DNA from: Buxus sempervirens | Lineage: Eukaryota > Streptophyta > Magnoliopsida > Buxales > Buxaceae | Length of the DNA: 64,000 nt | Direction of reading: 5' to 3' | Assembly: GCA_947561395.2 (NCBI GenBank) | Contig: OX387188.1 | Span: 37,009,942 to 37,073,941 of the forward strand | In this document: positions 1 through 64,000 of the stretch, piece by piece | Numbering within the stretch: position 1 is the stretch's first letter | Layout of the letters: each line of letters starts with the position of its first letter | Made by a program: the position numbers and the translations under genes | The notes under the pieces: model-generated | What the model saw: only the letters and a program-made list of their open reading frames with translations | What the model was told of the DNA's origin: nothing | Database searches by the model: none

Positions 1-1071
1 GCTTTTTATATTGTAATGATAAACGCAAGAAGTCTTTCAGTCATCTTGACATACCCTTGATGTGTCTGGGCGATAGTCCAATATTAAGATGCTTTGGGCA
101 CCAAAAGAGATGCCGGCAAGCTAGAGACAAAAAGGCAGGTGGAGGACCCAGGAGGGAGTGTTTTTTCAAGGGACTTATGATAGCTAAGCTACATGCTGAG
201 GTGAAGATCATGAGGGGTAATTAGTAGTTGCCAATATACACCCTCTTTCCTGTTCTCCTTTTACATTTTTCTATTATTTCTGAAAAAGCTGATATAATTT
301 GGTAGGATCCACCAAAATCTATTTGTGTGTGAAGAGGTATTTTGCCAGTCCATTAGTATGTAATCTAGATAATGAAGTTCAAGTTGTTAAAAGTACTCAT
401 GCGGCGCTGATGCATAAGGCTCTCTTCAATGGGTTACAACTTTGAAGACTGATTAAACTAGAAATTTGAGTTAATTACCAGTGAATCAGGGGTGGGATGG
501 AGTTCTAATGATCTTTGGTATGTATTGGATCCTTGTCGTTCTTCTGTCCTTTGACAAAATGGGGAGGAGTCATTATTGATGAACCCTGCATAAAGCCATT
601 GCAGTCTGCAATTTAAAGTCATTTATATTGGAAGACTCATTATGCCTCATAACTATGGACCAGCTTTCACAAAGAAGGGTTGCAGAGTATGGATCCATTG
701 CTGCAAGCTTGCATCAACAAAGTAGTATATCCAAATGCATCCTAGTTAAGTTCACATCCTCTGCAATGCGAGATATCTCTCATTACAGAAGTTTTTGGAA
801 GCTCACATCACAGAGGATTTCTCTGCATCCTAGCTCTGCCTCACCAGTTTTAGTTTGCATGCAAGTGAGATATGGTTAATAGGGGCGAATTTCGACCCCT
901 ATAAGCGCAATTAACACCTCCAACTCACGCATAAGACCAGCTAGCCTTGATGCAAGATTACAGTTTCTATATAATACCAATCTATGTGTTTTCACATAGA
1001 AGCATAATACACTATTTATCAGCTACAAAAGCTACATTATGCACATATATATGTGCACCAGCCTTTATAAT
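1..1071. other. Intergenic, no recognisable gene
   Basis: AT-rich sequence with only short, compositionally unremarkable open frames such as 628-879. No conserved protein motif, RNA gene or transposon terminus is seen. It lies downstream of the minus-strand MYB gene, so the part next to 1071 should include that gene's 3' UTR. Confidence 0.5.
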
Positions 1072-1979
1072 TTATATAATGATTTTGTTGTTGTTAAACA
1101 TGTGGTGCACACGTGAGTCGTTGAGGTTCCACAAGCTACCCCATAAAGTCCCTTCTTCTCCCATGGTGTCTGACCTGGGGGGGACCCCCCCATCTTGAAA
1201 CATCACAGATGGGCACTGGTCTTCTAATTCTAAGTTGGGATACATGAAAACATTCTCTTCATCCTTTCCTTGTCCCTTACATACCATGTCGTGATCGTTT
1301 TCTGGCTGAGATAATATTCTTCCCAAATCAGCTGGTACTTGTAGCTGCCGTCGTTGGCTTGTAAGAATCTGATTCTTTTGCTTTTCTTGAATCTCAGGGT
1401 ACTTCTCCTTGTGTCTGAGATAAGTTCTCCAGTAGTTCTTAATCTCATTGTCTGTTCTTCCAGGCAAGTATTTTGATATGGTAGACCATCTGCATTTTGT
1501 ACATTCATTAATGATGTATATAATCAAATTTAATGGAGAACACGCACACACAACCAGATGCACACAGAGTGTGAGAGTAGAATTTTATATGACAATTAGT
1601 CAAAAGGCAACAATTACTTGTTCCCCCACAAGGCATGCAGCTCTATGATTATGCTTTCTTCTTGAGTAGTTAGTTGACTTCTCTTAAGGCCAGGCCTGAG
1701 ATAATTCACCCACCTTAATCTGCAACTTTTTCCATTCCTATTCAAACCTATAACCAGAAGTGAAGATATACTTAAGCAATTATATATATATGTATCTATC
1801 TCATAACCAAAGTAGTAGTACACATCAATTAAAGCCATTTTAATGCCTGAAAGAGTGTAATTACCTGAAGACTTAGCCACAGAAGTCCATCTTCCTTCCC
1901 CATGAGAATTGACATATTCAGTAAGCAGCTTATCTTCTTCAGCAGTCCAAGGCCCCTTTCTACACCCCATCATCACCAT
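1072..1979 (-). CDS. R2R3-MYB transcription factor (3 exons)
   Basis: Joined on the minus strand as exon 1 1979-1865, exon 2 1747-1618 and exon 3 1489-1072, giving about 220 residues with frame kept across both GT-AG introns. Exon 1 encodes the first half of R2 ([11 protein letters not shown], then [11 protein letters not shown]). Exon 2 completes R2 ([16 protein letters not shown]) and opens R3. Exon 3 completes R3 ([20 protein letters not shown]). The splice positions, inside R2 and just after WGNK in R3, are typical of plant R2R3-MYBs. The C-terminal part is short and acidic, with no EAR motif seen. The protein should bind MYB-type DNA elements in the nucleus. The sequence resembles small stress/hormone-type MYBs (MYB27/48/59 or subgroup 20), but I do not assign an orthologue. 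An ATG at 2030 is in frame. It lies close to the TATA box, so the ATG at 1979 (or 1970) is the more likely start. Confidence 0.88.
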
Positions 1980-2042
1980 GTAGCTAGTTTCAGTTGCTAT
2001 GTTGTTTCCAAACCTTCTGACACAATCCACAAAGTGTGCACT

Positions 2043-2060
2043 TATAAATATATATACATA
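2043..2060 (-). promoter_or_regulatory. Putative TATA box of the MYB gene
   Basis: Read on the minus strand this is an alternating TA stretch ending in TTTATAAG. It lies about 65-80 bp upstream of the chosen MYB start codon at 1979, which fits a short 5' leader. Confidence 0.4.
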
Positions 2061-3831
2061 CGCTTTACCTCTTGAGTCTTGACATCACTTCAATGGCGTC
2101 ACTCTCCTCTCTCACTCGTGAGAATCAGAGGTGATCTCATCAGCCTAGCTTTCAAAACCTTACGTAAATTATTGATTCTCCCTATTTTCTTTTCCTGGGT
2201 TCTAATTAACTTCTAACCACTGCAATGGCGGCTAGATTTGAAGTTTCGTTGCGTTATGATATTCCACTCGATTTTGAGCTAACCATGTGGAAAGAAGAGG
2301 AAGAATAATTATATCCACATGAGTAAAATAATAATTTGTTCTAGTATATTTCTTGCCCACAACCATGGCCACAAACAAAGGCTATCCCGACATTGCGAAT
2401 CTGTAGCTTATACCAAGCCAGAGTGCTAATTATAGAATCGAAGAAATTGTGAACCACAATCCAGTGGAAAGGACTAGTGGGTTGTTGATGTTCTTTGAAA
2501 GCAGCTTGTAATCCAATGATTACGCAACATTTGTTAGATAGAAATACTCCATTAGTGCAGACTTTACATATTAGTAATTGTTAATGATCTTTACTTTATG
2601 AGAACAATGGAGGTTCTAGCTAGGAGGACCACCATTAAGGGTAAATAGTGAGCTAATTAAACAGGTGAGTAGATGACTTTGCTGAGTCACCTGAAGGACT
2701 TATGGCACAAGTGATTCTGTTAATTGATAATGTGATGGATCTGCAAAGACATGATGGCCAATAATTAGTTAACTCCTACATTATTCATAATCCTGGAGAC
2801 TGTAAAATTATTCCAAAGATCACACTAAAAATGCTTTGGATTTGACAGTGTGAAGCAGAAGATCGATGGGTCATCTCCTAATGTAAGTCAATTAAAGATG
2901 GCGTGTAGGTCGATGGACTGCTTGGCTATGCTTAATTAGTAGATAATTAATTTGGGTTGCTTTTAGAATTAAAAAATTATATTAATTAACATATATTTTT
3001 TCTGTTAAATTGTTAATATGGTAACAGTTGCCGGATTGGTTGTTATTTCCCTCTTGGAAATCTCAAAATCGTTTCCAAGCTCACTCACAAGAGTGCACAA
3101 GATAAAGAGCTTGTAAACAGATTTCCATTTCAGTTGCCAGTTTTGGAGATCCAGATTCATTGTTAGTGCAAACTCCAGCTTATTGCGGCTAATTGAATAC
3201 ATTGACTAGCAAGTCGGCAATTTGGGAGGACATTGAATATTCTTTCAAAGGAATCAAAGCTAGGAAAGCCCGAGCCTAAGCATAGTGCAAACCCAAGCAT
3301 GGCACGTATAAAGCCCAATCATGGTAGAAGCCCAAGCATCAGACAAAGATTTAGTAGGCCGTGGGCTATGTCGGGAAGAGTTATCAGGACCAGCGGGGTG
3401 CACAATATATACTATACTGAACTTAGAGGGAGGGAAGAAGTTTGGAACTGTTTAGATTTTAAATGAATAAGTAGAGTTTTAACTATTTTAACCTTATACT
3501 AAATAATGTTTTAACAACGAATGATAAAGGTTTTTTGGGAAAATTGTACATAGTTGTTGGCACGCTTCGCAAGGAGCCTATTGTCGTTATATATTTATAC
3601 ATTGTAAACATAGCGCAACAAATTATCGAGGCACATAACAGTACCATACGAAGTATAATATGCATTAACATTTTATTGATTTAGCGAGTGTGTTTCCTTT
3701 AGTTCTAAGTTCCAACTCTCTGCTACAATCCGTGTTACATCGATTGTCAAACATGTAAGGGAAACAACTGGTTGTACGATACAATGTAGTACAGCCGGGT
3801 GATTTGCAACAGTATTATTAAAATTTGATTA
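2061..3831. other. Intergenic region upstream of the MYB gene
   Basis: No convincing gene. About 3540-3600 contains a degenerate stretch (GTTGGCACGCTTC) that resembles the Helitron-like terminus near 46880, so part of this region may be transposon debris. The remainder is AT-rich and holds only short frames without recognisable motifs. Confidence 0.4.
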
Positions 3832-3862
3832 TCTATACTAATATATAGAAGGTATTGCCAAA
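3832..3862 (+). mobile_element. Possible Helitron 5' terminus (isolated)
   Basis: The motif TCTATACTAATATATAG preceded by A resembles the 5' TC end of plant Helitrons, and similar ends occur on the other strand at 14461, 20997 and 38187. No matching 3' hairpin plus CTRR end was found downstream, so this is a candidate fragment only. Confidence 0.25.
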
Positions 3863-4073
3863 ATTTTTGCCTGATAATCTATGCCAAAATTTCTCCAATT
3901 ATTACATACGTATTTACCTTAATTATGCAGTTGATAAAAAGTTACACATGAAAATACATAACGACCAATAACATGCGTCAGTTTATAACAAACAAATTCA
4001 AATACAAAAATGCTGAATCAAAGCGTGGAACTTTTTTTATCTCTGACAAATTGTTTTTCTAAGTGAGTCCTAC

Positions 4074-4458
4074 TAGAGCTAGCAACGGGTCAGGTCGTAA
4101 TCGGGTTGGGGTTAAATGGGTCAGGTTCGGGTTGACCCGATTAATGGCGGGTTAGGAAAACCCCAAACCGAACCCAACCCGATTATATATTTTATTTTTT
4201 CAAAAAATATTATTAAAATAGGATTATGGGGTAATTGGGACGAGTTCGGGTCATAATCGGGTTGGCGGGTCATAATCGGGTTGATTCATGCCATTTTTTG
4301 CACTTTTTTAAATCGGGTCATAATCGGGTTGGCAGGTCATAATCGGGTTTGACCTGATTATAGGCAGGTTGGGAAAACCCCAACTCGCACCCGACCCAAT
4401 TAATAAACGGGGTTAGTCGAGTTGACCCGTCGGGTCGGTTCGATTTTTGCCGACTCTG
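4074..4458. mobile_element. Non-autonomous hAT-type element (385 bp)
   Basis: Flanked by an 8-bp near-perfect target duplication, AGTCCTAC at 4066-4073 and AGTCCCAC at 4459-4466. The termini are imperfect inverted repeats, TAGAGCTAGCAA at the left and CAGAGTCGGCAA reading inward from the right. This fits the hAT pattern YAGRGnnnGCAA. The inside is mostly copies of a short GC-rich module (GGGTCATAATCGGGTTG and variants) in direct and inverted orientation around an AT-rich core. There is no coding capacity. It would need a transposase supplied from elsewhere. Confidence 0.75.
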
Positions 4459-4790
4459 AGTCCCACAATAATATTTACAAATTAGGTATTTTCTAATTGG
4501 TTACAGACTTGAAATTTGTTCGAGCCCTAGGCTAGAAGATTTGTTGGTCCAACGACAATGCATGTGTTCACATAAGTGTGTGAAGTTGATGTGTACATAA
4601 GCATTGCCGTTAGACCAGTAGATCTTCCAATAAGAGGGTTCAAGTGATATGGACTTGCTAGAGTCCCTGGTGTTTATAAAAGCTTTTTAAAAATCATAAT
4701 CTAGAATGATATTGACAGAATTTTAATTATATTCTTTTTTATTTATTTATGAAAAAGTGGCAGCATTATATTACTGATGCACACCAAGAA

Positions 4791-5430
4791 CAATCGGAGG
4801 ACCATTGGCACGGGCGGAATAGGTTTTTTTTTTTCTTATGGAAAGTGGCAGCATTGTACTAAAAGTTGATGTTCCCGTCTTTCGCTAAAGTAGTATCGTG
4901 AATTCCAGTGGGCTCTTTATTCCAAAGAGGCGTGGTCAATGGAAGCTCCTGGACTCTTGCTTTAACAGCATCGAACGGATGTGCCACTGCCACGTATTAG
5001 ATAAGATCCGACGGCTGTAGGTTAAGTGCAGCACTCATCTAGGGTTTCTCTTTTGTTATATATTGAGGGTTGATTTGCAGAAGCGCCTGGTGGAAAGAAA
5101 CGGCGGAAATGGGAAAGAGAGGCAAGAGCTGGTGGGAAGCTTGGGGAGTGGGTTGGGACGGAAAGGCGAATTTGGGGTTATTGTTGGATCCTTTCCGATC
5201 CCACCCATTCCTATGGTTTTCCGCGGTTCCTCCCTTTCCCTTTTTTACTGCTTTATAATTATTTGGAGGTGAAGATGGAGGGAAAGATGAGAAAAGGGAG
5301 GCATCAGAGCTTTGGAGAGCTGCAGGAGTGGGCGAGAATTGGAAAGGCCATTATTTCCAATCACTGAGATGATGGGAAAAAAACACGGGTTTCCTTTCCT
5401 ATTCCGCCCATGCCAGTGGTTCTCCGATTG
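4791..5430. repeat. Long-range inverted repeat with internal diverged duplication
   Basis: A 32-bp arm at 4791-4822 matches the reverse complement of 5399-5430 at 29 of 32 positions. The interior shows a diverged direct repeat: the stretch around 5190-5240 (CGATCCCACCCATTCC) resembles 5392-5445 (CTATTCCGCCCATGCC). Another short direct repeat (GTGGCAGCATT) occurs at about 4757 and 4847. No target duplication was found around the arms, so the type of element, if any, is unknown. Confidence 0.5.
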
Positions 5431-6143
5431 CTCCCTCCTTTTTCGCTTTTCCAGCTACAACTCTTCCGTGGAGCTATTGCAGGGTAAGTGAAAATAATGA
5501 ATTTTTCTTAATCAGATATGATTTCTTGCTAATTGGAGTTCATCTTTAGTTAGATCCGGCGATAAAAATCGTATTGAGCAGTTTTTATTTTATAGTTCGT
5601 TTTGTTTTAGGCCTTTTTCAGGATTATGCTGGGCTGCTTGCCTGAAGTAGGGAGCCTGCGGTGCCAAACATCGTTGACCTAGTTATAGGCTAAGATCGTG
5701 ATTAGATGAACAAACTGAACAAGGAAGAGTTTCAAGTTTCTGAGGAGAGTGGGAGTTAGGGAGGATGGTCTAGTCGACACAAACCCTATGCTTGCAAAGT
5801 TCCATAATTTTAGATTTTTCCTCGTCATCTCATGAACGATTTCTTGTTGATGATCCACTTTTAAGCAAAAAGGAATTATGGAATATTGCTATCTATATGC
5901 ACGTTTTCCGTTGGTGGTAGTGTGGTACATCTTGATGAAACCCACCCACCGGTGAACCACCACAGAGACGGAAAGAGAGAAATGGAACTCCATGCGCTAC
6001 TGCAGCCCATGCCTAAAACTTCTAAAAGTCACATTCCATCATCTTTTCGACCCTGTGACTTGGTTTAAGGTCCAAGCGCTTATCTTTAACGTTTGGAATG
6101 TATATCCTAATCCATTTCTTCTGGTGCAAAATCGGGTGGTATG
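5431..6143. other. Intergenic, no recognisable gene
   Basis: Only short open frames without motifs. No transposon termini or RNA genes are seen in this stretch. Confidence 0.4.
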
Positions 6144-6520
6144 GGTTGTGTTTGGAGGCTTCGATTTAGGCAGCTAAAAAAGAAAAGAAAATGAGAGAGG
6201 AATTTTCTTTCCTTTTCTTTTTATGTTATGTATGGATGTGATGAAAAATGAGAAAAAAAGAAAAATATATTTTAATAAAATGATGGGTTGGGAGGGTGGG
6301 TGGTTTTTCCTTTTCTGATGTTTGGATGTTTGGATGAGATGAAAAATGAGAAAAAAAGAAAAATATATTTTAATAAAATGATAGGTTGGGGTGGTGGGTG
6401 GTTGCGGGCACCAATGGGTAGTGGTGTTGATGTGTGATCGTGGTTATGGCCAGGCTAGTGGTGGTGTCGGGTGGTGGTGGTGTCGGGTGGTGGTGATGGT
6501 GGTGAGTGGTGGTGGTGTTC
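6144..6520. mobile_element. Truncated MITE related to the element at 9164
   Basis: It begins GGTTGTGTTTGGAGGC and shares with the intact MITE at 9164-9797 the order of terminus, AAAAGAAAAG tract, a GAAAAATGAGAAAAAAAG-type block, AAATATATTTTA, then a GGT/GGTGG-rich stretch. The expected right terminus is absent. A roughly 98-bp internal tandem duplication repeats the GAAAAATGAG...AAATGATGGG block at 6241 and 6339. Confidence 0.55.
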
Positions 6521-7680
6521 TAAACACGGCTTTAGTGAAACCATGTGGGTGTTTTGGGTATGGGGTCCCTTATTTAAATGGGGGCATACGTCCATCTATT
6601 TAACGTTGGGACCACTCGCATTGGGTGCACCAGAGGAAACGGTTTTATGGTTGCACGCCCCGTCTTAATTATCTTATGGTTGCATGCCTCATCTTTATTA
6701 AGGTTCTATTGTACCTTAATGGGGGTTCATCCATCTTATTTTGCAGGTGTCTTTCCATTAATTAAATATAAAACGACCACTTATTTTGGGAAGCGTGTCA
6801 AATATATATTTTGTTTTTAATTCTTGAAAATGACCAGGTAATGTCATTTTGTCTCATATATTTCTATGGGTAATTTTTTTTTTAGTTTCTACTTTTCAAA
6901 AGATATCGTTTAATAATTTCTTATCTTATAAAAATGTTAGGATATGTAAAAGATAAGAAATTGTTGAAGGATATTTTTTGGAAAGTAAAAATAAAGAAGA
7001 TAAAGTTACCATTAAATATATAAGACAAAATGACATTAGAAGGTTATTTTTGAAAATATGTATGTTTAGCACACTTTCTAGAGGGGTTTGTTCGTTTTAT
7101 AAATTTAAAAGAAAATTAAGGGTGTTTTAAGTCTTAAAATATTAAGCATTTAGTTATTGATAAATCTAGTATTAATAAATTGATGTAGGATTTAATTTGA
7201 TAAAAAGTGAAGGAAGGTTCATGCAATCCTTAAATTACATATGATTTCATAGGTTATTATAGTGACATCGAGTGTAAAATAGTGGGATAACAAAATTGTA
7301 AAATGGGAGACTTCGAGTGTCACATAGAAAAATGATGTGGGATAATAAGGTTCTAAAATGGGGATTACTTGGAGGGCATTATTAAAGTTTTGTTACCCAT
7401 TTTACAGGTTTGTTAATCCAAATCCCCTTTTTTTTATTTTGATATTCAGTGTTACCATCATAATTGATGAAATAATATGCAATTTATGGATGCCTAAAAA
7501 GCCTTTTACTACTCCTATATCCATTTGTTAATTTTAGATGTATCAATAATTAATTGCTTAACATTTTAATACTCAAAATGCCTTCAATTCTATTTTAAAT
7601 TTGATAACTAATTGTTTAACATTTTAATACCCAAAACACCCACAATTCTATTTAAAATTTGATATGCGTGAATTCCCCTA
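6521..7680. other. Intergenic, AT-rich, no gene recognised
   Basis: Contains short local repeats, for example TTATGGTTGCA twice at about 6645-6690 and AACATTTTAATAC twice at about 7560-7635. No gene or complete mobile element could be supported. Confidence 0.4.
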
Positions 7681-8402
7681 GGCTACGTTTGGTTAGTCGG
7701 ATTGTTTTGGGTTTTGTCGGAAAACAAACTTTCCTTCATAAATGGGGCGTTTGGTTAGAAGGAAAATGTGGGACTCATAGAAATTAAAATCAGTCAACAA
7801 TCATTCAACGCATGTTTTGTCCAGTTTTGTTTTCCGACCAAAATGGTCGGATTTTGTCGGAAAGGAAAGTCCAACCAAGGGTTACTACCTATTTACCCCT
7901 GGTTTTTTTTTCCAATCCCTCCTTTCTCCATCGTGTGGCCCCACTTCTTTCTTAAGAAACATGGGGGCGATCATGTGGCCCTCCTTCTTTCTTAAAAATG
8001 GAAAAATAGGGGATCGTGTTTTGCTTAAAAAAATAAAAAATAAGAGTAGCGTTGTGTGTGTTCTTCATTTAAAAAATAAATAAATTAAAGGAGTGGAAGT
8101 GTTGCGTGTCCTTGACTAAAACAATTAATTGAAAAAAAATAGGGAATGGGTGTTTATAGTATTTTTTTTTTCAATTTTATGTGGACAAAATTAAAGGGTA
8201 AAATAGGAAAATGTAAGACATTTCTCATTCATTCTAATTAACCAAACATCATAACTAGGATTTTCCATCAGTTTTCATAAATTTTCTGGATACATCCAAA
8301 CAACATTCAAGAAAGTTAATTTTCACTTTCCAGAATATCACTTTCTGGCATATCACTTTCCCAACAGACTTCACAACTTAATCCGACTATCCAAATACAG
8401 CC
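7681..8402. mobile_element. Harbinger/Tourist-like MITE (722 bp)
   Basis: The left end GGCTACGTTTGGTTAGTCGG and the inward-read right end GGCTGTATTTGGATAGTCGG form an inverted repeat of about 24 bp with few mismatches, flanked by CTA on both sides (3-bp target duplication). A second, inner pair of similar inverted ends occurs at about 7745 (GGGCGTTTGGTTAGAAGG) and about 8235-8255 (CATTCTAATTAACCAAAC), as if one element sits inside or derives from another. It has no transposase. The 3-bp duplication and the GTTTGG-type ends favour a PIF/Harbinger-type MITE. Confidence 0.62.
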
Positions 8403-9163
8403 CTAATATTATAGATGAGGTTTTCAACAGTCCTTAACCGAGTTAGAGGAGTCGGGGTCTCAACATTCGAGTTGAATTCCAACGTGCTAGCCTAGGCCGG
8501 GGTTCCAAGAACGTCTTGCGGTTCTGCAGATTAACCTGCTAGCCCATGAGAGTGCTACCCTTTAAGTAGACAACAAATGGTACTTTAGCAGTGAGAGAAT
8601 TTCTATTTTAGGAAGATATATCTTTGTTATCTGAGATTGTGACAAATGTTACCATTTGAGAGACACTATCTATAAATAGCCCTATATACTCATTCGTAAT
8701 TTCTCAAATTGATCCCTCCTTCTACATAAAACCCAAAGAATTCGATATCATTTTCTCCATAAATAGCTTTTCTGACAAAGAATGAAATGGAAGTTAAGAC
8801 AAGGAGGCGAAGGTTGCATTAATGATTAAATAAATTATAAGTTGAAATTAAGTGCTAATTAAGCAATCCTAAATGCAGCCTAAAAGAGGAAATGCAAGTT
8901 CTGGGCTGCTGCGAATTATCAAACGGAAGGCAATCTAGGATGTACTCTCCTTCTCTCACTCTTTCTACCTGTCTTATCTCTCTCTCTCCATCGTTTTGTT
9001 TGAACTTGTTATTTTGTATTTTGTATTTTTTTTGCAGCAATCTCTCTCCCCTTCCTCTTTGTCTTTGCAGCAAACAATACCTTCAAACCCTGTTTGTGTG
9101 TACTCTCTTCCTCTTCTCTTTTTCTTTTTCGCTATCCTTTATTTCTTTTTTTTTTTTCCTTTA
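8403..9163. other. Intergenic, no recognisable gene
   Basis: Short frames only. About 8950-9160 is a pyrimidine-rich CT/T stretch, which explains the Ser/Leu/Phe-rich open frames there. Confidence 0.4.
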
Positions 9164-9797
9164 GGTTGTGTTTGGAACCTTGGATTTGGGGAGAAAAGAA
9201 AAGAAAGTTAAAAAGGAAAAGAAAAGAAGAGAAAAGAAAAGAAAAATACTGATTTTCTTTTCTTTTCTGATGTCGGATGAGATGAGAAATGAGAAGAAAA
9301 AAATATATTTTAGTAAAGATGATAGGTTAGGGTGGTAGAAGGTGGTGCCAAGTGGCAGTGGGTGATGCTGGCGGCGGTTGGCAGTGGGTGGTGGCTATTG
9401 TTGGTGGTGATTGGCTACGGTGGATGGCCATGGTGGTGGCGGAAGATGATGGCGGTGGTGGGCGGTGGTGGCAGCTGGTGGGTGGTGGTTGGTGGTGGTG
9501 GTGGTCAGTGGTAGTGGTGGGCGATGGTGGGTTGTGGTGGTGGTGGGTGATGGGTTATGGTGGTGGTGGATGATGCTAGTGGTGGGATGGGTGAGTGGTG
9601 TGAATAGTGATAAGTGATGGTAAATTTTTTTTTCTTTCAAAATTCCTACGCTTTTTGAGAGAAAATTTTTTATATTGGAGAGAAAGAGGGAGAGAAAATT
9701 TGGAGAGAATCTCATTTTCTTTCATCTAAACCAAACAAGAGAAAAGAAAATTTTATCATTTTCTTTTCTCCCCAAATCCAGGGTTCCAAACACAACC
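9164..9797. mobile_element. Harbinger/Tourist-like MITE with GGT-rich core (634 bp)
   Basis: Inverted terminal repeats of about 39 bp with one mismatch: the left end starts GGTTGTGTTTGGAACCTTGG and the right end, read inward, GGTTGTGTTTGGAACCCTGG. It is flanked by TTA at 9161-9163 and 9798-9800, the 3-bp duplication expected for PIF/Harbinger. The core at 9330-9600 is a strand-biased GGT/GGTGG array, which produces Gly/Trp-rich frames on the plus strand and His/Thr/Pro-rich frames on the minus strand. It codes for nothing credible. Confidence 0.8.
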
Positions 9798-10543
9798 TTA
9801 CTTGATATTTCTTTTTGGTTGCTACAATGTGCTGGTTTTTTTTTTCCATCTTCCCCTTTGTTTGATCTTCTTTGTTTTTGACTGCTTTATGTGATTTTTT
9901 CCGGGTCATTGAGCTTTCTTTTTCTATTGATGTTATGTGCTTTGTTTTTCATTTGGGAGCCCTTTTTCTCATGCTGTTTTTTAATTTTCTTAGCTTTCCT
10001 TTTCTTTTTCTTTTTTCAATTTCCCTACTGTAAAAACAAAACTACCATTTTTTCTCACATTGCAAACAAAACCATTGTTCTTTCATTCTTTTTATATTGA
10101 TTGAACTCTCTTCTTGATCTTGATCTTAGTGAAGCATGTGGCATTTTAGGATTAAAATGGCTTGGACAAATGTCAAGTCTAATGGCTTGAGTTGGTGGTG
10201 ACATTAATGGCCAGCACAATTCCGCAATCTCCATGCATATTGAGGTTCAAGCTTGGTGTGAGTCTTCGTGATCATGCGTGAAAACCAATCAATTGAAATT
10301 TATAAGTTTTAACCAATCAATAGAATTGGAATTTAAATTAATTCATTGCGATATTCTAATTCTAAATTTCAATTCTCTCGTAATCCAATCACAAAAATTT
10401 TAATTTCATTCTGTTTACACCTGGCGGTAAAGTAAAGTTCTATATGACTACAATTCTCTCGGTAAAGTAGAGTCATATGTGGCTACAAGTCTCCCTAAAA
10501 TAGGGAAGTGGGGTCCATTAAGAAACCCCCAATTACTTAGGAT
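9798..10543. other. Intergenic, T-rich, no gene recognised
   Basis: Pyrimidine-rich to about 10100 and then AT-rich. No gene, RNA or transposon ends were found. Confidence 0.4.
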
Positions 10544-10868
10544 CAAGGTTTACAGTTTGGCGTGCCACCGAAATTTCGGTTTTTATGCCCCCAGCGATGC
10601 GTTTCGTTGGGGGAAATCGTCAATTTGCATCGTTGGCGAAACGGACGGAAATTTCGAGCGAAACGGACCAAAACAGGCGAAACGGGCGAAACAGAGAAAA
10701 AAATGTTAATTTAAAAAAAAAAATTTAAGCGAAACGGGTGGCGTGTCGTCGAAATTTCGCTGAAATCCAAAAAAACATAATTTTTTATTTTTTTTTGCCC
10801 ATTAAAAATTTTTCGGCATTTCGGTGACCTGGGCGGCACGCCTAGCGGCACCGAAACTTAAAACCTTG
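10544..10868. mobile_element. Non-autonomous hAT-like element (325 bp)
   Basis: Flanked by a perfect 8-bp duplication CTTAGGAT (10536-10543 and 10869-10876). The inverted ends are CAAGGTTTACAG and, inward from the right, CAAGGTTTTAAG. Subterminal GC-rich blocks (GGCGTGCCACCGAAATTTCG on the left, a related inverted block on the right) flank a GCGAAACGG-repeat interior. No coding capacity. The TSD length and end type indicate the hAT superfamily. Confidence 0.75.
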
Positions 10869-11962
10869 CTTAGGATTGGTTGGGAAAGAGTCCACAGGAT
10901 AAGAACTCTCTAAAAATATGGAAAGTGGGGTCCCTCACTTCATAAATGTAGGATGTTTGTACAAAGTGAGGTTCAACTTCCTAAAATTGGGATCGTTGGA
11001 AGACTTATCGATCAAGCAAAATAGCTTATAAATAGGGACCTATAGGCAAGGAAAAGGGATTCCCTCGAGCAACACACAATACAACTACACTTAGCTATCT
11101 CGGTCTCCTTAGACCACTCTCATGCTATCCTCATAGCATGAAGTAATCTATTCTCTTGTTGCATCTTGTCGCAACAACACATGAAGATCCCCTTACTCTT
11201 CCTGGGCAAGGCTAAGATGATACACCCTACTTTGATCACGGCTAGGTACGATCTCGCTTACTCTTTCAACCAAGGCCAATGATAGTCACTATGTGTACCC
11301 CGTAACCAGTAATTGTTAAAGCGGCCTCCGATCTCTTCTCTCTATACTCCGATCACAGCTACAGGGAAACAGGCGGCAGATACCAAGATATTAGTGGTTT
11401 TCTTTTTACCTTTTATTTCTTTTTATCACTATCTATCTTTGAAGTGGCCGTTACCCCACACGACACTCAATTCGTGTAGATTCTACATCAAACGACCACC
11501 ACCAATGTGGACATCATCTACGTTGCCATAAAATTGGGAGAAGAACCTTAGAGGACAAACCTCAATCCTCTCTGCAATCACCCGATCAAAAGTCTTCAAA
11601 TCTACAGGCAGTTAGGTCGTATCTGAACCGCAACCCATCCGGTTTTGTGTGCAATCGGTGCCGAGGTCAAAAGTTTTCGACTCATTTCATCGGCACAGAT
11701 GCTGGCGCGCCCATGCACTAACGCATCCGCGAGTCGAGTCGGAAATGATGGGAACACATTCAATTCCAATTTATTATGAATTTGAATTGGAATTAGAATT
11801 ATTAATTCTAATTCCAATTCATCGATCCAATGGGAGCCTTAAATTAAAGTAGTCAATGGTGCTCCTTTTTCAACTCTAGCTACCTCGTGCTTTCGTTAGA
11901 CTAGATGAGAAACATCATTAATATTATAAATCAAAATATATATCTACATATATATATATATA
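10869..11962. other. Intergenic, possible degraded LTR
   Basis: A clear TATAAATA at 11027-11034 is followed by leader-like sequence with no long frame, and then by stretches reminiscent of an LTR R-U5 region. I could not define LTR ends, a primer site or a target duplication, so this remains a suggestion. Short inverted AATTC-type repeats lie at about 11757-11820. Nothing else is recognised. Confidence 0.3.
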
Positions 11963-13677
11963 CTAGCATTCTGCCCGTGCGTTGCACGGGCAAATAGGTT
12001 CAAAAAAATTATTAAAGAATAAATTATTTTATATATTGTCTTGGAAGTCTTGAAAGTTAATATATTAACAACATATACATGAACGTGAAAATGGATATAT
12101 AAATACATGCATTAGTAGTATATACTATGTACAGGAAACTTCAAAAGTGTGAGTGGATCTAAGAATTCCCTTCTTATAAAAATATTGCAAGCTCCATGAA
12201 ACAGTTGTGAGGTCCTGAAACGAAAATGAAATAGAATAAGAATAAAGTAAAACCAAAAGATATGTGACTACTACTAAGCATTAAAAATGTTGTTTATTAA
12301 AAGATCTCATAATTTTATAAATTGCAAACGTAGAATTTTGTGGTATTTGCTAGGAAGCAATACGTCAAGTCATAGGGGTGGTTCTAAATTCTTCAAAAAT
12401 AGCTGTTTCAGATGATATAGAAGAGAGGTTCACTCATGCTTTGTGTATTCGGATAGACTTACCAAGGCTAGAGATCTGTAGAGTACATTACAAACTGAAT
12501 TTAGCAACATGAAACTTTCTCCTTCAAAGACCAAATAAGATCGAGACATTTTGTAGGATCAAAGCGTACAATGTCAAAAGAGCACAATGTTGGCATTTTA
12601 CTTCTTTAACATAACTTACTATATTTGTTTGAAAAAATAAGATAGAGAAAAAATTGTAATAGAACGTATGAATAAAAAAGATGTCTGCTATCAGTTAATA
12701 GAACGTATGAATCAAATAAATGGGTGTAAATAATTAATATTGGAGTACAGGCGTTTAGATGTAAAAATTTCTACCTTCACTGGCTCATGGCTGCCTTTTG
12801 CCACTGGAACATCAGGATGTGCTGCGATCTCACAACATCCTTCTGCACATTATAAAAGAAAAAAAAGAAGTAACCGATCACATTATGGAAAATTTTTATG
12901 CTTAAGCTTTAAGCAGGTAACTATTTCGAATTTGTTTGAGTGAAGTCAATGCTCAAATCACAAATAATTATTTGATGGTGGATAACATTTAGATAAAATA
13001 TTATAAGACTCTATTTGGCACGAAACAAAGAAGAAAAAATTATCTGGGAATTCAAGCTTGAGTCAGAGACAGTACTCTAAGAATGCATGACACCACATGT
13101 ATATTATCTTTAGTTGAAGGGAAGATAGACGAAAATAGGTCATGCCCCATTTTGTCAAAAAGAATCAAAATTAGGTCAAACTTCCTAGGAAGGACTGCTA
13201 ACCTCGAGTTCACATGGTATCAGGAGGGTCAATCTCATTAATATATCATGAAATATAGGGAATGAAGATTCAGACAAATACATTATTAACACCAAATGAA
13301 CCAATTTCTCTAAAAGACCTAATAATAGGATGAAATGTTTTTTATCAATCAACCCCACTTGCATAGAAGGTAAAATCCAAATACAGAACAACGTAAAAAC
13401 ATTAAAAAATGAGAAGAAAAAATAAAATAAACAAAAAAATAAAGAACGGCATATGGAAAATAAGCTCTGAAATTGAATTGAAAGCTAAGAACTTGATTGA
13501 CCATTAGACTAGTAACTGGAACTATTACCGTTGAATCAACAGAAAAAGAATAAAAATTGCACCTGAAGAAAGTAGGGAGCCAAAACTGATGTAACCGATT
13601 CAGCTGATATCCTTATATTCAGTCCAACCATTGCTCTCAACCCATTTGTTTTATGTAAGAGAACAAAGAGGGGTTCT

Positions 13678-13757
13678 TGAACAGTCAAGAAGAGCCTTGG
13701 GCTGCAACAAAACAAAGAGGCTTTAACACTCGAGAAGAGCCTAGAGGCTGCAAGAAA

Positions 13758-13814
<57 letters not shown>

Positions 13815-13957
13815 GAGAGGAATAAAGAAAAGGAGTTCTGGAACAGTCGAGAAGAGTCTTGGGTTGCAAGAAAACAGAGAGGCTGGAACACTCGAGAAGA
13901 GCCCCAAGGCTAGAAGAAAATGGAGAGAGAGAGAGAGGATCGAGAGAGAGAGGGAGA
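13678..13957. repeat. Tandem duplication with (GA)n microsatellite inside Helitron 1
   Basis: Two diverged copies of a module of about 80 bp (GAACAGTCAAGAAGAGCC at about 13678 and GAACAGTCGAGAAGAGTC at about 13838), each followed by GA repeats. The longer GA tract spans about 13758-13811. The Arg-Glu and Ser-Leu frames here are by-products of the repeat. Confidence 0.75.
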
Positions 13958-13979
13958 GGAGTAAAGAATTGTTTATACT

Positions 13980-14340
13980 TGATCTGAAAATATAAAAACT
14001 TAAATGACTAAATCTAAATTATTTTCAAAAACCGCAGGTCAAAAATATCGGTAAGTCTGGTCGTTTACGAAGAAGTTATGCCTGTTTTGCAATTACAGAA
14101 AAATTAAACATTGAATGTGAATTATGTTTGTCGTTTTAAACCGAAGAAAAAAAAAAGTCAAAAGTTACGAATTGGGTATACCTGATCTAGAAATATAAAA
14201 GCTTAAATCACTAAATCTAAATTATTTTTAAAAACGGAAAAGTCAAAATTTGCGGCAAGTATTGTCGTTTTATAAGAAGATATGCCTAATTTGCAATTAT
14301 TTTTGTCGTTTTAAACCGAAGATAAAAATCAAAAGTTACT
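13980..14340. repeat. Two-copy diverged tandem repeat near the Helitron 1 5' end
   Basis: The block starting TGATCTGAAAATATAAAAAC at about 13979 recurs as GATCTAGAAATATAAAAGC at about 14183. Both contain ACTAAATCTAAATTATTTT, GTCGTTT and TTTGCAATTA in the same order. Confidence 0.7.
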
Positions 14341-14527
14341 GCCGCTTTTTTTCTGTTTTCTTGCTAGGCTCGGGCACGCCGAAGCACGCGAGCCTGTCCC
14401 GAGCCTCCAAAACAAGGGGGGGTGACACGTCAATCGCCACCCCTTTTGCTTAATATATAGATATGCTTGTCGCTTAGGATTTATTAAAATGTTTGTTTAG
14501 ATTATTGAAAAACATAATCCTAAAATG

Positions 14528-14981
14528 TAGGGGTGTTTATTGTGCCGGGCCGGGGGCCATCAGCCCGTATAGGCACGGCTAGCCATGTCACGCCGCCCGG
14601 TGGGCCGTGGCATGCTCAGCCTGCGAGCGGCACGGGCCCCCTTTAACGCGGGCCGGCCCGCTATGGGGCACTCCTTCCCTCCAAAAAAAAGGGGGTTGAT
14701 TTAAATTGTCTTTTGGTAGCTGATTTAACGAGGCTTAACAGCTCTTTTATGAGTCTGATTTAAATGACCACTCTTTGGTCATTTATTATCCCATGCTTTA
14801 CCCATCACCAAACTACCTTACTTTTCAAGTGGACTCCTTTCGTTTATATCAACATCAATGGTCCAGATCAAATGGAAATGTGCATGGACTTAAATCACAT
14901 TTTTTAAAAGTTAATTAGTTGTAGCTCTCTCGTCGTTACGGATAATAAGGAGAAATGGTCCATTGATATATATATAAATCA

Positions 14982-15028
<47 letters not shown>

Positions 15029-15437
15029 AATCTATAAATATTAACAATAACACAATCAATAAACCTTTCGCATGTGTCATGCTATATATTAATAATAAAA
15101 GATTTTGATGTAGTATTATTTGCAAAGTTGTACTTGTATTTGTAATAATTAATTTATTTATATTTTTTGAACAAAATCTATCACATTATGTGTAAGACAA
15201 TTTTGTGAATTTTTTTCCTATATTTTCTTTATTTTTTTTTAAAAAAAAAGTGGCTGGCCCGGCGGAGGCCCGCCGACTAGCTGCGCTCGGCCCAGCCTGG
15301 CACGACCCAGTCCAGGGCGTGCCGTGCCTAGGTTTTGGCTAAACAGGCCTAGCAACGCAACACGCTCAGCCCGCGACCGGCCCGGCACGCCCCAAACGTG
15401 CCTAGGCTGTGCCGGGCTGGCTCAATAAGCACCCCTA
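14528..15437. mobile_element. Non-autonomous hAT element (910 bp)
   Basis: A perfect 8-bp duplication CTAAAATG (14520-14527 and 15438-15445) flanks inverted ends TAGGGGTGTTTATTG and, inward from the right, TAGGGGTGCTTATTG. Both subterminal regions are very GC-rich and built from CGGCACG/GGGCCGG words. The core is AT-rich and contains a TA microsatellite at about 14982-15026. No transposase is encoded. Confidence 0.85.
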
Positions 15438-15445
15438 CTAAAATG

Positions 15446-16423
15446 TTTTATTTTATTTTTTTATTTAAAAATGCTAAAGTGAAGGGGAAACAATTTTACA
15501 AAGTTCACTATTTAAATATGTGAAAATATTTTTTGGTTTGATTACTAGTTTTTTTCTCTAGAAACCGCCAACAATAACCACTAACAGTTAGCAAATATAA
15601 CCTCAAATTTGAGGGGATAAATTATTTATTTATTTGATGTGCAATTTATATAGAAAATTTTAAGATATCAGACTTAATAGTCAAGACAAGTTAACTAGAC
15701 AACACTTAGAAATTTTCCCATATCAAGCTGATTTCTTAAGGCCATATTTGTTCAAGTGGAAATTTTTTTTTTAATAAAAATAGGAAGAAAAATTTTCGTT
15801 TTCTTTTTTCAACTCTTTGAATATAAGATGGAAAATTTTCTAGATTTTTTTTTTATTTTAAATTTTAGTCTTAGCTTAGGAAACTAAACCAAAATTTATG
15901 TTTTTTTTACCATGTTTAATCTCCTCAAAAGGGGCAAACGATGGTGGTGGTGGTGCGGTTCTAATAGTATTGGTTGTGATGCTCATAGTAATTTTCCTTT
16001 CTCTTAGAAAAATATCTTTCACAAAAAAAAATATTTGAGTTTTTTCGTATCTAGAAGACAAACGTAATATGAAGGTATCCAAGTAACTAACGTCAGATCG
16101 GTTTAGGTGATTGTAGTTTTTAACGGATAGGCATTGAGTAGTTTTATTTAGCGTAGTGCTTTTGAGGATTTAGGCATTGGGTAGTTTTATTTAGAATAGT
16201 GTGGTATTGTTTAGCATTTCAATGGATTATTTAGCTGTGATGGACCTTGCTCGGGTGGTGGGAATGGTTTAGAACACAGTAATGGTTCTGCTCCTCTTCT
16301 TAGTTATGTGGGATGGCAATAAAAAATGAAGGCTAGAATCCTAAGGAATATTCTCCGGGGTTCACTTTATTAATAGTATAAATTAGGAAAATGTTTTATC
16401 CCATTTTAAATTTTTAGTTAAAA
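15446..16423. other. Intergenic, AT-rich, no gene recognised
   Basis: Homopolymer-rich sequence with a GTGGTGGTGGTG run near 15943. A block GGCATTG(A/G)GTAGTTTTATTTAG is repeated at about 16130 and 16173. No complete element or gene. Confidence 0.4.
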
Positions 16424-18219
16424 CTAGTAAATGTGAACGTGCTTTGCACGTTGAGAATGATTTCATAGTTTGTGATCTTTTGTTCAAGTTTAAATATGTT
16501 ATTTTTCATTATAAAATAAAATATTTCTTTTTCATAAAAAGAATAAAAAAGTAGACTTTATAAATTAATTACTTACTATTAGAAGTTAAAATATTTTAAC
16601 TATTTTTTTTGGGAATATAAAAGGGTTGTAACTTGGTTTTTATATATTTGAATACAATAATGTTCTTCTTTTTTAAAAATGTCACAATTACAAAAATAGA
16701 TATAGTATTTTATATATGAAAATTGTATTTATAGTAAGAATAAATATATTATTTAATTTAATATATGAAATTTGCTAACATTTTCACTTATAATTATGAA
16801 TAATTTTCCTAGTCGGACTGCTCTTTCTTTTTTATATACATTATTAGGAATTTCACTTATGATTATTTGACTAAATTTCTTTTGTTCTTTAGGAGTTATC
16901 ATTAAAGTATGATAAATATGTTATTATTTTTTATTATTTAATATAAGAATATTACTTGCAAAAATTAACAAAAAATATTTTCTATTTTCTTGAGAATTTA
17001 TTTTGGGACTCTAAATATAAAAGAACATTTATATGTTTTTCTTAATTTAATCTCATTGATAAGAATTTTGAATAATATTAGGATTCAATTTTTGCCTTGA
17101 TCCATTCATTTGTTAATTATAAAATTAAATATAAAGATTTTTATGGTGAAAAAAATAAAATAACATAAAAACTAGATTGCATGTATAATAAACTATTATT
17201 ATGAGTAGAAAATTATAAAAATATGAACAAATAATACCTGCACTTTTTTAAAAAAAAAAGATAAAAATTTTAATAGATATAAAATAGAAATTTGATAGAA
17301 TTCAAAAAAAGGTAACGAATTCCCTTTTTCTTCAAGAGTTGCTCAATCATATGGGATTCTAAAAATGATAAAAATTTTAAATAAAAATATCATGAAATGT
17401 AAAATTAGATAGATTTATAAAAATTGTAATGAATAATTAATTACTAAGAAAATTTAAGATAAGAAAAAATTCAAAAACTATATCCTCCTTTTTTAATTAA
17501 CGTCCCTTATTAGTTGGATAAGGTTTCCAATTACAATAGGACTCTCTTTTTCCTTTTTTTTATGATAAAGATTTGGAATTATAGTAAGAATTATTTAAAT
17601 AAGTGGGATTTAAAAAGGATAAAATTTTTCCTTTATGGGCAGTGTTAGCACCTGATTTTTGCACCCCCAAAATAAAGAAAAAATGAAAAGTCAAATGAAA
17701 AGTCAAACTAAAAGTCAAACCTTGAGGGGGTCAAAAATTGACTTTTTGATTCAAATGAATTTGGCCATCAAACTTCATCTCATTGAAAAGAGCATTTCGA
17801 CACGATTCTAACGCAACCGAATTTGCTGGAATCGGAGTCCAGATGGAAAAGATATGAGCTGGTCAAACTTTTGGGGAGCGAAAAGTTGACTTTTTGCTCG
17901 ACCCCAATTCAGCTGCCAAACTTGACCCCAGTGGACAGGTGGTTCCGAGCTGGTTCCAACGACACTAAGTTTGCTGAAATCGGACACCGGATGAAGAAGT
18001 TATGAGCAGTTGAAGTTTCAGAAAAACTGCCCATGTGGCAAAAAGGGCAACAAAAATGGAATAAACCAATAAAATAAATAAGATAAAAGTGTTTAATAAT
18101 ATTTTAATAAAGGAATCTCGTTTATATAATAACATAATCATAAAATCGAATGTAAATCTTGCAAAAAACCAAATTGAATAAAGATTTGAAATCCAAACTT
18201 TTTAAAACGTGTTGGACCG

Positions 18220-18436
18220 TATTTGTATTACGGGCAAGGCATGCCCGTATTTGAAGTACGGGCACGCTTCTAGAAGGAAACACGCGTCGCTGAACGGCGG
18301 GACACGCATCCCGTACGGAAGAATCTGCGATAATTGCAAATATTCGTTTTTCGCCCGTATTTGAATTACGGGCAAGGCACGCCCGTACTTGAAGTACGGA
18401 CAAGGCATGCCCGTACTTCAAATACGGGCACGGAAA
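18220..18436. repeat. Palindromic repeat cluster upstream of the solo LTR TATA box
   Basis: At least five copies of a palindrome of the form GCCCGTAyTTsAAGTACGGGC, separated by ACGC or AAGGC(A/G) linkers, sit 10-220 bp upstream of the TATA box. Each copy can fold into a hairpin. The position suggests LTR enhancer modules, which is an inference. Confidence 0.7.
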
Positions 18437-18443
18437 TTTTGCC

Positions 18444-18451
18444 TATAAATA
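18444..18451 (+). promoter_or_regulatory. TATA box of the solo LTR
   Basis: TATAAATA in GCCTATAAATAGAG, directly downstream of the palindromic repeats and upstream of a leader-like stretch. It is a good match to the plant TATA consensus and marks the U3/R side of the LTR. Confidence 0.6.
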
Positions 18452-20127
18452 GAGAGGCCACCCCCCTCATTTGAACAAGCCATGACTGAAGGCCTTCCAC
18501 CCTTTCCTCCTTGACGTTTTACACGTCCAATCCCTGCCCGAGTCCTGCCACCCCCAAATCCCAAACACCAAATACCAATTTTACCCCTGAAATGCTGCCA
18601 AACCTTCCCACTTCACCCTGCAAGCATAAATAACCCATCAAAACTCTGCCCAAACCATTCCAAGAAATCCCGTAGGACGCGGAAGCGCTGCTCAAATTTT
18701 CGGAGGACCATAACACCAATCAAGCAAATAATTACATTGTAAGTATGTTCTCTTTCTAAATTAAAGTGAATTCTGATTGTATTTTTCTCTTCCTCACTAC
18801 CTCTTTTCTCTTTTATGTTATTTCTAACATTGTTTTGAGTGTTGAATAATGAGGAGTTGCATCCACAAGTAGTCATCCCTATACAACAAAGGAGGTGATA
18901 ACAAAAGGTTATAAAAAATGTCTTAACAAGAGAAACTTGACTTCGTTTGATCATTATTACGGAATGAAGATTAAAGTCCTTTTTGAACATCAAACATCCC
19001 CTGTAAATTACCCCTTTCCCCTTCCTAAAAATTGATGGTGGACAAACAAAAAGGATTTTGCTTACTCAAAGAACAAGAGAAGAAGGAAAGTGACATTTTG
19101 AACCATATGAAGTAAATACAGAATCTGGAGAAGCTGGAAACCTCAACATCAATTGCAGAAAGCTCCTAAGAAGGCCACGGGATTGATTCTGGGAAGAATC
19201 GGCAACAAAAGTGCAAAACAGGTTGCACCCGTAAACTCAGGCCGGTCCAGCCTGGACCGTGTCTAATTTACGGATGAGGGGGACCGGAATCCATTCACGG
19301 GCAAGGCGGACCGTAGAGAAAACACGGGCAAATGTAAAATAACCTAAAAAGTGTGATTTCTTGGTTCGGTTGGACCTAATCCGGTCTAAGCCGACTTGAA
19401 CCATCCCCTTAAACCATTTGGGCCACCTTAAGTCCATTTTTGGACTTTGGGCCCATACGGGCCCACCAAGACCCCTTTTTGGCCCACTTGTGGGGCCCAT
19501 CTCAGACTGGCCCATACCAGGCCTGTTTTCAGTAAACAGGCCCAGGCCCTTTGACCCTTGGCTAATGGGCCCATTCCAAGCCCACTAAGCCCAAACTAAA
19601 ATTGTAAATATATAAAACTTAATAAAATAACCAAACGGGTTACCCAATAACCCAACTGGGCCCAAGGCCCAACCATGGAAACCCACGGGTCTTCCAACGG
19701 GACCCAGGTCCGACCCAATTCATATAAATAAGAAAGATAAAATCAAAGTAAAAGGGACCCACACCTTCAGAGGGCCCCGCCAGACTCAACAAGGTAGCAT
19801 GCTGGTCTAGGAAAAGGGTGAACTTGACTCAAAAACCAGGGAGACCCGAGGGACCCGTCAAACCGACGGGGCGGGCCGGGGTGCCTTAGGGCTTCCCCGG
19901 ACGTAACCGAGGACTTAGCTAGATCTCTAATAAGCTGCAGACCAGACTTAGACCCGATTAGGGCAAAACGGTGTCTGCCTGCACTCTCAGGCAGTGGCGA
20001 CTCCGAAAGTCCCGTGGTACGCACTGAAAGTGCGCCCGGTGTGCGATCTAGGCCAGGTTTAGGTGCGCACAGGCAGAATTCTAAAAAAAGGATTATTCTT
20101 TTTCTCAATAGAATTTTTTTGATGCTG

Positions 20128-20129
20128 AA

Positions 20130-20177
<48 letters not shown>

Positions 20178-20178
20178 C
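20128..20178. repeat. (ATT)n microsatellite
   Basis: About 15 tandem ATT units inside Helitron 2, just beyond the solo LTR target duplication. They generate poly-Ile frames on both strands. Confidence 0.9.
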
Positions 20179-20997
20179 AATAAAAATATACGATAAGAAT
20201 AAAAAAAATTCTCATCCTACATTGTTAATTAATAATCTAAATAATTTCCATTTATCACTTATTTTTTCATCTTGATTTGTTAATATTAATAAATATCCAC
20301 ATGGTAAATGTAAATATTTTATTTAAGACAAGAAATTTTCTCAAATTTACACTTACAATTAATTGCATTATTTTTTTTTCATTTTATTTTTTTATATTTC
20401 TTTATATTTTTAACTTATAATTAATTGACTAAGTTTCTTAGTCCTTATCTTTTTTTTTTTTTATATTTCTTTATACTCATGAATTTGTATCATTGGTATA
20501 ATTGTGATCATTATCCGTTTTGTTTAAATAAATAGGATTTTAGTGCCAATACAAAAATTCTATTTTAGTTAGATAAGTATTATAAAAGAACTCTTTTTAT
20601 CATCTAACTAAATATCTTAATCAAATAAAGATAAATATTCTTTGTGTTATAAAATACTTGCAAGAGTATCCACCTATGTGATAATTTGGTAGAATTATCT
20701 GAATAATTATGTGATAAATATCAATTACTCATTGAAATTATCTTTTTTTTTTTATAAAGCTCATTTAAATTATCAATGTTAAATAAAATGGTAATTAATT
20801 TGTTTTCATCACACAATTATTATTAATGAGTTTATTAAATGTATTTCATGATATTAGTAATTTACTTTTATGTTTTTACTAAAAGTTTTCTTATGTGGAT
20901 AAATATTTGAAATTAATAGGGAAGGATATTTTAGGTATGTGAAAATAAAGAACACTTAAGTTATCTTGTGCTTTTAATAGTAGTATATATATATAGA

Positions 20998-21500
20998 TTT
21001 AGGGCCAGGCATGGATTTTAGAATCAAAAGCCCTACATTTTTGGAAACCCAAATTTCCTAATCAATATTATAAATAAATTGATTAATAAAATAGTATTTC
21101 TTATTGATTAATTGCCTCTAGATTTAGACGCTTGTACTAAATAATAATAAATTATACTAAATAATAAATTGTATTGAATAATAATAACTTGTACTAAATA
21201 ATAATAATAAAATGTATTAGAGAAGAGTATAAATAAATTGTCAAAGTTTTTTTTGTTGTTAAAATAGGACTATATATGTGTTTAAGAATAAATAATAATA
21301 AATTGTATTAGAGAAGAGTATAAATAAATCGTCAAGGTTTTTTTTATTAAAATAGGACTATATACGTCTTTAAGAATATTTAATCCACCTTTGCTAATTG
21401 TTGGAGAAGAGTTGTAATGTGATAGGATTTTAAATATTATAGGAAATGACATTTTAGGCATGTGAAAACTAAAAACACTTAAGATAATTAAAGATTATAG
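20998..21500. repeat. AT-rich segment with tandem repeats between Helitron 2 and the Gypsy element
   Basis: A unit of about 85 bp containing ATTAGAGAAGAGTATAAATAAAT and AAATAGGACTATATA occurs at about 21209 and again at about 21306. AAATAATAATAAATTGTA-type short repeats precede it. The end (GACATTTTAGGCATGTGAAAAC at about 21446) resembles the sub-5' sequence of Helitron 2 (about 20930) and the sequence right of the retrotransposon (about 38124). The retrotransposon therefore landed in Helitron-related DNA. Confidence 0.6.
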
Positions 21501-21505
21501 GAAGG

Positions 21506-22597
21506 TGTTTACACCCTATATAACCAACGAATAAGAGAAGGACACGTGGTGCCGAGGTGGCTTGGTTAGGCCACGGCCCATAGACTTTGAAGGGTTGAGC
21601 CGGCCGCGTCAGCACGCATACAGAAGAATGCGGTTCGAGCCACGCAAGCCAATAAGACAAAACCATAAATATCAGAAGATCGTGCCATCGGCCGTTCAAG
21701 AGTGGAACTATTTTTAGATCATGGCCGGGCGGTTATCACTTTGAAACAGAAAACTGAAGATAAACAACCGCCATGAAGATCGTGCGAGAGTAGGAAGTTG
21801 AGCAACCATCAAGGAGCGGCTATAAAAGGCCTCAATTCGAAGAGCTCGAGGACACAATCCACACAACCGCAACCGGTTATTATATTATTTTGATCATCCG
21901 TGATCCTTTATCCCCTCTAATACAGACGGATAAATTAGGACTTCTCTCACTGCTTCCAGTCGCAGTGACATCTTCGACCCCTCTTTACTCCGATTAACAC
22001 CAGAATCCTGCCACCGGAGAGTAAGTTGAGGCCGCCCCTGACTCGCAGTTCTGTCTTTACAGAATCCCGAGCAGCCGGTCCCGAGACTCGCTCTGTTCAC
22101 GCCGGGTGACTTGTGTATTTTCGGATAAGCAGCAATCCAAGGTGAACCCCCTGAATCGACTTTGTAAGCAGCCGCCCCCTTCCTCCTGCGCTTATACCCG
22201 ATTACGGCTATAAGACCAGGACAGGCCGGTCCTGCGAGCCCTGTCGGTTTTCTTTTGTACTTTTTGTTTCCATTTTGAGGATTATCTGTTGTCGCTTTCG
22301 GCTATTTGGCCGATTTTATAATAAAGGGATTTGTGTGCCGTTAGTTGCTTTTGCTTTCAAACACTTACAAGAACCCGAAACGAAGACCGAACCCCTAGTC
22401 TTCATACCATCGCCTGACCGATTTTATTACAGGTGACTTGCAGTACGACTGAACCGATCCCGGTTCAGATTCGGAACAGGTGCCCGGGGTCAGGAATCGA
22501 CTCGAAAATCATTGTATCAAACGATACTGGCACGCCCGCGTAGAGACACATCATCACCACAGACACGTGTCCACACCGGCCCATTTTTGGAGCAACA
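21506..22597 (+). repeat. 5' LTR
   Basis: 1,092 bp, the same length as the 3' copy without indels. It contains a TATA box (TATAAAAG at 21821-21828) and a polyadenylation signal (AATAAA at 22320-22325), so R lies roughly between 21850 and 22340. A candidate leader intron, donor GTAAGC at about 22164 and acceptor TTATTACAG at about 22432, can be drawn but is unproven. Confidence 0.93.
21821..21828 (+). promoter_or_regulatory. TATA box of the 5' LTR
   Basis: TATAAAAG in a GC-containing context (GCGGCTATAAAAGGCC), about 315 bp into the LTR. It is the obvious promoter for genomic RNA and recurs at the same offset in the 3' LTR. Confidence 0.75.
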
Positions 22598-22605
22598 TCC
22601 CTTTT

Positions 22606-22623
22606 TGGCACGCCCGGTGGGAC
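22606..22623 (+). other. Candidate primer binding site
   Basis: TGGCACGCCCGGTGGGAC begins 9 bases after the 5' LTR and starts with the TGG expected from a tRNA CCA end. I could not assign the tRNA with confidence. The first 11 bases (TGGCACGCCCG) also occur inside the LTR near its 3' end. Confidence 0.6.
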
Positions 22624-22646
22624 CATTAGTCTTTGAAAGAGCACTA

Positions 22647-25600
22647 ATGGCGGCAAGAAGAAGTACTCGGCATGCTGAAAATGCAGCGCCAGAGGAACCT
22701 GCCGAATCTCAGGTAAATCCTCTTTATGCTTCAGAGGTCCCGGAAGAAGGACCTTCGAGTTCTCAGCCGGACCTTAATGAGCGACTTATTCAGGCCATAC
22801 AAGGTCTCAGCCAACAAATGGCAGGCTTTGGCCAGGGTATTAACAAAATTTCTTCTGATAATGCTAGAATCCTAGCGGTTTTACAGGAAGGTTTCTCTAC
22901 AATGGCAAGACCGGTCATGATGACCGAACGAGCCGAAACATCGGCTGCTGGGTCAAATGCTCATGAAAGGATAAATATCCCGGAGCAGCCACCAATCATG
23001 AACCTAGGTGTAAACGGCCGACACGAACAGGCCAACACCGCCGCTTTAAGAGGAGAAATACCTCCTGGTGTCCCAGTTCATCCCAATGTGCCTCCGATCG
23101 AGGTGCGACCCATGGGACAAAGGGAAGCACAGGAAAACCATAGAGAAGATATCGGGGTAAGAAATATGGCCGTAAACCGTAATTACATTCAAAATGTAAT
23201 TCAAGAAATGATCGGAGATCAATATCACCGACGAATGACTAGGCCAGTTTATAGGAAACCTTACCCAGGCTGGATTGACCAACAATTTGAATTCCCTAGG
23301 GGATACAAAATTCCCGAATTCACTTTGTTTTCAGGAGAAGGTCAACAATCTACTATTGAACACATTGGCCGATTTACGGTTCAATGTGGAGAGGCGTCCG
23401 GTAATGATTTCCTTAGACTTAGACTATTTGGAAACTCATTGACCGGGCAGGCCTTTACATGGTATATTACTTTACCGGCCAATTCAGTTACAAATTGGGG
23501 AATGATGGAAGAGAAATTCCACTCCCAATTTTATCGTACGGAGCCTGAAGTAACCATGGTTGATCTTGCCCGGTTAAGACAACAACCGGGGGAATCGGCC
23601 GATAAATATATTGCTCGCTTTAAATATATGAAAAACAAATGCCGGATTCTTTTACCAGAATCGGAATTTGCAAATTTGGCGTTAAATGGACTACACTTTG
23701 AACTCCGAAAGAAATTCGAAGGTGAACAGTTCGAAGACTTATTTGAGTTGTCGGCCAGAGCCACCAAATACGAGTGGCTATTACAGGAAGACAACGAAAA
23801 GAAAGTCTCATCTTACGGGTCTTATTACAAGGACCCGAACTTTGAATACGGAGTTGTAGAAGTCGTGGGAAAACAATCAATCACCTGCCCGATTCTTATC
23901 CGGAAAACCAAGGATACAGAGGCAACAAAGGAGACGAGTACTTTTAGCCGAAATTATTCCTTTGACATAAATAAGACGGCTGAAGTATTTGAATACCTCT
24001 TGAAACAGGGATTCTTCAGATTAACCAAAGACCATCCTTTTATCCCCGCCAATGTGGCGGCCAAGGGTAAAGCTTGTAAATGGCACGGGGTGAAAACTCA
24101 TGAAACTAATGAATGTACTGTGCTTCGTAATGTGATACAGGAGAATATTGATAAAGGGCTCCTGAAGTTTGCAGAAACCGACAAAGAGAAGATGCAGGTT
24201 GACACACAACCATTCCCTAAAGAGGTGTCGGCAAATATGGTTACCATTGGGTTGCCAAAACGCACTCCAGCAGTTAAGATCGACCTGGATGGATCTTCCT
24301 CAGGGAAATGGGGGAAAACAGCACAACCAGTGCAGAACCAGGTGAATTTACGACCAAGGAACCATTGGAGGTATCCACCTACACAAGGACGGTCATGGCA
24401 TCAAGAGAGGAAAGGTGAAATCTGGGGTGAATGGTGGCATAAGCTCAGACGCGAACCCAGAATGGAAGAAGACAGGAAACCAGAGCTCAATGAAAAAACA
24501 ACAAAGAAATTGGTTTTGGTTCCTTCTGAATTATCTTCCAATCAAGTTGCAACCAAAAAACGACTGGAAACGGTTGCTAAATCCTCAGAGGAGTCTTCCG
24601 TCAATAAAGATACATCATGCAAGATTCCGGAGAAAATAGAAATGTCACCAGGCCTCCTTTGCCAAGACTGCAAGCAAAAAGTGATAGCAGAATACCGGTA
24701 TTCCCAATACAAAGGGAAATCAGTCAAGCATGAAGATGCACGCCACACTCAGGGGGGCAAGAGACCCTTGTACTTAACATCTGGTAGACAAGTAGGCTCG
24801 CCGACAAGGACGGCAGCCACCTATAGCTCCGCTAGGGATAGCGGCTACATGACCTATGAGCAATACAGGATGGTAAACGGGGTCAAACCCAGGATGGTAA
24901 AACCACCTATTATCCAGGATGGTCACTGGAAAAGATTGACTCATCCTAAATTTCCTTTTCATGCGCAGGCAAGTATCGCAGAACTGACCAGAACGCAGAA
25001 GCGACGCTGGCAGCGACAGCAAGCTAAGAGGCGATACCAGGAACAGAGTACTGGATCATCCGAGCCATATTGGTCGTCTAGGTTTGTTGCCAAAAGACGC
25101 ATTCCGAAGCCACAAAGGCTCAAAAAGAGCCCGCCTGATTCACCAATCCCTCCAGACACCACGCCCGAGCACAATTCCAATGCAGTGACCGAAAGGTTGG
25201 TGTCGGACGAAGAGTTGACAGACAATTTCGCCGGAGGAGAGGGAGAACAATTGTTAGTTGAACAAATGTTAACAGAATACAGTAGAATCTCAACTCCGTC
25301 TACGATAGAAATAACAGAGGAATTGACGCTCGAAACTCCCAAAGACGAGATCAGTGAATCGCTGAGTCAACCTCCATTAAGTGCGGATGCATCAATCGCC
25401 GAAATCTGTTTCGGTCGGATGCCCCCAATACCACTTGACTGTCATATGGTCCTCACTTTACCTATGACTTTTGGGGCCAGCATGGAGTTACCACGTTTAG
25501 AGGAGATCCAGGAGGAGGAAGACCCAGTAGCTTTGTATGTGATTGATCCAGAACATCTCGAAGAAGAGAAAAAAGACCAGAAACTGGCCGATGGTGACAA

Positions 25601-26234
25601 AATCGGTCTGGTGGGAGAGGTATGTTTCGTTGAACCATCCTTAACCATGACTCAACATCTCAAACCTTTATTTATAAAGGCGCACATGAACGGGATCCCT
25701 ATCAATAGAATTCTAATTGATAACGGGGCAGCAATAAATTTCATCCCAATATCCACATTGAAGAAATTAGGTAAGTCTTATTCGGATTTAATTTCTTCCG
25801 AAATCACCGTCACTAACTTTGCAGGAGGTATTACAGGAACTAGAGGAATCCTCCCAATCGAACTAACGGTTGGGACACGGCAGTCTCTTACGGCATTCTT
25901 CGTAATTGAATCATCCGCCGGATACAACGCATTGCTGGGAAGAGATTGGATCCATTCAAACAAATGTGTACCATCTTCTTTGCACCAATCGTTGCTGTTT
26001 TGGAAGGATGGCAAGACCGAAGAAGTAAAAGCCGACCAGCGGCCATTTGCCGTGGATTCCAATGCCGCACATGCATCCCTTTATAACGAAGGGGTAAAAC
26101 CAATTTCATTTAGTGGATATGACAAGAATGGGCAGCCGATCACTTCAAGTTCGGCTATACTACAAACGGCGCAACTACAGATTACAGAAGTAGCCGCAGT
26201 CGCCGAACTCAAAGAACTACCAAATGATGGTTAA
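22647..26234 (+). CDS. gag-pro: Gag-protease polyprotein of the Tat element
   Basis: An ATG at 22647, just after the primer site, opens 1,195 codons. The frame extends upstream into the LTR, but only by non-ATG codons. Residues about 220-380 carry the retrotransposon Gag capsid fold signature (FRGD-like ring: GQAFTWY, then KFHSQFY, LRQQPGESADKYIARF). A single Cys-His stretch CKWHGVKTHETNEC lies near residue 480 and replaces a canonical CCHC knuckle. The middle is basic and low-complexity. The protease sits near residues 1000-1120: ILIDNGAAINFIP is the active-site loop (DNG in place of DTG or DSG) and ALLGRDWI the second conserved loop. The product should form the particle and cleave itself. 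It ends in TAA, overlapping the pol start by 11 nt in another frame. Confidence 0.9.
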   Translation: MAARRSTRHAENAAPEEPAESQVNPLYASEVPEEGPSSSQPDLNERLIQAIQGLSQQMAGFGQGINKISSDNARILAVLQEGFSTMARPVMMTERAETSAAGSNAHERINIPEQPPIMNLGVNGRHEQANTAALRGEIPPGVPVHPNVPPIEVRPMGQREAQENHREDIGVRNMAVNRNYIQNVIQEMIGDQYHRRMTRPVYRKPYPGWIDQQFEFPRGYKIPEFTLFSGEGQQSTIEHIGRFTVQCGEASGNDFLRLRLFGNSLTGQAFTWYITLPANSVTNWGMMEEKFHSQFYRTEPEVTMVDLARLRQQPGESADKYIARFKYMKNKCRILLPESEFANLALNGLHFELRKKFEGEQFEDLFELSARATKYEWLLQEDNEKKVSSYGSYYKDPNFEYGVVEVVGKQSITCPILIRKTKDTEATKETSTFSRNYSFDINKTAEVFEYLLKQGFFRLTKDHPFIPANVAAKGKACKWHGVKTHETNECTVLRNVIQENIDKGLLKFAETDKEKMQVDTQPFPKEVSANMVTIGLPKRTPAVKIDLDGSSSGKWGKTAQPVQNQVNLRPRNHWRYPPTQGRSWHQERKGEIWGEWWHKLRREPRMEEDRKPELNEKTTKKLVLVPSELSSNQVATKKRLETVAKSSEESSVNKDTSCKIPEKIEMSPGLLCQDCKQKVIAEYRYSQYKGKSVKHEDARHTQGGKRPLYLTSGRQVGSPTRTAATYSSARDSGYMTYEQYRMVNGVKPRMVKPPIIQDGHWKRLTHPKFPFHAQASIAELTRTQKRRWQRQQAKRRYQEQSTGSSEPYWSSRFVAKRRIPKPQRLKKSPPDSPIPPDTTPEHNSNAVTERLVSDEELTDNFAGGEGEQLLVEQMLTEYSRISTPSTIEITEELTLETPKDEISESLSQPPLSADASIAEICFGRMPPIPLDCHMVLTLPMTFGASMELPRLEEIQEEEDPVALYVIDPEHLEEEKKDQKLADGDKIGLVGEVCFVEPSLTMTQHLKPLFIKAHMNGIPINRILIDNGAAINFIPISTLKKLGKSYSDLISSEITVTNFAGGITGTRGILPIELTVGTRQSLTAFFVIESSAGYNALLGRDWIHSNKCVPSSLHQSLLFWKDGKTEEVKADQRPFAVDSNAAHASLYNEGVKPISFSGYDKNGQPITSSSAILQTAQLQITEVAAVAELKELPNDG

Positions 26235-29200
26235 ACCATCAGAAGTCGCAGAAGCCGTCGTAAGAAAGATGACGGCTTACATGCAGGAAGAAAAGATAGG
26301 GAAGTTGCAGCAGGAACAAGAATGGCTGGAAAACGGCGAGATAATGATAAACTCGGCCGAATTCATTAATGAACAAGAAGATGAAAGGGTACAAAACCGG
26401 AATGAGATTACTCTCGCCGACCTACAAGCAGCACCAGCCAAATTAGAAGACCTAAAGGTAGATACCCAAGATCCATTAGAAGAAATCAACCTGGGGACAG
26501 AGGCGGAACAGAAGCCTGTTTTCATGAGTAAGCTATTACCACCTTCGGTCAGACAAGAAATGAGATTATTGCTAACCGAATATTCGGACTGTTTCGCCTG
26601 GACTTATCAAGAGATGCCAGGATTGGACCGAAGAATGGTAGAACACAGGCTCCCTATCAAGCCAGAATTTAAACCATTCAGGCAACCTTCAAGGAGGATG
26701 GGTGACGACGTGGTATGTAAAGTAAAGGTTGAAATAGAACGGCTTCTATCAGCCGGATTTATTAGGCCGATACGATATGCCGAGTGGCTTTCGAACGTTG
26801 TACCCGTAATTAAAAAGAATGGTCAAATTAGAGTATGTATTGATTTCCGCAATCTGAATTCTGCAACGCCCAAGGACGAATATCCAATGCCGATCGCAGA
26901 CCTCTTAGTTGATAATGCATCACGGCATAAGTTTTTGTCATTTATGGACGGCCACTCCGGATATAATCAAATCTTCATTGCCGAGGAAGATGTAGCAAAA
27001 ACGGCGTTTCGATGCCCTGGAGCATTAGGAACTTATTGTTGGGTGGTTATGCCGTTCGGATTAAAGAATGCTGGCGCAACCTATCAAAGGGCAATGAATC
27101 TCATCTTCCATGACATGATCGGTCAAATACTTGAGGTATATATTGACGATGTTGTGATAAAGTCTCAAACCGAAATGGACCATTTGCAGCATTTAAAACA
27201 GGTTTTTGAACGACTTCGTAAGTACAGCTTGAAGATGAATCCATTAAAGTGTGCTTTTGGTGTATCGGCAGGAAATTTCCTAGGCTTTCTCGTACACCAG
27301 AGAGGAATTGAGGTCGATAAAAATAAAGCAAAGTCGGTCATAGAAGCCAAGCCACCAGCCAATAAGAAACAGCTACAAAGGTTGCTCGGCCAGGTGAATT
27401 TCTTGAGAAGATTCATTTCAAACCTGGCCGGGAAGATCAGGGTCCTATCCCCATTATTGAAAATCAAGAATACTGAAGAGTTTATTTGGAATGAAGACCA
27501 TCAAGCCGCTTTTGAAGGCATCAAACAGTATTTGGCAACCCCACCGGTTTTGGTGCCACCTTCAAAAGAACGGCCGCTAAAACTTTATATAGCGGCTTCG
27601 AGCGATTCAGTTGGAGTCTTGTTGGCCCAAGAGAACGATCAAGGATATGAGCAGGCCATTTATTACCTCAGTAGATTCTTGACTCCGGTGGAAGAAAGGT
27701 ACACTAATCTAGAGAAGTTGTGTCTAACACTCTATTATGCAGCTACCAAATTACGACATTATCTCCTGTCGGCCAAAGAAATTTTCGTCATAGCAGCCAC
27801 TGACGTGGTCAAGTACATGCTCACTCGGCCTACAGTGAGTGGTAGACTCGAAAAATGGACCCTGACTCTGATGGAGTTTGACTTTAAATATGTACCGCAG
27901 AAAGCGGTAAAAGGACAAGCATTGGCCGATTTTTTGGCCGATCATCCATCTAGTGTGCAGGAAAAAGAGTTGGATATCCCAGTATTTCATGCCAGTTTTT
28001 GCTATGCCGAATTCCAACCATGGACACTGGAATTTGATGGTTCAAAGACAGAGTTTGCTTCTGGGATCGGAGTAGTAATAACTTCACCCACTGGTGACAA
28101 GCACGAACATGCATTTCAGCTTGAAGAATTATCCACAAACAATCAAGCAGAGTTTGAAGCTACAATTATAGGGTTGGAAATTCTATGGGAAATGGGTGCT
28201 CGAGCAGTTAATATTGTTGGAGATTCCCAACTCGTCTTGAAGCAAATGGAGGGCATATATAACTGCAATAGCGAGTCATTAGTACTATTGCTACGAAGGG
28301 CGAGATTCCTGGCCCAGCAGTTCAATAGAATTGAATTCGAACATCGGCCAAGGAAGGAAAACTATCAAGCTAATGAACTGGCCCAGTTGGCATCTGGACT
28401 CAGGCTGCGCGATTCAGTTAGAACAGTGACCATACAATCTCTCCCCAACTCCGAGAAAAGACCATTTCTGGTGGATTCACTAGCATGTTGTAACCAGACA
28501 ATAAGACAGGATTGGAGAGGTGAGATCTGGGGATATCTTAAAGATCCTACTATAAAGACTAGCAGATCGACCAAAAGGAAAGCTGCCAACTATTTTATTC
28601 TGGGCGATGAGCTATATAAAAAGAGTATTGAAGACATCCCACTTAGATGTGTCAACCCAGCAGAAGCCATGTTAATAATGGCCGAGGTACACGAAGGGAT
28701 TTGTGGCGCACACCAAGCAGGAGTCAAGATGCGATGGTTATTGCGTCGGCATGGTTATTACTGGCCGTCAATCTTGAAAGATTGTCAGATGTTCGCTGCA
28801 GGATGTCAGGAATGTCAGAAACATGGACCAGTTCAGAGGGTGCCGGCATTCGAATTGCAAACCATAGTCAAGCCATGGCCCTTCAGGGGGTGGGCAATGG
28901 ATTTGATTGGAAAAGTGTATCCTCCTTCGACCGGTCTACACAACTTCATCATAGTAGCCACTGATTACTTCACCAAATGGGTGGAAGCCAAACCTTTGAA
29001 AAAAGTGGAACAAACGGATGTGATTGAGTTTATCAGGGAACAGATAATTCATAGATACGGTATCCCCGAAACCATCACGACCGATTCAGGTACCGTTTTT
29101 GTAGGACAAGAAGTGACTGAGTTTGCCAAAACATATAGCATCAGAATGATTCAATCTACACCCTATTACGCACAGGCAAATGGACAAGCTGAAGCAACGA

Positions 29201-29799
29201 ATAAGGTGTTGAAAAATATCCTAAGAAAGATGATTGAGGATAAGCCAAGAAGTTGGCATAAACTCTTATCTGAAGCATTGTGGGCGTATCGAATGTCTTA
29301 CAAGACGTCTATTGGAACTACCCCTTTTGCCTTAACCTTCGGTCATGAGGCAGTTATTCCGGCCGAAATCACGGTCAAATCATTAAGGGTGGCTATTCAG
29401 AATAATTTCACTCCCAAGGATTACACGGAAGCAATGTTAGTCGAATTAGAAGACTTGGGAGAGATGAGGAGGCTAGCCCTGGATCGGCAGAGAGCCCTCA
29501 AGCAAAGGATTGCAAGATCCTATAATCGCCGAGTGAAACACAAATCATTCGCTCAAGGAGATTTAGTGTGGAAAACCCTGCTGCCAATAGGGAAAAAGGA
29601 TTCTTTGTATGGAAAATGGTCCCCCACGTGGGAAGGACCATTGCAAGTCAGCAAGGTATTGCCCGGGGGGGCATACCATATACAGTCTTTGGATGGCCAA
29701 GAAAAGAAGATTATCAACGGCCAGTTTTTGAAACGGTACTTTCCTACTCTATGGGAAAGCCGCGAAATCAATAACCAACCTGAGGAAAATCAGGAATAA
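26224..29799 (+). CDS. pol: Pol polyprotein: reverse transcriptase, two RNase H domains, integrase
   Basis: 1,191 codons from ATG 26224, overlapping the gag-pro stop in the +1 frame. The reverse transcriptase spans about residues 150-420 (VCIDFRNLN near 204, PFGLKNAGATYQ, catalytic YIDDVV near 306). The first RNase H follows (about 440-580); its usual first Asp is missing (LYIAASSDSVG), as is common in this lineage. The second, archaeal-type RNase H at about 600-735 shows FDGS, NNQAEFEA and GDSQLV, but the last acidic position reads QANELA instead of the usual AD. Integrase at about 815-1090 has an HHCC zinc site (H..H..C..C in GAHQAG...CQECQKHG) and the DDE triad (MDLIG, TTDSGT, GQAEATNK). 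No chromodomain is seen at the C-terminus. No frameshift or stop interrupts it. Confidence 0.93.
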   Translation: MMVKPSEVAEAVVRKMTAYMQEEKIGKLQQEQEWLENGEIMINSAEFINEQEDERVQNRNEITLADLQAAPAKLEDLKVDTQDPLEEINLGTEAEQKPVFMSKLLPPSVRQEMRLLLTEYSDCFAWTYQEMPGLDRRMVEHRLPIKPEFKPFRQPSRRMGDDVVCKVKVEIERLLSAGFIRPIRYAEWLSNVVPVIKKNGQIRVCIDFRNLNSATPKDEYPMPIADLLVDNASRHKFLSFMDGHSGYNQIFIAEEDVAKTAFRCPGALGTYCWVVMPFGLKNAGATYQRAMNLIFHDMIGQILEVYIDDVVIKSQTEMDHLQHLKQVFERLRKYSLKMNPLKCAFGVSAGNFLGFLVHQRGIEVDKNKAKSVIEAKPPANKKQLQRLLGQVNFLRRFISNLAGKIRVLSPLLKIKNTEEFIWNEDHQAAFEGIKQYLATPPVLVPPSKERPLKLYIAASSDSVGVLLAQENDQGYEQAIYYLSRFLTPVEERYTNLEKLCLTLYYAATKLRHYLLSAKEIFVIAATDVVKYMLTRPTVSGRLEKWTLTLMEFDFKYVPQKAVKGQALADFLADHPSSVQEKELDIPVFHASFCYAEFQPWTLEFDGSKTEFASGIGVVITSPTGDKHEHAFQLEELSTNNQAEFEATIIGLEILWEMGARAVNIVGDSQLVLKQMEGIYNCNSESLVLLLRRARFLAQQFNRIEFEHRPRKENYQANELAQLASGLRLRDSVRTVTIQSLPNSEKRPFLVDSLACCNQTIRQDWRGEIWGYLKDPTIKTSRSTKRKAANYFILGDELYKKSIEDIPLRCVNPAEAMLIMAEVHEGICGAHQAGVKMRWLLRRHGYYWPSILKDCQMFAAGCQECQKHGPVQRVPAFELQTIVKPWPFRGWAMDLIGKVYPPSTGLHNFIIVATDYFTKWVEAKPLKKVEQTDVIEFIREQIIHRYGIPETITTDSGTVFVGQEVTEFAKTYSIRMIQSTPYYAQANGQAEATNKVLKNILRKMIEDKPRSWHKLLSEALWAYRMSYKTSIGTTPFALTFGHEAVIPAEITVKSLRVAIQNNFTPKDYTEAMLVELEDLGEMRRLALDRQRALKQRIARSYNRRVKHKSFAQGDLVWKTLLPIGKKDSLYGKWSPTWEGPLQVSKVLPGGAYHIQSLDGQEKKIINGQFLKRYFPTLWESREINNQPEENQE

Positions 29800-29946
29800 A
29801 ATAAAATATCTACTGTTCGGTATCTGCAACGCCAAATAAATGGTATTGTCAAATCGAGGAGCCGATATACAGTGCGGATTAGACTGAAATAGGAAATCTC
29901 TTCGAGATCCGCTCAGACCCATTGATCTTCTTTCTAACGATCGGTC

Positions 29947-29954
29947 TATAAATA
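29947..29954 (+). promoter_or_regulatory. Plus-strand TATA box downstream of pol
   Basis: TATAAATA in GGTCTATAAATACTAAGG, about 150 bp after the pol stop and 55 bp before a short ATG frame. It is a good consensus match inside the element and independent of the LTR promoter. Confidence 0.45.
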
Positions 29955-30001
29955 CTAAGGCAATGCTCGCCATTCTTCCAAGAAAGGAAAGAAGAAAAGA
30001 G

Positions 30002-30154
30002 ATGGCGAAAGATCAAGAGCCGACGACGGAGACGATCGAGGAAGAAGAAGTCAACAAAGCCGATGACTTCATGAGAATGGGCGGGATCGGAAAAGGCGAC
30101 TCTACTCTCGCTGACCCCATCACGGCTGGTCTTCGACCACCGAGTTCTGGGTAG
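30002..30154 (+). CDS. Short acidic ORF downstream of pol (50 aa), unknown
   Basis: An ATG at 30002, about 50 bp after a TATAAATA, opens 50 codons (begins MAKDQEPTTETIEEEEVN). Upstream in the same frame is another ATG at 29963. AATAAA signals follow at about 30400, 30460, 30513 and 30535 on the plus strand. Together they look like a small transcription unit inside the retroelement. The product matches nothing I recognise, and it could be a leader ORF or chance. It lies between pol and the convergent 3' end of the antisense PMD gene. Confidence 0.35.
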   Translation: MAKDQEPTTETIEEEEVNKADDFMRMGGIGKGDSTLADPITAGLRPPSSG

Positions 30155-30626
30155 AGACGAGAGTTCTTTCCTCCGACCAGCATTTACGCCGGTCGGAATA
30201 GTCGCCATCCCCCCCTCTTTCCTCTTGCCCCTTTGAAGGAATTGCCCCTCGCTAACACCGTCTATGGTTGGAGTGCGGAGCAATTTCAGGGGCATATCGG
30301 CCCCGGTTGTATTATCATACCCCGGCTGATACATCTGGCCTTGATTGTATGAAAGAGCCAGAAGAGCTCGGCTTTGGTTGTATGAAAGATCAATGTTGAA
30401 ATAAAAACATTCTTATTTTGTTTGTTTAGTTCTAATCTTTCTATGACAAGCAGTAGATATGAAATAAAACGAGTATGTTACGCATCCAAAAAGCATGCAA
30501 AAAACTACCGTTTAATAAAAGCCGAGGAATCGGCTGAATAAAGTTTAAAATGCCAGCCATATGGCATTATCATAAAAAGTGAATACCGAACAAACGGTAT
30601 GATTGTTTAGAAAAGGTTTTATAACC

Positions 30627-33381
30627 TTACCTTTCGAACCAAGTCTGAAATCGGGCATGATCATACTTCGCCCGCTCCAATAATAATTGCATCTCAGCTC
30701 GACGCACCTCCACCTCCCTTTCATCCCTCATGTGCTCCTCCAAACGGTGACGGCTCGATTCGATCAGCAGCATCTGAGTCTGGATAGATTCTTTAAGATG
30801 ATGTTCCTCAGATTGTAGCCGAGATAAATCGTCCGAAGCAGTATCTGATGGGTCACCAGCAATAGAGCCCTGGCCAAGAGAATTTTTATGAAGAGACCAC
30901 CTCAAAGTCTCCAAATGGCGATTATGACCATATACAGCACGAATTTCTTGACGGAAATCGGAACATCTCACGTTGACAGAACGGAGAAAGTCCATGGCTT
31001 CCCTTAGCTGCGGCACGGCACTGTAAAAACCAAGCATGGACATTAGCCGATCTCCGGTTGAACGATCCCCGCGAGAATTCATCACTATGGCTCTGCATAT
31101 CAACAATCGAACTTCTGACAATTCTTCGTCAGAAAGTTCTTCAGGCTGACGAAGAACAAAAGAGCGGAGTTCGTTCCAACTGTCAAAATCCGGAAGAAAT
31201 GCCGGAAGAAGGTCATGAAATTCGGGAGATGAAAGACAACGGTCTACTTCCATGAAGCAAAACCTGACAAATCCGAAGCAAGTACCAGGGAGGGGTCTAT
31301 AATTTTCTTCCTTGGCCACAGGAATTTTTGGCTCAGAAGGTAATTCACCAGAAGAAGAACCAGAGGAAGTAGCACCAGGAACAGTGGATGGACCAGCTTC
31401 ATCAACCACGGGACGAGGGAAGAAAGGAGCCGGCCTAGATGCACTAGGCAACGGATCGGTCGAAGGAGTGACAAATCGAGTTGAGGTTGGGGGACTAGCA
31501 TAATGAAATGCACGAGGAGGAGTCGGCATGAGAGTTGATCTACCACTACTCCCAGAATGAACGGGAGGCCCATGCTGAGGACGAAATAAATCGATGTCTT
31601 CTTCCTCGTCCGAAGAATCGTCAGCCACGACGACACGCTCACCTGGATGCTGAACTCGGAGTCGCAAACTGGAACGAGTAACGTAAGCACGACCATCCGA
31701 TACCTCACCAATCTTCCGTTTTTTCAAAGGCGACTGTTTGGAAGAAGGGTTGCTCCGATTGGCAGAAACCTTGGAAGGTCGCCGCCAGTTAAAGGTGACC
31801 GACGTCTCGGCTTTCTTTTTCTTGCTCTTCACATGGGAGGATCGAGGATCATCTAATAAAGAAAAAGAAAGTCAGACGCGACCGAATAAAGAAGATCAGT
31901 TTATAAAAACATAAAAGAAAGTTACCTGGGTAACAGGCCTCATAATACCCGTGGAGTTTGCCTATACTCGCTATATCGACCGCATTCGGTCGAAATAGCG
32001 CAGTATACGACTCTGCATCAAGCCGGACAAAGTCAGAGTAAAGCTGAGACCACCATCGACGAAAGGAAGGTTCAACTGAGGATTCCCGGGGAAGAGGATA
32101 ATTGCGGAAGCGAGCAGAAAGATCGCGGAACCGAGAAGTTGCTAATGACAGGTAACTAGGGCTCAAAACAGACCGAGAGCCACCATTGGTAGATGAAAAC
32201 ACCACCAGAGGAATGCCTTGGCCATAACCAAGTTGCCGACTGACGAAATGCGGCAGATATATTTCCACCCCTTCTCTTCTAGAAGTGGCAGGAGCATCTC
32301 GGTTATGCAAGCCAAAAGGAAGCTCACGGGCAATAAGAAAACTGGCCGTAGCACGTCGGCGAGTTTCTGGAGAAGAATTGATGGCGGCATAAAGGGGAGA
32401 CCCATGAAATTGGTCTAGAGAAAAGTGATGGAATAAAGGAGGATTATTTTCCTGTAGACCTACCAGGAAGAAATCAAGAACAGCCGTGAAAGACAATTGA
32501 ATAGGTGTTGCGGTAAGCCAGCGACGGCCGGCATAGTAATAATTAGGAAAAGGATTGTCTACGGCTGTACAGAAAAAGCCGGGAAAGTATTCATAAAACC
32601 AGAATTGTAAAAACCAAAGAGGGCCACTGGCAACCCCTAATCGGCCGAAAGACAGACTGTGTAAACCACGGTAGACCTGGCTGAGAAAGAAAGGGGCTAG
32701 AGCCAAACGGCGACCATGGGCCAGGGCTACCGCAATACCGGCAAACTCCTTTACCATCTGAGCAGATGGGCCACAGCAGAAAAAATGGCAAAGAAAAAAC
32801 AGCAAGAAAGAGCAATGCTCTTGAAGGGAAGGAGGATTATCGTCATTTGGAACTCGCTCAGCACGAACAAAGGTGCCGAAAGCAGAAGAAGCATGAGCGG
32901 TGTTAAAAACAGAAGATGAGAAAACGGACAGGGTAGAATCTACTTCTTCCCCAAGGACCGAAAGACCTGTGATGCAGCAAACATCCAACAGGGTCGGGGT
33001 CATAGGCCCATGGTAAAAGGAGAAGGTGTTGGAACCCCGACACCAGAAAAATGAGGCCACTCCAAGCAAAATAGGATTGAAGGGAATGTAGAAGGTGGAA
33101 TAGAAGATCATCTCCGCCAAACCTAGCCTAACCCAGGTCTCCATATAATAAGACCGTAAACGCTCAACCCATTTGTTCCACTCAGGGGAACACTTAGGCC
33201 AGGAGCGAGGAAGAGTAATCAGATTACCCCATCTCACAGGATCAGAGGCGCTGATCAAGTGGTAGGAAGAGTGCAGGACCTTTGGAGCCTTTTCCGTCTC
33301 GTCATCAGTGCATGGACCAAGAACAGGACCATCCTCACCATCAAGGAACAGATTCAAGTCGTTAGGGTTGTCGTCCGCCAT
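30627..33381 (-). CDS. Antisense PMD (plant mobile domain) protein, copy B, 893 aa
   Basis: Two exons on the minus strand, 33381-31926 and 31852-30627, join across a 73-nt GT-AG intron with frame kept. Exon 1 carries a plant mobile domain: WNKWVERLRSYYMETWVRLG, FYSTFYIPFNPILLGVASFF, and the hallmark MTPTLLDVCCITGLSVLGEE, followed by the longer second half (ALAPFFLSQVYRGLHSL, GPLWFLQFWFYEYFP). Exon 2 adds a basic, Lys/Ser-rich start (possible nuclear signal KKRK), an acidic DDSSDEEEDID stretch, Pro/Ser-rich linker, and a C-terminal coiled coil (about the last 80 residues). PMD proteins such as MAIN/MAIL1 act in the nucleus in gene silencing and genome stability, and PMDs are known from plant transposons. 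The ATG at 33381 is chosen because it matches the start context of copy A. An in-frame ATG exists at 33612. Confidence 0.8.
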
Positions 33382-33721
33382 GATCGATACTAGAAACCAG
33401 AGAAGAAAAGCTCGAAGGAAGAAGAAGACGAAACGAAACAAGGAAACGTCTGCAGGAAGGAGAGCTCGTAATGATTCAAAATATCGAGAAGGGCGGTGAT
33501 AAGACTGCTGTCTTCCCGAAAAAGATGTTGATAGTACGATTGCCTTCCCGAAGAAATCGAAACGGCGGCTCGATATCTTCTCGAAAAAAGCGTTTTTAAG
33601 GGTAAAGATCATACGGATGAATCAAATTGAAAAGATGACTGTGTCGAAAAAGGAGCCGATTCTGACGGCTAGGACAGTTGGCAAAATGGATTCCAAAAAA
33701 GAGTTTAATTCATTAAATGCT

Positions 33722-36700
33722 TTACAAAGAAGTATTTAAAATGGCAGAATATATACGGTCAAAAGACTCTTGGGCAGACCGTCTTTCTTCAACCAAAGTG
33801 GACCGAAGCAGAGAGGAACCTCGAGCCAACTCTATCTCCGATTTCAGCTCGTGGGAGATCTCGATGCACTGACGGGTCTTCTCTTTCAAGGTGTCATCAA
33901 TAGAGTTATGTGTACGAAGAAGTTCCTCCCGTTGATTTACAAGATTAGACCTTCTAGATTGAAACTCAGCAATCTGACGGTCGACCGCCGAAATGTCATC
34001 ATTAATAATATTTATACGGTGGGCCGCATCAGTAAACTGATGATGACAAATCTCGCGCTCATTCCTCAACTGTTGCAAAAGTTGATATCGGCCATCAACA
34101 GAATCGGCCGTATTACTCATTTCATGTAATTTGGCCGAAAGATGGTCAAAGACAACTTTATAAGGGTAGAGGAAAGTAAGTTGAGAGAACACCGATTTGA
34201 CCTCAGGAGATACAGAAGACAGATCCCGAAGTTGTGCAGCCAATGCCATCACACGGGTAAGAGTCTCTTCGGAAATACCAATTATTCCTGGAGAGAGGAG
34301 GCGAATAGTTTCCGATCGGATACTCGTTGGAGATAAGGGCTCAGATGAACCGTCAGATGAGAGAGTAGAACAGACATCGTTCAATATAGTGTCCAATCGG
34401 CCATCACCAGGGAGTGGTCCCGCAGCAAAAGAAGGAATAAGCGATGAACTGGAACTCCCCAAGTCGATAAGCTTTTGCTTCGACCGATTAATATCAACTT
34501 CCGCTGCTGTAACAGGAGAATCAGAAGGAATATCGGCCAAGGCAGAAGGGCCGGAAGGCCCAACAGAAATAGTAGACGTTGCAATCCCAACTACCGGTAA
34601 GGCTGCACTCTGCTCATATCCAGGAGGTAAGTCGGGAGACGGACTTCTTTCTGGAGAAACCTCTCGAATGGATAAATGCTCCTGATCTTCAGGAAGTGCT
34701 AAAGGGGCTGCTGCAGTGACACTACCAGGAGAATCCAATGCGTCGGTAGGAACAGAGAAATTGGCCGAATCAAAAACAGACATGGGATCAACAACCATAT
34801 CCGAAGAAGATTCCATGACATTGGAAGAAAAAGCAGTTGGACCCGAGGAACTCGAAGCCTAGAAGAATGAGGTGTCAGAAAGAAAAATCAAACTAAGAAG
34901 ATGAGCAATAAAGATTCAGTACCTTCCGAGGACGCCGTCGTAGTGGGACATCATCGGGATCCTCATCATCTTCATACGGGACAATCGAGAGAGGACATTC
35001 TGGTGACAACGCATCATCTTCGGCCAATTCCCCGGAAGGGGAAGCATGAGCCTCCAAGGTAAGAAACGGCGTTTCACCGGGTGGCCGTATACCTGAACTA
35101 ATATCTTCTTGGACAGGTTCAGGCAAAAGTGCAAGTGGACTAGCCTCCAAAGCTAGAGGCGGAACTTTACCTAATGACAGAAAAATTGAGTGAACATCAA
35201 GCGGATCAGAAGCAAGAAAGATAAGAATATACCTTCTTGGATAGGTGAAGCCGGAGGCTCAAACAGACCCATCCTTTCCAGATAATAATCGGCCGAATAA
35301 CGGCAGATATTGTTCCACAACGATTTCCACCAAACACGGAAATCACAGCGACAGTCGTAACGACGAGGAAGAAAGGGAAGTCGAAATTCAACGGCAGCAG
35401 CTTTATAAGCATCTTCCATGTCGGCAGCTTCGGCTACAGTGACAGACGGCCGATCAACAGGTTTGGTATTAACTGTGAACAAACCATCTACTTCTAATAA
35501 GGGAATCCTCTGTTCGCATTGAAATTGCCGGCCGACACAATTGGGCAAGTATACTTCATACCCCGGTTTCTTGTTAATTGACTTCACAGCATAATTTAAA
35601 TTTCGAGCCTTTAGAAAACTGGCCCAGATAAGATGCTGCTCATCAGTTATGTCATCCACCATTGAAAGGAAACCGGGAGAATTCGAGGAGACTTCAAAAG
35701 GAGGAGTAGGAAAATAATGAAGATTGAAAAAGAAACGGAAACATTCGGAAAAAGATAGAACAGCTGGAGTGGCAGCCAAACAGGCGTGACCACCAAAATC
35801 AGAAGGCATGTTAGGAGTGATCGGTACTTGAGCATAAAACTGGGATGGAAAATAGTGATAAGCCCAAAATTGGAGGAACCACAATGGCCCCCCAGGATTC
35901 TGAAGGGAGCCATGAACAAACTCTTGAAGTGAACGGTATAAAACCGATAAAAAGTAAGGAGCAAGGGCAACTTCATACTCACCCAGAATTAACTTGACCA
36001 ATGAGTAATACTCTTTGGTAACTGCTTGGGCCTTGGAACAGAATACAAAGTTGCAGAAAAAATAAAGGAGAAAGTAGAAGTGTTCCACCTCATCTGCATA
36101 AGCTGGAGGCCTGAATTTGGCACAGTCCTTGATGTAGGACCGATAAGATGAATGAATTGAAGTCGGTGGAGATTCGCTCTCTGACGGTGGAGGTTCATGC
36201 TCGGACAGCACAATACCTTTTGGCCGAGAAGATCGTGCCTTCTTGAAAGCCCTGTTATTCTTCGTTGAGGGTTGCTTTCTTTTCTTTTCTACTTCTTTCC
36301 CTTTGTCACCCACTTCCATCGGAGGTAAATGCTGGTAATCCTTAAGGTCCGCCATACCGACCCGGATCTCATGACCAGTCGCGAAGAAACCAGTAATAAA
36401 GCAGACATCCATGACAGTAGGAGTCATCATTCCGCAAGGGAAATTGAAGGTATTTGTGTAAGTATTCCAGAATGAACTCATGGCGCAGAGAAGATCGCGA
36501 TTGCAGGGAATAGAATGACACGAAAAGATAATCATATCATAAATACCTGTCTTGCGCCAAACAACGGCAAAACGATCCTTCATGCGGTCAACCCAAGCTT
36601 TCCATTCGGGGTAAGCAGTCGGCCAATTTCGAAAGCGAAGAGGTAGATGGAGATTCTCTGCGTCAGTAAAGAGTAACGGGCCCCTCACTTTCTCAGTCGG

Positions 36701-36802
36701 GGCCTCCAAAGGAGCATTACTGGCACAAATGAAGGGGCCTACAGATATCGAGTTGCCGAAAACTTCGACTGTAGAAGGATAGTGTATGAGAGTGCCCGCC
36801 AT
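33722..36802 (-). CDS. Antisense PMD protein, copy A, 984 aa
   Basis: Three exons on the minus strand, 36802-35233, 35170-34923 and 34858-33722, with introns of 62 and 64 nt (GTATAT...TTAG and GTACTG...CTAG). The joined frame is open throughout. Exon 1 holds the PMD: WKAWVDRMKDRFAVVWRKTG, IFSCHSIPCNRDLLCAMSSF, MMTPTVMDVCFITGFFATGH, then GPLWFLQFWAYHYFPSQFYA. Between the two halves sits a basic insert with KRKQPSTKNNRAFKKARSSR, a likely nuclear localisation signal. Exon 2 is acidic (EDDEDPDDVPLRRRPRK). Exon 3 is Ser/Pro-rich and then a long coiled coil (about the last 160 residues). It shares its plan with copy B and must be an old tandem paralogue. A minus-strand TATA box at 36872-36877 lies about 70 bp upstream. 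Its role in the element is unknown. A silencing-related or anti-silencing function is a guess. Confidence 0.82.
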
Positions 36803-36871
36803 TGAAGACAAAGAGGAAGAAAAGATAAACAGTCAAAAAGAAAGAGTAAAGTAAAATCTCGGCTGTGATAC

Positions 36872-36877
36872 TTTATA
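36872..36877 (-). promoter_or_regulatory. Minus-strand TATA box of antisense PMD copy A
   Basis: Reads TTCTATAAAGTATCAC on the minus strand, 70 bp upstream of the ATG at 36802 and about 150 bp inside the 3' LTR boundary. It implies a promoter for antisense transcription separate from the LTR. Confidence 0.5.
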
Positions 36878-37009
36878 GAAGGCGAAATCCGAAAGGTTTC
36901 ATCATTACGATCGTAGGGAAACGGCGCGATCGTTTCATATCAAACGACGGACAAATTTTGAAAAACCCGAAAATACTTACTCATCACACCGGCCGATGAC
37001 GGCGTCACA

Positions 37010-37026
37010 AGTAAGTAGGGGGGCAA
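37010..37026 (+). other. Putative polypurine tract
   Basis: AAGTAAGTAGGGGGGCAA immediately precedes the 3' LTR. The G run adjacent to the LTR start is the expected site for plus-strand primer, although the tract is not purely purine. Confidence 0.5.
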
Positions 37027-38118
37027 TGTTTACACCCTATATAACCAACGAATAAGAGAAGGACATGTGGTGCCGAGGTGGCTTGGTTAGGCCACGGCCC
37101 GTAGACTTTGAAGGGTTGAGCCGGCCGCGTCAGCACGCATACAGAAGAATGCGGTTCGAGCCACGCAAGCCAATAAGACAAAACCATAAATATCAGAAGA
37201 TCGTGCCATCGGCCGTTCAAGAGTGGAACTATTTTTAGATCATGGCCGGGCGGTTATCACTTTGAAACAGAAAACTGAAGATAAACAACCGCCATGAAGA
37301 TCGTGCGAGAGTAGGAAGTTGAGCAACCGTCAAGGAGCGGCTATAAAAGGCCTCAATTCGAAGAGCTCGAGGACACAATCCACACAACCGCAACCGGTTA
37401 TTATATTATTTTGATCATCCGTGATCCTTTATCCCCTCTAATACAAACGGATAAATTAGGACTTCTCTCACTGCTTCCAGTCGCAGTGACATCTTCGACC
37501 CCTCTTTACTCCGATTAACACCAGAATCCTGCCACCGGAGAGTAAGTTGAGGCCGCCCCTGACTCGCAGTTCTGTCTTTACAGAATCCCGAGCAGCCGGT
37601 CCCGAGACTCGCTCTGTTCACGCCAGGTGACTTGTGTATTTTTGGATAAGCAGCAATCCAAGGTGAACCCCCTGAATCGACTTTGTAAGCAGCCGCCCCC
37701 TTCCTCCTGCGCTTATACCCGATTACGGCTATAAGACCAGGACAGGCCGGTCCTGCGAGCCCTGTCGGTTTTCTTTTGTACTTTTTGTTTCCATTTTGAG
37801 GATTATCTGTTGTCGCTTTCGGCTATTTGGCCGATTTTATAATAAAGGGATTTGTGTGCCGTTAGTTGCTTTTGCTTTCAAACACTTACAAGAACCCGAA
37901 ACGAAGACCGAACCCCTAGTCTTCATACCATCGCCTGACCGATTTTATTACAGGTGACTTGCAGTACGACTGAACCGATCCCGGTTCAGATTCGGAACAG
38001 GTGCCCGGGGTCAGGAATCGACTCGAAAATCATTGTATCAAACGATACTGGCACGCCCGCGTAGAGACACATCATCACCACAGACACGTGTCCACACCGG
38101 CCCATTTTTGGAGCAACA
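37027..38118 (+). repeat. 3' LTR
   Basis: 1,092 bp, with 6 base differences from the 5' LTR in a full hand comparison, all transitions. TATA box and AATAAA lie at offsets identical to the 5' copy (AATAAA at 37841-37846). It is followed at once by the GAAGG duplication. Confidence 0.93.
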
Positions 38119-38123
38119 GAAGG

Positions 38124-38187
38124 ACATTCTAAGCATGTAAAAATTGAAAATACTTAAAGTAGTTCATGCTTTTAATAGTAGTATAGA
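38124..38187 (-). mobile_element. Second Helitron-type 5' terminus (interrupted by the retrotransposon)
   Basis: On the minus strand it starts TCTATACTACTATTAAAAGC at 38187, nearly identical to the Helitron 2 start at 20997, and continues through CTTTAAGTATTTTC and ACATGCTTAGAATGTCCTTC up to the retrotransposon target site. The rest would continue at 21500. A further TCTATC at 38193 makes the exact first base uncertain. Confidence 0.5.
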
Positions 38188-41100
38188 TATAGATAGACAA
38201 GTGAAAACTTTAGAATTCCAGAAAACAAAGCGTAAAACTTGTTTGTGTAAATTACTTTTAGGATCTGTTTGTCTCCATATAAAATATTTTTTGAGTAAAA
38301 TATATCTAGGAAAAGATTTTCATTATTCTTTTTTTTTCTCTACTCTTTTGATGAGCCCAAAAGTAATATCTACGTAATAAAAGAATTTTTTGGTTTTCTA
38401 CCTCGTTTAACCTATATTGCAAGGGTTTGACAGTGATGGTGCTGGCAATGATGACAATGGTGATGGCAGGAAAAAAAATTTATATGGCTTAAAACCAAAA
38501 CGGATTACTAACAACCCAAAACCGACCATAATCGGTTTGGTTTGGTCCAGTTTGTCCATTTTAAGCAAACCATTGCCGTCCCTGCCTGCAAATAGGAAAT
38601 TATTATTTTTTTCTTAGTTTTCAGTAAACAGACAGAGCCCGCCTCCTCAAATATCCAAATCTGATCTGGTTCTCATCCGGATCTTATCATGTTAGCTTGC
38701 TTGTTTCCAGCACCAGTAGGAAGCATGTTTGGTCTTATCTGGGGGGGCCAGAAATGCTCCATTTTGATCCCCTACAAAGATTCAATTTTGAGAGGGAAAG
38801 TGGATACAACAAAGGCCAATTTGTCCTTTCCGCCTGTTAATTGGAGGAAGAGGAAGGCTGAAAAATCAGTTGGGATAGTCAAGACTTGTGTGTTGCTTGT
38901 CTTCATGACATTGGCTCCCCTGAAAGTGCATTGGAGTTGCGAGAGGGACAACTGAACCAATAGTTGGTGAGTCTGTCATAACTCATAACCCATCTACCGA
39001 AAGCACGCCTTGTTTCACGTTAGGTGGTGTCGGAAGCCCCATGTTCCCTGGTTTCCGGTCAATGGCCCTTTCCCATTTCACCTCACCTTGCTACCAAGTA
39101 CCAACAGCTTTATTAGCCCCAACTTTATTTTTCTCAATATGTATGGTTGTGGGGAATTGGAAGTTGAATTTATGTCATTATGACAATGTTTGGTTTCTCT
39201 TTTTTAAATAAATAATTTGAAAACGAAATGCATTTCAAATTGTTTTTGGAAACAAGTGTAAAGAAAACCAGTTTGATAAATTTAATTAATATCAACTAGG
39301 ATTTTAAAAATCAGTGAAAATGGCTTTGTAAGTCAAATGACTATGATTTAAAAAAATTTTATTGTGATAGTAATGGTGGTATTAATGATAATGACATAAA
39401 TGTTGGTGCATCGGCCGTAATGTACTTGGTGGTGGTCGTGGAAGTGATGCTATTAGTGGTGGTGGTGGTGATAGCGACAACACTGGTGGTAGTGACAATA
39501 GTAGTGATGGCAACAGTGATTATGGTTGTGACGATGGTTGTGATAGTGATGATTGTGTCATAGCGATAATGGTGATAGGGGTATATATGGTGACATTGCG
39601 GTGGTGCTGATGGTAGTGTTGTGGTGGTGGAGGTGGTAATGGTGGTGGTTGTAATAGTACTCATAAATGAAGTAATAAGTAATTTGATTTCTCAAACAAA
39701 AATTACAAAAATACCATTAAATTTAGAAAGTCTTCAAAAACTGAATCTTTCACTTTCTAAAAACACGACTGTTTTTTGTATATTTTTTTTCATTTGAAAA
39801 CTTCCTTACCAAACACAATTTTACCAAACACAATTTGCGTGTTAGAAGATTAAAAGAAGGTTGAAGCCTGTGATAAACATAACTGATATCAGCAAAAGAG
39901 AGGAAACTAAAATCAGATATTTCTACAAAGAATTACTTAATTGACATTGCATGTTATATGGATCATGTGACCCCCCCATTGAGCAATTGGATGATTTGAT
40001 CACCCTCTATCTACAAAAATGGCCAGCTTTAAGTTGCTTTCCATGACAATGACATGAAAAAGGAGCTATCTGTAACCCAAGAAAAAGAGAAAAAAAAAGG
40101 GGGACCATTCATTTACTTATCACAAAAAGGAGGTAGTGCAGTAGGTGATCTTGTCCTCATCTGTTGCACCTCTTTTATTTGGGACATTTAAGGACCAATT
40201 AGGTATACACATGGCAACCAATGTGTCATCCTCCAATATGATAGTGGTGCCATTCCATTAATGTTGCTATTTGCATGACTAGTAATAGAACAAATGTTGA
40301 TCCATCCACCATTGCTTTTTGAGGGGTTTACAGTGCAATGATTGATTCTATGCTGGTAGTAGGTTATCCATTTAAATTAAAAAAATGTGATTGAGCCTAG
40401 TTAACCCTCTTTTTGGTCATTTTGATTTAGTTCTCTTTCTATCTACTGGATTTAGAGATTGAAGAGTAAAGTCTGATATCAAAATTTTCTTGGTTGGACT
40501 CCTTGACTTCTCTTGCCTAAAAACTTTTGGAAACGTTTAAAGGGTAACCAATCTCTGTTGGACACATCAAAAGATTAACAAAGTATTGACATATTGATAT
40601 TTTTGAATAAATCATGTCAACTTTAATTTCCCGTTTATTGGTTTGGTGTGGTAAAAAGAGGAATGAAATTGTTTGCCACAAGGTTTGTACGACAAATCCT
40701 GTAGCCTGCGTGAGATGCTTCCGCGTGCAACATCTCACGTCCTCTGTTTTCACATTGAAAAAGCAAAGACTGTGAAACGTTGTTCATCTGACACAAGCAG
40801 CAGGGTCTACAATACATATCTAGGATAGATGATTTCACTCCTTCAAAAGAGATCTGTTATGAGTCCTTCCCTTTTGTCTCAAAAAAAAGGACTATAGAAG
40901 ATTTAAATCAGTCTCATTTCTGGACTCCTTTCATGTAATAATTGTGTTCTTTTCAAGAAAGTCAAAATTGATCATTAGTTTCTAAAATTAGACATGGATT
41001 AGGTTTTTACCAAAGGAACTTTCCCCTTCTTTTTTTACCTTCAATAGTAAGAGCAATGACTTTTAAATTGATATGGATTATGTTTGCCTTAAATGATACC

Positions 41101-42300
41101 TTTAATAATAACAATAATGATTAAAACAAGAACAACTACAATTATCATAATAATTTGGGTGTGAGACACACCTTATCATCATAATGTATAGCTTGTCACT
41201 ATTATATGGATTGAGATTATGATGCACATTATTAGAATAATTTATAGGGTCACATTGCTTTCAAGTACTAATTTGATGGGGATAGAAAACTTTAAAACTT
41301 AAATGGACATCTAAATCAAATTACAAAAATACCCATTTTTGTTTTAGTCATTTAACTTGTAACATAAAGTTATATTTTCTAATTACATGAAAACAAAACA
41401 TTGATAAAAAATAATGGGCTCTCAAGCATAAATAGACACAAATGAGTCTCCCTAAATAACATTATTTAAATAAACGTTGATAATCTCACAAGTTGCAAAT
41501 GCAGGTTAAATAATCTCACAAGTTGCAGTAGCCTTCACAATGATTGAACCTGAGGTACCAATATTTAAAGCTATGACAAAGTTGTGCTTTAAAAATAGTT
41601 ATTATACCAATCTATACTATATATATAATGGGAAGCCAATCTTAGGAGAACATGCCAAAAGCATAATTTTTTCCCCAAAACAACCTTATATTATCCTAAT
41701 TATACTAATATTTTTATGAGGGCAACTTGGTCCTTTTTGTTTTTTATTTTCCAAAAAATATCCTTTAACAATTTTTAAGCCCCTAGATGTACTAAAAAAT
41801 TCCTCATATCTCCTTTTCAATTGCATATATGTAGTACTACAGATGCCCCCTGCTAGTTCTCATCTATCAAGCATTTGTTGCCTTCAAATATTCTCTATTT
41901 TTTTTTGTTTTTGTTTGTCTCTTGTTCAAATTAATGAACCAATAAATAAATAAATATTCCTGAAAAGATTGGGGAGTTGATTTAGGAGTAGTGGGTATTT
42001 TAGTCATTTTATATATGTTATCATTTTTAAAATTCCTTACCCTAGCAAATCATCACTTGGAAATTTATACTCTTTTATCACTATCATATTAACATGTGCA
42101 TAAAGCATTCTGATTTTACATTTGTTTATTAGTATTTTGTTGTCTGGATGAAAAGGTTGTCTCTCTCTCTTGTGGGAACACCTTCCAAAAATATTAAAAG
42201 AGGTGACGCTGTTCCATGAGTCTTTGTCTAGGCATTTTTTCTTTTAATTATTATTTTTTCTTGTAATTATGAAGTATTTTTCCTTGGGACAATATTGTAA
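38188..42300. other. Intergenic region between the retroelement and SPL6
   Basis: No gene supported. It includes a GGT/TGG-type trinucleotide-rich stretch at about 39365-39665, and a Helitron-like 5' motif TCTATACTATATATATAATG at 41611 without a clear 3' end. AT-rich stretches follow. Open frames here lack motifs. Confidence 0.4.
39365..39665. repeat. Imperfect GGT/GAT trinucleotide-rich tract
   Basis: Degenerate GTGGTGGTGATAGTGA-type repeats over about 300 bp. They give Thr/Ile-rich frames on the minus strand. It may be the core of a decayed MITE like that at 9164: GTTTGG-type motifs occur at about 39189 and, inverted, at about 39813, but no clean inverted ends or TSD were found. Confidence 0.5.
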
Positions 42301-43009
42301 ATAACAAGAAAGATATGGATTTGCAGGTAAATACACGCTCTGCGTAAGTATTCGCTCGCAGAGAAAAAGACCGAATAAGAGAAGAAACCAGTACGAAGCT
42401 TTTTCATGGGGCGTGGAAATCGTGTCGAGTCTGTCGACTGCCTCTCAAGCGTGTCGCTGCTTCAAACTTACCCACAGAACCACCAATCCGCTTTCGAAAC
42501 CGGAAAAGGAGACCTCTCGTCTCGTACTCGTTCGACCAGTGCTTTTCTTGTTCTTTAATATCTGCACCTGGCTTGGTTAACACACATTGAGCATTTTTGT
42601 CTCCTTTATTGAGTTCAGTACAAGTGAAAGCGAAGGACATCTGTGTAAGAGATCTGAACATCTTTAGGCACGTTTAGTGCTGTTTTGTTTTTTAATCTGG
42701 GTTTTGGGTATCTGTAAATGGGGTTTCGTTTACTGTTGATGGTTATTGTTATCGTACGTTGAAAATTCCATCTACTTCTCGGCTTCAGAGACTGAATTTT
42801 CGTTTCTTTCCCTTTGAAATTGAGATGGGTTTTTGTAGCTTGAATGTTGTCTGTTGCTTGGCATATCCCCTCGGGAAGTTACTATGTCTGTGAAGGTTAA
42901 CGACCTCTCCGTTTTGTTCTTGTCTTGCTGGAGGCGCAGAAGAGAAATGGTTTCGTCCCTGAATTGTGTTTTTATGTAATCTCTGTTGGCTTTGATTTTG
43001 TCGTGTGTA
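42301..43009 (+). promoter_or_regulatory. Promoter / 5' UTR region of SPL6
   Basis: No TATA box was clearly identified. The segment from about 42400 is less AT-rich and leader-like. A GGATTTGCAGGTAAAT at about 42318 could be a splice junction of a leader, which is untested. Confidence 0.3.
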
Positions 43010-44667
43010 ATGGAGTCATGGAAATATGCTTCTGACGGGAAGGGTTTTGTGTTATCAGACGAATTGGGTTCAACTCCTAATGCTGTTGCAAGAAGCAAAA
43101 AAATGCTTATGGGTCTGGACTTGAAAGTCCCCAGTAATTATGAAAATAACATGCCAATCTCCGGTCGACGGGCCATGGAGAATCAGGGATTTATGGAATT
43201 GGGTTTCTCGGGGATGGCTCAGAAACCACTTCCTGACAGCCCAACTAGGGGGCTTTTGGGTGGAAAAATTGGCACTGGAAGAGTGAATTCTTCGTCTTGT
43301 ATGATTACTCCAAGCGCATTTGTTGAAGGAAATCCAAGTTCAATGAGTCAGGATTTGCCACTCATCGACTTAAAGCTGGGGAGTTTGGCTGATCACAGAG
43401 ATCCCCAGAATGGCAAATCCACTTTGTTGATGCCCAGGTCATCTTCAGTGGTGTCACACGCACCATCAAAAAGAGCCCGCTCAACAATTTTGAATCCTCA
43501 GACTCCCTTATGCCAGGTTCATGGTTGTAATTTGGACCTCAGCTCTTCAAAGGACTACCATAAAAGGCATAAAGTTTGTGATGTTCATTCAAAGACTCCC
43601 AAAGTTATCGTTAATGGCATTGAACAGAGGTTTTGTCAGCAGTGTAGTAGGTTAGTTTGTTTATTGTGGTGTTCATTGAATTAATTATGAGTTTCTTTAC
43701 ATGGTAGTTGTCTTGGGGATTGTATCCTTAATATTAAATTATTATGTCCAAGAAGAAGAAAGTTATTTGCCAGCATTTTGGTTTGTTTTTTGTTTTCATT
43801 AGATTTTTTCAGGATTGACTCTTGTTTTAAGGAAAAGTTAACCTTCTATCTCTAAAATTAATTGCTGTTTGATTTCTTAGCAAATGAGGTTTCACAATAC
43901 ACATGATAATAATATGTTCATTATTAAACCAAGCCTTATTAAATCCATATGGAGGCCTTTACTTCATGTTGGATGATATCAATAGAACTTTGGGCTCTGA
44001 ATTTGGAACTTTCTTCAGTTGAATCATTATTGTTTTCAGATAAAAATAGTCATTTTACGTTTTTTTCAACCTATTTCATTTTTAATCTTCAGTTTTATTT
44101 TAAGATAAAGTCTAAATTATCTGTGTTCTGTTCATTAAAGGTTGTTGACACTGAATTTAACCAATACCATTCCATGTTGTGTGGATTATAGTTATTGACA
44201 CTTCACATTCTGACTTTAGGTTATGTTTTTGCCCACCATTGTTTAGTTCAGTTAAGGCAGCTTCATTCTATGGTGTTATAATGCTTATTAGCTTTGGTTC
44301 CCAGGTTTCATTTGCTGGCTGAGTTTGATAATGGTAAGCGCAGTTGTCGTAAACGCCTTGCAGGCCACAATGAGCGTCGCAGGAAGCCTAAGCTAGATAA
44401 TCATTCTGGTAAGCTTTTCAGCATGTGGTGCTAGAATCTGTACTTGATTTTTCATATAAGTACTAGAATCACCTAAAAATGTATTTGGTCTATCACATTA
44501 AATAATTTAATTGCAGAAAATTGTGGTCGTTCTATGGTATTGCTTTTCTATTAAATTTTCAGCTCTTCGAGGATGTCCTTATTGGTCAAGTGAAACAAAA
44601 CTAGACATTCCAGAAGAACATGCATTGATAACTGGCTTAAATATTAATTTGATGATCCAGTTGTTGG

Positions 44668-44711
<44 letters not shown>

Positions 44712-45819
44712 TGGGTAATGTGGAAATAAAATTTTGAAGTGTCTTCTGCCATCTCTTGTTCTGAACTGTGAAATCTGCAATTAAGAAAACAATAATTTTG
44801 TAAAATTATTAGGTGGTGGGTATTAGGATTTTCTGGTTGGATGTAATTTCTTGAATTCTCAATGCCTGTGATGATTTGATTCATAATATTTATTGGTGAC
44901 AATTCTTTTGCCGTTTTCCTGTGATCTTGTTGATTCTGCAGGTAACAGATTGCTAGAGACTCTTATACCGAGGACATCCTTTATTTTCTCAGATATATTA
45001 CCCAACAGCATTCTTCGTCCAGAGAGTTGTGAAACAGGTATCTGGCGCATGGACATGAAAGTGGAAGACAAGGCAATTTTTAATCCTCGGTCAGCAATGC
45101 CAACCACAGAAGGGCATTTGCTTTCAAAGACCCTCCTCCCTATCTATAAGATGGAAAATTCATGTTCTTCTATTCATGCCAATGGAATTGTTACTGCAAA
45201 ATCAAGCATTCTCTCTGAAAACAATAATTGCTATGCACACAATTTGGCGGGCTCTGATTCTATCATGTCCTCGCTGTTCGAGAACAACTCATCAAAAGCT
45301 GGAGACTTGACTGTTTTCAATTTGGAATCTAACATTGAGGGGTTATCCGGGGTGTCAGACTCTGGTTGTGCTCTCTCTCTTCTGTCATCTCAATCACAGA
45401 ATTCTTCAGATCATCTTTCAGAAATCCCCATGGATCAGCCGCTGAACATCCATGGTGGTCATGCCTATTTCACTATGGGCCAAATCCCTGAAAAGCTTTT
45501 TGGAGTAACTTCGCAGGTGTCAACTAGTGTTCCATCAAATCGGTTTTCTTCATCTCAGATGAACTCCACAGAGGTTGACCGGCTTGGATCTGTACTGATC
45601 TCTGGGGCTAGAAACACCCTTAACCATGAAGTTCACACAAATGGGATGTTTGCAGGGTCAGAGTTTTTGAATGATAAGAAGCATCAATTTTCTCCTGAAC
45701 ATGGGTGTACTGTTGATATGCTTCAGTTGTCATCGCAGCTCCAAAGAGTAGAGCGTCAAAGGCAATACATGCAAGGGCAGCAGCAAAATGATGCCTTCTG
45801 CTTCCTCCCTATCACTTAA
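43010..45819 (+). CDS. SPL6: SBP-box transcription factor, SPL6 type (3 coding exons, 540 aa)
   Basis: Exons 43010-43650, 44305-44408 and 44942-45819 join in frame with GT-AG introns. The SBP domain spans the first junction: [23 protein letters not shown] and [14 protein letters not shown] in exon 1, [28 protein letters not shown] in exon 2. This supplies both zinc sites and the basic nuclear signal. The intron position inside the SBP domain is the conserved one. SPL6 traits are the MESW start, the miR156 site encoding [10 protein letters not shown] in the last exon, and a C-terminal block [19 protein letters not shown] like that of Arabidopsis SPL6. The protein should bind GTAC-core sites in the nucleus in age-dependent development or immunity. 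The start at 43010 is the first ATG in frame with the conserved N-terminus. Confidence 0.92.
44669..44707. repeat. (TA)n microsatellite in SPL6 intron 2
   Basis: About 19 TA units in the intron between the second and third coding exons. Confidence 0.9.
45368..45387 (+). promoter_or_regulatory. miR156 target site in the SPL6 coding region
   Basis: GTGCTCTCTCTCTTCTGTCA, the standard plant SPL target of miR156, complementary to the 20-nt miRNA with the usual single mismatch. It lies in frame in the last exon and encodes ALSLLSS. It predicts miR156-guided cleavage, and so phase-dependent expression. Confidence 0.93.
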
Positions 45820-47033
45820 GTGATTTGAAAGCAATGAGGTACCTTTAGCATGTCCATTGAAAACACTCTGATTTTGAACGCAAGGCGTTTTTCTCTTGAA
45901 ACAAGAGTCATTTTCAAACAAAAATGTCTATTAAAAGTGAAATTTATGTTGTTACACAGATGGAGAAACTGTGGCACCATGAAGCTGTAGTTGTGAAATC
46001 AAATCAACTAATCTATTATTTTGACAAAATGTTCAAATGGAAACCAAGGAGAGAGTATATCGTAACATTAATGTATAAAAATTATAACATGAGATGGGCT
46101 ACAAGAGGCATGAGAAACTATAGAAATTAATACATATATGGACCTGTACTATCTTGTACAGGATCCACTCTAATGTGGAACAAAGGCCTGGCTTACCATG
46201 AAGATGTTCCATTCCTTCTTCGATCATGAACTGTGTTCTCAATGTTCTCCCCTCTTTTGAATTAACTAAACTTGTCTGATCCCTGATGTGCCCTGAAAAT
46301 TTGATTCATCACCATTCAGACTGCAGGTGGCATAAGTTAAAGAAATGATTCATCTGAGTTCAAAAAATATGGAAGTAGCGATGGAGAAACTTTTTGGTCC
46401 TCACTGTACCGTTTTCAAATAACAATATAACTGTTCTCCCTGATTTTGTCAGTACATACAGGGAGGCTTTCCTTCATTGAGAGATGAATAACAAAATGCA
46501 TTTTGGCTTCGTTTCGTTGATTGATTGTATGAGTTACTTGGTTGACTCGGATAGTTCTTTGTTGGCACTAACCGGTAACCACTAAGCCACTAACCTTTTC
46601 TGCATTATCCCTAGCTTTTGGTCAAAAAGTTTTGACCAAGAATCCCAATCAGATGGAAGTCCTTTCTATATATAGTATTCTTAATAAGCCCTTCGTCATC
46701 CACGTACAGTATTTCATTGTGTGTAAGAAGGGAAAGGAGGAGAGAAAACGTGGGAGGGAACAGTTACAAAACTGATTATAAATTTTAAAAAATCTACGAG
46801 ACAATTTTATCATTTTACCCTTTTATTAGTATATATTTTTATTAGTGTAGGGGCTAATTTGGGAAGCTGCTCGTTGGCACGCTTCCCAAAGGACCTATTC
46901 CCATTAAATATAATATAGATATAGATATAGATTTCCTAATGCAGATGCCATGTGATCAGAGGATACTAGGGTGTAATCACGATGGCAACCAAGAGCTTTT
47001 GACAATCACAACTCGCCATTCTAAGGATTTACC
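45820..47033. other. SPL6 3' flank with a Helitron-like terminus
   Basis: About 45820-46500 is probably SPL6 3' UTR and downstream DNA. On the minus strand at 46919 a sequence TCTATATTATATTTAATGGG with flanking A resembles a Helitron 5' end. A related degenerate stretch occurs at about 3540-3600. No matching 3' hairpin/CTAG end was found on the left. Confidence 0.35.
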
Positions 47034-47530
47034 TAGGGGTGGTAATGGGCCGGGCTCAGCTGGCGTTATGTCTAAGTCTGTAAGAGCTCTTATGCCCGCT
47101 CAATCCTGGCCTAGCCAGTTTTTGAGGCCTGACGCTGAAACCCAAGCCTGGCCCTCACATAAAATTAGAAGCCCAGGCCAAGCTTGGTTTTTACAATTTT
47201 TAAATTTTGTTAGAAAAAATACTAGAAATATTTATACTAATATACTCTGAAACCTTTTTATACTTAATATTGAATATTTTAAGCCAGAAAATACCATCAA
47301 AAGTTACAAAATAATTTTAAAATGTGCATAGCAACATTCAACGAGCTTTATGCATTCATTGAGATTCAAAACCGGGTTGGCCGGAATAGGCTAAGCTTCA
47401 ACATTCCTACCCAATGCCTGGCCCTAATTATTTCGAACTTTATAAACCCAGTCGTAATGCGCCTGTGAGCCTCAAAATTCTAGCACATTTCCGGTTTATT
47501 AAGCCTAACAAACAGGGCTTAATACTCTCG
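47034..47530. mobile_element. Possible truncated hAT-type element
   Basis: It starts TAGGGGTGGTAATGGGCCGG, the same kind of end as the hAT element at 14528, and continues with GC-rich GGCCTGGC-type words. The right inverted end and target duplication were not found, so the element is truncated or the right limit is wrong. Confidence 0.4.
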
Positions 47531-47539
47531 GGTTGGTAA

Positions 47540-48430
47540 ATGAAAGGGTCGCTAGCTTTTTATTTTTATTTTTTATACGAAGCTAGGCTAATCAATTTCA
47601 TTAAAATATATGAATCACAATACATCCAAATCAATTACAACCCAACTAAGTTGAAAAACATCCAAAACATTACCATAGTACATGTTGATAACGATGCAAA
47701 GCACTATGAATGCCATACCCCAACGCATACTTGCAAAAGCTGTTGCGGAATAACCAAACAAAACAACGAAATAACAGTAAAAAAGAGAAACAAAAACAAA
47801 GAACAAAAACAAATGATTTACGTGGTACGGCTTTAAAGCCAATGTCTACGAGAGAAGACGACGAGAGGATTCCACTAGAAATCTGGATGCAAAATACAAA
47901 GCTGTTCTTCATAGCAAAAACCCCAAAATCTCACGAACTCAACTTGCAACCCTACAAGCCTTCCGCCCTCTGCCACCCCATGGGAAGGCCCAATGGATAC
48001 TAGGTATGAGTGAAATATAAGACATCTATATTACAAAAGCTTTCTTAACAGAGAATTTTAGGGGAATGGACGAAGCCATAACTCCCAACGGAAGCCCGTA
48101 GGAGAAGCCTAAAGAAGGGTACACATCTAGGTGGATTGAAAATCCTTGGCAGGGGGAGCCGTCGGCTGTGGTAAACACATAATGGCACATGGGTTATGAC
48201 CAGGAATGCGGCACAACCCCGACCAAGAAACTTCTGCAAGTAAGACGGCACTACAACACCAAAGGTAACTTGTACCTTCAATCTAAACAAAAAACACCTT
48301 GAAACTAAAAAGCAACATCTAACGAAACAATCTTGGGGACCTCTCGGACGAACACACTGGAAGGACTAGAGTGAGTCCTGAGGGGCAAAACCCCACAAAA
48401 AAGATAACAGCTGTAAACTCAATCTGAGCA
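47540..48430. other. Unassigned repeat-like segment
   Basis: More GC-rich than the flanks between about 47820 and 48430. It contains TTTACGTGGTACGGC, a phrase type common in plant retroelement leaders. The left side (TCATTAAAATATATGAATCAC) looks like an inverted LINE 3' tail. There are no LTR ends, no TSD and no long frame, so the class is open. Confidence 0.3.
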
Positions 48431-50736
48431 GAGGTTGGATCTTAGCCACAAGCAAAACAAAAAATGTTAATAATAAATGGAAGGGTCACTATAAAATGTT
48501 AAAATATGATTGTTTCTAAGTAAAATATATAAAATTAATAATAAATGTATTTCTAAATTTAGTTTTTTTTTTTGGTATATGAAAAATATGTCTTAATGAA
48601 TTAAGGTCATGTTTAGAGCAAGTTGGGATTGTATTGGGCTAAACCCGAACCTGATTTATGAATTACCAAATCCTAACCATTAGGTGCAGACCGGGGTGGG
48701 TTAACCGATTTAACTCAACACTGCCATCGCCAAATTCACGAGCGCAATCGAAGACAGGGTGAGAATGGGCGACTTCTTTAATACCTTCAGCGAATTGGAT
48801 TGCAACAAACATGCATGGTTGGCCATTAAATCGTTCACCAACTGTAAATGGTTTACTGCCGCTATTTTATATGCTATATATATATATATATATTACGAGC
48901 AAGCATGGACATTTGAATGGACTGATCATGATAGGGAGAGACAGAAAGTTAGAGAGAGTTAGAGAGAGATAGGGGAAAGAGACTGGGGACAAAGAGAAGG
49001 TAAAGAGATAAAGCTAGAGAGATCGAGCTAAAGAGAGACAGAGTAAGATAGAGATAGCCAGAAAGTGAGAGTTAGAAAGAGAGATCAATGAGAGTTAATT
49101 AGAGAGATGTAGATAGGGAGACTTAGAAAGATAGAGATAAAGTAAAGAAGAGAAAATGACTTACCAGTGGGTTTGATGCTGTTTCCCCATCCTCTCAAAA
49201 ACCAAGAAGAAAGTGGAAAAAGGTAGAAGAAGGAGAAGAGGGAATGGAAGGGAACTACGTCTCATTAGCTCTGGACATTTGATTTTCATGATAGACTCTA
49301 GAACCTGATTGTTTGTGACGTAAAATTAACCCTAAAATCCTAATTCTCAAAATACTAAATTCAGAAAACAAGAAATCTGAACACAAAAATTCCAAACCAT
49401 ATTGTCATAATTAATCCTAATACTCTTGATATAAGTTACATAATCTTAGCTGTGAAGAAACAGTACTATATTGTATATTCTAAACCCAAAACTAACTTAG
49501 CATCTGAAATCCCTTCTAATTTTTCAACAGTAACTGCTGACATTTAATTGGACCATGCATCTAGAAAAAACTAGATCATCCATGTTATAAAATAAAATAC
49601 TGCTGAAAACAATTCATAATAATCGATCAGAATGCTTCTGTATAATATCCTCAATAACAGTAGCATATGAATGAACAGGATTATTAGAATAAAAAAAGGC
49701 TTATGATCATACTTTTGTGAATTTCATGATCTTGTTACACCCATGAAAGCATTAAAATATTAAGGAGCTATTTTGTTAACTAAAATATTAAATGTTCAAG
49801 AGATTGCTTTTCCTGCAAACACATATAAGATTCAACTAAATAGTATGGAAGGAAGAAAAAAAGAAGCCGAAAACCAAGTATTTTGATAAAGAATGCCTAT
49901 ATTTTGAAGCTCAAATCCACTTAATTGAGGCTAATGTAGTTTAAAATAAGAGATTCATGAAGTTTCATTAGTAGAGAGTAAAGAATTTAAAATTCTGAGG
50001 TTGAGATGGACAAATTAAATACAATCCAATTCTCCTCCTAAATCTCATATGACATTGATTGAGAAAAATAGCTCAGGTACGGAAGAAAGAACCAAAGAAA
50101 AAAAGAGTTCTAATTTTACCTGTCCCCCTGTCAATGTCTCAGCTGGGCTTCAAAATTGTTCAAGACATTGTGTGAGGACCTGCAGAACTCCAGGTATATA
50201 CCTAAACTCATTACCCTCAACTTCCCTTTTCCTTCCCTAATTTCCTCATTACCAACATGATCATGGATCAGCTTCAGCTGAACGTTTTACGTTAATGCTG
50301 CTTCGAAGGCAAGAAATGTGATCAACGTTCTATGCAGTTAGTTAGATTATGAGCAACTTATCCTCTATGTATATTCTATCATTAATTTCCTCCAAAATCA
50401 AGTATTTAAACATTTGTTAATGTAAAGACTACATATAATAGATTAGACTAATAGTTAATTCCGAATACTGAAAGTTACACGCCAGCCATAAAGCATAACT
50501 TCGTCACAAACAAGTTTATAACTGCTCATAGTACAAGTAAACTAGAAGAGTTCGAAAACTAGAGCTAGTGAAATAACTTAGTTTTCATGCCCAAGTGGTC
50601 TCCAACTCATTCTTCAAACGCAGGCATTACTTCATTCCTGCACCATTTAGATTCTATAAAAAACTCATCAGTACGTTTAAACACCAACCCTAGCTGCATA
50701 ACGGGAAAGAAACTTTATTTCAACATTTAAACGAGT
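48431..50736. other. Intergenic between SPL6 and CRC 3' ends
   Basis: Includes a purine-rich AGAGAGA/GAGATAG tract at about 48930-49160 and a short TA run at about 48871-48890. No gene recognised. The end nearest 50736 should contain the CRC 3' UTR. Confidence 0.4.
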
Positions 50737-52869
50737 TCACATTATATATACAATGGTTTGTTTCCTCCTTACTTTGTTGTTGTCCTCAGAAGCTGATCCT
50801 GTTGAAGATTGTGGAACACACCTCGCCCACTATTGTAAATTAATCAAATCAGGAATAATATTAAAAACAATGTGATTCTGGAGGTAGTCAATCTCTTAAG
50901 CCAAAATGAAGTATACAGACTTACATTTTTGGCTGCTGCACTAAAAGCTTCACGATGAGGTACCTCAGGATTTGCTGCTTTGATGCGTTGAATCTCCTCC
51001 CTTGCAAAATATAATTAAAAATAGAAAATTTACAGTTATTATGTCAACCTTATACGAGTTCATTGAAATGGTTTCGACAAATTGACCAGAAAATAAAAAT
51101 AGTTCAAAAAAACTAATATTACAACGAGAAGTACTAATGATTAATAAATTCTATTAGAAGTAGTACTACTAGTATTATTTATTATTTAAGCATAATTGCA
51201 GAAGTATCTGCTCCTCACTTCATGAATCTATTGTAAGCAGATGGAAGTCTGTGTTTCTTCTCAGGTGCTGTGCCAAACAAAACAAATAATGTAAAGAGTT
51301 AGAGAGTGTAAGATCATAGAATATATATATCTTTGATATATATGCTAGAGTTGGAAGTTGTTTTACGTTTTACAACAAAAGGTGCTTCTGGTGATGCTGC
51401 CTCGCTGGATGTGGAGGAAGACGATGAAGACTGACCCTTCCGGTAATCCATGCGAATTCCCTGCTGCTCCATAACATGGGTACCCTCTATCAGAAACCAA
51501 GTTTACTTTCCTATTTCTATCTTCACACATTATGGAAATGGATAATAAAAGTGATAAAATATGTTTGGATAGTCTCCATTTTCATAGGAAGATCCATATC
51601 TCATGCATATTCCCAGAAAGGAATTGAAGGCCTCTTAACCAACCAACTTCATATCAAATTGACCCAACAAAAAAAAAAGGAAAGAGAAAGATCTTTTGGT
51701 TCACTTCAGCCTTTATCTTGAATGTAATCTGCTAGATTACAGATAGGAAAAGATGCATGGAAACATTGGTGCTTTTATATTTAGAAAGCTGTGCATGCCT
51801 CTAGCTTTACTAGCAAGGCAATGAAACCAAAGCAGTGAACAATTCCTTCATATAAATTAGGGCACAGCTTTCATTGTTACCCACTTCATACACTCTTTTG
51901 TATATTGTTATTGTTAGAAACAGTTGCAGTAGTAGTAGCAGTCTGCTTCAACTACTATGACAACGAATGATCACTAGCACTCATGAAAGAGGAGATTTTT
52001 TTTTTTTTTTTGGGCACTGACCTGACAACCCACTTGTTGATGATCTAGGCACTGGCCTTGCAGTTGAGGCCATGTGCTGAGAAATGAAATGTTACTGCAG
52101 TGGCCGCATTTCACAGTCACAGTATCCAGGAATCTTTTGCATGGAATTCCCACCTAGAAAATAAAACAACAGAAGAGTGCATCATCATATGCTATGGATA
52201 TACTAGGGCAATTCTGTTAGTGAATTATTACAGAATTCTAAGAGAGAAAAACTAGGGATATATATTTGGGACAAAGATTCGATCTGCGTCTGAACTGTTT
52301 TCTTTTTCTTGCACCCCCTTTCTCTTTTGTTTTTCCCCCCATCTGCTCCCTGTTTGTGGCCTAGATGATCATTTAGTTGAAGGAAGAGCATTTACAGTAT
52401 GGACCAACGTAAATTACCACTGAAACAATGTCGCAGGCAGACCAAAGATGGCTAAAATTCATGCGCTGGGTGAAACTAAATCCATGAAGATTTCTATTAT
52501 ATGTGCTTGTGCATGATTTCATGAGAGATGGAGAGAATAAGGACTAAGAAGATCAAGAACAAATATAGGTTAATATCAAAACTTTTTTTTTTCCATCTTT
52601 TTGTTTATCCCTTGATCTCTTTATTAAGTGAACACTGAATCAGAAGAACTAAAATCTGAAACACGCGCGGTGGCTTCTCTATATGTTTATTCTTCTCCTT
52701 CTTCTTTTTTCTCCCTTAATTTATGCTACCTTTTTTTGTAGAACTGATAATTCAGTAGTAGAAGAAAGAGGATTACAGTATGGAATTCAACGTAAATTAC
52801 CGCTAAAACAGTGTTGCAGAAGTTGCACCGAACATAGCAAAAATGCTCCGATGGTGGAACCAATTCCAT
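50737..52869 (-). CDS. CRC: YABBY transcription factor, CRABS CLAW type (6 exons, 178 aa)
   Basis: Minus-strand exons 52869-52801, 52153-52022, 51484-51367, 51267-51219, 51000-50925 and 50829-50737 join into one open frame of 178 codons plus stop. Exons 1-2 give the C2C2 zinc finger ([32 protein letters not shown]). Exon 3 holds the serine run ([17 protein letters not shown]) and FVVK. Exons 4-6 give the YABBY helix-loop-helix ([44 protein letters not shown]). The DYRKG-Ser-run-PFVVKPPEKK order is specific for CRC/DL-type YABBYs. Length is close to Arabidopsis CRC (181 aa). CRC controls carpel and nectary development and floral meristem termination. The C-terminal tail after NWAR is short and diverged. 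All splice sites are GT-AG. Confidence 0.93.
52419..52485 (-). pseudogene. Decayed duplicate of CRC exon 1 inside intron 1
   Basis: The minus strand reads ATGGATTTAGTTTCACCC (compare the true ATGGAATTGGTTCCACCA) and ends GTTTCAGTG/GTAATTTACG (true GTTTTAGCG/GTAATTTACG). The copy has 67 instead of 69 nt and an in-frame TGA after eight codons, so it cannot encode the zinc finger. Similarity extends beyond both exon ends (about 52390-52515 against 52770-52895), so it arose by local DNA duplication. Confidence 0.8.
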
Positions 52870-53112
52870 GGAGATTTCTGCTTGTGTGTGTTTGTGAGAT
52901 GGAAAGAGAAAGAATAGAAGACGAAGTGGAGGATAGAAAGAAAAAAGAAGATGCCGGATCAGAGAAGAAAAAGAAAAGGTAGTTAGGAAGTGGAGGTCGC
53001 AAGGTGACAAAGAAAGTCTAGGGTTTCTTAATAAGGCTGTGATTGAGTAGCGGCAATCGAAAATCTAGCCTTCTATTCTGGTCATAATTCCTGCTAAAAT
53101 ACAGAGCTGCGT

Positions 53113-53120
53113 ATATAGCA
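53113..53120 (-). promoter_or_regulatory. Putative TATA box of CRC
   Basis: The minus strand reads GCTATATACGC, about 245 bp upstream of the start codon. It is the best TATA-like site in the near upstream region. Confidence 0.35.
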
Positions 53121-55259
53121 CGGCCTCTAGATCCTCAAGACAGTACTCTACAGTCTACACAGAATCAGAGAGAGAGAGAGAGATTGAAATTCTCATGATA
53201 TTTCTTTTTTTTTTTTGGTAACACATTATATTTCTTAAGATCTTGAGTGAAAAAATGGAGAGAAATTGATGAAGAAACAGGTGGTTCTAAAAGGAGAGAA
53301 GAGAAAAAAATTTGATGGGGTAGGTTCTACATTTCATGTTGATGCGTAGCAGGTACGAGGGTCAGTAAGTTGGAATTGACTGGTAATAAAACCACATGTC
53401 ACCATCATAGTAATTTAGACTTTAGAGAGGGTGTTCCTGAAGGAGAAGGGAGGTGACGATGTGACAATTCCTCAGTTACCAAACATGGAGCCACTTTCAT
53501 TGCCTCCCAGGGTCCCTCCGTCCTGTGTTCTTTTCTCTATTTTTATCAGTTACCTTTATCTCCACGAGATTCCCATTTCTTCCACCTCCTGTCACTGCTT
53601 TGATCTTTAATGGATTTGGACATAATCATTAGATCTAAGCCCACCCCACTTTTATCTAATTCTGGGAAACTCGATTAGACATCTCTTGCTAGCCGTGCAT
53701 GGCTAGCTCTTGTCTCCCCACCCATCCCAACCTCGATCTTCTCTCTCTCTGTCAAATTCACAAGAAAAATACTGTTGGAGATGTTTTAATTACCATGAGT
53801 TTGCCTTGCAATGTTGAGGCATTAATTCCACCATGAAACTTCTACTGCAACCAAGAAAGATTCTGTGTTGGCGTTGACATCTCTCTGATGATACAAAAGT
53901 CAGGTGAAACCTTTAAGGAAGATGGTTGGAATGTGGTTAATTTCAAGAAACTCCAAAGCAAAATCAGTAGTACATTATTGAGAATCCAATCTCTTAATAA
54001 GAGAAAGTTATGAAAAGAGCCATACTTGAGAGAAGTGCATGATGAGAGAGAAGGAATGGTGAGCTGTCCTCAATTCATCCATTAATTTTTTCTTGTAATG
54101 ACGCCTTTGGAATAATTTTTATATTCTAAGCAATCCGTTGAAATCTTTACATATAGAAAGTAGCAAGCATAAATTAGATTTTACAAGTACTAAAGATTCT
54201 AATTAAAGAACACGTGGTCATATTATATATTCTTTTGCAATCAAACATAGTGATACTACCCTCCTCCCAAGCTGAACATCTCAACCCCCAATTTCGAGAA
54301 ACTTTTAATTTTGTATGAGAAAGAGAACCTTAATGTTACGTGTCATCAATAATCATGTTGTGGAATAGAGGATTACTAAGGTTTCTCTCTGAGTCTCTCC
54401 CAAGTCCCAACTATCATTTTATTAGAGTTTTGGATATTTTACCGTTAAAATTAAACTAAAAAGTCTCTCATTAGAGCTAATTAGCTAAAAAATTTTGCAC
54501 TTGACAAAAGAGACGTTGTGCTTCATTTTAATCCAAGCTGTATGTAACAGCAAAATAAGTATTTCTTAAACTGCCTTTTTTTCCTGGTTCGGGTCAAATG
54601 TCGTTCGGAGACCAGCCGGTGCATAGGGAATTAGCCGCAGTCAAGAATAGAACCATTAATGGTAAGTAATAATCTGCTATAAAGCCTCGAAACAAACCGG
54701 TGAGAAGTTTCGAGAGAATTCAGATCTTCCACAAGGAAGTCAAAAGCTTCCTAAGATATTGCAATTATATATATATCAGCAGGCCGCATAAAAGCTCAAC
54801 CAATTATAGTTAAATCTAGGCATGCATGAGTTCTGTTTGCAGAGTTAAAGTAAAATGATTTTAAGGTTTAAACCCATCTCACCATTGAACTCATTTTCTT
54901 GCTTCTTAAGGCGATGAGCAGAAGGCCAAATGATACAGAACTATTTATATGGGAAGCATCCTATTCGAAAACCTCCATGAAGGCATGAACTCTGTTGAAT
55001 TGGGATTTTCTCTTTGGAGTGTGCGAAACTCATGCACAAAACCCCTCTAAGATTCAGAAAACCCCTTAAACTCATGCACAAAACCCCTCAAAGTCACAAA
55101 TATATATATAAACTTGAAGTGCCAAGTTAAATTAGATTTGTTTTTTGAGTGTGGTTATAGATATATATGCATATATCAAACTAGTGAACAATGTTATTGA
55201 ATATTGCCAACTCAAAGAGAGTCAAAAATTTTCTTCATGCATGTAGTTTAGGTGGATAA
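53121..55259. other. CRC upstream region, no further gene
   Basis: Upstream regulatory DNA of CRC with short GA repeats at about 53165-53184 and AT-rich stretches. No coding region or complete transposon was recognised. Confidence 0.4.
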
Positions 55260-55290
55260 TCTATACTATTATATAAAGTTAACCCCATGT
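55260..55290 (+). mobile_element. Possible Helitron 5' terminus (isolated)
   Basis: TCTATACTATTATATAAAG preceded by A, like other Helitron starts in the window. No partner 3' end was found before the SINE. Confidence 0.25.
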
Positions 55291-55431
55291 TAATCCAATA
55301 CTACTTTATACTCAAAACACACTTCAAGTTTTTTTCCAATTTAATCCAATATTAAGGTTTGTTACTACATCGTATACAATTATCATAACTAACTGCCTAC
55401 ATAACATTCTATTCCCAAAAAGCCCTTCTTT

Positions 55432-55704
55432 TTTTTGGTAAATAAAAGTGGAGGAAGGGGAAACCAGCTTAGCAACCCTCCCTGAGCGGAATGTTTGATT
55501 TTGAGCCATAGATACTGCCCTTAAGGCTAGCCCGGCACCTTAGCACCAGCAAGCCACTGGCTGGTCCAAGTCCCCTACACTAGGCCCGAGGTCAGGCTAT
55601 ACTTTTGAAAGTGATTTCAACATACGTCCAGACTGGAACACCTAACCTTGAGCATAGTGAAGTAGTGGGTTGTACCAGCTGAACTACAGCCGGCTAGCCC
55701 AAGG
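55432..55704 (-). mobile_element. tRNA-derived SINE (about 273 bp)
   Basis: Flanked by a perfect 10-bp duplication GCCCTTCTTT (55422-55431 and 55705-55714). On the minus strand it starts near a box A-like TAGTTCAGCTGGT, followed about 40 bp on by a box B-like GGTGTTCCAGTCTGG, and ends in an A-run (ACCAAAAAAAA) next to the target duplication. Pol III boxes, A-rich tail and a 10-bp TSD together define a tRNA-type SINE mobilised by a LINE. It has no coding capacity. Confidence 0.75.
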
Positions 55705-55714
55705 GCCCTTCTTT

Positions 55715-56627
55715 GTTTGTAATTCTTTTGCCATGCGCATTCCTCTAATAAGAAGAAAAATTAAGAACTAGCATGCATCTTGCATGAAGAACGTTGCAAT
55801 AAGTAGACCAAACAGTTCTCCTGCATGCCACACGAGTAAACCTATTAGTAATAGTGTAAGCTCCTAATAAAGCCAGCAAGGACACTAACATTGCGCCTGC
55901 CAAAAAAAAAAAAGAACACTAACATTGCGGTCCACATGGATTTCAGGTCTGTCGACCTTGGCAAAATCAAACGTCAAAATATGCAAAAGAACAGTAGTGG
56001 TCTATCTCTGAAAGTACTCCAAGAATTCAGCAAAAGCATACGGTGGATGATAGAGTATATAATCCGACAAAGTGCACTACTAGACGTTTATGTTAATTTG
56101 AACTGTCATCAGAACCCATTATCAATCTGTTCCAGGTGGGCTAGCTGTGCAAGTCAAATATTATGACATGCAGATTTTAAATCTGGAAGATATATTAATT
56201 GTTCTATATATGTTCACTTTTTCTATTTTGCTTTTAACAATGGAATTAACTTTCAGCAATATTTCTAACACATCCATCACATAGGTTGAAAATTAAAGAT
56301 TATTAGAAGATTTAAATTACTCAAACAAACTGATTGCTATACCAATATTTCTCTCCATTAATCGTTCGCCAATTACTTTTATATAAGGAAAAACTGGTGG
56401 GATAGGAGGGTTTCAATTGCTACCAAGAAATGGATCTATTAAACTTAATTTAATTGCATGAACTTAATTACCATGGTTTCTTCCTACCCAGAGAGAGAGA
56501 GAGGGTCTTGTCTCTCAAAAATTCATTTACCACACAAATTTATGGTGCTTTTGAAGAGTTTAAAATTGTTGTATTTTTATCTATAAAATAGAATTTAAAT
56601 ATATGTATCAGATCAGACGAACATCAT
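55715..56627. other. Intergenic, no gene recognised
   Basis: Short open frames only, for example 55891-56166, without motifs. GAGAGAGAGA lies at about 56492. Confidence 0.4.
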
Positions 56628-56699
56628 GTCGTTGTAGTATAGTGGTGAGTATTCCCGCCTGTCACGCGGGTGACCCGGGTTCGATCCCCGGCAACGGCG
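56628..56699 (+). tRNA. tRNA-Asp (anticodon GUC)
   Basis: 72 nt that fold as a full cloverleaf: acceptor stem GTCGTTG paired with CAACGGC, D arm with box A TAGTATAGTGG, anticodon loop CTGTCAC with GTC at 56661-56663, and T arm GGGTTCGATCCCC (box B). No intron, and CCA is not encoded. A T-run at 56705-56710 serves as Pol III terminator. It is a standard nuclear plant tRNA-Asp and appears intact. It lies only about 330 bp upstream of the FYR gene start codon, on the same strand. Confidence 0.97.
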
Positions 56700-56883
56700 T
56701 CTGAATTTTTTCCTTTTATTTCTCGAAATTTCTGCCCTCGCCCCCTGTTATCTTTTCACTTTCACCCCTGTATCTTTGAAAATATCTACTTTTAACTTTT
56801 GCCCCCTGCCTCTGTTTCTTTTAATTTTTGAGACGCCCAAAATACTTGTTTCCGCCGCTGCTGTCTCTATTTTGACACTGCCT

Positions 56884-56929
56884 GGCGGGAACATGAGAAA
56901 ACGAATGTCTTGTGAGCCTAGTTCCCGCC
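56884..56929 (+). promoter_or_regulatory. Two inverted E2F-like sites upstream of the FYR gene
   Basis: GGCGGGAA at 56884-56891 and TTCCCGCC at 56922-56929, both matching the E2F core WTTSSCSS on opposite strands. They lie about 105-150 bp upstream of the start codon, where cell-cycle-type promoters often carry them. Confidence 0.45.
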
Positions 56930-57032
56930 ATTAAAGCTTTCTACCTGTTAGGGTTTCTCAGCCACTCTTGTCTTCTACATTCTGTTACTACCTCTTGATT
57001 GGACATCGCTATCGCATATCTTTTCCATTTGC

Positions 57033-57940
57033 ATGGAAAATCCAAGTGGAGAAAGAACGGACGGCCTGGACATCATCTCCATCGGAACTCTGTATGAAGG
57101 ACCTTGGGAAAAGAAGTACTGGAGTTGCTCTAGGGTTTGTTAATTTTATCTCTCTGTTCCTCGATCATTTGTTTTCCCTTTTTTCTTCTTTGTTGCATTT
57201 TGATCATTTTCTTTCTTTTCGGATATTTCATTCTCGTAGTTTTCAATCTAAGATTTTCAGATCTAATTTTTTTTTTCATATATAAAATGAAAAATGAAAA
57301 GAAAACGAAGATTTATATTTGTTCGCTGTTGTGAGAATTATTTTTAGATTTTTTATTCAAATGATGACTGAATTAGTAAAAGCGGAGGCTTATTGATTTG
57401 TGGGCACGTATTGAATGAAATGCTTGCTATGGTTGATTAGGATTGTTCCATTGACGATTGCAGCAATCAAAACATTTGCATGGTAAAAAAAAACTCAAAT
57501 TCAAGCACAAGTTTGTAGGATAGGAAACTATCCGTACATTCACATTTGAATAGCCAAAGTAAATGGTTTAAAACTCCCTAGTAAGGAAACTTGTCTATTT
57601 TAGACTGTAAGCTTGTCACATGGTAATGAAAATTGTTAGACTTTGACTACCATGGTAAAGATATCTCCTATTTGAATGGTATAAAGGAATTGAACATTAT
57701 ATCAAGAGATTTCTTGGCTACTTTGTCATGTGCAAAGTGAAAGTTGATTTCTACATGCTTTCTGCAAGCCCGAAACACACGATTAGCAGTGAGATAGGTA
57801 TCTTCTATACTATCACAACCAATATAAGTATGCAAAGAAAGTGTGACTTACATAACAGGAAATTACCTCTCTCAAGCTGGAAACATAGTGTTTAGTATTA
57901 CTTTATGTTGAAGACATATCCTAATAGATCATGAAGAAGC

Positions 57941-57976
<36 letters not shown>

Positions 57977-60900
57977 AAGGATTATCTCTGGTCAAGCATA
58001 TTGTATTTAATGATTATCTGTCACGTAAGATAAGTCATTAAGGATTCCTTGATATTTAAACACGAGTTTAGAAGTCTATCTATTCAGATATTTAAGATGA
58101 GTTTATGAGATAAGTCTATCTGTTCATACATGTTTGCAGTTTCATCATACATATTTTGCATGATCACTAATTGTTTGCATTCCATAAATTTTGTTCCAAT
58201 GCTATGTCCAATTGAATTGAAGGAATTTGAGAAAGAATCAGTCTAAAATGGCTAATTACTCTGTGGGTCTTGCATCTGACTCCTTAACAATCTTGCATTC
58301 AATAGTTCTAATCTGTTAATCTGTCATCAAGTGAGAGGCAATTTGCATGCTGACCAGGTAAGGCAGTGCATCTATTAATCAAAATCATGTTGGTTTAGTA
58401 CTGCATTAAGTCAAAATTGTTTTTACAAGTAAAGAGGATTGTGAATAAGCAAAAGGGATTTCTTTGTTTCTTTCGCAGTCTGTTATAATGTTTTACAGTG
58501 GGTGAAAGTGTTATCTTGCAGGGAAAAGATCGCTACCCTTATCCAGTTGGTTACCATGCTGTTCAAATTTACAATGGGCTCACATACAGAATGGAAATTC
58601 ATGAAGGTCTCAAAGGGCCATTGTTTGTGGTGTGCATTTGGGCCTGGTCTCATTTTAATTTTTGTTGATCACTTTGGGTTGTAAAACATTTATGGAAAAA
58701 CCGTTTCTTTATGCAGATCACATCAATGGATGGACAATCATGTACTGGGCAAACAGCAGATATTGCTTGGGAGCATTTCCAAAAGAAGGGAGGTCCTCGT
58801 GTAAAAATGTGGCATGGAAAGAGATACTCTTGCAAGATAGATGGGGTGGAGGTAGATCTTAGTTCTTTTTGAGTTAATAAAATTGAAATCATAACAACGG
58901 ACAAGGAATTGTTTTGCTATGCTAATGCCTTCTTCATGCTGTTTGTATGTATTTATTTAACCATTAAAAAGGAAACTAGTTTGGCTGTAATTTTTTTAGA
59001 TGGATGATATCTTTTTTACTCCATGATAGTGGACTAACCAGACCTGATTGTTTATTTCAAGTATATAGTCCCTTTCTGAATTATACAAACTAAGTTTTTT
59101 CCATGTTAGGATAAGGAAAATTTCATTTTTTGATGTCTAAATATTTCCTTTATGCAACTTGAAAGAGGCAATAGCTTTTGAATAGGGAAAGGTAAAGGTT
59201 GGCCTTTGATGACGATCAAGAAAAGAAGTTTCTAGTATAATATACGATGTTATGCTAAATATTTAAGACATGCCTGTTTCAACAGTGTATCTTAATTCGG
59301 TTGAATAGTATACTAAAAATTGTTTCAGTAATTATATATGCTGCACATCATGGTGGAAAACAAACAATTCACGCATCATCAACGCAATGGCAATGTGGTG
59401 TTTCATTGCTTTGACTAAATGTTTAGAAGTATTTTTTAGGTCTGCTTGTATGCAAAGCTAGTTTGTTGATGTGTATTCAAACTGTGATATAATTATATTT
59501 CTGAAGACTTAAATGTTTATTTTCTAGTTTTTGTTCAATATAACAGTTCTGATATTTTTGTGGTAATTTTGTTTAATGATTCATTTCTGAACATTATGCT
59601 TCAGGTTTTTCTCCTTATTCCTCCACATTAGTTTGGATTAGAAAATCCACCATTGCTAATTGTAGTTTCCTAATTTTATTGTGGACTGCAGCTTTTTGGC
59701 TTCAGAAATCCTTTTGTCCAGAGGCTGCTTCGTGACCTTGTGGCAAATGTCAACGGAATGCCAGAGCAGAGATTGTTATCCTCCAGTTTATGCAATGATG
59801 CTGCTCCACTTGATCATGAAATAAGATTCCCAGATTCATGCACATATCCTGATTTGTTACCATATGTCACAAAAAAGCCACATATGACAAGGAAGAGAAG
59901 TAAGAAACAGAAAATCAGAACAGTAAATACAGTTATTGCAGATAGCCTTGAAAGATTAGAACCTCAGGTATGTCCAGAATATTCTGTGGCATCCATTCCA
60001 GTGGAAGGAAATTTGAGCCAGCATGGTGACAAGAAATCTATGATTCTGTCTACAACACATGCAAAATTCCAAAAAATTACCAAGCAAGAAGCTTTGTCAG
60101 AAACATTTGAAGAGGCTACTGCACTTGGGGGAGGAAAAACTTTTCCTGGTGGTTCTCCTTTAGAGTCTTCTCATTGCTCTGATTGTGTCGACAATGGAGT
60201 TGTCTATAACCAGGAGCAAGCCAAGCTGGTAAGTTGCCTAGATTATAGGTCCACTGCATAACCAGTCATTGTTGCAAACTAGAAACAGCTTGTAGGCATA
60301 GCCATGGCTTAAGTATTACTGTATTAGAGTGATGGTATCAACATCATCTGCCATGAAACATGTTGGGTATCAGCTGAAACAGTGAAGAATCAGAGTGATA
60401 TTACATTGACTATTTGCAAATACCTTTGCTTAGGTTTTGTGTCAGTTCCTTACAAAAGCAAATGCATTGATTTTGGCAATACTTGAAACAATGAGGGTAT
60501 CTCCATCATGCCGTAATATTTTTAGTTTTTTTTTTTTTCTTCTTCTGAATATGTTAATGAAATACAGCATTACCTCGAAATTTAGCCATGCAAACCTATG
60601 TTAGGATTCTTAGGACTGCAATTGCATAATATTTTTATTACCTTTATGAACTGTCAAAAAGCTTGAAAGATGAATATGTTTTTAAATCAAGAATGTTCAA
60701 AATATTTGGGTAACTTTAATATAGTTTGTTCCTTCTCCTGGTGATTTTATCTGTACTACCAACTAAAGATAAGAAATGAAGCCTGAGATTTTTTTTTACT
60801 TCTTTCCTGAAATATCCTTTTTTTTATTAAAAAAAATGTAGGGATATAACATAGGTGTAAGTTAAGACCAAAAAATACTGCATAGTTCCTACTTGCTTTT

Positions 60901-63900
60901 GTTTAACAAAACTACTAATCTCCTATCATTTAGCAAATTATTTATGCTTGATATTTCAATATTTTGAAATTTTGTATCTTTGAGTCTATCTGTCAACTTA
61001 TAGTAAAATATGATTTATTGAATAGCCCTCGATCTTTCTGATGATTATACATCTTCACATAGAAAAAAAATGTCCCTGGATGATTAATTGGTTTAGTACA
61101 GTTTTAGAAGATAATATTTTAATTATATTTAAAGATTAAATATCAAAAAAATTTAAACCAAAACGCATGAAAATATTTAGCACGTTTCTGCCACTAGACT
61201 TCGGTTATGTTACTTTTGAAGCTTGTGAAAGCTGTCGGTTTCCTGTTGCTGAACTTGTATAATGATGGCTCTATAGTTGATTGACCCCTCCATGAAAATC
61301 ATTCTTAATTTCCTAACTTGTATAATGATGGCTCTATAGTTGATTGACCCCTCCATGAAAATCATTCTTAATTTCCTACAGTTTCATAGGTCATTAGATG
61401 CTGGAATGCTAGAAAATGACTCCTTAATGAACAAGAGGGTGAATGATCAAGGAACAACCACAGAAGATTCTAGTCCTGTCAGTGATTTGTATCCTTGTGC
61501 CCGTGGTGCAGATTATCTTCAAAAAGGTAATAATTCATATGTGCAGTGCTTTGGTACTGTGGACCTATTAAATTTCTCCATCTTTCTTAATTGGTTGTCG
61601 ACCTCTTCAACATCTTTCCCTCCTTTATCCTTTCATTATTCCTACCTCCCTCCCTCCCTTTTTTGCATGATTGACAAATCATTAAATTATGCATGTAACA
61701 TTTCATATTCTACTTCCAATTATGGGACTGTTAGTCCTTGAAAATCAAAATATGAACTAGTTGCCGCTGGCATGGTCATTTCTGAAGGGTCATTTCATGA
61801 ACTTTGTCCAGAAGAAGGAAAAGCCACATCTACCTCAAATGCAACTTCTGAGAAGAGTGATTTTGATTCAGTTGGACATGAAATAACCAACAAAATGATG
61901 AGCGTTCTGCTTCCTCAGGCACTACCTCTGCTGAAGACTTCAGAGAAGAGAACAACCATTTGTAGTTCAGAACTTCCTCTTGCCGAAAGTGATGCTTGTG
62001 TGAATTTGTCTATGATGAAGCCTCAGGGAGAAAATAATAGGATCAGCAACCTCAAATTTGAATCTCCTGGTACAGTTGCTCAACTTTGTAAATCTTAAAA
62101 GAATGCATTAATATAAAGTATCCTGTTTTGAGTTTCCAGCATATCCTCATTTAAATTTTGTCCATATAAGTCCTCAAATGACAATGCAGCAACCATAACC
62201 ATACACTGCTGAACTTGCAGCTGGTATACCTGTTGAGGATTCCCCTGCTCAGATGGAGATAAATGTGCCCGTTCTAGGTGATGTTCTTGTTTCAGACCTT
62301 CCAAGTTGTGAAGATGTCAAATCAGTTATTCCAGGCAGTTTTAACGATGATCAACATAGTTATAATGCTTCTGATCATACACCGCTTTGTTGTGATGTTC
62401 CTGAATCTGATCAAGCAAAATTTGGTAAAGACTTTTTAAATCCTGATGTTTTCAGATTTATTGTCAGTTATTTTACAGAAAAATATTTTTCTTTTTATTT
62501 AATAGAAACAGGAAAATTTTTGCTTATGATGAAATATTCATGATTTAAGCGGAGTCTCTGAAAGAATCCTTTCTGAAAAAAATATCTGAGGATGTCCACA
62601 CAACTCAATCCGAAGTAGATGTTACTTAAGTTGCACAATTATCTTGAGGGTTGCTGTGGAGTTGACTTTTTCCATGCACAGTTGTGCTCACTCTAATGAT
62701 AATATGTCCAAAGTTGAATTGCCATATTCTAGTCCAGTCAAAAAAACAATGTTCCAAATAGCTTTCTATTGTAAACCAGAATTAATTTAGCTCAAAGTGG
62801 TTGATTTTTTTTTTTTTTTTGAAAGGAGAATATCTTGGAATGGCACCTCGCCGTTGGTTTCTAACAAGAATTTGATAAGCACATGTATTGGACTTCCTAA
62901 AACCAAGCTTTGTCAATATCAACATGAACAAATCTCAAATCTTGATTTTAAAATAGTAATTTCGTTTCCAATCAAGTTACCCTCATATCCACAGCAATAA
63001 AATTAAAACTGACATTGGGGTTTATCATATTTGCAACCACAGATACGACAGAAGCTAGCTTTATGTGCATGACAAATACTTTCCATTTTCCTTGTGAGGA
63101 AGTTGATGCTAGAAAAGTGGTAACAAAAACAGACAAGACTCCCTTTATTCAAATGTCAGATGCAACTCTTCCATTGAGAACAGGTAATCACTCACTCTCA
63201 CAGAATGTAATTTTTGGAAGTGTTGGAGATCCTAGCATTGTGACGCATATCCTGTTACAGAGACTTTGCTTACTACAGACATCCATCAAATTGGTTCTTC
63301 AGATGATAGACCAAATGGAGAAGTTTTGTCTCTTGATGAAGCCAGGCTTGGTAGACAACAGCATGGCTTTCACATGAAGAAGGATATCCATAAACCTGAA
63401 GGCATTTTCTTAAGTAAGATTCACATTGTATCTCCAATTCAAGCATTGGATGTTCATGACTCCGAAGGCCAGGGGTGTCTACAAGATAACTGCTTTACAT
63501 TGAAGATGGAGCCTTATAGCCTTTTTGATGGCTCTGTTGAGCCTGTGGGATGTTATATGCACCCTAACCCCGTTTTGTCAGTATTGTTGAGCACAAGGGA
63601 GCTTGATATCCATATATGTGTCTTATGTGGCTTTTTGGCTGATAAAAGTAGAACCCTTTTTGTCTACAAGGTTCCAATTAAAGATCCAATAGGAGGATTG
63701 CCTTCTTTTTCTGGTTATACCTCCTTAATGTTGCCACTTTTGAAGGACAACATTGGCAGACAAGTAAGTTATCTAGTATATACTTCACAAGCACTAATTA
63801 TTTTTCCTTTATCCTTTGATTTGTTGAGATTCTTGAGAATGAATTTTTGGATGTCATTACTTTAAGTGATAACTTTTTCCTTTCCTAGGTTGCATGCGAC

Positions 63901-64000
63901 AGATCAGGATTGCAATTCACTCCAGATGGGCAATGCATTGTTTGTGTCAACAGTATCAAAATACCATGTTGCAGGTTGTCATCTTTTATGGATAGAAATT
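57033..64000 (+). CDS. FYRN/FYRC-domain protein, 5' part (truncated by the window end)
   Basis: Exons 57033-57134, 58522-58629, 58717-58851, 59692-60228, 61382-61526, 61761-62069, 62221-62424, 63043-63183, 63261-63763 and 63889-63974, continuing past the window. They join in frame to about 756 codons. Exons 1-3 encode SIGTLYEGPWEKKYW, the FYRN block (GKDRYPYPVGYHAV, GLKGPLF) and FYRC (MWHGKRYSCKIDGVE, LFGFKNPFVQRLLRDLV). The FYR module occurs in chromatin proteins of the MLL/Trithorax, JmjC and TBRG1 types. This gene looks like the plant family that has FYR at the N-terminus and a long C-terminal region. The middle is Ser/Glu/Lys-rich with a basic patch (KKPHMTRKRSKKQKI). Near the 3' side, PNPVLSVLLSTRELDIHICV and RSGLQFTPDGQCIV suggest a beta-propeller. 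The acceptor at 61760 is weak, and the segment 62544-62630 looks like a decayed or alternative exon. Confidence 0.83.
57943..57972. repeat. (GA)n microsatellite in FYR intron 1
   Basis: About 14 GA units within the 1.4-kb first intron. Confidence 0.85.
61252..61377 (+). repeat. Perfect 63-bp tandem duplication at the exon 5 splice acceptor
   Basis: The unit starting AACTTGTATAATGATGGCTC occurs twice without mismatch (61252-61314 and 61315-61377). The second copy runs into the acceptor TTTCCTACAG of exon 5 at 61381. The first copy has TTTCCTAAC and no AG, so only one acceptor is functional. Confidence 0.92.

Follow-up and report, generated by a model that had tools for sequence, protein, structure and literature searches.

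Purifying selection on two diverged antisense plant-mobile-domain genes in a young Tat-type retrotransposon of Buxus sempervirens

Antisense open reading frames (ORFs) are common in Tat elements, and surveys leave their role open. Extra ORFs of Ogre/Tat retrotransposons that encode a plant mobile domain (PMD) were reportedly treated by Steinbauerova in 2011, a work known here through the papers which cite it. The locus analysed in the present work, which lies in a 64-kb window (the whole stretch of Buxus sempervirens DNA under study), raises the question of what two such genes, placed side by side and antisense between the pol gene and the 3' LTR of a single retrotransposon, are doing there: whether they encode proteins that selection maintains, and if so what the role of those proteins would be. 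Antisense ORFs have been treated in general by Vicient 2025 (PMC11963269) and by Vicient and Casacuberta 2020 (PMC7264820), and the PMD is described as the commonest atypical domain in plant LTR-element consensuses (PMC9289625); these and the other papers cited below are drawn on in part.

The element and the layout of its antisense genes

The LTR retrotransposon occupies positions 21506-38118 of the window (16.6 kb) and is a Ty3/gypsy element of Tat type. Its 5' LTR (21506-22597, plus strand, 1092 bp, TG...CA) and its 3' LTR (37027-38118, plus strand, delimited by LTR comparison) are 99.45% identical, the differences amounting to 6 of 1092 sites, all six of them transitions, and the flanking sequence holds the TSD GAAGG on the left (21501-21505) and on the right (38119-38123). 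Substitution rates in the literature run from 7e-9 to 1.3e-8 per site per year, and at such rates the LTR divergence would correspond to an age of roughly 0.2-0.4 million years. A polypurine-tract-like stretch, read from the sequence, adjoins the 3' LTR (37009-37026, plus strand).

The gag-protease ORF (22437-26234, plus strand, measured stop to stop) starts inside the LTR and has Pfam matches to Retrotrans_gag and to gag-asp_proteas, the latter below its cut-off; it overlaps the pol ORF (26194-29799, plus strand, also stop to stop) at 26194-26234 in a different frame. Pol contains RT, RNase H, an additional RNase H (RVT_3) and integrase, with the Pfam match to RVT_3 at residues 614-732, between RT_RNaseH (459-562) and the integrase zinc domain (821 on). 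Because an additional RNase H between RNase H and integrase is described as a mark of angiosperm Tat (Ogre/Retand) elements (PMC6317226), this domain order places the element in the Tat clade. The Ogre trait, a PMD extra ORF (PF10536), is present in it, and the Retand trait is absent, in that the exons of the two antisense genes have no PF04195 (TRP28) match at E up to 1, with the limitation that most matches beyond about 0.1 are removed by the filters of HMMER. An earlier note, made from the letters of this locus, had called the element a young Tat retrotransposon, and the LTR identity, the TSD and the Tat order of the pol domains all bear this out.

Between the end of pol (29799) and the start of the 3' LTR (37027), two genes lie on the minus strand: pmdB (984 aa, 36802-33722) and pmdA (893 aa, 33381-30627), hereafter genes B and A. 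From Pfam matches, exon joins, composition and alignment, gene B consists of exon 1 (35233-36802), which holds the start codon and the PMD, a 62-nt intron (35171-35232), exon 2 (34923-35170), a 64-nt intron (34859-34922) and exon 3 (33722-34858), which holds a Ser/Pro-rich linker and a C-terminal coiled-coil-like region. Gene A consists of exon 1 (31926-33381), again with the start codon and the PMD, a 73-nt intron (31853-31925) and exon 2 (30627-31852), with a Ser/Pro-rich linker that is basic and then acidic, followed by a C-terminal region. The 340-bp spacer between the genes (33382-33721, minus strand) is the presumed promoter of gene A, and no TATA-like box was found in it. Upstream of gene B, within the element and outside the LTR, a TATAAA box (36872-36877, minus strand) lies about 70 bp before the ATG; every base of it is kept in at least 22 of the 23 copies compared below, and it is present in the diverged copy L052 as well. 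The two intact multi-exon genes that the earlier note had placed antisense between pol and the 3' LTR were reproduced exactly in coordinates, strand, joins and protein lengths.

All three introns are GT-AG, and because none has a length divisible by 3, the frames are joined only by splicing. In the 20-copy alignment introduced below, all 60 introns keep their GT and AG, and none of the 20 copies has lost the ATG of either gene. An open stretch of 590 aa is the longest on the antisense strand of 29879-37026, as against a maximum of 246 in 300 first-order Markov shuffles. Reverse transcription of the sense genomic RNA leaves antisense introns in place, so that their survival is consistent with antisense expression of the genes.

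Protein domains and the relationship between the two genes

The profile check proposed in the earlier note confirms the PMD identity of both proteins, which score far above the curated cut-off of 34.9 for PF10536 (107.7 bits, E 9.2e-31, for gene A; 110 bits, E 1.8e-31, for gene B). The two PMDs are 29% identical over 478 columns (E 4e-54), and the alignment locates a basic insert in that of gene B. In both genes the first intron lies just after the PMD and is of phase 1, the codon being split after its first base, which suggests that A and B derive from one intron-bearing ancestor.

Downstream of the PMD the linkers have Ser/Pro contents of 28% and 30%. The tail of B has a clear coiled-coil-like heptad pattern (0 of 200 shuffles as good), while the pattern in the tail of A, matched by 6 of 200 shuffles, is no better than that of the A PMD taken as a control (5 of 200). 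Homology between the two C-terminal tails was suspected from an alignment and had to be discarded, as the hhalign score is within the range of 10 shuffled sequences; by this comparison the tails are not detectably homologous. The “same plan” that the earlier note had ascribed to both genes consequently holds for the PMD with the phase-1 intron that closely follows it, but not for the tails, and the coiled coil is clear for B only. Its further description of two diverged full-length copies side by side agrees with the divergence of the PMDs and with the open state of both frames in the window copy.

Basic NLS-like clusters can be read by eye in both products. As a separate observation, there is a PDB profile match to MBT-repeat chains of L3MBTL3 (E 1e-5, profile positions 20-59); across the eight proteins checked, no MBT domain is found in Pfam at E up to 0.1.

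Selection on the genes and retention of the pair

Sister copies were taken from the same 676.5-Mb genome as the window. The A+B region of 20 of them was picked by PMD matches, 12 having a match to both A and B and 8 a match to A, and 19 of the 20 align end to end at 92-98% identity. The remaining one, L027, is without most of B and was left out, so that the 20-copy alignment comprises 19 sister loci and the window. For pol, 16 copies were used, with the omission of L016, L021, L022 and L023, whose pol region is partly non-homologous, and a 23-copy set was formed by adding L053-L055, which were picked by RT match. Omega sets the numbers of synonymous and nonsynonymous changes observed against the numbers expected when the same base changes are placed randomly on sites of the same trinucleotide context; a variable site was used only if it had a single alternative base and gaps in no more than 2 copies.

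Among variants shared between copies, omega is 0.20 for A (191 sites, 55 nonsynonymous and 136 synonymous, against neutral expectations of 124.8 and 61.7) and 0.35 for B (221 sites, 95 nonsynonymous, 124 synonymous and 2 stops, against 146.9 and 67.8), and it is 0.07 for pol (157 sites, 16 nonsynonymous, 139 synonymous and 2 stops). The values for A and B are 0.21 and 0.36 when the analysis is restricted to the 16 copies used for pol, and control readings in wrong frames and on the sense strand give shared-variant values of 1.47-4.09. Private variants, which include post-insertion decay, are more relaxed (A 0.57, B 0.64, pol 0.39). Pairwise NG86 dN/dS is 0.18 for A and 0.28 for B (253 pairs each) and 0.08 for pol (120 pairs). 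Both genes are under codon-level purifying selection that is weaker than that on pol, a conclusion which is well supported, and the dN/dS comparison across sister copies that the earlier note had called for comes out well below 1 for each of them.

When the genes are divided by region, the shared-variant omega is 0.18 in exon 1 (PMD), 0.31 in the linker and 0.14 in the tail of A, and 0.27, 0.67 and 0.32 respectively in B. The B linker is not clearly different from neutral in its shared variants (P 0.079), and its private variants look neutral (1.13). The tails lie outside PF10536 and were not used in choosing copies, so the signal in them was not created by selecting copies on a PMD match.

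Constraint at the codon level coexists with decay of individual copies: the frame of A runs open to the end in 10 of 20 copies and that of B in 7 of 20, both being open in only 4 of 20. Of the RT-picked copies, L053 and L054 have an open A, and L054 and L055 an open B. Pol has decayed too, its frame being open in just 7 of the 16 copies in which the region can be compared, so that the antisense genes are not exceptional in this respect. Across the 23 copies, in which the clusters of A and of B coincide, the exons contain 12 indels, of which 2 are shared (6 bp each), 1 is private and of 6 bp, and 9 are private and not a multiple of 3, while 954 bp of noncoding sequence contains 11 shared indels that are not multiples of 3. 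Pairwise divergence is 0.023-0.034 at codon positions 1+2 and 0.063-0.076 at third positions. In the introns, spacer and flanks it is 0.029-0.062, which does not exceed the third-position level, so that these stretches do not furnish a fast neutral yardstick.

These patterns also bear on a reading in which the antisense transcripts act mainly as RNA, pairing with the genomic RNA to give dsRNA and small RNAs and so limiting copy number. The antisense position forces an overlap with the genomic RNA, 175 PHAS loci at PMD genes are described in tea (PMC10673657), and regulatory antisense RNA is discussed in PMC7264820, but an RNA-only role leaves the codon-level constraint, the frame-keeping shared exon indels and the conserved splice sites unexplained. 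A mainly RNA-acting function is accordingly judged very unlikely, and an RNA role may coexist with a protein role of A and B.

Retention of the genes was assessed with copies picked blind to them. A 501-bp RT query yielded 942 candidates, the best 40 of which, 97-100% identical and so favouring close, young copies, have the A tail listed in 39, the B tail in 35 and both in 35, in the expected direction; among the matches listed, 5 of the 40 are without the B tail, and such misses may be overstated. After 3 fragments had been dropped before pairing, 101 of 104 A-tail rows were kept. Among the 109 B-tail matches listed, 80 are followed on their own strand by an A tail at a distance of 2-8 kb, which in 73 cases is 3075-3105 bp. 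Among the matches listed, the scored stretch is free of stops in 79 of the 109 for the B tail, in 74 of the 101 for the A tail and in 65 of the 82 for B exon 1.

A second, diverged subfamily is represented by L052, whose B tail was used as a further query; 45 of its 107 rows, hand-picked as second-subfamily, were used, the rest being taken as rows already used. With this query 10 of 21 unpaired A matches gain a B partner, all ten belonging to the 12 whose identity is 84% or less. Between the window and L052, dS is 0.33 for B exon 1, 0.52 for B exon 3 and 0.92 for the first 126 codons of A, and the corresponding dN/dS values are 0.20, 0.34 and 0.14; L052 keeps the B splice sites together with the TATA box and has one stop in B exon 1. 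The occurrence of pairing in this subfamily indicates that the pair has been maintained through substantial divergence, and the A+B pair is a property of the family, present in most of the copies examined.

The possibility that A and B are redundant dose copies, and not partners with different jobs, has in its favour that both carry a PMD closely followed by a phase-1 intron, and also L027, in which an in-frame B/A fusion removed most of B although its RT stretch still matches the window's at 99% identity. Against it are the low identity of the PMDs, the tails without detectable homology and the separate constraint on each gene, and redundancy is on this evidence improbable.

At least three other element types in the same genome (L048, L049 and L051) carry an antisense PMD ORF downstream of an integrase region that is 36-41% identical to the integrase region of the window element. 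The stretches seen of these types hold a single antisense PMD gene, so that a pair is not needed in general. In a tree of 16 rows, A, B, the Rosa chinensis protein P0004 and the Rubroshorea protein P0001 group together (95/98), apart from the L048/L049/L051-type elements and from the plant PMD proteins P0002 and P0003. The tree does not settle the branching order of A, B and the Rosa chinensis protein and, with its long branches, is provisional. A search of a database of 5.8 billion proteins gave 3 matches for the A PMD and 4 for an A/B alignment query, two of which are members of the query, while none of the 4571 candidates for B (984 aa) was a match; IMG/VR scans with B and with pol confirmed no relative.

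PMD genes exist in hosts too, and MULEs are reported to have captured PMDs (PMC5418596), which would fit a pair of captured gene copies hitchhiking as passengers. Such a reading is opposed by the shared-variant omega of both genes, by the finding of both genes together in 35 of the top 40 RT matches and again in a second subfamily, and by the recurrence of antisense PMDs in other element types of the genome, and the chance that it is right is negligible. Selection on both genes and retention of the pair indicate instead accessory proteins under selection, and A and B are almost certainly selected protein-coding accessory genes. The earlier note's proposal that the proteins are under selection in the element is in this way sustained, by omega below 1 in both genes with controls above 1, by the frame-keeping shared indels and conserved splice sites, and by co-retention in 35 of 40 copies.

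Published systems and possible roles of the pair

A PMD is present in 57% of Ogre elements (Neumann 2019, PMC6317226), and the present element resembles these in having a PF10536 extra ORF in a Tat-clade setting, but differs in that two diverged, full-length, intron-bearing genes are adjacent and selection has been measured on both. Gypsy elements have the PMD clades PMD-A1 and PMD-A2 to themselves, the Arabidopsis proteins MAIN and MAIL1 belonging to clade PMD-C (Ikeda 2017, PMC5418596); that paper likewise places PMDs in gypsy, and the sections of it drawn on here make no mention of a paired arrangement. In Retand, an antisense TRP28 ORF is found in 97% of young clusters and the region from pol to the 3' LTR measures 2.9-6.6 kb (Vicient 2025, PMC11963269). 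The window element shares with those elements a long region of this kind with antisense ORFs, but its region is longer, at 7.2 kb, and A and B are without PF04195. Gene23 of maize Grande is also antisense between pol and the 3' LTR (PMC7264820), where the gene's own promoter and nuclear product are described as features of Grande; it differs in being a single gene, reported to have no clear similarity to known proteins and hence no PMD. Earlier publications have already described antisense PMD ORFs of Tat/Ogre elements and PMD clades specific to gypsy, and have put forward the idea of counter-silencing. Neither two PMD genes in one element nor codon-level selection on such genes was found described in the literature searched; the apparent novelty is the retained, diverged PMD pair, with the reservation that a literature search is not proof of absence.

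The closest host parallel is provided by MAIN and MAIL1, which bind each other and PP7L and act in TE silencing (PMC8616336, PMC7156037). The likeness is that there are two PMD proteins, which in Arabidopsis act jointly in TE silencing (PMC8616336); the differences are that MAIN and MAIL1 are host genes of clade PMD-C (PMC5418596), and that A and B are known here from sequence alone. An anti-silencing role has been speculated for MULE-captured PMDs (Ikeda 2017, PMC5418596), and TE-encoded PMDs in general have been proposed as counter-silencing factors (2021 review, PMC8616336), although the molecular function of the PMD is not established even in Arabidopsis (PMC8616336).

By analogy with MAIN and MAIL1, A and B would most likely act in trans as non-redundant partners; their products, with the basic NLS-like clusters, would be nuclear, and there they would bind or displace host components of PMD/PP7L type, so that copies of the family stay transcribable. 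Because the A/B PMDs stand apart from two other plant PMD proteins in the small, long-branched tree, an interaction with host PMD/PP7L components is not implied by similarity, and this counter-silencing mechanism is possible rather than probable. The best explanation overall, which falls somewhat short of an even chance, is that a young Tat element carries two spliced antisense accessory genes whose products serve as trans partners against host silencing. A more specific version, in which an anciently diverged A+B heteromer is kept by selection as an element-borne two-subunit PMD system, would make it the counterpart or antagonist of host MAIN-MAIL1-PP7L, with antisense expression allowing the introns to survive retrotransposition; in this full form the proposal is doubtful.

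Selection on both genes would also be expected if the proteins served the replication cycle in the manner of retroviral accessory proteins, either through the pre-integration complex, in nuclear import or chromatin targeting, or through a part in particle assembly, and other antisense accessory proteins of Tat type are nuclear or predicted to bind DNA (PMC7264820, PMC11963269). Nothing was found that ties the PMD to integration, however, and host PMD proteins work in gene expression and TE silencing (PMC5418596, PMC7156037, PMC8616336), so a replication-cycle role, while a serious possibility, is somewhat unlikely.

The dozens of near-identical copies in this genome constitute a clean natural test of selection, which both proteins pass. 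If the pair does counter PMD-based host silencing, it would offer a tractable system for the study of PMD function, and it would bear on whether the PMD silencing factors of plant hosts were domesticated from gypsy elements.

Coding junction and insertion site of the element

The gag-pro and pol ORFs of the Tat-type element (window 21506-38118) overlap at window 26194-26234 and lie in different frames, the shift being +1 by coordinates, and they must be connected either by frameshifting or by an intron. This arrangement departs from that of Ogre elements, in which gag-pro and pol are usually spaced apart. On either side of the element there are 73-bp stretches which are 78% identical to each other (window 20921-20993 and 38119-38191), the second of which directly adjoins the 3' LTR. 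The neighbourhood also contains an ORF on the minus strand (window 1075-2084) and another on the plus strand (window 42980-43681), which we take to resemble an R2R3-MYB and an SPL-type gene, and the element seems to sit between host genes.

Hybrid and possibly mosaic copies of the antisense genes

In a sister copy of the element (L027, G000:C10:31469966-31476596), approximately 3.4 kb is missing between the plant mobile domain (PMD) of pmdB and that of pmdA, which leaves an in-frame hybrid exon that joins the N-terminus of pmdB (~100 residues) to pmdA from about residue 98 onward. The region upstream of this exon is that of pmdB, and a stop is present in exon 2. At C3:33393568-33397014, the PMD of pmdB is likewise followed, less than 1 kb away, by the C-terminal region of pmdA. 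When a diverged-subfamily copy (L052) is compared with the window, dS is unequal within one element, at 0.92 for the start of pmdA and 0.33-0.52 for pmdB; this inequality may reflect mosaic exchange between subfamilies.

Other PMD-bearing loci and small RNAs

Different element types in the same genome (L048, L049, L051 and L007/L008) carry one antisense PMD gene each within the stretches examined, frequently as a single long ORF, and the integrase region preceding this gene in L048, L049 and L051 has only 36-41% identity to the window's. The genome's best PMD matches (L001-L005) are a 236-aa open frame at five places, one of which is listed with TAG; the L001 and L002 proteins are nearly identical, and L001 has a DUF1985 similarity under the cut-off. 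These loci are possibly of MULE type or a multiplied gene.

In tea, 175 PHAS loci at PMD genes are reported in PMC10673657; in the passages covered, a link between these loci and antisense PMD genes in retrotransposons was not found drawn. Antisense PMD genes within retrotransposons would be natural sources of dsRNA.
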